Source of the DNA: a virus | Direction: 5' to 3' (one strand) | Length of the DNA: 35,653 nucleotides | Virus record (IMG/VR): IMGVR_UViG_3300043548_000234 | Coordinates: 1 to 35,653 of that record | In this document: positions 1 to 35,653 of the stretch, piece by piece | How positions within the stretch are numbered: the stretch's first letter is position 1 | Layout of the letters: each line of letters begins with the position of its first letter | Notes under the pieces: generated by a model | Databases searched by the model: none | Seen by the model: the letters and a program-made list of their open reading frames with translations, nothing else | Told to the model about the DNA's origin: nothing | Made by a program: the position numbers and the translations under genes

Positions 1-42
1 GCGTAGTGCGGCAATAAGGCCGCTTTTGTATCCTTCCGCCAT
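1..42 (-). CDS. Acidic repeat protein, N-terminal fragment (cut by window edge)
   Basis: These are the first 14 codons (MAEGYKSGL...) of the gene present in full at 34431-35462. The ATG at 40-42 overlaps the TAA of the upstream tail-hub gene as TAATG. The fragment exists only because the circular genome was opened here. It is not a separate gene. Confidence 0.9.
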   Translation of the reverse strand, partial: MAEGYKSGLIAALR

Positions 43-233
43 TACATCACTCCACCGAGCTCGCTCATCGCGTGGAAGCTCGCAAACAAGGTTGTGCCGC
101 CAAGGCAGCGGATGCGCATGCGCAACGCGCCGTAGTAACCGAGGCCGGTGACGCCGACCCAAATTTCGTATGTGTTGGAAGCGCTACCCCAGCGCGCCAG
201 GTTCCACTCTGCGTCGTCCCACTCCGCGCGCTC
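1..233. repeat. Terminal direct repeat, left copy
   Basis: These 233 bases recur at 35421-35653 in the same orientation. The only difference is position 107 (A here, C at 35527). The repeat runs through the junction of two structural genes and is not flanked by an intergenic end structure. It therefore looks like the overlap of a circular or circularly permuted assembly rather than an inserted terminal repeat. The unique genome length is then 35,420 bp. The mismatch changes a Cys codon to a Gly codon in the tail-hub protein. Confidence 0.95.
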
Positions 234-1628
234 TTCGCCGACAAACGACGGCGAGCCTGCAACGCTTTGAAATGAATACTGTGTATTGAGGCGCAGCTTT
301 AGCGATGGAGGCTGACGCGCTAGAAATACCGGGCGTACCATCGTGAACCGCTTGAGTTGTCCAGGCGTGCCGAAGGCGTTGAAGGCGGTTTGAATTTCGC
401 CCTCGACCGCTTCTCCGCCGGTGCCGTCAACGGCAACTTGATCAAGCTCGCCAACGAATGCTTTCGCGACGCGGTTGTCGTCAGTCGCGAAATACACCTC
501 GCCGTTGAGAAGCGCCGCAGCCACCATCGGGATGTCGGTAAACGTGCACCATGCGCCGGTGTTTACGTTCATCGCGTACTGAACAAACCGCCCACTGATC
601 TCTGGCGGCTTAATTACGAGCACGTCGCTGTCAGGGACGAGGAATAAGTCCCACTGCACATCGTCTCGATACTCGCCAATGACCGGCGATAGCAAAGACT
701 GAATTTTCTGCGACGGTCCCGGTTGAATCTCAGAGAACTGCCCGTTGACCAAGCGCGACATCGGCACAAGGCCGAGCTCGGAAAGCAGCATCACGTCGCC
801 GCCAAAGTTTGTGAAGAATCTGCCGTACTTCGGCACGGGGCCGACGTACCAGACGCCTTTCAGCCCGAACTTCGTCGGGTCCGACGGGTCGGTGCCTTGC
901 CACACGCCAATATCGCCCTGGCTGCCCACGACGACCAGGTAGTCGTCAATGCCGACGCCGGCGTCGAGCGTCCAGTTGACGAGGCCGCGGACATAGCCGC
1001 CGTTGCGCAAGATCGAGCCCATCGGGAACTCGGTTGCGGTGCCGGTGATCGCGTCCACGGTGTCGAGGTAGTAAACACTAGCGCTGTCCTTCACGGTGAA
1101 CCACACACGGTTCTTCCACACGGCGACGCTCGTCGGATCTGCAGGAAGCCCGGTAACGGTCTGCTGCGTCCACGTCGCGCCGTCATACGTCCAGTACCCG
1201 GCGCCAGGCGACACGGCGAGCAAATACATGCCCGAGGTCGTCGCAAACTGCGTCGTGTTCCACACGTCATCGTCGCTGCCCGTCGCGAGCTGCGAAACGG
1301 CAGGCGGGTCTGTGGTTACGTCCCAGATGTCGCCGGCAGACGCCGCAAATACTTTGTTGTTTGCCGGATCTGGCGCGTTGTAGGAGAAGATCGATACGAT
1401 CGGATCTTCGAGCGCAGCGGTGTGGTATCGCCAGCCTTTGCGCAGTTCGGAGCCCGTCTGCTTCGGAATGAAGTTGCGCATCACCAACGCGTCGGTGGGC
1501 GCCATGTTGCTGATAGGGTCGCGATAGTTAAGACCACCAACGGGCGCCGGTACCACAAACAGGTTAGACACCTGCGCGGCCGCGGAGCGCCGAGGCGCTT
1601 TCCACGTCTTGAGAGGTATTAGCGGCAT
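42..1628 (-). CDS. Tail-hub / DNA-stabilisation protein
   Basis: A 528-residue protein placed directly after a gp4-like adaptor gene in the head-tail joining block. The N-terminal part has a GGLNYRDPI segment followed by a stretch with MAPTDALVMRNF and RKGW. This pattern of a Gly-Gly-Leu turn, an A(L/V)xxxNF segment and a basic-Gly-Trp is common in podovirus tail-hub or packaged-DNA stabilisation proteins (P22 gp10 / T7 gp12 type). The rest is rich in short beta strands and aromatic residues, consistent with a propeller-like structural protein. The start overlaps the stop of the preceding gene by one base (TGATG), and the stop overlaps the next ATG, so translation is probably coupled. Near the C-terminus codon 105-107 is Cys here, but the right-end copy gives Gly. 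Assignment to a structural role is firm; the precise family is inference. Confidence 0.75.
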   Translation of the reverse strand: MPLIPLKTWKAPRRSAAAQVSNLFVVPAPVGGLNYRDPISNMAPTDALVMRNFIPKQTGSELRKGWRYHTAALEDPIVSIFSYNAPDPANNKVFAASAGDIWDVTTDPPAVSQLATGSDDDVWNTTQFATTSGMYLLAVSPGAGYWTYDGATWTQQTVTGLPADPTSVAVWKNRVWFTVKDSASVYYLDTVDAITGTATEFPMGSILRNGGYVRGLVNWTLDAGVGIDDYLVVVGSQGDIGVWQGTDPSDPTKFGLKGVWYVGPVPKYGRFFTNFGGDVMLLSELGLVPMSRLVNGQFSEIQPGPSQKIQSLLSPVIGEYRDDVQWDLFLVPDSDVLVIKPPEISGRFVQYAMNVNTGAWCTFTDIPMVAAALLNGEVYFATDDNRVAKAFVGELDQVAVDGTGGEAVEGEIQTAFNAFGTPGQLKRFTMVRPVFLARQPPSLKLRLNTQYSFQSVAGSPSFVGEERAEWDDAEWNLARWGSASNTYEIWVGVTGLGYYGALRMRIRCLGGTTLFASFHAMSELGGVM

Positions 1629-2383
1629 CAGCCGACGCCGCCGTACCCAGTGTCGGGCGTGTTAGTCAGCGGCTGGATGTACGGGTATCGATAGGCGCGC
1701 ACCATCGAAACGACACTCGCGCCCTTCTCATTTCCCTTCCGGTTTTCAAAGTTGACGTGGAAGTCGCGCATCGCCGCGCTCGAGTCGAGCCCCTTCATTT
1801 CAAGCCACTTCGCGCGAGCGAGCAGCGTGACGAGGTACGAGTCGAGCAGAATCACGTCACCGTTTTTGGTGGCGCGGTTCTTGTAGAGATCCGCGTTATC
1901 CTGGTCGCGCACCCATGCGACCGACTGGTAGTAAAACGAGAGGGTTTGGGCGGACGTGGGTGGCGACAGGATATAGAGCTTGTTCTCCCGCACCTGCCAA
2001 TAAAATGACAGCGTCGGGAGAGTTTGACGGATCAGCAGCTGCTGCCAAAACTGCGGCGAGATAGGCCCAATGGCGGGCCACTGCTCGGTGCTATTCCACT
2101 GCGTCTGATCAACGAATTCGTAGAAGTCTTCCGGCAGATCAAACGCACGCTCCGATTGCCCGGCAGACTCTGCCTCAATCGACATCGTGTGAACTTTCTG
2201 CAGCTCCTGCCAGTCGTTCATCGACAGCAGATCGATGCCGGCCAAGTTAACGGCCTGCACCATCTGCTGCACCGACGGATCGATAGAACCCGCCGGATCG
2301 GACGGGGTCGGATAGCTCACCAGCGCGGCGACGTTTTGGACAATCGCCGAAAGGGTGCTGTCGTTGACGATCTGGAAAGCCAT
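1628..2383 (-). CDS. gp4-like head-tail adaptor protein
   Basis: A 251-residue protein. The N-terminal half is helical, with an LAGIDLLSMNDWQEL segment (near residues 48-62). It is followed by a beta-rich part ending in FYYQSVAWV (about 149-157), then a helical segment LLDSYLVTLLARAKWLEMKG. The alternation of helices with a central FDLPEDFYEFVD strand region, and a length of about 250, matches the tail tubular A / gp4-like adaptor family that docks under the portal in podoviruses. It is directly followed by the tail-hub gene, as expected for connector genes. It starts with ATG at 2381-2383, preceded on the minus strand by an AAGGAGA ribosome binding site. Confidence 0.7.
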   Translation of the reverse strand: MAFQIVNDSTLSAIVQNVAALVSYPTPSDPAGSIDPSVQQMVQAVNLAGIDLLSMNDWQELQKVHTMSIEAESAGQSERAFDLPEDFYEFVDQTQWNSTEQWPAIGPISPQFWQQLLIRQTLPTLSFYWQVRENKLYILSPPTSAQTLSFYYQSVAWVRDQDNADLYKNRATKNGDVILLDSYLVTLLARAKWLEMKGLDSSAAMRDFHVNFENRKGNEKGASVVSMVRAYRYPYIQPLTNTPDTGYGGVG

Positions 2384-2392
2384 CCGGTCTCC

Positions 2393-3001
2393 TTACTCTT
2401 CGGTGCCGCCCTTCTTCTTCGCGCCCATCATTTTGGTGATGGCCTCGATCTGGGCCTGTAGCTCTTCAATCTTGCTATCACGCGCCTTCAGCTCTTCGTT
2501 CATTTTCTCGATCGGAGCGTTGCCCTTAGCGAGCTCAATGAACGCCTTTGCGGCGCGCTTGTCTTCCTGGAATCCAAAGAACTTTTGCCCGAGGTTGTCG
2601 TTAGCATCGGCCAGCTGCTCTACGGTGTGCAGGCCAAAGAATTTGTATTCTTCAACCTTCGACGGCGTCATCTTTGGCAGCGACGAGAGCGGCGTGCCCT
2701 CGACGGCGTTACCGGCGCCGGCCTTCCATTTCTCGTACTTGTCGGCAAACCGACGCGCGTCGATCGAATCGACCGGACGCTCGACGATGCTCAGCTTGTC
2801 GCCAGGCACCATGATTCGGATGTAGTCGGTTTCCTTGTAGATTGCGCGGCCTTCCTGCTGCGACAGCCCTGGCTGAAGCACAGGCTTGCGGAAGAACTGC
2901 ACAAAAAGCTTTGCGTCACTTGAGAACCGATCCTCATCAAGGCCCGGTGCATCAGCGATCGCATTCCAATCTGTTGGCGTCGTGGTGGCATTCACTAACA
3001 T
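2393..3001 (-). CDS. Virion-block protein with C-terminal coiled coil
   Basis: A 202-residue protein of unknown exact role. I chose the ATG at 2999-3001 because a good AAGGA site lies a few bases upstream; a longer reading from 3025 is possible. The N-terminal part is polar. The middle has VEEYKFFGLHTVEQLADAND, which reads like a short helical-hairpin segment. The last 50 residues are a charged heptad-like helix (MNEELKARDSKIEELQAQ...) ending in a lysine-rich tail. It lies between capsid-associated genes and the adaptor, separated from the former by a clear terminator. A head-completion or minor virion role is inference. Confidence 0.75.
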   Translation of the reverse strand: MLVNATTTPTDWNAIADAPGLDEDRFSSDAKLFVQFFRKPVLQPGLSQQEGRAIYKETDYIRIMVPGDKLSIVERPVDSIDARRFADKYEKWKAGAGNAVEGTPLSSLPKMTPSKVEEYKFFGLHTVEQLADANDNLGQKFFGFQEDKRAAKAFIELAKGNAPIEKMNEELKARDSKIEELQAQIEAITKMMGAKKKGGTEE

Positions 3002-3021
3002 GTGGTTTTCCTTTTTTGTGA

Positions 3022-3050
3022 TCAAAGAAAAGCGGGGCCGAAGCCCCGCT
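3022..3050 (-). terminator. Rho-independent terminator after the 62-residue gene
   Basis: On the minus strand an 8-bp perfect stem (AGCGGGGC pairing with GCCCCGCT) closes on a UUCG tetraloop and is followed by TTTTCTTT. This is a textbook intrinsic terminator. It lies a few bases past the stop of the 62-residue gene and just before the ribosome binding site of the next gene. It probably reduces transcription from the capsid genes into the tail genes. Confidence 0.85.
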
Positions 3051-3055
3051 CAGCA

Positions 3056-3244
3056 TTAAGCTACGTTTGTCTCGTACTTGAAGTCGGTGCCGGGCGCCCC
3101 GCCGATACGAGAGCCGCCGAGGCTCACGTTATCCGCGCCGCGCAAACCGATACCCTCAACAGCCGCCCCGGTGTCCTGCGACGCATTGGTGTCAACGACG
3201 GCCGGATTGTTGGCGTTCACTGCTGCGCTGTAAGTCGCTGCCAT
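3056..3244 (-). CDS. Small protein after the capsid gene (candidate head decoration)
   Basis: A 62-residue protein with a strong GGGAGAG ribosome binding site, starting MAATYSAAVNANNPAVVD. It is rich in Ala, Gly, Asn and Val, has no Cys, and has no membrane segment. Its position directly after the major capsid gene, and its isolation between two terminator hairpins, point to a highly expressed capsid-associated product such as a decoration or cement protein. No family is recognised, so this function is inferred from position only. Confidence 0.65.
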   Translation of the reverse strand: MAATYSAAVNANNPAVVDTNASQDTGAAVEGIGLRGADNVSLGGSRIGGAPGTDFKYETNVA

Positions 3245-3256
3245 ATTTACTCTCCC

Positions 3257-3299
3257 AAAAAAGCCTTACCGAGCGAGGGGTCACCCCACCCGGTAAGGC
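3257..3299 (-). terminator. Intrinsic terminator directly after the major capsid gene
   Basis: A perfect 9-bp inverted repeat (GCCTTACCG / CGGTAAGGC, plus positions 3263-3271 and 3291-3299) is followed on the minus strand by six T residues (3257-3262). An inner GGGG/CCCC stem strengthens it. A competing inverted repeat pairs 3277-3286 with 3302-3311, so two mutually exclusive folds are possible. The T tract runs straight into the ribosome binding site of the 62-residue gene, so read-through must occur for that gene to be expressed from the capsid transcript. Confidence 0.8.
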
Positions 3300-3323
3300 A
3301 AGGGTGACCCCACCACGAGGTCA

Positions 3324-4301
3324 TTAGTTCTGGATACGGCCCTGGAACTGAGCGCCCGAGCAAGTCATCGCGCCAGCCCACGCCAGGATCTGAACCTCGG
3401 CATCCTGGTTGATGGCATAGCGACGGTTCGGGCTCAAAGAAACCATGTTCCGGTCGCGATGCGGACGGAGGAACAGGTACTTCGTGTTGAGCATGAAGCC
3501 GGTGTTGGCCGGGCAGTACCCGCCAATACCGCCATCGAGGACGACATCCGCATCCATGAATTTCACGGTCGGGAAGCCAAGCGAGCCGGTGGCTGGATCG
3601 GTGAAGCGCTGCTGAGCCTGGAGCGAACCCATGTAGTACGACCAGTAGGTGTTGTCGAGAACGACAAGATCCGGCCGGTCAGAACCACGCACGAGCGAGG
3701 CCCAGAGGCTGTTCAACGCGCCCTGGATCGTCGAAGCCGACGGCGTCACGACAGCGGTCGAGAAGTCGTACAGCTTGGAGCGCCAGAAGGTCCAGGTAGC
3801 ACGGTCGATACCGCCGTACGTACCCGTGGTCGGGTCAGCAGGCACGGCGGCGTTGAGGCCGACGACTTCCTTACCGCCCGAGCCCGTGCCGTCGGAGTAG
3901 ACCGACTGAGCGAGCTTGTTCGCCATCGTCGACTCAGCCACGTTGATGCGAGCCTCGAGGAGGTCGATGAACGCCTCGCGGCCGCTGTTCTGCAGCTGCT
4001 CAAGGCCAGAGATCACGACCGGGCAAGCGAGCTGCTTGATGCTGAACTCGGCGGCCGAGATCACATCCTGCGCAGCGACCGGCAAAAGGTCGTAGCCCGA
4101 GTAGAACCCGGCGTTGCCGTTCTCAGCGAAAGACAGTTCCTGAAAGATGGACGAGCCACCGCCGAACGGCTTCACATTGCCGCGCTGGTTGAGCTTGGCA
4201 AGCAGAGCGTTGTTCTTGGTGACGTTGTCAGCGATCTGACGAGTACGCGACTGAATCGTAGTCGCAATGATGTCCGTAACGGACGTGTTTGCAAAAGCCA
4301 T
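3324..4301 (-). CDS. Major capsid protein
   Basis: A 325-residue protein that follows the scaffold gene, as is usual for the coat protein of tailed phages. I chose the ATG at 4299-4301, which has a GGGAG site upstream. The N-terminal helix (TSVTDIIATTIQSRTRQIADNV) is followed by a Gly-rich loop, a long helix (REAFIDLLEARINVAEST), a domain with DLVVLDNTYW, and a C-terminal strand region ending near QFQGRIQN. This layout, with a spine helix and a late beta-rich P-domain-like part, is that of HK97-fold coat proteins, and the length suits the family. It has its own promoter and structured leader upstream and a terminator downstream, consistent with high, separately set expression. Confidence 0.85.
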   Translation of the reverse strand: MAFANTSVTDIIATTIQSRTRQIADNVTKNNALLAKLNQRGNVKPFGGGSSIFQELSFAENGNAGFYSGYDLLPVAAQDVISAAEFSIKQLACPVVISGLEQLQNSGREAFIDLLEARINVAESTMANKLAQSVYSDGTGSGGKEVVGLNAAVPADPTTGTYGGIDRATWTFWRSKLYDFSTAVVTPSASTIQGALNSLWASLVRGSDRPDLVVLDNTYWSYYMGSLQAQQRFTDPATGSLGFPTVKFMDADVVLDGGIGGYCPANTGFMLNTKYLFLRPHRDRNMVSLSPNRRYAINQDAEVQILAWAGAMTCSGAQFQGRIQN

Positions 4302-4483
4302 GTATGAAACTCCCACAAGAAAAAATGATTGGGGCTCATGCCCCACCCGTTTTCGTGTGGCCTACGCGAACCTGTTCAGTCCGGTATGTCGTAGGTGGGC
4401 GCTTGCGCGCTCCTCGAGCTTCGGTGGCTGGCGGTGCTGTTGGCACACCGGGGACGTGCATTGTTGCGAATGCAACATCCCCG
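4302..4483 (-). ncRNA. Structured 5' leader of the capsid mRNA (candidate cis-acting RNA)
   Basis: This stretch between scaffold and capsid holds no gene. Taken as RNA from the predicted start near 4482, it begins with a nested hairpin. The outer stem CGGGGA/TCCCCG (4478-4483 with 4449-4454) and the inner stem TGCATT/AATGCA (4469-4474 with 4457-4462) are separated by a small internal loop. Further down, CCTACG/CGTAGG (4390-4395 with 4361-4366) can pair, and the leader ends in the terminator-like hairpin at 4330-4345. A 5'-terminal hairpin often stabilises mRNA. Whether the whole is a regulated element is inference. Confidence 0.5.
4319..4345 (-). terminator. Terminator-like hairpin just before the capsid ribosome binding site
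   Basis: On the minus strand a 6-bp stem TGGGGC/GCCCCA with an ATGA loop is followed, four bases later, by TTTTTT (4320-4325). It sits between the capsid promoter and the capsid start, about 10 bases before the GGGAG site. It could terminate scaffold read-through, act as an attenuator in the capsid leader, or modulate access to the ribosome binding site. Confidence 0.6.
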
Positions 4484-4488
4484 ATGCG

Positions 4489-4517
4489 TTTATACCATCA
4501 GCGTGAGTTGGCTGCAA
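4489..4517 (-). promoter_or_regulatory. Sigma70-type promoter for the capsid gene
   Basis: The minus strand reads TTGCAG (4512-4517), a 17-bp spacer, then TATAAA (4489-4494). Each hexamer is close to consensus and the spacing is optimal. It lies in the last codons of the scaffold gene and points at the capsid gene. The predicted start is near 4482, exactly where the leader hairpin begins. Confidence 0.6.
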
Positions 4518-5631
4518 TAGCCGCTTCGATTGCCGAGCGTACGTCTGCGGCGCCACCCTTCGGCGCCGAAAGGGTCGGGCCGCCCGAAACACTGACGGCA
4601 GCCGCCCTGGCCTTTTGCGCGGCGCCGGTCAGCTGCTGAGCGCCCTTCGCCTTTGCGCGCTGCTCCAGCACGGCACGCACTCGTGGGTTAACGAGGCACG
4701 CCTGCTTGTACGCGTCCTGCAGCGATAGCTCGCGGCCACGTCGCTCGGCTACCTCGAGAATGTCTGCCATTTCTTCGCGCACGTCGTTGCCAAACTCGGC
4801 GCGGTCAAGGAACTGCTGCACCTCGCTCGCCGCCTCCTGCTGAGCGCGCTGTTGCTGGGCGAGCTGGGCCTGCTGGAACTGCGACATAAACTGCTGCACG
4901 GGCGCAAGCTGCTGTTGCAGCACTTGCTGCACTTGGCTCTGTACCGGGTCCGCCTGCGGCACTTCTCCGGCGAGTGCGGCGTCAAGCGATTCGATAAAGT
5001 TCTGACCGAATCGGCCAACCCCGTACTGCTTAACCATCCCCGCAACAAGCTGCGCGAGCTCAGGCGCGGTACCCGTGCGCAGCTTGGCGGCAGTCGCCAT
5101 CAAGTTGTCGATCGCCTGCAGTGGATTGCTGCCCTCGGCCTTGATAAACATCTCGTAAGGGCGAATGACACCCTGCAGCTGCTCAGTGAAACGGCGAGCC
5201 TCGGCCGTTTCTTGGAGAGTCGTCTGCATCTCGCGCTCGCGGCGGGCTACCTCGGCGCGAACTTCGGGTGGCAGCTTGCTCCAGTGCTCACGCACGTCGG
5301 GGCGCCAGGAAGCCGGAGCGCGCTCCTGCGGGGCAGCCTTTGGCTCTGACTTCGGGCCAGGTTGTATGCCCTGCGCGGGCTCAGCGGCCGGCTCCGCCGC
5401 CGTTTCTGGCGCCACAGGCGGCTTGTCATCCTTTGACTTAAATCGGCCTTTGTCGTCTCGGCCGTCGGGTTTGGGAGCGTCTTTGAGCGGCTCCGACACG
5501 ACGCTCGGCTCGGCCGACATAGCCGGCTCGCTGACCGGCTCGTTAATCGGCTCAGGTGCCGGGGCGTCAACGGTATCGTCGGCGGGGACTGCGGCCTCTA
5601 AGGCGTCGCGGATCGTGGTGGGTTCTGTCAT
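4498..5631 (-). CDS. Capsid scaffolding protein
   Basis: A 377-residue protein immediately upstream of the capsid gene. Residues 1-100 are acidic, Pro/Glu/Ala-rich and disordered-looking. The middle (about 105-200) has WRPDVREHWSKLPPEV and a helical EVARREREMQTTLQETAEARR, a pattern common in phage scaffolds and related head-assembly proteins. Residues 225-270 are a Gln-rich helical stretch (many QQQ runs), and the C-terminus is a basic helical Ala-rich segment that may contact coat protein. The lack of cysteines, high charge and position all fit a scaffold. No protease domain is seen. It starts with ATG at 5629-5631, two bases after the stop of the upstream gene's reading frame, in a compact operon. 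Confidence 0.8.
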   Translation of the reverse strand: MTEPTTIRDALEAAVPADDTVDAPAPEPINEPVSEPAMSAEPSVVSEPLKDAPKPDGRDDKGRFKSKDDKPPVAPETAAEPAAEPAQGIQPGPKSEPKAAPQERAPASWRPDVREHWSKLPPEVRAEVARREREMQTTLQETAEARRFTEQLQGVIRPYEMFIKAEGSNPLQAIDNLMATAAKLRTGTAPELAQLVAGMVKQYGVGRFGQNFIESLDAALAGEVPQADPVQSQVQQVLQQQLAPVQQFMSQFQQAQLAQQQRAQQEAASEVQQFLDRAEFGNDVREEMADILEVAERRGRELSLQDAYKQACLVNPRVRAVLEQRAKAKGAQQLTGAAQKARAAAVSVSGGPTLSAPKGGAADVRSAIEAAIAANSR

Positions 5632-5634
5632 GGG

Positions 5635-5973
5635 TTACCTTCGGTTTTGTAGTCGTTCAATCGCGTCTTTGATGTCCTGTCGGCGGACTGATCCGCCGTG
5701 CTGCATATAGTGTTCGCGCGCGCGCTTGGCCTTGTCCCATTGCGACTTAAAATCGTCGGCCGTGGTCAAACCCATCTTGCGCATGTAGTCGCGGTGCTTT
5801 TTGCGGGTGCTAATGTCGGCGCCGTCAGTGGCGCGCAGCCCGTCGTAGTGCCGATCACCCCAAAGGCTGCCCAAGTGATTTGCGGCGTCCTTTTTGCGGC
5901 CCGACTGGTAGTTGGGGGTCAACTCGACTAGGTCTTTGACCTCGTCGTCCCAGATGTAGCGCTTGCGTGTCAT
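5635..5973 (-). CDS. Small conserved late protein between portal block and scaffold
   Basis: A 112-residue, strongly basic and polar protein starting MTRKRYIWDDEVKDLVEL. It has a hydrophilic middle (HYDGLRATDGADISTRKKHR) and a helical C-terminus (DDFKSQWDKAKRAREHYMQ). No catalytic motif or membrane segment is seen. Similar small proteins occur beside the scaffold gene in other podovirus head modules, but I cannot name a function. Its ribosome binding site is weak. Its start region is shared with a plus-strand promoter and gene pointing the opposite way. Confidence 0.75.
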   Translation of the reverse strand: MTRKRYIWDDEVKDLVELTPNYQSGRKKDAANHLGSLWGDRHYDGLRATDGADISTRKKHRDYMRKMGLTTADDFKSQWDKAKRAREHYMQHGGSVRRQDIKDAIERLQNRR

Positions 5974-5976
5974 TGT

Positions 5977-5985
5977 TGCTATAAT
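5977..5985 (+). promoter_or_regulatory. Extended -10 promoter inside the late operon, plus strand
   Basis: The sequence TGCTATAAT is a perfect extended -10 element (TGnTATAAT). No good -35 hexamer is visible at 16-18 bp, which extended -10 promoters do not strictly need. The predicted start is near 5992, so the transcript would begin almost at the AGGAGGT ribosome binding site (5992-5998) of the plus-strand small gene. Confidence 0.6.
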
Positions 5986-6002
5986 CTCAACAGGAGGTCT
6001 TT

Positions 6003-6173
6003 ATGGTTTACCGTTCAAAACTGACAAAGGCGCAGGAACAGGTGTTCTGGCATGAGCAAAGGAACTCACCAGGCATCGCTATAACTGCTCGCGATCGTCA
6101 GGCTGTGAAAGAAGGGAAGAAAGTGTCGGTACAGCAGCGATCGCCGGCAAAGCGACGCCCCCCGTCTTCTTGA
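6003..6173 (+). CDS. 56-residue protein encoded against the late operon (candidate moron)
   Basis: This plus-strand ORF starts with ATG four bases after a perfect AGGAGGT site and just downstream of an extended -10 promoter. The product is small and basic: MVYRSKLTKAQEQVFWHEQR, then a middle rich in Ala/Arg/Asp, and a C-terminus with AKRRPPSS. There is no membrane segment or known motif. Its last 95 bases overlap the 3' end of the 730-residue minus-strand gene. The 105-base gap between late genes that holds its promoter and start is the largest in this part of the operon. A gene with its own promoter opposing late transcription is what one expects of a lysogenically expressed moron. That role is inference; no function is assigned. 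Confidence 0.6.
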   Translation: MVYRSKLTKAQEQVFWHEQRNSPGIAITARDRQAVKEGKKVSVQQRSPAKRRPPSS

Positions 6174-8271
6174 CGTAGTCGATCACGCCCTCTAGCCCAA
6201 CGTCGGCCAGCATTTCGCGCAGCTTCATTAGGTCTTCGCGGATCGGCATGTTCTTCTCGGCCGCGAGTGCGCGGTCGATTTCGTTCATGGGCTTCATCGC
6301 CTCGCGAAGTCGCCCGGCGTCGATGCGCTTGGCCGCGTCTTTGACCGCATACTCGGGGTTGTCGACTAAACGCTCGAGGATGGCGCGCGTCGTCTGCCCG
6401 GTGCCCTGCTCTTTGGTCCAAGGCACTGTTTCAAGGCCCGTTTCAAAGCGACCCGCCACGGTGTCGCCCGACAACCCCTTCGACGCGGTTTTGACGAGCT
6501 TCTGTAGCTCTTTCGGGTCAAGCGTTTTGCCGTCGTCGCCTGGGAACTTGCCAACGTGTAGCGCATCGCCAACCTGCACCACGTCAAGGCCTTGAGCCTC
6601 AAACGCTTTGCGTGCGACCTCGAGCTCGTCGGCGCTCTTCGCGGTGTAGCGTGCGCCGGTTTTTTCGGTTGCTTTCATGCTGGCGTTGGCCGGCGTAAAT
6701 TTGTTGAAGCCGGTCGCCTCCTGGCCCGTGATCAGTCCGCGCAGCGCGCCTGCGTAGCGCATCGCGCGCGTATCCTCGGGCGCCATCTCGGGGCCGCCAC
6801 GCTTCGGCTTGCCGCTCGCGGTAGTGCCGAGATCTGACGAACGGATCGACACGAGCGGGCGCGACGTAAAGCCAGGGTTGTTTTCGACAACGCCCTGCGA
6901 GTTGACGTACGTTCCGCGCGTCGGCAACGCCTCGCGCTGGTACATCTGGAACGAGTCGTATATCGGATCTCGCATAGCGCCTGACGGTGTTCGCAGATAG
7001 GCCTCGCCCATCGCGTCGGTGTACGCCTCTCGCGTTGCTTCGTCCGCGCGATTTAGCCCGGCAAGGTGGCCCGTGTTCTCGCCCGTGACAAACTCAAAGG
7101 TGTCGTTCGCGGTGTAGCGCGGTACAGCAGAATCGATGCCGTAGCTTGCGCGCGCGACGAGCTCCTCTTCGCTCGGCGCCTTGAGCGGTCGCTTCTTTTC
7201 GCGCAGCGCTTTTTTCACCGCGCTTGCGTAGTCGCCTTTGTACTTCTCAAGGCGTTGAGCGCCCCACGTAGCAGCCTGCGCTGAGCGCGGCGTCCACTCG
7301 TAGCCTTCTGGCAGCACGTCCTTGCCAAAGCCTTTGCGCTGAGCCGTGTCGGCCAGCACCAGATTCTCGCCAGTCAAAAATCCGTGCTCTTGAGGCGTAA
7401 AGCCGCGAGAGAAATTCTCGCCGTATCCCATGACACGGCCGTGCCAAATGTCGTTCGCGGTCTTGTACAAAGATTCCGACGGGATTGTTGCGTCTTTTGC
7501 GTCAGCGTACGGGCCGGTCTTCTTCCCGAGCCGCACCGCAGCCGGGTCAATATCGAAACCGCCCGTAGCATTCTCACTGTACGCGCGCGCAACGTTGCGT
7601 GCCTGCGATCCAGTGCGCGGTACGGCATCTTCGCCGCGCAAGACTTTGGCGTTGTGCTGCCGCAGCAGTGCACCGACCTCAACCTCTGGGGTCGCCTGCG
7701 GACTGTAAGCCGCACCGCCTCGCGCAAACATCGACGCCATCGCAGGATCGCCGCCCGACACTTCTGTCGCGGTATCGCGCGCGCGGTCGTACCAGTTGGC
7801 GTTGAATGCGCCCTCTTCGACTTTGCGCAGCGCCGCCTGGCGATTGCGCGAAAGTTTCTGCGGGCTGTCGACATCTGCCGGAGCGCCGACGTACTTACCT
7901 TCCGGCGTGCGCTTTAAGTGATCGCCGCGTAGCGCCATGCGCTGCGCTTCAGCGTAATCGGTAACGTTGTCAAAGACAGTGCCGACCGCCTTCTTGCTTT
8001 TTTTGCCGCCTTTCTTTGCGGCCATCATCACCGTGCGCGGGATGCCGCCTACGACGGGAACCATGCCTAGCGTCGAAAGTCCCATACCGAGCACGTCGCC
8101 TTCGCGGCGAGCGCGCTCAAAGTCTCGAGCGCTGAGTGCCTGACCTACGCCAGGCAAAAATCCCGCGGCGATATCAACGCCCATGTCGGCGAGGTCGGCA
8201 TCCTCGCGGTTATCTAGCGAGGTAAAAATACCAGCGCGGCGACGAAGCTCTTCGACGTACGGGTTCGCCAT
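6079..8271 (-). CDS. 730-residue late protein of unknown function, between portal and scaffold
   Basis: A large protein encoded in the head module. Residues about 25-90 hold a hydrophobic Gly-rich stretch (DMGVDIAAGFLPGVGQALSA and GLSTLGMVPVVGG), followed by a Lys-rich segment (AAKKGGKKSKKAV). The middle is polar, with many Arg/Ala/Gly and the segment GFTPQEHGFLTGENLVLADT. A C-terminal hydrophobic stretch (GGVALPAIAAVPTLSSLLS) ends the protein. I recognise no enzyme motif. Large proteins at this position are often packaged head proteins, and the paired hydrophobic ends resemble proteins delivered with DNA, but this is inference. It begins three bases after the portal stop, so it is in the same operon. 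Confidence 0.7.
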   Translation of the reverse strand: MANPYVEELRRRAGIFTSLDNREDADLADMGVDIAAGFLPGVGQALSARDFERARREGDVLGMGLSTLGMVPVVGGIPRTVMMAAKKGGKKSKKAVGTVFDNVTDYAEAQRMALRGDHLKRTPEGKYVGAPADVDSPQKLSRNRQAALRKVEEGAFNANWYDRARDTATEVSGGDPAMASMFARGGAAYSPQATPEVEVGALLRQHNAKVLRGEDAVPRTGSQARNVARAYSENATGGFDIDPAAVRLGKKTGPYADAKDATIPSESLYKTANDIWHGRVMGYGENFSRGFTPQEHGFLTGENLVLADTAQRKGFGKDVLPEGYEWTPRSAQAATWGAQRLEKYKGDYASAVKKALREKKRPLKAPSEEELVARASYGIDSAVPRYTANDTFEFVTGENTGHLAGLNRADEATREAYTDAMGEAYLRTPSGAMRDPIYDSFQMYQREALPTRGTYVNSQGVVENNPGFTSRPLVSIRSSDLGTTASGKPKRGGPEMAPEDTRAMRYAGALRGLITGQEATGFNKFTPANASMKATEKTGARYTAKSADELEVARKAFEAQGLDVVQVGDALHVGKFPGDDGKTLDPKELQKLVKTASKGLSGDTVAGRFETGLETVPWTKEQGTGQTTRAILERLVDNPEYAVKDAAKRIDAGRLREAMKPMNEIDRALAAEKNMPIREDLMKLREMLADVGLEGVIDYVKKTGGVALPAIAAVPTLSSLLSQPDDREQL

Positions 8272-8274
8272 CTC

Positions 8275-10212
8275 TTACGCTCCCGGCAGGATTGGTGGAA
8301 GTTGCGGGTTAGGCTGCATCGCGGCCTGCGCCATTGGCGCGCGCATCGCGTTTAGCTGCAGCACCTTCTGCTCCGCTTCGGCGCGAGTATTGAGCGCTTT
8401 GGCCTTGCGCTCTTCAGCGCCGGCCATCTTCTCGGCGACTTCGGCCTGCTGCAGCGGCGACGGCTGCGGGGGCTGCATGCCCTGGTTCTGCATCTGCGCA
8501 ATCGCCTGGTCGAGCACGCCCTCGATCTCGCCCGAAACTCGGAATTTCGACACGCTCCACTGCAGCAAACGCAGCAGGTACGGCGCCGCACCAGGCACAG
8601 CCTGCGCCATTGGCGAGACTTGCGAGATAAACGCACCGAGTCCCTGCATGAATTGAACGGCGGCGTCGCGCTCGGCGGCCCAGTCCATTGCGGCCATGCT
8701 GTCCGCCTCGACCGAGATGCGGTATTCAGCGAGCTCCTCGTCTTTGATCAATTCGATCGCCGCTTGCGCATACTGCGCATCTGGCGTGCGCATGATGTTT
8801 GAGCGCTGAGCGATCGTCTCGGGCTGGAAGTGCTTGGCAATAATCTCAGCCTTGATGCGAAGCGCCTCGGTGATCCACTCGGCGATGTAAAACTGCATCA
8901 ACTGGATGCGCGTCGAGCCGAACTGCGCCTTGATCTGCTGCGCGGTGGCGGTCTCTGACGCCCGTGACGATCCTCGCATTACGTCAGAGATGCCGAGCAC
9001 CTCGTAGATCTGCACCGTCTTGTCTTGGCGGTACTGTCGCAGGCGGTCGATGCAATTGACGACCTGCTCGATCGGGGCAAAATCGACCTTACCCTTAACG
9101 CCGCCCGACTCGGCGAACATCGCCCAGTTGTCGACGGGGATCAGCTGATTCTCCGCCGCCTGCGAGAACATGCGGCCAACCGAATCTCCCGCGGCTTTGT
9201 CGTAGACGCCAGTTACTTTTGCGGCGCGGGTGAGCCAGGTGATGCGGGTATTGATCTCGTCGAGCTCGTTGAACTGATCCTCGGCAAAAATGTAATCCGC
9301 GCGCGGCATGAAGTTGCTCGAGGTGACGTTAGCGATCACCGGCTTCGGACACGGGAAAAACTTGTCGAGCCGTAGCGGGTCGTCCTTCACGTCGAGAATG
9401 ATTTCGCAGCCTTTGGCAAGCCAGTAGACGCGCTTGTCTTCTTTGTTCCAGATCTCGAACACTTCCGCCTTCGACCACACGTCGTGCGCGGGCTGCATGT
9501 CGGCGGCGTCTTTTGGAGCCGTGCTCGAGGTTGGTGCCTGCTTGGCGATGTCTTCGCCAAAGCGTTTCCCGAGCTGGTCTTTGGTCATGTACACACGGCG
9601 TGCGACCCATCGAACCTCGTTCCAAGTGCGCGCGGGTGACCAGAAAAAATCCTTCCAGTAGATGTAATCGACCGGCGCGTCCTCGTTGACGATGCGCTCA
9701 AAGGTCGATGCGGGGGCGATCTCCTCGCCCGTGAGCGGGTCGAACTGCGCCGGGATCTCCTCGACGACGGTCTCGACCTCGTACCGCTCCCAGATCTGGC
9801 CCATGCCGACGATCAGCCAATCTTCAATGCCCTGGCGGATCGCGGCGTCCCAATCCGAGACGTTGTCGTCAAAAGACCGATTGAGCATGCGCTGCATGAT
9901 CTGCCCGGCCACGCGCGCCTGGTCGTCATCCGCGTCCAGAAACGAACGCGCCACAGACGCGCGTGGCGGCCGGGCGTAGAGCAAGCTCAGCAAAACCTTG
10001 GTGCTCGACCAGAACAGGTTGACTCGGGACTCGTCCTCGGCCCAGTCGTCGCGCTTGTCGAGGTAGCGCTGCGTGATCTTGTCGGCCTTGTCGTGGAACT
10101 TCTGGAGCTCCTTCTTCGACGCCTCAAGCTCGGTGCTCCAGCGCTGCGCGAGGCCTTGCGGGGTATCCGCAAAGTCCTTACTCGACTCGATCCGCGTACT
10201 GCTGTTTTCCAT
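8275..10212 (-). CDS. Portal protein (P22-type)
   Basis: A 645-residue protein directly downstream of the large terminase, overlapping its stop codon by one base (TAATG). The N-terminal 110 residues are helical and charged. Hallmarks of P22-like portals follow: RVNLFWSSTKVLLSLLYARPP near residues 63-83, a WDAAIRQGIEDWLIVGMGQIWERYE stretch, and the aromatic DYIYWKDFFWSPARTWNEV. A later segment has DQFNELDEINTRI and EVLGISDVMRGSSRASETATAQQIK. The C-terminus is a long Gln/Ala-rich helix, like the barrel of long portals. The dodecameric portal forms the DNA channel and docks the terminase. The length of about 650 is at the larger end for portals and is typical of this group. Confidence 0.9.
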   Translation of the reverse strand: MENSSTRIESSKDFADTPQGLAQRWSTELEASKKELQKFHDKADKITQRYLDKRDDWAEDESRVNLFWSSTKVLLSLLYARPPRASVARSFLDADDDQARVAGQIMQRMLNRSFDDNVSDWDAAIRQGIEDWLIVGMGQIWERYEVETVVEEIPAQFDPLTGEEIAPASTFERIVNEDAPVDYIYWKDFFWSPARTWNEVRWVARRVYMTKDQLGKRFGEDIAKQAPTSSTAPKDAADMQPAHDVWSKAEVFEIWNKEDKRVYWLAKGCEIILDVKDDPLRLDKFFPCPKPVIANVTSSNFMPRADYIFAEDQFNELDEINTRITWLTRAAKVTGVYDKAAGDSVGRMFSQAAENQLIPVDNWAMFAESGGVKGKVDFAPIEQVVNCIDRLRQYRQDKTVQIYEVLGISDVMRGSSRASETATAQQIKAQFGSTRIQLMQFYIAEWITEALRIKAEIIAKHFQPETIAQRSNIMRTPDAQYAQAAIELIKDEELAEYRISVEADSMAAMDWAAERDAAVQFMQGLGAFISQVSPMAQAVPGAAPYLLRLLQWSVSKFRVSGEIEGVLDQAIAQMQNQGMQPPQPSPLQQAEVAEKMAGAEERKAKALNTRAEAEQKVLQLNAMRAPMAQAAMQPNPQLPPILPGA

Positions 10213-11549
10213 TACCCGATCCGCCGTGATTGTTTAGGCCGACAGTCCCACACGTCGTCGAGCGCGAAGCTGTAGCTGTTGCCCGAACGTATGGCGATTT
10301 TAGCATCAGCACTTGACAATTTACCAGAAATCGGTTTCGCGGCTAGCGCCAGGTATCTGAACGCGTCCGAGGCGTGCGAGTGCTGGTCGTGCTTCGGGCG
10401 GTTGCGATAAGTCTGCGTGCGCTCGTCCCATTCGCGCATGTACGCGCGCAGGTGCTCGAGCCCCTCGTACGTCGCCTTCTCGTCGAACCAGCATTTCGGC
10501 AGCACGATACGCGCGGCCTCGATGCCATCCTGCAGCGACATCTCCGGCACCAGGCGCGGCGTGATGCCCGCGACTAGGAACTGCTCAATGATCGACTTGC
10601 CCGTTTGGAGGCTTTTGGCTTTCGCGTCGTGCGGGAGGAAGACTTGCCCGACTTTGTACGGCCGTGTTTGGACCCAGTCGATGTAGTGCCCGATCGCTTG
10701 TCCGTCGGCTTCGTAGAAGTCGACGATGCGGTATCCGTCTGGGGTGGTTTGCCATCCCCACCAGCTGCAGCTGTCGGTGTATCCAAGGTCGGCGACCAGA
10801 TCCACAGGGAAATTCGGGTCAATAGCGAATTGACCCACTTGCTGACGTTCATAAAGCTCTCCGATTTGCTTGGCGTAGTACGCGCCCGGTACGGCCGCGT
10901 CGAAGGAAACCTCGTACTCGACCGCGTACGTCTCCTCGGTCATCTGCGCGCGCGCGTCGCGCAGCTCCTCCTCGGGGAGAATGCCGGTCTTGCTCGCGGG
11001 CAGCTCGAGCAGTAGGTGCGATTGCGGGTTCAGACGCGCCTCTTCGCGCATCTGCCAGAAAAAATTCTTTCCAGCCGGAGTCCCGGCGAATATCGCCGAC
11101 CCCTGGCGATCACTGAGAGCCGGCCTCAGTACGGAATACCAGGTGCTCGGGCGCATCTGCCCCACTTCGTCGAGCACACATGCGTCGACGTATATGCCGC
11201 GCATCGCGTCTGGGTTGTCAGCGCCGCCGACGTAGATCGTCGAGTAGTCGCCCGGCTTGCCGTTGTGGATCGTGATCTTGAGCTCGCTCTCGTTGGGCGG
11301 TTTCGCCCAGAGCGGCTTGGTCAGATCCTTGAGGTAGGCCCACGCGACCTTCTTCGCCTGCTCGCGAAACGGCGCGAGGTACACGACCTGCGGCTTGGGG
11401 TGCTTGCACTCGAGCGCGCTGATCACGAGGTCGGCGCACATGGCGACCGTCTTGCCGGCGCGTCGGTGAGCGACCACCACTGCCCAGCGCGCGGTGCGGT
11501 TGTGCAGCGGGGTGAAGACGGAGCGTGGCGCGTAGGTGTTGATGTCCAT
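10212..11549 (-). CDS. terL: Terminase large subunit (packaging ATPase-nuclease)
   Basis: A 445-residue packaging motor. The ATPase half has a Walker A motif AHRRAGKT (27-34) and a Walker B motif VDACVLDE (121-128, catalytic Asp-Glu at the end). A coupling-type AGTPAG follows (155-160). The RNase H-like nuclease half has VADLGYTDS (252-260, first catalytic Asp), LPHDAKAK (305-312) and SHASDAFRYL (391-400, last acidic residue). Walker A begins only 27 residues in, so there is no extra N-terminal domain. It cuts and translocates the DNA concatemer into the prohead through the portal encoded next. The small terminase lies 52 bases upstream in the same direction. Confidence 0.95.
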   Translation of the reverse strand: MDINTYAPRSVFTPLHNRTARWAVVVAHRRAGKTVAMCADLVISALECKHPKPQVVYLAPFREQAKKVAWAYLKDLTKPLWAKPPNESELKITIHNGKPGDYSTIYVGGADNPDAMRGIYVDACVLDEVGQMRPSTWYSVLRPALSDRQGSAIFAGTPAGKNFFWQMREEARLNPQSHLLLELPASKTGILPEEELRDARAQMTEETYAVEYEVSFDAAVPGAYYAKQIGELYERQQVGQFAIDPNFPVDLVADLGYTDSCSWWGWQTTPDGYRIVDFYEADGQAIGHYIDWVQTRPYKVGQVFLPHDAKAKSLQTGKSIIEQFLVAGITPRLVPEMSLQDGIEAARIVLPKCWFDEKATYEGLEHLRAYMREWDERTQTYRNRPKHDQHSHASDAFRYLALAAKPISGKLSSADAKIAIRSGNSYSFALDDVWDCRPKQSRRIG

Positions 11550-11601
11550 TTTTTCTCAACACCCCTTTTTTGGAATGCGAGAGAAGGGCGGCGGGGCCCC
11601 T

Positions 11602-12126
11602 CTACTCGCGACCCCCCGCCTGCCGATCGATGGGGGGTAGGGGGTCAGGAAATGCGCCCTCGGCCGGGCTGGCAGGCGCCTCTAGGGCTGGCCTCGGGTC
11701 TGCAACCCGAAGGTTGCCACCCTTTTCCACTGTGATATCAATGACTTGTACATCGACAGCTTGCGAGTGGGACGTAGATGGGACGTAACCCCCAACATTG
11801 CGCCCTTGCAGCCATGGAAGCTGCACAACTATTGCCCCGTCAACCTGCGCCTGTAGCTGTGCCGGGATCACCTTGGCGACCAGCCCAGCGAAGATCTGCC
11901 GGTCCTGTACGCCGCCCTGGGCGCGCTCTATGAGCCAGCCAGCCAACCCCTCTGGGTGGCATGCGCCCGGCTTGCAGGCGAGCTCTATCGCCTCCTTGAT
12001 CGTTTTGGTGACGACGTTTTGCGTGCCCTTCGGCCGACCGAGCGGATTTCCGCTCTGGCCCGCCTTGAATGGGCGCCCGCCGGCCTTCCGGCGCTGCTCG
12101 ACCGCTGTAGATTGCTGCGCGCTCAT
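11602..12126 (-). CDS. terS: Terminase small subunit (DUF5681-type)
   Basis: A 174-residue protein just upstream of the large terminase. The N-terminus carries GGRPFKAGQSGNPLGRPKGT (16-35), the basic Gly-Arg-Pro signature of DUF5681 proteins, which often stand in the small-terminase position. A helical part follows (IKEAIELACKPGA, LAGWLIERAQGG), then a variable Pro/Ala-rich tail. It is expected to recognise phage DNA and recruit the large subunit. Positions 11768-11788 inside this gene match the tandem motif that flanks attP; there they encode the segment GYVPSTSH. The role is well supported by gene order and motif. Confidence 0.8.
   Translation of the reverse strand: MSAQQSTAVEQRRKAGGRPFKAGQSGNPLGRPKGTQNVVTKTIKEAIELACKPGACHPEGLAGWLIERAQGGVQDRQIFAGLVAKVIPAQLQAQVDGAIVVQLPWLQGRNVGGYVPSTSHSQAVDVQVIDITVEKGGNLRVADPRPALEAPASPAEGAFPDPLPPIDRQAGGRE
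11768..11788 (-). repeat. attP-type tandem motif inside terS
   Basis: Read on the minus strand this is TTACGTCCCA, one T, then CTACGTCCCA. It matches the two 21-bp attP-flanking copies (22448-22468 and 22644-22664) at 20 of 21 positions. The 11-bp period is about one helical turn. It lies within coding sequence. Confidence 0.8.
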
Positions 12127-12171
12127 CGCGTGGCGAGTGTGCCACTGCGATGCGCTATTCGCAACGTGGTG

Positions 12172-12315
12172 CTACAACCCTGACGCCAAGCCCCAGCCGA
12201 ACTTGAACAGCGCAACGACCCAATACGACACGAACCCAAGCGCCGGCAGGCCAAGCCCGATCACGCCAACCAGGCCAATCGTCCAAGCCCAAATCTCTTT
12301 GTCTTGCTCATCCAT
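12172..12315 (-). CDS. 47-residue single-span membrane protein upstream of terS
   Basis: A short ORF with a strong AGGAGGT site about five bases before ATG (12313-12315). The protein begins MDEQDKEIWAW and is then almost entirely hydrophobic (TIGLVGVIGLGLPALGFVSY, then WVVALFKFGW), ending ASGL. This makes one long or two short membrane segments with an acidic N-terminus. It is the first gene of the late operon, 45 bases before terS. A holin-like or membrane-associated role is possible, but a recognisable holin exists elsewhere, so function is open. Confidence 0.7.
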   Translation of the reverse strand: MDEQDKEIWAWTIGLVGVIGLGLPALGFVSYWVVALFKFGWGLASGL

Positions 12316-12417
12316 CGAGCACCTCCTCTGCCCCGCAACCTACCACGCCGCACTCTGCAACAAAGTTTGCTCCTGCTCCCCACACCCCTACTAAATGCGA
12401 GCGCGCGCACTCAAAAA

Positions 12418-12472
12418 CGCCCCTTCGCAGGGGGGATGGCCCCGCGCTGGGCGCGCGGGCCATGCCATCCCC
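12418..12472. other. Strong GC hairpins upstream of the late operon
   Basis: An outer stem GGGGATGG (12432-12439) pairs with CCATCCCC (12465-12472). An inner stem CCCGCGC (12441-12447) pairs with GCGCGGG (12453-12459). Next to it, on the minus strand, a 4-bp CCCC/GGGG stem is followed by CGTTTTTG, resembling a weak intrinsic terminator in front of the first late gene. Such a leader terminator would be consistent with late antitermination, but no antiterminator gene was identified. Confidence 0.4.
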
Positions 12473-12615
12473 GCCCTGCTGCGACTGCCTGCGATCGCTA
12501 TGCGGCCGCATGCGCACGATAGCGAGCGCACGTTTAGCCGGTCAGCCAGGCAACCAGACCGAAAGTGATCTCCCGCACATTCAAAAATATTTTTTGTATT
12601 GTTGCGATTTTCTCA

Positions 12616-12644
12616 TTGCCAATGTGCGATACCTAACATAATAT
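12616..12644 (+). promoter_or_regulatory. Sigma70-type promoter of the small-gene early operon
   Basis: TTGCCA (12616-12621), a 17-bp spacer and TAATAT (12639-12644) form a good promoter in an AT-rich patch. The predicted start near 12651 leaves a leader of about 54 bases before the first ATG at 12705. The palindrome ATGCAT overlaps the -10 end and is repeated 15 bp downstream, a possible operator. Confidence 0.55.
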
Positions 12645-12704
12645 GCATTCATATTGGATGCATTTTTGTATGCCAATAACACCACACAAGGGGAGAAGAA
12701 CAAC

Positions 12705-12917
12705 ATGTCAGTGCTTGTGATCGGTCCTCAGATGGACCTTGCCGTCCTTGCCGAAGCTGCCTGCTGCGACCGCGCCGTAGCCGCGTTCATGCTGCTGGAG
12801 TTGCTGGCCGACGGGCACACAGAAAAGACCTTTGATGACCTCGATGAGGACGAGTTTGCGCGCGCCCTCGACCGCGCTTGTGACCGCATGGATCGGCTCG
12901 AGATCCCTTGTGAGTGA
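12705..12917 (+). CDS. Early small acidic protein 1
   Basis: A 70-residue protein. I chose ATG 12705 because AAGGGGAG lies about 9 bases upstream; an in-frame start at 12654 has no such site. It begins MSVLVIGPQMDLAVLAEAAC, and the second half is very acidic and helical (TFDDLDEDEFARALDRACD). There are four cysteines. No family is recognised. It is the first gene after a strong promoter, and its stop overlaps the next gene, so it heads a translationally coupled cluster of small early genes. Host takeover or counter-defence roles are typical of such genes, but nothing here proves one. Confidence 0.65.
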   Translation: MSVLVIGPQMDLAVLAEAACCDRAVAAFMLLELLADGHTEKTFDDLDEDEFARALDRACDRMDRLEIPCE

Positions 12918-13110
12918 GCGAATTGAGTACCGCGGCCGGGAGTCGCGTCACGGCAAGAACGTACACACGCTGTGTGTACACGCCGACGACGTGACCGACC
13001 GCGAGCTTGTCGAGTTCGTCGAGCGTGCCGGGCGAGACCACAACTCGTTCGGCACGCACGTCGAGCGGTATATAGGAGGCACCGCGCGTGTTCTCTTTTA
13101 CACCGACTGA
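12910..13110 (+). CDS. Early small protein 2
   Basis: A 66-residue protein starting at GTG 12910, overlapping the previous gene by eight bases. It reads VSERIEYRGRESRHGKNVHT, then LCVHADDVTDRELVEFVERA, and ends in GGTARVLFYTD. The composition suggests a small compact alpha/beta fold. No motif is recognised. A longer in-frame start at 12832 would lie entirely inside the previous gene and lacks a ribosome binding site. Confidence 0.55.
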   Translation: MSERIEYRGRESRHGKNVHTLCVHADDVTDRELVEFVERAGRDHNSFGTHVERYIGGTARVLFYTD

Positions 13111-13129
13111 TGCGATATTCGGTACACGT

Positions 13130-13318
13130 ATGTCTGACCACATCAATACACCGACACCGGCCAAGGTCGCAGCCCTGCGCGAAGCGGTCGAGCGCGCAGA
13201 CACGCTCGCCGTCGTCCAGGCGCGACTGATCGACAACCAACAACGCGTCATCGAGTTGCTCGAGGGACGCATCAAAACGCTCGAGTCGATGGTGGCCGAG
13301 CTGAAGTGCAACTACTGA
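13130..13318 (+). CDS. Early small coiled-coil protein 3
   Basis: A 62-residue protein starting at ATG 13130. After a polar start (MSDHINTPTPAKVAALREAV) nearly the whole chain is an amphipathic helix with leucines at heptad spacing (QQRVIELLEGRIKTLESMVA). This points to an oligomerising coiled coil. The ribosome binding site is weak. An in-frame GTG at 13088 would extend it. The function is unknown. Confidence 0.55.
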   Translation: MSDHINTPTPAKVAALREAVERADTLAVVQARLIDNQQRVIELLEGRIKTLESMVAELKCNY

Positions 13319-13328
13319 GGAACCCGCC

Positions 13329-13580
13329 ATGAGTTTCTGGGAATCGTTCTACGTCGTCGCCGTGATTGCCTCCGCGGTCTCGTCGACTGTGCTGCTCGCC
13401 TGGTTCTTTTACGACGTGTTTTGGCGTCACGCTCCGCGCACCGGCGCGCGCTACGAGCCGGACACCGAGCGCCTCGCACGCCTGCAGGCCAAGCGCCGCG
13501 CTGCCTTGCGCGAGCTTGGCGATAAGTGGGTGCTGCACCCGAACCAACCCGCGGTGAAGTGGGGATACAAGCATGACTGA
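13329..13580 (+). CDS. Early membrane protein 4 (single N-terminal span)
   Basis: An 83-residue protein with a GAGGA site eight bases before ATG. Residues about 7-30 (FYVVAVIASAVSSTVLLAWF) form one membrane span. The following part is basic and helical (LARLQAKRRAALREL) and probably cytoplasmic. The last codons overlap the next gene's ATG. No known family. A small inner-membrane anchor expressed early could act in superinfection exclusion, which is only a suggestion. Confidence 0.65.
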   Translation: MSFWESFYVVAVIASAVSSTVLLAWFFYDVFWRHAPRTGARYEPDTERLARLQAKRRAALRELGDKWVLHPNQPAVKWGYKHD

Positions 13581-13749
13581 GTTCATCACCCTCACCGGCC
13601 ATACCGACCACTACAGCGTCGAGACCAAGCTCGACGAGCACACCACGAGCGACGAGGCCGTCAAAGCCTTTGCGCACTTCCTGCTCGGCATGGGCTACGC
13701 CGTCGAGGCCGTCGCCGCCTCGCTCGAGAAGGTGTCGCATGAACTCTGA
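13573..13749 (+). CDS. Early small acidic protein 5
   Basis: A 58-residue protein starting at ATG 13573, overlapping the end of the previous gene. It has a strand-rich start (MTEFITLTGHTDHYSVETKL) and a helical second half (EAVKAFAHFLLGMGYAVEAV). It lies between two genes that both overlap it, which supports real coding. The function is unknown. Confidence 0.6.
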   Translation: MTEFITLTGHTDHYSVETKLDEHTTSDEAVKAFAHFLLGMGYAVEAVAASLEKVSHEL

Positions 13750-13876
13750 CGCGCGCGCCGCTATGCGCGGCCTCTTGCGCCAGCTCTGCGAAGCCGTCGC
13801 TCGAGAGATGCAGCTGCGCGCCGAGGTACGACGCCTTGAGCGCGAATTGGAACAACTAAAGGCCGTGAAGCACTGA
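13739..13876 (+). CDS. Early small helical protein 6
   Basis: A 45-residue protein starting at ATG 13739, with GAGAAGG seven bases upstream and an 11-base overlap with the previous gene. It is one charged helix with leucine heptads near the end (EVRRLERELEQLKAVKH), a likely short coiled coil. No family is recognised. Confidence 0.5.
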   Translation: MNSDARAAMRGLLRQLCEAVAREMQLRAEVRRLERELEQLKAVKH

Positions 13877-13957
13877 TACCTCCTGTACACGGCCCGCTCA
13901 CGCACCGAGAACCCCTAGAGACGGCGAGCTGCCCCCGTGGTGCGAGGCAGCAACCAT

Positions 13958-14509
13958 ATGCTCTACACACACTCCGGCTCTCTCCCTGTTCATCAATACG
14001 TCTGGCTCGAGCCTGACGCAATCGGCAAGCACGACTGGATACGCGGCGTGTGGTTCGCCATTACCTGCTGGCCTGGCCGCGCGTTCGGGTGCCACATCTT
14101 GCTCGAGAGCGGCGCCGTATATCGCAACGTGCCGCTGCACAAGATCGCCACCAAAAAGGACGCAGCGCCCTGGACGCCCGCCGACGCCCAGACCTGGGAC
14201 GCCTACGGGTGGCAGTTCGCCATGATCGAGTACCCGTTCCTGCAGGCCATGAACGCGCGCGTCAAACTGCAGAACGGCGAAGAGCACGACGGCATGTATG
14301 TCTTCACGCTAGTGCCAGTCGGCGACGCATTCAGCGCAGCGCCTGAGCAGTCCAAAGAATTCTATTTCGTTGCGCTCGATAACGGCCGCTACACCTCGCA
14401 GCCCACCAACCAGGTGCTGGTCGATGACCGCTCGTTCGTCGACAAGCTCGAGTGGCCGACCTACCTCAAACGTCAGCGCGGCTGGTTCAGCGCGGAGGAT
14501 CGCGAATGA
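13958..14509 (+). CDS. Early conserved-looking protein 7, unknown function
   Basis: A 183-residue protein, the largest of this cluster. I chose ATG 13958, which has GAGG about 10 bases upstream; GTG 13937 would add seven residues. It has a compact, aromatic-rich globular pattern: YVWLEPDAIGKHDWIRGVWF near the start, FGCHILLESGAVYRNVPLHK, then WDAYGWQFAMIEYPFLQAMN and EFYFVALDNGRY. This suggests a mostly beta single-domain protein. No catalytic signature or membrane segment is seen. An 80-base gap precedes it, and its stop overlaps the next start (ATGA). Its even composition argues for a conserved phage protein rather than a shadow frame. Confidence 0.75.
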   Translation: MLYTHSGSLPVHQYVWLEPDAIGKHDWIRGVWFAITCWPGRAFGCHILLESGAVYRNVPLHKIATKKDAAPWTPADAQTWDAYGWQFAMIEYPFLQAMNARVKLQNGEEHDGMYVFTLVPVGDAFSAAPEQSKEFYFVALDNGRYTSQPTNQVLVDDRSFVDKLEWPTYLKRQRGWFSAEDRE

Positions 14510-14700
14510 TTGACGATCAGTCAGAGCCTGGCTCATGGGTACGCGAGTGGGACTTGCGCTCGCACACGAGCGCCGAGTACCGCGCCGAGATCCGCGAACT
14601 GCGCGATAGAATCATAAGCTACTTGAGCGAGATCGCTCAGCTGCGCATTGAGCTTGCGACCGAGCGCGAGAAAACCAAGCATCTCGAGATGGAGCCGTAA
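14506..14700 (+). CDS. Early small coiled-coil protein 8
   Basis: A 64-residue protein with GGAGG seven bases before ATG 14506, overlapping the stop of the previous gene. After MIDDQSEPGSWVREWDL it is a continuous charged helix (AEIRELRDRIISYLSEIAQL) and probably dimerises. It is the last gene of the plus-strand early cluster and meets the primase-helicase gene tail to tail. The function is unknown. Confidence 0.65.
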   Translation: MIDDQSEPGSWVREWDLRSHTSAEYRAEIRELRDRIISYLSEIAQLRIELATEREKTKHLEMEP

Positions 14701-14703
14701 CGC

Positions 14704-14720
14704 GTAGCGTTATACGCTAC
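14704..14720. terminator. Hairpin between convergent genes
   Basis: A perfect inverted repeat GTAGCG-TTATA-CGCTAC sits in the 16-base gap between the plus-strand small-gene operon and the minus-strand helicase gene, overlapping the helicase stop codon. There is no T tract on either side. A bidirectional terminator or simple transcription boundary is likely. Confidence 0.4.
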
Positions 14721-16729
14721 AGCGTCACCTCCTCCCCCGCGGCGCTCAGCGCGAGCGCCTTGTACTTCTTCCGGTTCGCCTCGTACTCCTGCTCGACCAG
14801 CAGTCCCTCGCGCTGCATGTCGTAGAGGATGCTGAAGAACTCACCTCGAGCAATGCGCGGGAATGCCTTACTACCCGCGAGCACCTTGTAGGCGTTATTG
14901 TTGGCCGTCGCCGCCAGGCTGAGCTTCTGTCCGGCACGGATCGCGCTTGCCAATAGTTTGAGAATCGTAACGCGCTGCGAATTTCGCAACATTGAATCCG
15001 AAACAGAGCCCGGTACGGTGCCGAATTGTCGGAATACTTTGGCCGCCTGATCGAACTCGAGGCGGATCTCTTCCTGCAGCGGGCCGAGGTTGCACTTCTC
15101 GTGGCGCAGCGTGACGACGCGATCGGTGTCGCGCGTCATGGCCCAGCGCGAGCGGGCAGAGTTGTTCCAGGCTGTCGAGCCTGAGAACGTGCTGTTAGTG
15201 TCCTGCCCTGCCCCCATGCGCACGCTCGCCTTATCGACGTGAGCAAGCAGCAGGATCGCAGCGCCCGAGTGGTGCGCAATCGAGTTGAGCGCGCGCATAA
15301 AGCCACGCACCTCGGCTCGGTCGTTTTCGTTTGAGTTGAACACGTCGGAGCTGTTATCAATGACCAGAACCTGCGCCTGGTGCTGCTCTGCAACATCCGC
15401 GAGCCACTGCATGCGCGCAGTCGGCGCGCCGTCACGCCACATCACGCAATCGACCTGCGTCAGATCGTACGCGACCAAACGGTCGCCGAGGTCCGCGAGT
15501 GACACACCCATATCAGCAACAATGTTTGCGAGGCGAAAGTGCACCGTGCGCGCCTCGTCTTCGGCACTAATAACGAGTACTCGTGCGGGCTCGAGCTCGT
15601 GCCCAAGGAACCGCCCGCCGAACGCGAGCGCCGCCGCGAGCTGCAGGGACAGGTTCGACTTGCCAACGCCGCCGTTGGCACTGAGCAGCGTCGTCGTGCG
15701 CGCAGGCAACCACCCCGCCCAGCGAAACGTCGCAGGCTCTGGCGTTGTGCCGGCGAGCTGGCCCCAGTCCATTGGTGCAAGCTCACTCGTAGCGGGCTCC
15801 GACTTGCGGCCAAGGTTAATTGTGACCGCGGGCAAAGCTTCTGGCCGGAACCGCTCGGCGCCCTGCACCATGCGCGGTATCTCGTTGTAACGCGACTGCC
15901 ACCGCTCGAGCTCGCTCTGCGAGCCTGGGCGCGCTGCGTCCATGACGCCCCGCAGCAAATTGACGACGGCACCGCCGCTCGCGCCAGAGGCGACGAGCTT
16001 AGCCGAGAGCTTAACGAGCGGCTCGTGATAACTCTCGCCGCTCAGGATGCGCTGAATGAGCGCGCCATTCTCCGCATCGCTCGGCGTGTCTGAAACGCGC
16101 GGCGTTGCAGTGACGACTCGCGACTGAACTACGTCGAGGTCAAGGCCAAAGACGGCCAGCGCATCCTCGAGCGTATAACGGGCATTCGGATTCCACTGCG
16201 CCAAGCGCACCGCTTCGTTACGCCCGCCCTTGCCGTTCGTACCGACCGGCAGGCGGCAGTACCGCACGGCGTTATTCCCCGAGCTGTCGGCCTTGATCAG
16301 GCGCGCGTCCGCCATCGCCTGCATCACGGCGTCAATCAACTGCATGTTCTGCGTCGCGGAATCTGTTTCGTCGAGCAGCACGCCAATCTGATGGTTGCCA
16401 GGCGAAGTCTCAATAACGAAGCTCGGCGTGCCGTTCAGCTCGTTCGGATCGGCGTCGTCGGCGACCAGCACCGCAAGCGAGTCGAAGCAATTTTTTGACC
16501 TGCGCGGCTTGCCCTCGCCCATCGCGAGGCGGGCAACAGAGTAGTAGTTGTTGTCGTCGACGCGCTTATCGATAAGTAGCCGCTGGTTGGCCGTCGCAAG
16601 CCACGGCTGCCCCGCCCAGGCGTCTGCCATCACGGCGTTTGGGTCACCACGAAAGCAGGCAATCCAGCCATATATTCCGGCACCGAGCGGGCCATAAACG
16701 GCCTCTAAGAATTCTGAATTTTTGACCAT
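14717..16729 (-). CDS. Replication protein: primase-like N-terminus fused to RepA-type helicase
   Basis: A 670-residue replication protein. Residues 80-165 (LAVLVADDADPNE, SFVIETSPGNHQIGVLLDE, NNAVRYCRLPVGTNGKGG) resemble the RepB-like primase domain of plasmids and phages. A linker (about 200-330) follows. The RecA-fold helicase domain has Walker A NGGVGKS (352-358), Walker B VLVIDNSSD (454-462) and a motif LLLAHVDKASVRMGAG (493-508) typical of hexameric RepA/AAA_25 ATPases. The C-terminus has a winged-helix-like segment (EFFSILYDMQREGLL). It would load at the phage origin and supply both priming and unwinding. It is the second gene after the Cro-like regulator, 16 bases downstream, matching the regulator-then-replication order of lambdoid phages. 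Confidence 0.85.
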   Translation of the reverse strand: MVKNSEFLEAVYGPLGAGIYGWIACFRGDPNAVMADAWAGQPWLATANQRLLIDKRVDDNNYYSVARLAMGEGKPRRSKNCFDSLAVLVADDADPNELNGTPSFVIETSPGNHQIGVLLDETDSATQNMQLIDAVMQAMADARLIKADSSGNNAVRYCRLPVGTNGKGGRNEAVRLAQWNPNARYTLEDALAVFGLDLDVVQSRVVTATPRVSDTPSDAENGALIQRILSGESYHEPLVKLSAKLVASGASGGAVVNLLRGVMDAARPGSQSELERWQSRYNEIPRMVQGAERFRPEALPAVTINLGRKSEPATSELAPMDWGQLAGTTPEPATFRWAGWLPARTTTLLSANGGVGKSNLSLQLAAALAFGGRFLGHELEPARVLVISAEDEARTVHFRLANIVADMGVSLADLGDRLVAYDLTQVDCVMWRDGAPTARMQWLADVAEQHQAQVLVIDNSSDVFNSNENDRAEVRGFMRALNSIAHHSGAAILLLAHVDKASVRMGAGQDTNSTFSGSTAWNNSARSRWAMTRDTDRVVTLRHEKCNLGPLQEEIRLEFDQAAKVFRQFGTVPGSVSDSMLRNSQRVTILKLLASAIRAGQKLSLAATANNNAYKVLAGSKAFPRIARGEFFSILYDMQREGLLVEQEYEANRKKYKALALSAAGEEVTL

Positions 16730-16745
16730 GCCGCCCCCGCGGAAT

Positions 16746-16976
16746 TTACTTCGGCAGGTTGACCAGATCGTCCAGTCGCAGCTTTATGCGCTCTTTCTTC
16801 GCATGCTCTAGAATTGCAGGCCAATGGCGTTGTGGGATGTGGCCGCCAGTGCCTCGCTTTTTCGGCGACATCATCCAGCGCGAAACGGCACTCGGGTTCA
16901 GTTGCAAGACGCGTGCGGTTGCGCGCACTCCGCCTAGTTTTTCTACGACTTCTTTTGCAGGAGATAGTTGCGACAT
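16746..16976 (-). CDS. Cro-like helix-turn-helix regulator
   Basis: A 76-residue protein divergent from the CI-like repressor. It has a helix-turn-helix: EVVEKLGGVRATARVLQL then NPSAVSRWM (about residues 10-35), followed by GHIPQRHWPAILEHAKKERI, a pattern common in small Cro/YdaS-like phage regulators where the protein ends soon after the DNA-binding domain. The recognition-helix residues PSAVS are shared with the divergent repressor, suggesting both read the same operators. It sits first in the leftward operon before the replication gene, the usual place for Cro. The ribosome binding site is weak (GAG). Confidence 0.8.
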   Translation of the reverse strand: MSQLSPAKEVVEKLGGVRATARVLQLNPSAVSRWMMSPKKRGTGGHIPQRHWPAILEHAKKERIKLRLDDLVNLPK

Positions 16977-17000
16977 GGACTGTTTTTCTCAACACTCGGG

Positions 17001-17054
17001 TTGCAGGATGTGGCGGAAGGTGCAATACTGATGTGGAATTGTCAACACACCACA
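17001..17054. promoter_or_regulatory. Divergent switch region: repressor promoter and candidate operators
   Basis: For the plus strand, TTGCAG (17001-17006), a 17-bp spacer and TGC-AATACT (-10 at 17024-17029, with an extended TGn) make a plausible promoter for the repressor. TGTGG occurs at 17009-17013 and 17032-17036, inside a GATGTGG word repeated exactly 23 bp apart, and inverted as CCACA at 17050-17054. TTGCA (17001-17005) is also mirrored by TGCAA (17021-17025). These are candidate repressor/Cro operators. A TTGACA at 17040-17045 on the minus strand could be the Cro-side -35, but no good -10 follows. Confidence 0.5.
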
Positions 17055-17082
17055 AACGTTCAAAGCAAAGGTAAGTAAAACA

Positions 17083-17679
17083 ATGAGCCCTCAGAAGGTG
17101 AACACGAAATGGTTTCGCGCGCAGTTGGCCGCGAATGACATGTCGATGCGCCGCCTCGCTAAGCTGCTCGAGCTCGACCCGAGTGCGGTTTCCCTGATGC
17201 TGCGCGGCAAGCGCACGATGACCGCTGATGAAGCGAACCGGATATCCGGTTTACTGACGGTGCCCGTCACCGAGGTGCTGGCGCAGGCCGGTATCCCGAT
17301 CGAAGAAGACGCACGAAGCTTCACGATCAAGGCATGGGTTGATGCCAATAGCACGCTGCGTTCGATAGCCGCGCGCAATGCCCGGCGCGTCACCGCCCCG
17401 CGAGATGTGCCTGGCGCTGGGATGGCTGTTCAGATCCGAGCGCCTGAGACTGTTACCGACGGCTGGGTGTTGTTCTCCGGTGCGTTCGACACACGCGTTG
17501 AGGCGCTGATCAACCGGCTGTGTATTGCCGAGATTATGGGCGAGGGTCACGTTATTGGAAGCCTCAAGCGCGGTTATGACGACGAGAAGTTCAACCTAGT
17601 GCCGTTCACGGGGGCCGCCCCGATCGAGAACGTTGCTGTTCGAGCCGCGGCCCCGGTGCTGTGGATTCGCCCGGTTTAA
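17083..17679 (+). CDS. CI-like prophage repressor (HTH plus S24-like C-terminal fold)
   Basis: A 198-residue protein. The N-terminus is an XRE-type helix-turn-helix (MSMRRLAKLLELDPSAVSLM, about residues 20-39), with dimer-contact helices to about 65. The C-terminal half has DGWVLFSGAFDTRVEALINR, LCIAEIMGEGHVIGSLKRGY and APVLWIRPV, which fits the beta-rich oligomerisation fold of LexA/CI (S24) proteins. The catalytic G-(D/A)-S-M serine motif is not visible, so RecA-stimulated self-cleavage is doubtful. It would hold the lysogenic state by binding the switch region just upstream. A hairpin follows its stop, isolating it from the recombination operon. Confidence 0.85.
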   Translation: MSPQKVNTKWFRAQLAANDMSMRRLAKLLELDPSAVSLMLRGKRTMTADEANRISGLLTVPVTEVLAQAGIPIEEDARSFTIKAWVDANSTLRSIAARNARRVTAPRDVPGAGMAVQIRAPETVTDGWVLFSGAFDTRVEALINRLCIAEIMGEGHVIGSLKRGYDDEKFNLVPFTGAAPIENVAVRAAAPVLWIRPV

Positions 17680-17690
17680 TCCGGGCCTTT
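17669..17690 (+). terminator. Hairpin at the end of the repressor gene
   Basis: GCCCGG (17669-17674) and CCGGGC (17681-17686) pair around a TTTAAT loop that contains the repressor stop codon. CTTTG follows. The T run is short, so this is a weak or partial terminator. Confidence 0.45.
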
Positions 17691-17700
17691 GCCGTAACTG

Positions 17701-17729
17701 TTGAGATATTCACTACAGCCTGTTACATT
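17701..17729 (+). promoter_or_regulatory. Promoter of the recombination operon
   Basis: TTGAGA (17701-17706), a 17-bp spacer and TACATT (17724-17729), with an upstream TGT giving an extended -10, lie in the short gap after the repressor. The predicted start near 17736 is 22 bases before the ATG of the first recombination gene. This lets the operon be expressed separately from the repressor. Confidence 0.5.
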
Positions 17730-17757
17730 CCCATCGCCCCACCACGAGGCACTTACC

Positions 17758-18141
17758 ATGACCGCAGAAAAATTGGCGGCGGAGTGGATTCTTGCGAAGC
17801 AGGAAGAGCTCAAAGCCGTCACAAGACGACTCGAAATTGAAGAAGACCTTTTGAAAATGCTGCCGCACAAAGAAGAAGGTAGCGCTACGACGACGCTCGG
17901 CAACGGCTTTCGCTTCAAGGCGACTGGGAAGCTGAGCTACAAGGCCGACCTCGACAAGCTGCTCGCGCTGACGGCGTCCTGGCCGGAGAAGCCGGTGAAA
18001 ACGAAGGTCGAGGCCGACGAGGCTCTGCTGCGCGCGATCCGCACTGACCGCCCTGACCTTTGGCGCCAGATCGCTCCGGCGATCACGGTAAAGCCCGCCA
18101 AAACGTACATCGTAATTGAGGACCCTGCCCATGGCGTTTGA
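17758..18141 (+). CDS. Conserved recombination-operon protein, unknown function
   Basis: A 127-residue protein starting at ATG 17758, with GAGG upstream; the in-frame start at 17701 falls on the promoter. It has an N-terminal helix (MTAEKLAAEWILAKQEELKA, extending to LEIEEDLLKML), then a strand pair around TTTLGNGFRFKATGKLSYKA, and ends with TVKPAKTYIVIEDP. This layout is recurrent in phage operons beside Sak4-like ATPases and DUF669 proteins, as here. The biochemical role is unknown; a recombination accessory is inferred from context. The last 11 bases overlap the next gene. Confidence 0.75.
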   Translation: MTAEKLAAEWILAKQEELKAVTRRLEIEEDLLKMLPHKEEGSATTTLGNGFRFKATGKLSYKADLDKLLALTASWPEKPVKTKVEADEALLRAIRTDRPDLWRQIAPAITVKPAKTYIVIEDPAHGV

Positions 18142-18862
18142 CTTAAAGAGCATTAAAAGAAATACCGCCCTCGCCGCCCCCCGCGTTCTCGTGTACGGCG
18201 TGGAAGGCATCGGCAAGTCGACCTTCGCCGCCGGCGCGCCGGAGCCGGTCTTTATCCAAACGGAAGACGGGCTCGGCTCGTTAGCCGTGGATCACTTCCC
18301 GATCGCGACTAAGGTCGGCGACGTTTTGGACGCGATTGCGACGTTATTTGACGATGGTCACAGTTTTAAGACCGTGGTCATCGACTCGCTCGATTGGCTC
18401 GAAACGCTGATCTGGCGCGACATTGAGTCGAAGTACGACGCCAAAGATTTAGCGTATGGCAAAGGCGCCATGATCGCCGCCGACAAGTGGCGCGAAATTT
18501 TGGACGGCTTAACGGCCCTGCGGAACGATCGCGGCATGGCTGTGATCTTGATCGCGCATACCGAGATCAAGCGCTTCGACTCGCCGGAGACGGAGCCGTA
18601 CGACCGCTACCAGCCAAAGCTGCAGGCTCGCTCGAGCGCGCTCGTGCGCGAGTGGTGCGACGCGGTGCTGTTTGCGAACTACAAGACGCTCATCAAGAAA
18701 GACGATGTTGGGTTCAACAAGACCGTCTCGCGCGGGTTCACGACTGGAGAGCGCCTGCTCTTCACGTCTGAGCGCCCGGCCTACATGGCAAAGAATCGAT
18801 ATGGCCTGCCGGAGAGCATCCCGCTTTCTTGGGAGGCCTTTGAAACCGCAATAGCAAACTGA
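18131..18862 (+). CDS. Sak4-like RecA-fold ATPase (single-strand annealing/recombination)
   Basis: A 243-residue protein. Walker A is GVEGIGKS (23-30) and Walker B is TVVIDSLDW (81-89). An AVILIAHTEIKRF stretch in the middle resembles the sensor region of RecA-like ATPases. The short RecA core without a DNA-binding extension is typical of phage AAA_24/Sak4 proteins, which act in single-strand annealing together with the phage SSB. I chose ATG 18131 (MAFDLKSIKR), overlapping the previous stop. It lies next to a DUF669 protein and a nuclease, the usual recombination set. Confidence 0.85.
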   Translation: MAFDLKSIKRNTALAAPRVLVYGVEGIGKSTFAAGAPEPVFIQTEDGLGSLAVDHFPIATKVGDVLDAIATLFDDGHSFKTVVIDSLDWLETLIWRDIESKYDAKDLAYGKGAMIAADKWREILDGLTALRNDRGMAVILIAHTEIKRFDSPETEPYDRYQPKLQARSSALVREWCDAVLFANYKTLIKKDDVGFNKTVSRGFTTGERLLFTSERPAYMAKNRYGLPESIPLSWEAFETAIAN

Positions 18863-18882
18863 TCAAGACGAGGAACGTAACC

Positions 18883-19362
18883 ATGCCTTCATTTCAATTC
18901 GATGCTGTCTCCCACGTTGCTGCTCCGGCGCCAAGCCGCGAGCCGCTGCCGCGCGGCATGTATCAGGTGATTGTCACCGAGTCGGCGATCAAGCCGACGC
19001 AGGCCGGCACGGGCGAGTACATCGAGCTCACGCTGCAGGTGTCGGACGGCGAGTTCGCCGGCCGCCGCGTGTGGGATCGCTTGAATGTGTCGAACCCGAA
19101 CAAGACCGCCGAAGATATCGCGAAGCGTCAGCTGCAGGAGTTGTGCCTTGCCGCGGGCATCTCGACATTGAACGAGACCGAGCAGCTGCACGACATTCCG
19201 GTGCTCGCGCAGATCGATATTGAGCGCAAAGACCAACCGCGCAACCGCGTCCTGGGATACCAGGCGATTGGCGGCGCAAAACCGATTGCCTCCCAGGCTG
19301 CGCGTCCAGCGTCCGCCCCCCCTACCGCTAAGCCGGCCGCGCGGCCCTGGGAGCGCAAGTAA
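18883..19362 (+). CDS. DUF669-type single-strand DNA-binding-like protein
   Basis: A 159-residue protein with a GACGAGGAA site before ATG. It has the DUF669 pattern: PLPRGMYQVIVTESAIKPTQ, GEYIELTLQVSDGEFAGRRV, WDRLNVSNPN, and a terminal strand before an Ala/Pro-rich tail (about 130-159). Such proteins regularly accompany Sak4-type ATPases and are thought to bind single-stranded DNA in an OB-like fold. Its stop overlaps the next ATG (TAATG), so it is coupled to the nuclease. Confidence 0.8.
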   Translation: MPSFQFDAVSHVAAPAPSREPLPRGMYQVIVTESAIKPTQAGTGEYIELTLQVSDGEFAGRRVWDRLNVSNPNKTAEDIAKRQLQELCLAAGISTLNETEQLHDIPVLAQIDIERKDQPRNRVLGYQAIGGAKPIASQAARPASAPPTAKPAARPWERK

Positions 19363-20504
19363 TGCCGGAAATTCCTGCGAGCCAGCACACCACCGGGGAG
19401 GCCGTCACTCGGTGGCGGGGTGCGCAGTCGCAGGAGCAACGCGAGCATCTAGGCGCTTCGCTGATCGGCCACGTTTGTGATCGGCACATCTGGTACTCGT
19501 TCCGCTGGGCGAAGTTGCCCTCGTGGCCGGGCCGGATGCTGCGCCTCTTCGATCGCGGTAAGCGCGAGGAGGCGGTCGTTGCCGAGGAGCTGCGCGCGAT
19601 TGGCGTTGAGCTGCATACCGACGAGAACGGGCAGCAGATCGATTGCCGCGACGAGAGCGGCCACTTTGGCGGCTCGATCGACGGCATCGGTCGAGGCTTT
19701 CCCGAGGCACCGAAGACCTGGGCGATCCTCGAGGTCAAGACGCACAGCGCGAAGAGTTTCACCGAGATGAGGCGGCTCGGTGTCGCGGAGAGCAAGCCGC
19801 AACACTACGCGCAGATGCAGTCCTACATGGGCCTGCTCGGGGTTGAGCGAGCGTTGTACTTTGCCGTGAACAAAGACAACGACGAGATTTACACCGAGTG
19901 GGTGCATTTCGACGAGGAGGCGTTCCAAGCAATGCGCGAGCGCGCCAAGCGCATCATCGGCGCGAAGGAGCCGCCCGCGCGACTCTCGGACGATCCGGCG
20001 CATTGGCAGTGCAAGGGCTGCTCGTTTTACGCGCTGTGTCACGAGCAGCAGGTTGCCGAGGTTAGTTGTCGTACGTGTTGTCATGCGTCACCTGTTGAGA
20101 GTGGAGCATGGCGCTGCGAACTTCTCAGTGCGGTAAGACACAAAGGAGCACAAAAAGAGGCGTGCGACTCGCACCTGTTCATTCCGCAGCTCGTGCCTTT
20201 TGGCGAGCCAATCGACGGCGGCGAGAACTACATCGAGTACCAGCACAAAGAAACTGGGCGCACGTTCAAGAACGGCCCTGGCGGTTACTTGAGTCGTGAG
20301 CTTGCGGCATGCGTCGCCGAGGTCGTCACCGACCGAACGGTCGAGGCCATGCGAAGCATCTTCAAGGCAAAGGTCACCGAGTCGACGAGCACCGGCCGCG
20401 GGCGTCGCAGCAAGGTCGACTTGTCGAAGTTTCCAAAAGCCAACGAGCCGTTTGTGGATGACGATCTGGACTCGGTGAATTGGACTGGGGAGTCAAAGAA
20501 ATGA
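19362..20504 (+). CDS. RecB/Cas4-like PD-(D/E)XK exonuclease with probable 4Fe-4S cluster
   Basis: A 380-residue nuclease. The PD-(D/E)XK core shows GGSIDGIG (Asp107) and WAILEVKTHS (Glu124, Lys126), then HYAQMQSYM with the conserved Gln151 region. A Cys in GHVCDRHIW (Cys39) before the core and CKGCSFYALC (Cys217, 220, 226) after it reproduce the one-plus-three cysteine iron staple of AddB/Cas4-type nucleases. A second cysteine group (CRTCC at 236-240, Cys252, Cys268) follows and may bind zinc. Residues 285-380 are an extra C-terminal part. It probably resects double-strand ends for the adjacent annealing proteins. Confidence 0.85.
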   Translation: MPEIPASQHTTGEAVTRWRGAQSQEQREHLGASLIGHVCDRHIWYSFRWAKLPSWPGRMLRLFDRGKREEAVVAEELRAIGVELHTDENGQQIDCRDESGHFGGSIDGIGRGFPEAPKTWAILEVKTHSAKSFTEMRRLGVAESKPQHYAQMQSYMGLLGVERALYFAVNKDNDEIYTEWVHFDEEAFQAMRERAKRIIGAKEPPARLSDDPAHWQCKGCSFYALCHEQQVAEVSCRTCCHASPVESGAWRCELLSAVRHKGAQKEACDSHLFIPQLVPFGEPIDGGENYIEYQHKETGRTFKNGPGGYLSRELAACVAEVVTDRTVEAMRSIFKAKVTESTSTGRGRRSKVDLSKFPKANEPFVDDDLDSVNWTGESKK

Positions 20505-20734
20505 GCGAGTACGACGTGGTCGAGCGCCCTGCTCACTACGCCTCGACCGACATCGAGTGCATCGATGCCATTCGCGCTCAGCTCACCGAGGACGAGTGGC
20601 GGGGCTTTTTGCGCGGTCAGGTCGCCAAGTACAACTGGCGAATGGGGCGCAAGGACGCCACCGAGCAAGAGGCTGGAAAACTGCTGTGGTACGCAACGTG
20701 GCTTACGGGGAACGATCCGCGTGAAGCCAAGTAA
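20501..20734 (+). CDS. DUF3310-type small protein
   Basis: A 77-residue protein starting at ATG 20501, with GGGGAG eight bases upstream and a short overlap with the nuclease gene. The motif VVERPAHYASTDIECIDAIR, then FLRGQVAKYNWRMGRKDATE and KLLWYATWL, is the DUF3310 signature found widely in phages. The domain has no established reaction; it is often annotated with nucleotide metabolism. Family membership is confident, function is not. Confidence 0.8.
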   Translation: MSEYDVVERPAHYASTDIECIDAIRAQLTEDEWRGFLRGQVAKYNWRMGRKDATEQEAGKLLWYATWLTGNDPREAK

Positions 20735-20737
20735 ACC

Positions 20738-20759
20738 GCGCCAAAAACATCCTTGGCGC
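20738..20759. repeat. Inverted repeat in a short intergenic gap
   Basis: GCGCCA (20738-20743) and TGGCGC (20754-20759) form a 6-bp stem with a 10-base loop between the DUF3310 gene and the small membrane protein gene. No T tract follows, so it is more likely an RNA processing or stability hairpin than a terminator. Confidence 0.35.
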
Positions 20760-20778
20760 TCATCGTGGAGTATGCGAA

Positions 20779-20913
20779 ATGAGAGATCGACTCGAGACAT
20801 TGATCAGCGTAGCCGTGTACACGACGGTGATTCTCGGGAGCTGGGTGCTGCTAGCGCTGGCGTCGGGCGTGTTTGTCGGGATCGCCCGCAAGGGCTATGA
20901 CTGGGTGATTTGA
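20779..20913 (+). CDS. 44-residue single-span membrane protein
   Basis: A short ORF with a GGAG site before ATG 20779. The protein is MRDRLETLISVAVYTTVILG, then SWVLLALASGVFVGIARKGY, then DWVI. One long hydrophobic span (about 9-35) is flanked by charged ends. Its stop overlaps the ATG of the next gene (TGATG). The function is unknown; it may be a small inner-membrane protein expressed with the recombination genes. Confidence 0.6.
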   Translation: MRDRLETLISVAVYTTVILGSWVLLALASGVFVGIARKGYDWVI

Positions 20914-21239
20914 TGGGCGGCCGGATGTCACGCAACAAGGGAGCCGCTGCCGAGCGCGAGCTCGCGGCGCTCCTCTCCGACGAGCTCGGCTTTGTCGTCA
21001 AGCGCAAGCTCGGGCAGGCTCGAGACTCGGGTGATGACATGCAGGTGGGCAAGTTTCGGATTGAGGCTAAGCGCCGCGAGACGCTCGCCCTGCCCGCCTG
21101 GTGCCGGCAGATCGAGGAGCACTGCAGCGCTGGCGAGGTGCCCATTGTGGCCTACCGACAGAACGGCCAGCCGTGGCGTATCGTGATGAAACTTGAGGAC
21201 TTTTTACCTTTGCTTCGAGGCGAGTTGACGGATGACTGA
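20913..21239 (+). CDS. Hjc-like PD-(D/E)XK nuclease (Holliday junction resolvase type)
   Basis: A 108-residue protein. SRNKGAAAERELAALLSDEL gives the conserved N-terminal Glu, QARDSGDDMQV the active-site Asp, and FRIEAKRRE the (D/E)XK pair. This is the compact archaeal-Hjc-like nuclease pattern seen in many phages. It could resolve recombination or replication intermediates before packaging. ATG 20913 overlaps the previous stop; ATG 20925 (MSRNKG) is an equally good start. The end overlaps the excisionase-like gene by eight bases. Confidence 0.75.
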   Translation: MGGRMSRNKGAAAERELAALLSDELGFVVKRKLGQARDSGDDMQVGKFRIEAKRRETLALPAWCRQIEEHCSAGEVPIVAYRQNGQPWRIVMKLEDFLPLLRGELTDD

Positions 21240-21552
21240 GGTGTTGAGAGAATCTCACCATCAGGTGTTAACCACACTTGATGACGCGGCGGACCAGTTG
21301 GGTGTTAGCGTAAAGACACTCCGACGCATGGTCGATCGGCGCGCAGTGCCAGCTTATCGGTTTGGCAAAGCGATCCGAGTGAACGTCGCGGAGGTTCTCC
21401 AGGCAACCAAACAGGAGCCCAAAAGGCCATGTCCATCTTCAAGCGAGGCAAGACGTTTTACATCGATATCGCGCTCCCCGACGGGCGGCGACTCAAGCAG
21501 TCTGCTCAAACTGCTGATCGCAAAGCAGCGCAGGAACTGCACGACCAACTAA
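21232..21552 (+). CDS. Excisionase-like winged helix-turn-helix protein
   Basis: A 106-residue reading frame. Residues about 13-62 form a MerR/Xis-type helix-turn-helix: TLDDAADQLGVSVKTLRRMV, then DRRAVPAYRFGKAIRVNVAE. This family (excisionase/HTH_17) includes phage Xis proteins. Its position directly before the integrase supports a role in excision directionality. The frame runs 124 bases into the integrase gene, and its last 40 residues are low-complexity Ser/Arg-rich, reading like an overlap tail. Whether the tail is functional is uncertain. Confidence 0.7.
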   Translation: MTEVLRESHHQVLTTLDDAADQLGVSVKTLRRMVDRRAVPAYRFGKAIRVNVAEVLQATKQEPKRPCPSSSEARRFTSISRSPTGGDSSSLLKLLIAKQRRNCTTN

Positions 21553-22427
21553 AGGCGCAGCTCTGGCGCCAAAGCAAACTCGGCGACAAACAACCGCGCT
21601 CGCTCACCGAGGCCGCTGAGCGCTGGCTTGCTGAGCACAAGGAAGACGGCGCGATCCGCGACTACACGCACCACCTCGCCTTTTGGTGCGCGCGCGCCGA
21701 AGGGATGTCGCTCACTGACATTACCCGCGCGTGGGCAGCGGAGCAGATCGAGGGGCTGATCACGCGCAAAGATAAGCCCGCGAGCAACGGCACCAAAAAC
21801 AACTACGTCATCACGCTGCGCTCGGTGCTCTCGACCGCGTGCAAGGAGTGGGAGTGGATCGACCAGGTGCCGGCGTTTCGCACCTACGGCAGCAAGCGCG
21901 ATGCGAGCAAGATGCTGATCGCGACCCCGACGCAGGCGAAGGCGCTGCTCGAGATATTGCCGCCACACTTACGGGCGCCGGTCGGCTTTGCGTTTATGAC
22001 GGGCCTTCGCAAGTCGAACGTGTTCGGGCTGACCTGGGATCGGGTGGATCTTGCCCGCTCGGTCTGCTGGGTACAGCCGATTGACACCAAAGCGGGCAAC
22101 TTGATCGTCTGCCCGATTAACTCTGCGGCGAAGGCACTGCTCGAGCAGCAGCCACGGGTGGCGGGCGAGAGTCGGGTGTTCCCAGTCGAGGCGCCGTGCT
22201 GGCATCAGTGGAACCGCTACACGAAGCGCGCCGGGTTGCCGGCTGGGTTTCGCTTCCACGATATCCGCCACACCTTCGCGAGCTGGGCGGCGATGGACGG
22301 GGTGGATAGGAAAACGTTGCAGGACATGGGAGGTTGGAAAACCCCAGCCATGATCGACAACTACGTCCATCTGCCGACCGACCATTTGGTGAATGCGGCG
22401 GAGCGATTAGCGGCTCGTCTGCACTAA
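21429..22427 (+). CDS. int: Tyrosine-type phage integrase
   Basis: A 332-residue recombinase with the complete active site: Arg194 in TGLRKSN, Lys221 in TKAG, His277 and Arg280 in HDIRHTFAS (followed by His281), Trp303 in GGWKTP and nucleophile Tyr312 in DNYVH. The short N-terminus (SIFKRGKTFYIDIALPDGRR) is an arm-type DNA-binding domain, and 57-145 is the SAM-like core-binding domain. It catalyses integration at the tRNA-Met-like attP directly downstream and excision with the Xis-like protein upstream. AAAAGG just before ATG is its ribosome binding site. The matching arm repeats lie on both sides of attP. Confidence 0.95.
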   Translation: MSIFKRGKTFYIDIALPDGRRLKQSAQTADRKAAQELHDQLKAQLWRQSKLGDKQPRSLTEAAERWLAEHKEDGAIRDYTHHLAFWCARAEGMSLTDITRAWAAEQIEGLITRKDKPASNGTKNNYVITLRSVLSTACKEWEWIDQVPAFRTYGSKRDASKMLIATPTQAKALLEILPPHLRAPVGFAFMTGLRKSNVFGLTWDRVDLARSVCWVQPIDTKAGNLIVCPINSAAKALLEQQPRVAGESRVFPVEAPCWHQWNRYTKRAGLPAGFRFHDIRHTFASWAAMDGVDRKTLQDMGGWKTPAMIDNYVHLPTDHLVNAAERLAARLH

Positions 22428-22447
22428 TCGCGTCCCAGCCGCGCGAC

Positions 22448-22468
22448 TTACGTCCCATTTACGTCCCA
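22448..22468 (+). repeat. Arm-type repeat, left of attP
   Basis: Two TTACGTCCCA words are separated by one T (11-bp period). The same 21 bp recur in the same orientation at 22644-22664, with the tRNA-derived core between. This placement is that of arm-type integrase binding sites. Confidence 0.75.
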
Positions 22469-22485
22469 ATTAGAACTTTCTAATT
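22468..22485. repeat. Perfect inverted repeat after int
   Basis: AATTAGAA and TTCTAATT face each other across a CT spacer, just downstream of int and beside the left arm repeat. It could be a protein-binding dyad (for example for the Xis-like protein) or, with the TTTTG that follows, an AT-rich weak terminator for int. Confidence 0.5.
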
Positions 22486-22516
22486 TTGAGGAATCGTCGT
22501 AAGTCGTTGATTTGAT

Positions 22517-22561
<45 letters not shown>

Positions 22562-22581
22562 AGCGTATCAGGCCTTAACAG

Positions 22582-22594
22582 AATCAGCAAGTTA
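22582..22594 (+). promoter_or_regulatory. Possible IHF-like site in the attP arm
   Basis: AATCAG-CAAG-TTA differs from the IHF consensus WATCAANNNNTTR at one position. It lies between the attP core and the right arm repeat, where a DNA-bending protein would be useful. The match is short and could be chance. Confidence 0.3.
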
Positions 22595-22643
22595 TTGATT
22601 TTCTTGGACCCGAGTGTACCCCGCTACCCCACTTTTTCGTGAG

Positions 22644-22664
22644 TTACGTCCCATTTACGTCCCA
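22644..22664 (+). repeat. Arm-type repeat, right of attP
   Basis: Identical to the 21 bp at 22448-22468 and in the same orientation, 196 bp apart. It lies between the attP core and the end of the metallophosphoesterase gene. Confidence 0.75.
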
Positions 22665-22680
22665 CCCTCGCTCAAAGAAT

Positions 22681-23694
22681 TCACGCGGCTTTCTTGCCGA
22701 CGCGCTGCCCGCGGAACCATGCCTCGCCATCGTGCGCCACGCACAGCTCTGGCTCAAGCAATCGCCCCTTGTGGTACGTCAACACGACAAATCCTGACGC
22801 CCAATTGAGCGGCCCGGCCTCCGTATAAGCGAACTGAGGCCCGTGCGCCTCCGCAAGGCTCCCAGTATCCACCCCGTATCGTCGTCCCCTGTAATCGCCC
22901 CAGGGCGTGTACTGCAGCTTGTGCAAATGGCCGTGTACGTAGTGCACGCCAGACTTCAGAGTCGAGTTGTACGCGGCGTGCAGGCCGCCGCCAACCGGCC
23001 GGTGCCGGATCACGGTCCAGCCATCCGTGCCGCCGTTGAGGTGCACCGCCCACCCAGCGCGCCAGCGCGGTAGGTAGTCGATCAGGGTCGCGCCGGACAT
23101 CTCCTCGAGCTCGGGCGCGTTCGCGGCCAGGTAGTTCTCAAACCGCGCGTCGTGATTACCGATTGTGCGAACGAGCTGCGCCCTACCCGCCGCCCGCTCG
23201 ATCTCGGCGCATCGGTCCTGCACAGCGTGCAGCTCGTCCTTAAGGTGCGGCTGCTTCTCCCACATGATCCTCGGGTGGCGCGAGATCTTGGCGCCGTCGA
23301 GGATGTCGCCGTTTAGGATCACCGCTGCCGGCTTGAGCTCCTTGGCGAGCTGGCAGAACGCCTGGTGCGCACGCGTAACAAGGCCGGGCCAGTAGTGGGC
23401 GTCGGAGCCAACGAGCACTACGCCGTCGCTGAGCTCGAGCGGCATCTCGCGCTCGTAGTCCCGCGCGCGCGCTGCTGCGGTCGCCTGCACAGCCTGGCGC
23501 AGCTTGCCTTTTTGGCCGCCGGCCAGCCTTTGGTTGCTACTCGCAAGCACAACGCCGTACTTCGCTTCAATCGTCTTGCGCCTGCTGTGCACATTGCGCG
23601 CGTCGACCCCGATAGCTCGAGCAACTTTTGTCGGCTCTTGATACATCTGCCAAAGGTGAATGAACTCTTCGTCCGATACTTTCGCTGCCGGCAT
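22681..23694 (-). CDS. Calcineurin-like metallophosphoesterase with N-terminal HTH-like region
   Basis: A 337-residue protein with the full metallophosphoesterase motif series: GSDAHYW (Asp98, His100), LNGDILDG (Asp130), GNHD (179-182) and VHGHLHK (His256, His258). Residues 1-45 (EEFIHLWQMYQEPTKVARAI then DARNVHSRRK) look like a helix-turn-helix. It binds two metal ions and probably hydrolyses a phosphodiester in nucleic acid or a nucleotide signal; the substrate is unknown. It is the last gene of the late strand and lies next to attP, so in a prophage it would sit at the chromosome border, a common place for cargo genes. Confidence 0.85.
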   Translation of the reverse strand: MPAAKVSDEEFIHLWQMYQEPTKVARAIGVDARNVHSRRKTIEAKYGVVLASSNQRLAGGQKGKLRQAVQATAAARARDYEREMPLELSDGVVLVGSDAHYWPGLVTRAHQAFCQLAKELKPAAVILNGDILDGAKISRHPRIMWEKQPHLKDELHAVQDRCAEIERAAGRAQLVRTIGNHDARFENYLAANAPELEEMSGATLIDYLPRWRAGWAVHLNGGTDGWTVIRHRPVGGGLHAAYNSTLKSGVHYVHGHLHKLQYTPWGDYRGRRYGVDTGSLAEAHGPQFAYTEAGPLNWASGFVVLTYHKGRLLEPELCVAHDGEAWFRGQRVGKKAA

Positions 23695-23991
23695 CTACTC
23701 CTCGAACGTCGTTAACGCTTGCTGTAGAAGAAGTCCGAGCTGATCGACGAACACTTCGTCGTGGCTCAATTCGTGTGACATGTGGTCGAGCATCGCGTGC
23801 ACGAGCTCGTGCGTGAACACAGCCTGCAGCTGCGTCTCGATAGGATTCGATAGCAGGTCGATGCGAAGCTTTTCGGGCTCCCACATTCCGACCACGCCCT
23901 TGCCGTGGCGCCATTTCGACCGCGGCAGGATGCGCACCGTGATGACATGCCCAAGAAGCTGGAAGCGCTTGGGGATGCCGGTGCGCTTCAT
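23695..23991 (-). CDS. Small HExxH zinc-metalloprotein
   Basis: A 98-residue protein with HELVH (61-65) in the context FTHELVHAMLDHMSHE, and a following helix HDEVFVDQLGLLLQQ whose acidic residues could supply the third zinc ligand. This resembles minimal gluzincin-type metallopeptidases that occur in many phage genomes. Residues 1-45 form strands. No signal peptide is seen, so it is likely cytoplasmic unless released by the holin. It overlaps the lysozyme gene by four bases (ATGA), linking it to the lysis block. The substrate is unknown. Confidence 0.7.
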   Translation of the reverse strand: MKRTGIPKRFQLLGHVITVRILPRSKWRHGKGVVGMWEPEKLRIDLLSNPIETQLQAVFTHELVHAMLDHMSHELSHDEVFVDQLGLLLQQALTTFEE

Positions 23992-24428
23992 AACAGCGCA
24001 GCCTCTGCCTTTCGCCGGCGCACGAGGCCAGGCAGCACTCGCCCGCCTCCTCGCACCCAGCGCATGAGCTGTTCCCTGGCGCCCTGCCAGTCTCCCTGAT
24101 TAATGCGCCGGCGTAGCGTGCTCGTCTGCAGGCGACCGACGCCGAGGTTGTACGCAAAGTCGACCACCGCGTTGAGTGCTTGCGGGTGAGAGATCAGCGA
24201 CGGGCACGCGCGCAGCACGCCTGGCAAAAACTCGCGCTCAAGCTGCCAGCGCAGGATCTCCTCCGCCTCGTTGCGTGTGATCGGCGGATCGTCGAGCTTT
24301 ACCTTGCGCCCGTCAAGGTAGCGCGTGCTGCCGAAGCCGATCGTTTCGACGCCGGCCGGGCACAGGTAGCTTTTGCTACGAAAGCCTTCAAACTCCTTGC
24401 AGAGTGTGGTGGCAAGATCGAGATCCAC
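23988..24428 (-). CDS. Endolysin, GH24 (T4-type) lysozyme
   Basis: A 146-residue muramidase. The N-terminus EFEGFRSKSYLCPAGVETIG holds the catalytic series Glu14, Cys23, Thr29, spaced as in T4 (Glu11, Asp20, Thr26), with Cys in place of Asp as in some lambdoid lysozymes. The C-terminal helical lobe has ALNAVVDFAYNLGVGRLQTS. It has no signal peptide or SAR domain, so it needs the upstream holin to reach peptidoglycan. It cleaves the MurNAc-GlcNAc bond. The start overlaps the holin stop. Confidence 0.9.
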   Translation of the reverse strand: MDLDLATTLCKEFEGFRSKSYLCPAGVETIGFGSTRYLDGRKVKLDDPPITRNEAEEILRWQLEREFLPGVLRACPSLISHPQALNAVVDFAYNLGVGRLQTSTLRRRINQGDWQGAREQLMRWVRGGGRVLPGLVRRRKAEAALL

Positions 24429-24922
24429 TACAGCCCTCGTCGCGCCAGTGTCCGGTCGAGGAACCAGTAGTTGAGCGTGCCGGCTACCAGCGCGGCGAAG
24501 TCAGCCGACATCATCGTCGTGAATACCGTCTTCGGATCTGCGCCGTTTACCCAGGCGTTGTATGCATACCACACATGCACAAACGACCAAATAGCCAACA
24601 CCCAGTAGGTAATGACTGGGCGAACGGAGGCTGACAGCGAGGCAACCCAGCCGCCTGCGGCTTTCGTCATCTCAGTCTGCTGCTCAATCGCTGCCTTGAA
24701 CGAGTCGATGACGCCAACGTCAATTGCGGCATCACGCGCAGCGCCAATCTCCGCGAGCTTCTGCTGTCCGCGCTGCTCTTCTAGTCGACACTGCCGGTCG
24801 AACATCGACAACTCATGCTGCCGCTCGTTCTTCCGATCAAACGCCTTAAGAAACTCCGGCACCAGGCGGAAGACGCCGCCCAGCACAGAGCCGACAACGC
24901 CACCGCCCAGCATCTCAATCAC
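24428..24922 (-). CDS. Holin (3-TM phage holin family)
   Basis: A 164-residue membrane protein with a hydrophobic Gly-rich N-terminus (MLGGGVVGSVLGGVF, about 4-18), a charged helical middle (29-85) and two further spans near 102-121 (PVITYWVLAIWSFVHVWYAY) and 141-156. This arrangement matches the Holin_3TMs family. It begins at GTG 24920-24922, overlapping the stop of the small membrane protein gene, and lies directly before the lysozyme gene. It would permeabilise the inner membrane to release the endolysin. Confidence 0.8.
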   Translation of the reverse strand: MIEMLGGGVVGSVLGGVFRLVPEFLKAFDRKNERQHELSMFDRQCRLEEQRGQQKLAEIGAARDAAIDVGVIDSFKAAIEQQTEMTKAAGGWVASLSASVRPVITYWVLAIWSFVHVWYAYNAWVNGADPKTVFTTMMSADFAALVAGTLNYWFLDRTLARRGL

Positions 24923-25098
24923 TTCAGCACTTCCTTGCCGGAGATAAACATGAAGACGCCGACAGTCGCCACGCCGATCATCCAGATGATCTTCTGCGCG
25001 ACAGATTTACCAATCTGCGAGTAGACCTTTTCAATGGCCTTGTTCGCAGCACGTTCAGCGATATGCTCAATCTCTGCTTCTGTCAGCTTGTCGTTCAT
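24919..25098 (-). CDS. 59-residue membrane protein, lysis block
   Basis: A short ORF with GAGGG eight bases before ATG 25096-25098. The N-terminal half is a charged helix (MNDKLTEAEIEHIAERAANK), followed by a single span (about 38-54, IIWMIGVATVGVFMFISG) and a short polar end. Small proteins of this shape (XhlA-like) often precede holins and help membrane lysis. Its stop overlaps the holin start, so the two are coupled. Confidence 0.7.
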   Translation of the reverse strand: MNDKLTEAEIEHIAERAANKAIEKVYSQIGKSVAQKIIWMIGVATVGVFMFISGKEVLK

Positions 25099-25112
25099 GT
25101 CACACCCTCAAC

Positions 25113-25544
25113 TTATGGTCGTTCACCATCCTGCACAGGCGCGGTCAGAATCTCGTCTGCACGTTCCTGCGTGAGCAGGTTTTTACTGACAAGATTTGCC
25201 ACGCCGTCTTTTGTTCGCTGGTTGTTCAGACCGATCTGCGACACCATGTTGAAGGTTTCCACCCATGCTGCGACTTCCACATCAGTCTTGGCAGCAGAAA
25301 TAACACCGGCATATTCGGCGTCAGTCATGCGGAAGCGGAAAGCCACCTTGGTGATAATGTTGGGAAGCACAGGCGCTGGAGGTGCAACGGGTGGAGAAAA
25401 CACGCCGTTCTCGTACGTCCAATCTCTACCCGGCATAGGCGTCATGCCATCAATACAAACCCATTCACCACCGACATCTAACGCGGCGTCGGCAATGACT
25501 ACGTTGTCTACAATAGAATTTTGAATTATTGCGTAACGAAGCAT
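25113..25544 (-). CDS. Tail-fibre-associated protein
   Basis: A 143-residue protein. The N-terminal part MLRYAIIQNSIVDNVVIADA, followed by GGEWVCIDGMTPMPGRDWTY and a Pro/Val-rich linker, is a pattern frequent in proteins encoded after phage tail fibres. The C-terminal half is helical (EVAAWVETFNMVSQIGLNNQ, LVSKNLLTQERADEIL). It may be a fibre assembly chaperone or a minor tip protein; the sequence does not decide between them. It is the last structural gene before the lysis block. Confidence 0.65.
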   Translation of the reverse strand: MLRYAIIQNSIVDNVVIADAALDVGGEWVCIDGMTPMPGRDWTYENGVFSPPVAPPAPVLPNIITKVAFRFRMTDAEYAGVISAAKTDVEVAAWVETFNMVSQIGLNNQRTKDGVANLVSKNLLTQERADEILTAPVQDGERP

Positions 25545-25553
25545 GTTGATTCC

Positions 25554-26597
25554 TCAAAAATAAAATCGGATGGCTGCAAAGCCGTTCCCGCCAGTACCGC
25601 CACCGCCGTTGTAAAACCATTGGGTTGTGTAATAAGCGGACAAACGTCCACCAGCACCACCGCCACCACCGTTGCCACCATTGCCACCTTGTGCCCAGTA
25701 CTGTTGATTTCCGTTTGGATCGACAAAATTTCCTTGTGATCCATTACTGCCAGCGCCAAGCAAGCCACCGCCGCCGCCCCCGCCATTATAATAGTCAATA
25801 CCTGACGGCCCGCCTGCGGCTTTCCCGGTGTACCCCCACACAGACTCAGCAGACACTAAAGTTCCGCCAGCGCCGCCCCCGTTATAATTGTTACCGCACC
25901 CACCGCCGCCGCCGAAATTCCCAGCGTATCCCGCGTCATACCTTCCGCCCCCGCCGCCAAGAGCAGCGCCAGATGCTCCGCTTCCGCCGCCGCCGCCGCC
26001 GCCAAAAGTTCCGTTCGTAGCAATCGATCTGCTGAACTGAATATTCCAAAGGGCTGGGGTACCACAGCCAGCAGGAACAGCTACAAAGTTAGGCGAGTAT
26101 GTGGTGTTATAAAAAGAGTAGTTGATTCCGCCAACTGCCGGATAAATAGTCCATAAAAGTTTGCCAATAGGCGGTGCGCCGCCAACCCCTCCCCATGCAC
26201 CATCGCCTGCTCCGCCACCCCCGCCGCCGTATTTACCGTTACTAGCACTGCTATTAGTGGCACCGCCCCCGCCACCTACAGCAGCATAAAGAGTGCCTGC
26301 GCTATAAACCTTTGTCGTGCCGCCGTCTGCGGTAGGGGTACCGCCTGCGCCAACAACGATCACAAGTGGGTAGCCTGTGACTGGAACCTCAATGATTGCA
26401 GCGCCACCAAACCCGCCGCCGCCGCCAGCATCCTGATTGCCCCCACCGCCACCACCTACCAGCAGTGCCTCAATACGCTGAACTCCGTTAGGAACAGCGA
26501 GTGTTTGTGACGTACTAATGGTCGGAGTCTGGGTATAGCCGGTTATGCTGCCACCCGTCGTCCCAGTACCTGCGCCTTGAAAAGTACCCGGATTCAT
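25554..26597 (-). CDS. Glycine-rich tail protein, candidate receptor-binding adhesin
   Basis: A 347-residue protein in which glycine runs of 4-8 recur throughout (for example VGGGGGGN, FGGGGGGGSG, YNGGGGGGGLLGAG). The N-terminus (TGYTQTPTISTSQTLAVPNG) is strand-like and may attach to the fibre. Between the glycine runs lie variable, aromatic-rich loops (YSFYNTTYSPNF, YYNGG, QQYWAQ). Repeated glycine runs with hypervariable loops are the plan of T2/S16-type gp38 adhesins, which form polyglycine-II sandwiches. Its place after the fibre supports a distal receptor-binding role, which is inference. The start overlaps the previous stop. Confidence 0.7.
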   Translation of the reverse strand: MNPGTFQGAGTGTTGGSITGYTQTPTISTSQTLAVPNGVQRIEALLVGGGGGGNQDAGGGGGFGGAAIIEVPVTGYPLVIVVGAGGTPTADGGTTKVYSAGTLYAAVGGGGGATNSSASNGKYGGGGGGAGDGAWGGVGGAPPIGKLLWTIYPAVGGINYSFYNTTYSPNFVAVPAGCGTPALWNIQFSRSIATNGTFGGGGGGGSGASGAALGGGGGRYDAGYAGNFGGGGGCGNNYNGGGAGGTLVSAESVWGYTGKAAGGPSGIDYYNGGGGGGGLLGAGSNGSQGNFVDPNGNQQYWAQGGNGGNGGGGGAGGRLSAYYTTQWFYNGGGGTGGNGFAAIRFYF

Positions 26598-26980
26598 CAG
26601 AAGTCTCCTGCGCGGGTCACTTGAATATTGAACGTCTCACTGTTGTTAGTGCTGGCGCGAAGTGACCAACCAGATTGCAGAACCAATGCTTGGTTCAAAA
26701 GAACCGCCTGAAACACAGCAACTGTCGTACTTGGCGTAGTTGCAGTAACCAGATTTTCTTTCCACAGGTAAGTATTGGTACCGTCGTTCAAGAACAGTCG
26801 AACAACACCTGCCGTCGCGGTGCCGGTTGCCGTGATGTAGATGTCGTCAATGCGAGACCCACTAGCCCCGGCAGTGAACACCGTGACAATCGTGCCAGTA
26901 CCATTACGAGCAGTATTTGCAACGGAAACTGTCGCTTGTGCTGTGCGGACGGTTGATGCGTATTGTGCTGCTGTAGACAT
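26597..26980 (-). CDS. Small beta-rich structural protein next to the tail fibre
   Basis: A 127-residue protein, Thr/Ala/Val-rich with strand-forming segments (GTIVTVFTAGASGSRIDDIY, ATAGVVRLFLNDGTNTYLWK) and a C-terminal SWSLRAS-like strand region. It has no Cys and no enzyme motif. Such beta-sandwich proteins often sit beside fibre genes in podoviruses. A fibre-associated or cement role is suggested by position only. Confidence 0.65.
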   Translation of the reverse strand: MSTAAQYASTVRTAQATVSVANTARNGTGTIVTVFTAGASGSRIDDIYITATGTATAGVVRLFLNDGTNTYLWKENLVTATTPSTTVAVFQAVLLNQALVLQSGWSLRASTNNSETFNIQVTRAGDF

Positions 26981-26991
26981 AAATTTTTACC

Positions 26992-29244
26992 TCAAACGAT
27001 TCCGTAAGACTGAACAATGAAATCCGGCGTGCCGCCGCCAGCGGTAGCAATCGTGATGCTGCCGCTGCCGTTGGTAATCGTGATTCCACTGCCCGCCGTG
27101 AGCGTGGATTTCGTCAGCGTGCTGCCGGTCGAGTTGCCGATCAGCAACTGACCATCAGTAAACGACGTTTGGCCCGTACCGCCGTTAGCGGCAGCAACAA
27201 CGCCCGTGACATTCGCCGCGGTGCCGGAGACGTTGCCCGTGACGTTCCCAGTCACGTTGCCAGTTACGTTTCCAGTGACAGGCCCGGTGAAGCTCGTCGC
27301 GGTAACGTTGCCAGCATCGTCAATCGTCGCGAGGCTGTTCTGCACCACCTTGCCGGTTGTGCCGTCATAACGCGTGATGGCGTTGTCGGTAGCCGACGCC
27401 GGGCCTTGCACGAACGTGGACGGCGGCAAGTAAGCCGCAAGCCACACCGAGCCGGTGTAGACACGCATCTCGCTTGATGTCGTATTGAAGTACAACGCGC
27501 CAGTGATAAGCGGGTTGCCGTCGTTGTCGACGGTCGGATCAGACGCCTTCGCGCCGAGGTACCGATCATCGAACGAGTCGAACGACGCAGCAGCAGCGTT
27601 AGCAGACGACAGCGCGTTGCTGGCCGACGTAGACGCATTCGATGCGCTGGTCGATGCCGCAGACGCGCTAGACGCTGCAGCCGCAGCAGACGCCGCCGCC
27701 GAGGTGGTGCTGCCGAAGAGGTTGTCGATCTGCGTGATGGTGTAGGCATCAACGATGCCGTAACCAGCAAGCGTCGTCGGGTTGGTGCCGTTCGTCACAC
27801 GACCGTACGAATCGACCGTCACCGATTTGTAGGTGTTAGCGGCAACGCCCGTCGTCGCAAGATCGATGTCGTCCGCGTTGACGACGATGCGCGAGGCAGA
27901 CGCCGTGCCGACGTTGAGCGTGTTGCCGGTCTTTGTCAGACCCGCGCCAGCGGTGATCTGGCCTGCGCCGGAGAACTGCACCCAGGCGACAGCCGTCACG
28001 CCAAGTGTGCCACCCGGTGATATAGAGCAGACCCAGCCGCTGTCGTCGTTGGTCGTACCGCCTTCGACAAACACAAACGCCGAGACAAGCTCATCCCACG
28101 TATTGGCGTCGGTAGCGCGACTCCACGCGCCAGCCGCGGCGACATAGATGCCGTTCTCGGCAGCAGCCGTCTGGTTCTTCACCAGCACGCGCTGCCCAGC
28201 CGTGACGGCGACGCCGTCGATGGTCTGGGTGCCGGAGAGCGTGATGTTGGCCGTCGTCGCGGCGACGCACGATGCCTTCGCATCCAGCCCCTGCGCCACC
28301 TGGTCAACGTATGCCTTGTTGGCTGCGTCGCTGTCGGAAACCGGGGCGACGAGGTTGGAGATAACGCCGCTCGTCATATCGAGCGAGCCGTTGATCGTGA
28401 CGTTGTTGAACGTCGAGGTGCCGCTGACAGCGGTGACGTTACCCGCCACATCGCCCGTCACGTTGCCCACGACGTTACCCGTCACGTTGCCCGTGACGTT
28501 GCCAGTCAGGCTGCCGGTGATGCCGCTGTTGGCGTTGACGGTCGTGAAGTTACCAGCGGCACGATTGACGTTCCCGATAGTGACGCCGTTGAGCGTGCCG
28601 CCCGTGGCACTGATCGCATCACCCAGCGCAGCCGCGCCGTTGACGGTGACGTTGGTAAACGTGCCAGCCGCAGGTGTCGTGCCGCCAATCGGCGTGTTGT
28701 TGATCGTGCCGCCCGTAATCGTGGCGTTGCCAGTTACTCCACCATTTGCGGAAATCGCACCAGTGACGGCCAAAGTTCCGCTGAGTGTGGTGTTTCCCGT
28801 TACCCCCAACGTGCCGCCGACGGTCGTGTTGCCGGTGACGCCAAGAGTGCCGGAGAGCGTCGCGTTGCCCGTAACGCCAAGCGTGCCGCCGACAGTGGCG
28901 TTGCCCTGCGCGGTAAACGTACGGCCAGTCGGAACCAGCACGCCATTGACCGTGTACTGAAGCACACGCGTGCCGAGTACCGTTCCCCAGAATTCGCCGG
29001 AGCCTTGGCGGTAGAAGCCTGACGAGGTTTCGTTCAGCCAAGAGATGCCGGGCGTTGCCTGAGCGCCGTCAGCCAGGCGGAACGGCGCGAGCATGCCGCC
29101 TTCGCCCGTACGCGACAGGGAGTCGGTGAGCTCGGTAGCTACGTCCTCGAGCGTGGTATTTGCCCAGTCCGCTTCGATGACTGTACCCGGCTCAACCGGG
29201 TTGCCAGAGGGCAGCGTGTATACACCAGATCCATTTCTAGGCAT
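26992..29244 (-). CDS. Tail fibre protein with tandem repeats
   Basis: A 750-residue fibre. The N-terminus (to about 115) has PSGNPVEPGTVIEADWANTT and GISWLNETSSGFYRQGSGEF, typical of podovirus fibre base domains. Residues 115-163 are four 12-residue TLGVTGN-type repeats, and 248-271 and 654-674 are GNVT repeats. The motif SDAANKAYVD near 305-314 is a classic fibre signature. A Ser/Ala-rich segment (about 520-560) precedes DRYLGAKASDPTVDNDGNPL. The C-terminus has AANGGTGQTSF. The repeats should form a long trimeric beta shaft. A GGAGA site precedes ATG. Confidence 0.85.
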   Translation of the reverse strand: MPRNGSGVYTLPSGNPVEPGTVIEADWANTTLEDVATELTDSLSRTGEGGMLAPFRLADGAQATPGISWLNETSSGFYRQGSGEFWGTVLGTRVLQYTVNGVLVPTGRTFTAQGNATVGGTLGVTGNATLSGTLGVTGNTTVGGTLGVTGNTTLSGTLAVTGAISANGGVTGNATITGGTINNTPIGGTTPAAGTFTNVTVNGAAALGDAISATGGTLNGVTIGNVNRAAGNFTTVNANSGITGSLTGNVTGNVTGNVVGNVTGDVAGNVTAVSGTSTFNNVTINGSLDMTSGVISNLVAPVSDSDAANKAYVDQVAQGLDAKASCVAATTANITLSGTQTIDGVAVTAGQRVLVKNQTAAAENGIYVAAAGAWSRATDANTWDELVSAFVFVEGGTTNDDSGWVCSISPGGTLGVTAVAWVQFSGAGQITAGAGLTKTGNTLNVGTASASRIVVNADDIDLATTGVAANTYKSVTVDSYGRVTNGTNPTTLAGYGIVDAYTITQIDNLFGSTTSAAASAAAAASSASAASTSASNASTSASNALSSANAAAASFDSFDDRYLGAKASDPTVDNDGNPLITGALYFNTTSSEMRVYTGSVWLAAYLPPSTFVQGPASATDNAITRYDGTTGKVVQNSLATIDDAGNVTATSFTGPVTGNVTGNVTGNVTGNVSGTAANVTGVVAAANGGTGQTSFTDGQLLIGNSTGSTLTKSTLTAGSGITITNGSGSITIATAGGGTPDFIVQSYGIV
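27223..27285 (-). repeat. GNVT tandem repeat, C-terminal set in the fibre gene
   Basis: 12-bp units encode GNVT four to five times (residues 654-674). They closely resemble the set at 28432-28503, so recombination between the two arrays could delete about 1.2 kb of fibre. Confidence 0.7.
28432..28503 (-). repeat. GNVT tandem repeat, central set in the fibre gene
   Basis: Six 12-bp units encode GNVT, GNVT, GNVV, GNVT, GDVA and GNVT (residues 248-271). The period and codon pattern show internal duplication. Confidence 0.75.
28756..28902 (-). repeat. Four 36-bp repeats in the fibre shaft
   Basis: Four 12-residue units of the form T-V/L-G/S-GTLGVTGN-A/T (residues 115-163) follow each other without gaps. 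They read as a repeated beta-turn shaft segment. Confidence 0.75.
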
Positions 29245-29256
29245 TACCGTCTCCTA

Positions 29257-31206
29257 TCAATTCGCGGCGGTGCTGGCACTGCCACGCAGCATGTTCAAAA
29301 GTACGCTCTGCTCCGGCGACAGCGGCTGACCCGATCGCTCAAGCCGCTCTAGAATCTGCAGCAGCTCGTCAGGGTTCTGCAGCGCCTCCGCCAACGCTCG
29401 GTCGCGATTGCGCGCCGCCACGTCCTTGAGCGCCGACAGTCCTAGCCGCGCTGCCCAAGTGGGAGCTCCTGCAGCCCCCGCGATTGCGTCGCCGACCTGG
29501 CCTGCCGCTTCGGCAGCGATCGTGTCGCTCGCGGTGTTGCTACCACCACCGGCTGTCGCTGTCTTCGCAACACGCTGGGTGATATTTTGCCGTCGCAGCG
29601 CTTCAAGTACCACATTCAGCCGAGCCTCAGCGCGAGGTGAGAGCTGCGAGGCGCCGGCCTTGTCTCGAGCGCGATTCATTGCACGCCCGAGCCCTGCCTC
29701 CGTGATCTTTGGAATATCGCCAGCGGCGTCGGCAGCGACGCCTAGGACGCGGCCCGTTACCGGGTCGTAGAACGCGTCGCGCACGCGGCCCGCGGCCTTA
29801 CTCGCATCGACCATGCGCGAACGGCGCGCGTAGGTGTCGACCACTGTTTGCCACTTGCCGTCGGTCGCGCGGTTGAGGATGTCGTCGACCTGGCCCATCG
29901 TCGCAAGACGTGCGGCCGAATCGCGAGGCGCCGCCGACAGCGCGTTCGGGTTCATGGGATTAAACCGAGCGCTGAGGTTGGCGCGGATCTGCTGCAGGTG
30001 CGCCGGGGTGTACTCGGCGCCGGCTGCCGTGACGCGCTCGATATCGTCCGAGATCGTCTTCAGCATGCCGCGCACGGTCGGGTTGCTCGCCTCTGCCCCC
30101 AGCATCGCGTCGTCGAGGAAGTTACGGAACTGAGCGAGGTCGCCGGCGAACTGGCCGAGGTCAGCTCCCTGCTGAGCGTCAGCCCAGTTTTCATTCCAGA
30201 GCCGCGAGCGCGTCGCGCGGCGAGAGGCGAGCACGTCCGCGTCGCGCGTGGCGCGGCCAACCTCGTCCGCAACCGTGCGAGCCTGGCTGAGGTCGAAGTC
30301 GTACCAATTGGAGGCGTCTCGAGCGCGGCTGCCACGCTCCAGGCGGGCAAGATCCGCGCTGTCGAGCTGTGCCGCCGTAGAGAGCGGGATCGGGCTTTGA
30401 GTGCGATTGCCGCGCAGCTGCGACAGCGTGCGCCGCAATACGCTCTGGCGAGCCGCTGCGTCCGCGCCCTCACCGGCGAGCTCATCAACGACGCGCTCAG
30501 CCGCGCGGTCGCCACCGCCAGAGGCAGTCGTGACCCGGCGTATGGAGTTGACGCCAAGCCCCGCCAACGGGAGCAGGGTTCCGTAACCCGCCCCCTCAAG
30601 GGCGTTCTGCGTGGCGCTTTCGCCTTCCGCAGTCGGCCGTAGAGCCCCGTACGTTCCGCCTGCGAGCAGCGAGTCACCAACCAGGCCTGCGCCACCGAGG
30701 CGCGCCGTGGTCGTCGCTGCAGGCGCCAACGTGCGCCCCGTGCGAAATGCTTGATACGCACGCGGCAGAAAGGTTGCGGCGCGCGTCGCGGTGTTGGCGA
30801 ATGCGCCGACCGGGATCGCCAGCGTTGGAGCGATGTTGCCGGCGACCTGAGAAACCTTTCCACCAGCGGTGTTAGCCGCCAGCGTCTCCGCTAGCGCACG
30901 TTCGTCGGCGACCCGCTTACGCATCTGCGCCTGGCTATCGTCGCTGCCGAACATATCTGTAAGTCGCTGCTGAGCGCCTGTTAGCAGCTCCTGCGCTCCG
31001 GCGCCTACATTAAGCAGTGTCTTTGGCAGCCACGGCATTTCTTTGAGCTTGGCTCCGGCCATGCTCTGCATCGTGTTGCGACGCCACTCGTCGGTGAGCT
31101 TTGGCGCGTCGTACTTCTGTAGCATTCGCGTCAGCTCATCTCGAGTGATCCCGTCTGGCACTCCCTCGACGATCGTGCCGTCAGGCATTTCGACATCGAT
31201 TGGCAT
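29257..31206 (-). CDS. Large internal virion / DNA-ejection protein (candidate)
   Basis: A 649-residue protein. It begins MPIDVEMPDGTIVEGVPDGI, then TRDELTRMLQKY, a short N-terminal motif common at the start of podovirus internal proteins. Residues about 110-220 are Ala/Gly/Leu-rich and moderately hydrophobic (NIAPTLAIPVGAFANTATRA, GYGTLLPLAGLGVN). The rest is long, charged and helical, with few strands. There is no lytic transglycosylase motif. Large helical proteins in a gene run between head and fibre genes usually form the ejection channel. It is coupled to the next protein by an overlapping TAATG. Confidence 0.7.
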   Translation of the reverse strand: MPIDVEMPDGTIVEGVPDGITRDELTRMLQKYDAPKLTDEWRRNTMQSMAGAKLKEMPWLPKTLLNVGAGAQELLTGAQQRLTDMFGSDDSQAQMRKRVADERALAETLAANTAGGKVSQVAGNIAPTLAIPVGAFANTATRAATFLPRAYQAFRTGRTLAPAATTTARLGGAGLVGDSLLAGGTYGALRPTAEGESATQNALEGAGYGTLLPLAGLGVNSIRRVTTASGGGDRAAERVVDELAGEGADAAARQSVLRRTLSQLRGNRTQSPIPLSTAAQLDSADLARLERGSRARDASNWYDFDLSQARTVADEVGRATRDADVLASRRATRSRLWNENWADAQQGADLGQFAGDLAQFRNFLDDAMLGAEASNPTVRGMLKTISDDIERVTAAGAEYTPAHLQQIRANLSARFNPMNPNALSAAPRDSAARLATMGQVDDILNRATDGKWQTVVDTYARRSRMVDASKAAGRVRDAFYDPVTGRVLGVAADAAGDIPKITEAGLGRAMNRARDKAGASQLSPRAEARLNVVLEALRRQNITQRVAKTATAGGGSNTASDTIAAEAAGQVGDAIAGAAGAPTWAARLGLSALKDVAARNRDRALAEALQNPDELLQILERLERSGQPLSPEQSVLLNMLRGSASTAAN

Positions 31207-32306
31207 TACTGCAGATCCTCATACCGTACGCGCCGATTGCCGCTCGCAGGCTGCCCACCGCCACGGTATGCCGGGTTGACGATGACAGCCGCAGGGTCTA
31301 GCCCTCGCGTCTGCGCGAGCTGCGTGTACTGCTGCGCGACTATGCCGATTTTTGCCTCGGCTGCGCGCTGATACAGCTGCGCGAGTGCGTTGATCTGGTT
31401 GATCGCGTCGACGTTGAGCGGCTTTCCTTCAAGAAGGTTTGCCATCAGGTTTTTAGCTCGCCCCTCAAGCCCCTGCGCCTTCACGACGCGATCGAACTCG
31501 CCTTCGCGAACCACCGAGCCTGGGTCGAGGAACTTGTTGAGCAGAATTACGAGCGACTGCTGAGGGATTGCCGGGATAGCTTCCGGCCGCCCGCCGTACG
31601 CATTGATGATTTCCGAGATCTTGCGCGTCGCGTTGAGCTCGGTGCTGAGATCGCCTGTTGCTTTATCAAAATCGCCGCGCAGCTTGTCTTCTGCCCGCCA
31701 CAAGCGCGCGTCGTCGGCACCGCTATTGGCACCGCGCATACCGGCAATCGCAAGCCGATTTACGCGATCGGCTTCGGCTTGATCCTCGCGCGCAGCCTGC
31801 CCACTGTAAAGCTGGCCGAGCTGAAGGAATCGCTCAGCCTGGCGATCCTGTGAGTAGGTCGGATCTTTGACGTACTCGCCAGTCGGAGTGATGTATCCGG
31901 CATTGCCAACTTTGAGCGGCTCCTGCGCAGCCATCGCCCGCTTCAAAAACTGAGCCTGCACCGGCTCGAATCGCCGACCGGCGTAGCCGGCCGCAAGCGC
32001 GTTGAGCATGGCGCCCTCGCCTTCCTGCGAGCGCTGCTTCGCGTACTGCTGCAAGCCTGACACGTCAGGATCGGCGGCGTACGCGTCAAGGCCACGGCGC
32101 GTGAAGTAATCAGCCATTCCGCGAGCTGAGCCAGGCAACACCGCATCGCCCTGCGGGGCGTTGTTGGTTAGCGTGCCGCCAACGCTCGTCCTCGCAGTTG
32201 CTCGAGGCAACATGCGCGGCGTAGCGTTGCCAGCGACCTGGCGCCGCAAAAGCTCGTCAGGTGTAGCAAACGGGTCGCCTTGGAGCATCGATTCGTAAAA
32301 GTCCAT
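31206..32306 (-). CDS. Internal virion protein (candidate ejection protein)
   Basis: A 366-residue, mostly helical protein. LVILLNKFLDPGSVVREGEF (about 253-272) is a segment seen repeatedly in phage injection-type proteins. The N-terminal 60 residues are polar and loop-rich, and the C-terminus is Gly/Arg-rich (GGGQPASGNRRVRYEDLQ). No membrane span or enzyme motif. Function is inferred from the motif and the cluster of helical proteins around it. Confidence 0.65.
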   Translation of the reverse strand: MDFYESMLQGDPFATPDELLRRQVAGNATPRMLPRATARTSVGGTLTNNAPQGDAVLPGSARGMADYFTRRGLDAYAADPDVSGLQQYAKQRSQEGEGAMLNALAAGYAGRRFEPVQAQFLKRAMAAQEPLKVGNAGYITPTGEYVKDPTYSQDRQAERFLQLGQLYSGQAAREDQAEADRVNRLAIAGMRGANSGADDARLWRAEDKLRGDFDKATGDLSTELNATRKISEIINAYGGRPEAIPAIPQQSLVILLNKFLDPGSVVREGEFDRVVKAQGLEGRAKNLMANLLEGKPLNVDAINQINALAQLYQRAAEAKIGIVAQQYTQLAQTRGLDPAAVIVNPAYRGGGQPASGNRRVRYEDLQ

Positions 32307-32318
32307 GCTGCTCTCCGC

Positions 32319-32726
32319 TCAATACATTCCGTATTCGTCTTCGTCGGGGCTCCACGGGCGTTTGACGCCCATCGTGCCGGACGGCGGCACCATTGACGGC
32401 GGCGTAGTGCCCGTCGCCGTCGCGCGGCGCTGGGCCATACGCTGCTGCAGCGCGCGAATCGCGTCGCCCTGCGTCTTGTTGTACGCGCCATAGGCATCGT
32501 CGACTTGTTTCTGTCCACGGTTTGCCATGAACGCGTTGCCAAGCTGAGCCGCGTACTGCGTCCACGAGGGCGCGACGTAATGCTTGCCGACCATCTCGCC
32601 GGTCGGCGTCTGCATCGACTTTTCGCGCAGCGCGTCTACACGCGCCTGGCGGCGAGCGAGCTTTTCCTCGTCGGGCGACATAGCGCCCATCTGCAGCAGG
32701 TACTCAAGATAAAGATCGTCATTCAT
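32319..32726 (-). CDS. Small late virion-block protein
   Basis: A 135-residue protein: an acidic, helical N-terminus (MNDDLYLEYLLQMGAMSPDE, EKLARRQARVDALREKSM), a middle with HYVAPSWTQYAAQLGNAFMA, then a Pro/Ser-rich tail ending DEDEYGMY. No family recognised. It lies among candidate ejection proteins and may be packaged with them or act in their assembly. Confidence 0.6.
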   Translation of the reverse strand: MNDDLYLEYLLQMGAMSPDEEKLARRQARVDALREKSMQTPTGEMVGKHYVAPSWTQYAAQLGNAFMANRGQKQVDDAYGAYNKTQGDAIRALQQRMAQRRATATGTTPPSMVPPSGTMGVKRPWSPDEDEYGMY

Positions 32727-32734
32727 ACGTCACC

Positions 32735-34021
32735 TCAAAAGCCGAACAAGCCGCCGCTCAAAGCACCGGCGCCGAGTGAGAACAATCCGCCCATCAAGTT
32801 GTTGGCGCCTGCTTGGTTTGCGTTGTACTGCCCAAGCGCGGCGTCGTAACCCATCTGCGTTGCGCCGAGGATGTTTGGCGTCTCGGCGCGGCCAGAGGCG
32901 TTGAACGACGGCATCTGCGGCATTCCGACCTGCTGGCCGGTGAGCAGTGCATTCATTTCGTTGAGCGACATACCACGACGCTGCATCTGCTCAGCGATCG
33001 CCTGCTGACGCAACTGGTTCATCTGGTTGGCGTACTGCTGGTTCAGCGCAAACTGCTGCTGTGCAGCCTGGTTCTGCGCCTGCATGCGGCCAATATCGAG
33101 TGCCGAGGCCTGCCCCAGCGCCTGGTTGCCAAACTGCGCCGCGGACAGGTTCTGCCCAAACGCCTGCTGGCTCGCCTGGTTGGCGAGGTTGGCTTGCCCC
33201 ATGAGCTGCCCGTAAAGCTGCGACTGAGCCTGATTGGCAAAGTTACCGGCGCCCATCGCCTCGTTGATGGCCTGCTGTCGAGAGCCCATTTGCATTCCGT
33301 ACAGGCGCTGCGCCTCGTTGCCTGCAACATCAAACGCGTTGTAGCGCTCTGCTGCCTGGCGCTGCGCAAGGTCATCAAGCGCGCGCTTGTAGCCTTCCGA
33401 GCCGAGCTTAAAGCCCTGATTGGAGAGCTGAGTCTCGAGCTGCTTGCGCGAGTAGTCCTGCTGCGGCTGCATACGCTCAATGAGCGACTGCGCAACCTGG
33501 TCGCGGTATCCGCTATCGATCTGTGGCAATGCGGGCGCATTACCAAAATTGACGCCCATCTGCGGACCGCCAAAGTTAAAGCCGCCAACAGCGCCCTGCG
33601 GCGCGACATTGGTCTGCAAGCCCGGCACATAGTCGGCGAGCCCAGTCTGCAACTGAGCAGGCGTGCCGGCAGAGGTCATCGCCGGCAAGTTGTTCCAATC
33701 GAACGGCTGACCGTACTCCGAAGCGACGCGGTCCATGAAACCCGAAGCTAGGTCGCTGCGGCCCTGCTGCAGGCCAATCTGCGACTCAAGCGCTGACTGT
33801 AGCCCCGGCGCGAGCGTCGTGTTTTGCGTCCACTGCGTGACGTTTTGCCCCGTTGCCGGGTCAATGACGTTTTCGGTGCCCCATGTCGTCGAGCCAAACG
33901 GCGTGTTTTGCACGGGCCGATTGGCGTAGTTCTGCATGTTGAGCGCCTCTTTCGAAAGCTCACCCTGCAGCTGCGCAGCGCCAACGTAATCCGGCGGCGG
34001 CGGTGCTTTACCCTTACTCAT
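32735..34021 (-). CDS. Gln/Asn-rich internal virion protein (candidate)
   Basis: A 428-residue protein starting MSKGKAPPPPDYVGAAQLQG. The first 170 residues are loop-rich (PFGSTTWGTENVIDPATGQN). From about 175 a long low-charge helix-prone region follows, very rich in Gln, Ala and Asn (for example QAQSQLYGQLMGQANLANQA). It includes LETQLSNQGFKLGSEGYKRA, a segment recurrent in this kind of phage protein. The end is Gly/Leu-rich and hydrophobic (MGGLFSLGAGALSGGLFGF). An amphipathic glutamine-rich protein with a hydrophobic tail fits a membrane-active ejection protein. This is inference. Confidence 0.65.
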   Translation of the reverse strand: MSKGKAPPPPDYVGAAQLQGELSKEALNMQNYANRPVQNTPFGSTTWGTENVIDPATGQNVTQWTQNTTLAPGLQSALESQIGLQQGRSDLASGFMDRVASEYGQPFDWNNLPAMTSAGTPAQLQTGLADYVPGLQTNVAPQGAVGGFNFGGPQMGVNFGNAPALPQIDSGYRDQVAQSLIERMQPQQDYSRKQLETQLSNQGFKLGSEGYKRALDDLAQRQAAERYNAFDVAGNEAQRLYGMQMGSRQQAINEAMGAGNFANQAQSQLYGQLMGQANLANQASQQAFGQNLSAAQFGNQALGQASALDIGRMQAQNQAAQQQFALNQQYANQMNQLRQQAIAEQMQRRGMSLNEMNALLTGQQVGMPQMPSFNASGRAETPNILGATQMGYDAALGQYNANQAGANNLMGGLFSLGAGALSGGLFGF

Positions 34022-34428
34022 TGCAACGTCTCCTTCAGATACCGGCAGTCTTCGCGGCGCATCTCAAGCAACACGCAATCAACCGTCTCTGCAATCTGCT
34101 TAAAGCCAATCTTTTTGTTGAACCGAATTGCCTTGTCAAAATCCTTTGGCGTCAAACCGTAAATTGCCTTCACGCCAATTGACTCAAACGGATACTCAAA
34201 CGCAGCCCTCAACAAGCTCTTGCCCAACGAATGCGGCGTGTCGAACGCAACGTGAATAAAACAGCTTTCTGGGGTCCACGAGCCAAACGCCACAGCGGCT
34301 GCAATCTCGCCGCTGTCGCGGATAGCCGCAATCGTCCGAAGGTCCGTGCTCCACGGAATTTGCGTTTGCTTTGTCATCCACTCCCAGATGATCGGCACTT
34401 CGCCCGGCTTGTCTGTCACCAGCTTCAT
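34018..34428 (-). CDS. GNAT-like acetyltransferase-fold protein in the virion block
   Basis: A 136-residue protein with the GNAT strand-helix order. A strand GEIAAAVAFGSWTPESCFIH is followed by the helix LGKSLLRAAFEYPFESIGVK, where the acetyl-CoA loop should lie. Then comes IYGLTPKDFDKAIRFNKKIG, the conserved late helix-strand of the family, and a final strand VDCVLLEMRRED. The pyrophosphate-loop consensus (Q/R-x-x-G-x-G/A) is not clearly present, so activity is uncertain. Similar proteins sit in structural operons of other podoviruses. Its stop overlaps the next start by four bases. Confidence 0.65.
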   Translation of the reverse strand: MKLVTDKPGEVPIIWEWMTKQTQIPWSTDLRTIAAIRDSGEIAAAVAFGSWTPESCFIHVAFDTPHSLGKSLLRAAFEYPFESIGVKAIYGLTPKDFDKAIRFNKKIGFKQIAETVDCVLLEMRREDCRYLKETLQ

Positions 34429-34430
34429 CG

Positions 34431-35462
34431 CTAGACCAATTCCTGCAGCTCTTCAATCGTGATCGTTCCTTGCGGGTCGACGGCACCAACCATGTCGGCT
34501 AACGCAGCGAGCATCATCATTTCTCGAGACAAGCCAGTATCAATCCCGTACCCGCCGCCTGAGCGGCGAGCGTCGACGTAGACCTCTTCTTGCGGAATCT
34601 CTTCAACCGTCACCGTTGTCTCTGGCTCCGCCTCCATTTCTGCCGGAGTTGCAGCCGGGACAAGTGCGCTAAGCGTCTCGCGCAACGTCGACGGCTCTAC
34701 ATCTGGAACCTGCTCAACCGAAATTGCTACCTCGGGGTCTTGCTCTTGCGTTAACTCTGCCGGAGGCGCATCGATCAACTGCGCAAGCGTCTCGCGCACC
34801 GACGGCTCTACGTCGGGCACTTCTTGGTAAGTAATTGCTACTTCAGGATCGGCTTCCTCTGTAATTTCTGCCGGAGGCGCAGCCACCGTCGGCATTGACG
34901 ATGCAATCTCGTTTTCAATAAACGCCTGCACGTCGGGCTCTTCCATAACGGGTTCCGGCACGGACCGATCTGCAACCACTGGCTCCATGTCTCCAGGTGT
35001 GCCTTTCGCCATCACCATTCCGCCAGAGCCGTAGGTTGGACCTTTCATGTCCACGTCGGCGTCCGGCAAGATTGATGCAACGGCTGACGGTGCCGACGGC
35101 ATCAATTGCTCGCGGTTCAACACATCGTTAGCGGTTTCAACGTATTCAACGCGATCTTTATTTGCATCAATTAAAGCGGCAACGGGATTTACGTACCCCG
35201 ACTGCGGCGTCCATCGATCCGCTTGACGCGCAAACTGCTGTGCTAGAAACGTCTGGCGATCCTTTGGAGCAATTGCTTGAGTGGTCAGTCGCTGCGGATT
35301 TAATGCGCCCCCGCCCGGCCGTCGCCGGACTGCCAAAGGCACGCCGCCAGAATTGTTCCAAGAAAGGTTTAGTGCCTGCGGACCTGCCCCAGCTTGAACG
35401 CTGTTGTAATTGCCGCCGCCGCGTAGTGCGGCAATAAGGCCGCTTTTGTATCCTTCCGCCAT
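34431..35462 (-). CDS. Acidic repeat protein of the virion block
   Basis: A 343-residue protein. I chose ATG 35460-35462, which overlaps the stop of the tail-hub gene as TAATG across the contig junction; a longer in-frame start at 35582 would lie wholly inside the tail-hub gene. Residues 1-120 are polar, with Gly and Arg. Residues 196-295 consist of three acidic repeats (PPAEITEEADPEVAIT, PPAELTQEQDPEVAIS and a shorter third). The C-terminus is LSREMMMLAALADMVGAVDP. Very acidic, Pro/Glu/Val-rich repeats suggest an extended flexible protein. The role is unknown. Confidence 0.75.
   Translation of the reverse strand: MAEGYKSGLIAALRGGGNYNSVQAGAGPQALNLSWNNSGGVPLAVRRRPGGGALNPQRLTTQAIAPKDRQTFLAQQFARQADRWTPQSGYVNPVAALIDANKDRVEYVETANDVLNREQLMPSAPSAVASILPDADVDMKGPTYGSGGMVMAKGTPGDMEPVVADRSVPEPVMEEPDVQAFIENEIASSMPTVAAPPAEITEEADPEVAITYQEVPDVEPSVRETLAQLIDAPPAELTQEQDPEVAISVEQVPDVEPSTLRETLSALVPAATPAEMEAEPETTVTVEEIPQEEVYVDARRSGGGYGIDTGLSREMMMLAALADMVGAVDPQGTITIEELQELV
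34578..34877 (-). repeat. Three acidic repeats within the gene
   Basis: Residues 196-232, 233-271 and 272-295 align as PPAE-(I/L)-T-x-E-x-DPEVAI...VPDVEPS...RETL. The first two units are near-identical in protein but less so in DNA, so the duplication is not recent. The third is truncated. Confidence 0.75.
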
Positions 35463-35653
35463 TACATCACTCCACCGAGCTCGCTCATCGCGTGGAAGCT
35501 CGCAAACAAGGTTGTGCCGCCAAGGCCGCGGATGCGCATGCGCAACGCGCCGTAGTAACCGAGGCCGGTGACGCCGACCCAAATTTCGTATGTGTTGGAA
35601 GCGCTACCCCAGCGCGCCAGGTTCCACTCTGCGTCGTCCCACTCCGCGCGCTC
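35421..35653. repeat. Terminal direct repeat, right copy
   Basis: This is the second copy of the sequence at 1-233, with C at 35527 instead of A. It carries the start of the acidic repeat protein gene and the last 63 codons of the tail-hub gene, so both genes are complete only when the circle is closed. Confidence 0.95.
35462..35653 (-). CDS. Tail-hub protein, C-terminal fragment (cut by window edge)
   Basis: The last 63 codons of the gene present in full at 42-1628, repeated here because the circle was opened inside it. It differs from the left copy at one codon (Gly instead of Cys at 35525-35527). Confidence 0.9.
   Translation of the reverse strand, partial: ERAEWDDAEWNLARWGSASNTYEIWVGVTGLGYYGALRMRIRGLGGTTLFASFHAMSELGGVM

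Follow-up and report, generated by a model that had tools for sequence, protein, structure and literature searches.

A small antisense gene paired with the body of the late protein it faces in Mx8-related phages, and its proposed role as an immunity gene

MuF toxins of temperate phages occupy a slot directly after the portal gene, and their toxin-bearing forms are accompanied by small immunity candidates (Jamet et al. 2017, PMC5576092). The locus described here lies in a 35,653-nucleotide stretch of viral DNA (IMG/VR record IMGVR_UViG_3300043548_000234, positions 1 to 35,653), which we call the window, and it resembles these polymorphic toxins in its portal-adjacent gene with a constant N-terminus and an exchangeable body, its small associated gene and its temperate carrier. 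It differs from them in that no MuF domain is detected by Pfam or PHROGs, a short tail follows the swappable body, and the small gene runs convergently on the other strand, behind a promoter-like element of its own, whereas the MuF partner is simply the downstream gene. An opposite-strand arrangement is known from the ionophoric (pore-forming) colicins, where the immunity gene is encoded on the strand opposite the toxin gene and is read from its own promoter (PMC9517006). Those are plasmid bacteriocins, whereas the carrier here is a phage late gene with a predicted promoter facing it, and the likeness is one of layout and logic.

The polyvalent proteins of phages and conjugative elements (Iyer et al. 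2017, PMC5512222) share with this locus the ART-PolyVal and GNAT domains found in sister bodies, as well as the fold neighbours of the body in the window; here, in contrast, each protein has one or two domains, which are swapped as cassettes, some of them together with a cognate antisense gene. Morons of lambdoid-type phages are likewise extra genes with their own promoter, inserted between or opposite late genes that lie side by side in relatives, but the small gene described here is tied to the late gene it faces and is exchanged with it. What is new is thus a phage polymorphic effector (as we propose) with a cognate partner, lacking a MuF domain and with the partner gene antisense; otherwise the system is of a known kind.

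Phage context and the small plus-strand gene

The nearest named relatives of the phage chassis are the Myxococcus phages Mx8 and Mx9, which share the order portal, 112-aa gene, scaffold and capsid. The portal is 43-46% identical to that of Mx8/Mx9, and the 112-aa protein is 38-47% identical to Mx8 p46 and Mx9 p79. Mx8 has neither the effector nor the small gene, its portal gene overlapping the 112-aa homologue directly, and Mx9 has only a 171-bp ORF in that place, on the same strand. No DNA similarity between the window and named phages was found. The integrase and the CI/Cro-like genes (Table 1) make expression of the small gene in a lysogen plausible. The original prediction had set the gene among minus-strand genes for 25 kb; the minus-only stretch actually runs from about 42 to 16976, followed by the plus-strand block and then by minus-strand genes again. 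The gap holding the promoter, which had been called the largest in this part of the operon, measures 105 bp and is shorter than the 151-bp gap between capsid and scaffold genes (4347-4497). Elsewhere in the late operon, a very strong terminator-like hairpin on the minus strand (3263-3299, 16 pairs followed by TTTTTT) lies just past the major capsid gene and splits the operon.

Table 1. Features of the locus and its surroundings, in window coordinates
Feature	Position	Strand	Remark
112-aa late gene, Mx8 p46 homologue	5635..5973	-	Constant flank; transcribed away from the small gene
Dyad TGTTG-N9-CAACA spanning the -10	5974..5992	+	Candidate operator; single copy in the window
Extended -10 element TGCTATAAT	5977..5985	+	TGnTAnnnT-like form kept in family A, B and C cassettes
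Shine-Dalgarno AGGAGGT	5992..5998	+	Read from the sequence
Block replaced as a unit (730-aa body and small gene)	5998..8073		Window compared with near-identical phages
Small partner gene, family A, 56 aa	6003..6173	+	Proposed immunity protein; homologues and pN/pS
Antisense overlap of the 3' ends of the small and 730-aa genes	6079..6173		95 bp
730-aa late protein, constant N-terminal part and swappable A-type body	6079..8271	-	Proposed virion-delivered effector
Constant N-terminal segment, first 66 codons of the 730-aa protein	8074..8271	-	Common to other cargo types
Portal	8275..10212	-	PHROG portal, E=5e-157; constant flank on the other side
Cro-like gene	16746-16976	-	Divergent from the temperate block
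Temperate block	17083-22427	+	CI-like HTH (17083-17679), Sak4-like annealing, SSB-like, Cas4-domain exonuclease, tyrosine integrase (21429-22427)

The signals that had been predicted for the small gene, an extended -10 element, AGGAGGT and a 56-codon frame overlapping the end of the 730-residue late gene, were all present at the positions given in Table 1. The plus strand from 5974 to 6005, TGTTGCTATAATCTCAACAGGAGGTCTTTATG, carries the extended -10, the Shine-Dalgarno sequence and, four bases behind AGGAGGT, the ATG at 6003; the stop codon is 6171-6173. An extended -10 followed at proper spacing by AGGAGG and ATG is unique within the window and appears in 0/300 dinucleotide shuffles, and TGNTATAAT alone, which is less special, appears at least once in 36/300. 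No -35 box matches upstream of the -10. If transcription starts about 7 bases past the -10, the leader would be only about 11 bases long and the Shine-Dalgarno sequence would begin at its 5' end. Downstream, the plus strand has a terminator-like hairpin at 6257-6278, a weak one only.

A first search found the product encoded in ten IMG/VR contigs at 75-96% identity (best segment), and wherever these could be aligned the gene stood at the same place with its start, stop, Shine-Dalgarno (AGGAGG, AAGAGG or GAAGG among family A relatives) and -10 kept. Homologues at this position in related contigs are 70-95% identical to it. Over codons 2-25, which lie outside the overlap, third positions vary at 20/24 codons, first positions at 8/24 and second positions at 5/24, with a pooled pS of 0.75, a pN of 0.12 and a pN/pS of 0.16, indicating purifying selection on the protein; both this comparison and the conservation in related phages, proposed as checks along with the original prediction, came out in favour of a gene. 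Within the 31 overlapping codons, second positions vary at 13/31 and the other two at 1 and 3. The varying second positions coincide with the wobble positions of the opposing frame, so it is mainly the 730-aa gene that dictates the tail of the small protein. Distant homologues at 20-40% identity occupy the corresponding antisense position against diverged versions of the 730-aa gene (L104, L107, L108, L109 and L112, with a more doubtful case in L111). That the small frame is a real coding gene is, in our judgement, practically certain.

As had been anticipated, the product matches no recognised family. Searches with the 56 residues against PHROGs, NCBIfam and PADLOC gave nothing usable and matched no immunity family, sequence matches in the PDB were at chance level, and a Pfam hit to DUF3945 (E 0.008) fell below the cut-off and was rejected. 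With a pLDDT of 69, the structure predicted for the small protein is weak and too uncertain for a fold search. Searches of the named phages by tblastn, with this protein and with that of the second small-gene family described below (family B), gave no matches or chance matches only.

The facing protein, its pairing with the small gene and their joint exchange

The 730-aa gene lies directly downstream of the portal gene on the same strand, 3 bp away. Residues 1 to about 110 of its product are 54-69% identical across otherwise unrelated bodies, and homology to four contigs with other cargos (L122, L124, L016 and L017) resumes at 8074-8083. A constant part joined to exchangeable, unrelated bodies corresponds to the layout of polymorphic toxins, and the constant part here would serve delivery. 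The protein in the window has no match in Pfam, PHROGs or the PDB and none near the cut-off in NCBIfam, and neither it nor the sister cargos contain a MuF domain (PF04233/PF06152) by Pfam or PHROGs. Its AlphaFold2 model (mean pLDDT 82.4) is confident for residues of about 95-705; a fold search of the PDB with this model returned nothing below E 0.1, and its fold neighbours are phage proteins, some uncharacterised and others annotated as 'large polyvalent protein associated'. At the same position in L067 (1765-2679) and L072, the sister bodies carry ART-PolyVal (PF18760, E 1.3e-10, above the cut-off), in one of the two together with a GNAT acetyltransferase domain, and the antisense partner gene is absent from both. 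Other sister bodies, of 629-632 aa, contain what we take to be a HhH-GPD-like motif, which Pfam did not confirm.

Searches with the 112-aa neighbour and with the 730-aa protein yielded 80 and 30 loci, respectively. In many of these, the same promoter precedes a different small gene, belonging either to family B (66-72 aa, MKDVVIVTGDKVVRVP...) or to family C (one contig, L016), and the facing gene changes as well, having a common N-terminus and an unrelated body. Wherever the neighbour of a family A gene was readable, the facing body is A-type, the intact B-type bodies tallied were accompanied by a B gene in 28/28 cases (contigs being counted here and not independent events), and the single C gene faces a unique C-type body. 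Mixed pairs, an A gene with a B body or the reverse, were absent from the contigs tallied. The ART-PolyVal, HhH-like and 489-aa bodies have no small gene, and in these contigs a 4-bp overlap usually joins the effector stop to the start of the 112-aa gene; the flanking late genes overlap by 4 bp with no small gene in L017, L019, L052, L055 and L057. Ten contigs with an A-body gave no tblastn match to family A, and inspection found a divergent A gene in three of them (L108, L109 and L112), the copy in L108 having been aligned with family A. In L113-L117, which carry distant A-bodies, no partner gene was clearly recognisable. The bodies of L052, L068, L074 and L080, about 25% identical to that of the window, have no partner gene and show a stop-to-start fusion with the 112-aa gene; the invariant residues of the body in the window are kept in the three of these that were aligned (L052, L068 and L074). 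The small gene is very probably the cognate partner of the 730-aa protein it faces. The original prediction had looked to relatives that keep the flanking late genes and carry stops in the small frame as evidence against a gene; relatives with the flanks kept do exist, but they carry a different partner gene and a different effector instead.

Comparison of near-identical phages indicates that gene and body are replaced as one block. L122 and L124 match the window at 99% in TerL and at 100% in both portal and major capsid protein, yet differ from it in the body and the small gene. The window and L122 share 98% identity as far as 5997 and 93% from 8074 onwards, and no similarity between these edges, where the window has an A body and A gene and L122 a B body and B gene. 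The edges are nearly the same elsewhere, at 5992/8083 in L016 and 5974/8082 in L017, so that one falls inside the constant N-terminal part and the other directly after the promoter and Shine-Dalgarno sequence. The promoter is on the constant side in L122 and L124, and L017 has neither promoter nor small gene. The pairs also stay together outside this setting. A B gene with its B body occurs in L165/L166, where the body is joined to an unrelated N-terminus, and in L178-L183, where none of the portal, terminase and 112-aa reference proteins was found nearby, while an A gene with an A body and a different N-terminus is present in L107, L108, L109 and L112.

The promoter region is conserved across families. 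CAT-(n)-(G)TTG and CTCAAC hardly change among 23 cassettes, whereas the bases separating them vary and shift register, and the -10, which is TGCTATAAT in the group of the window, reads TGnTATTCT or TGnTATACT in other cassettes. More distant family B cassettes have the Shine-Dalgarno sequence further downstream of the same promoter, and in L016 the ATG follows very closely behind the -10, so that its message is likely leaderless, to judge by this spacing. Since the Shine-Dalgarno spacing shifts among cassettes while the -10 region stays, the conserved element is the promoter and not the Shine-Dalgarno context. The dyad that spans the -10 may be an operator; as a repeated phage operator it was rejected, there being no second copy in the window. 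A wide scan of IMG/VR for the promoter pattern returned only this phage group and unrelated chance sites.

One relative of the small gene was found in a bacterial chromosome. Among 84,980 bacterial and archaeal genomes, the only confirmed match was a 55-aa family A homologue (56% identical in alignment) with its own good Shine-Dalgarno sequence on a contig of a Gammaproteobacteria MAG (L198, 10001-10165), next to genes for a prolyl oligopeptidase, a TonB receptor, an M14 peptidase and a carboxylesterase. No effector body was present in the 16.6 kb of this contig that were covered. In polymorphic toxin systems, lone immunity genes are expected in chromosomes.

Proposed function and alternative explanations

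Given these observations, we propose that the small gene encodes a cognate immunity protein (antidote) for the swappable body of the 730-aa protein, a reading to which we assign a probability of roughly two in three. Counting against it are the partnerless A-like bodies of about 25% identity, the distant A-bodies of L113-L117, the missing -35 box, the weak structure of the small protein and the failure to match any immunity family or, for the 730-aa protein, any solved fold. The 730-aa protein would be a polymorphic effector, probably packaged in the virion, with a constant N-terminal part and a body exchanged between phages. The N-terminal part would load the protein into the particle, from which it would enter the cell with the DNA and act on the host, and bodies that need an antidote would carry the small convergent gene on the opposite strand. 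This gene would be read from the sigma70-like extended -10 promoter immediately ahead of the next late gene; in the lysogen, where the late operon is silent, this promoter could run and protect the cell from the effector of sister virions, and during lytic growth strong opposing late transcription would override it. In a broader version, towards which we lean only slightly, these temperate podoviruses, known only from metagenomes, share a platform whose chassis provides the N-terminal delivery part and the promoter with its dyad operator, and in which recombination at the two fixed edges swaps the effector body together with the convergent immunity gene; this platform would comprise at least three unrelated immunity families (A, B and C), new effector folds and cargo-less immunity copies in chromosomes.

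A different role for the partner, as a chaperone or packaging adaptor specific to its cargo or as an inhibitor needed only during storage and loading of the effector, would explain the one-to-one coupling and the exchange as a block equally well, would suit the small size of 56-68 aa, and would allow the partnerless A-like bodies to load unaided. We nevertheless consider this role unlikely, as such a gene would be expected in the late operon, yet this one lies on the opposite strand behind its own promoter, and the copy in a bacterial chromosome that lacks the cargo fits protection better.

Compared with an antidote, an independent host-modifying or defence moron, as the gene was originally read, is very improbable. 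That reading is right in that the gene encodes a protein behind a promoter-like element of its own and is absent where the flanking late genes are adjacent and fused stop-to-start, and the temperate carrier agrees with it, but independence from the neighbouring late gene was not borne out; in the contigs examined, the presence and identity of the gene follow the 730-aa body perfectly, and the two are swapped as one block. A moron sitting by chance in a recombination hotspot would leave unexplained that no A/B mixed pairs were found and that the pairs stay joined on different chassis.

Equally improbable is a transcript that works mainly as antisense RNA directed at the 3' end of the late gene, with coding secondary. 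The 95-bp convergent overlap and the conserved DNA within it would suit such an RNA, but conservation there tracks the late gene's wobble positions, as coding by that gene alone predicts, while outside the overlap selection on the amino acids is purifying and the Shine-Dalgarno sequence and start are conserved; the homologues of divergent sequence and the cargo-less chromosomal copy would also go unexplained. A chance ORF behind a chance promoter in an AT-rich gap, for which the frequency of single TGNTATAAT copies in shuffled sequence might be cited, is ruled out by the low pN/pS, the conservation of gene and promoter across contigs and the failure of any shuffle to reproduce the full unit.

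If the immunity reading is correct, an anonymous 56-codon ORF becomes a handle on a proposed family of virion-associated effectors without a recognised domain, and the idea of phage polymorphic toxins extends beyond MuF proteins to Mx8-like podoviruses. The A/A, B/B and C/C combinations would provide testable candidate toxin/antidote pairs with built-in specificity controls, and the colicin-like antisense layout would decouple the antidote from the late operon. Automatic annotation normally drops small genes that overlap others in antisense, and similar partners have therefore probably been missed elsewhere.

Damaged effector genes were also seen beside open small genes. In L010/L156 (1-395), the effector is down to 122 codons, its N-terminus running out of frame into the 3' end, and the family A gene is open to the contig limit, possibly as a lone antidote. 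In L176 (about 5940-6940), the frame of a B-type effector is broken (241 codons) and the B gene is intact, which may reflect either decay or a sequencing error.
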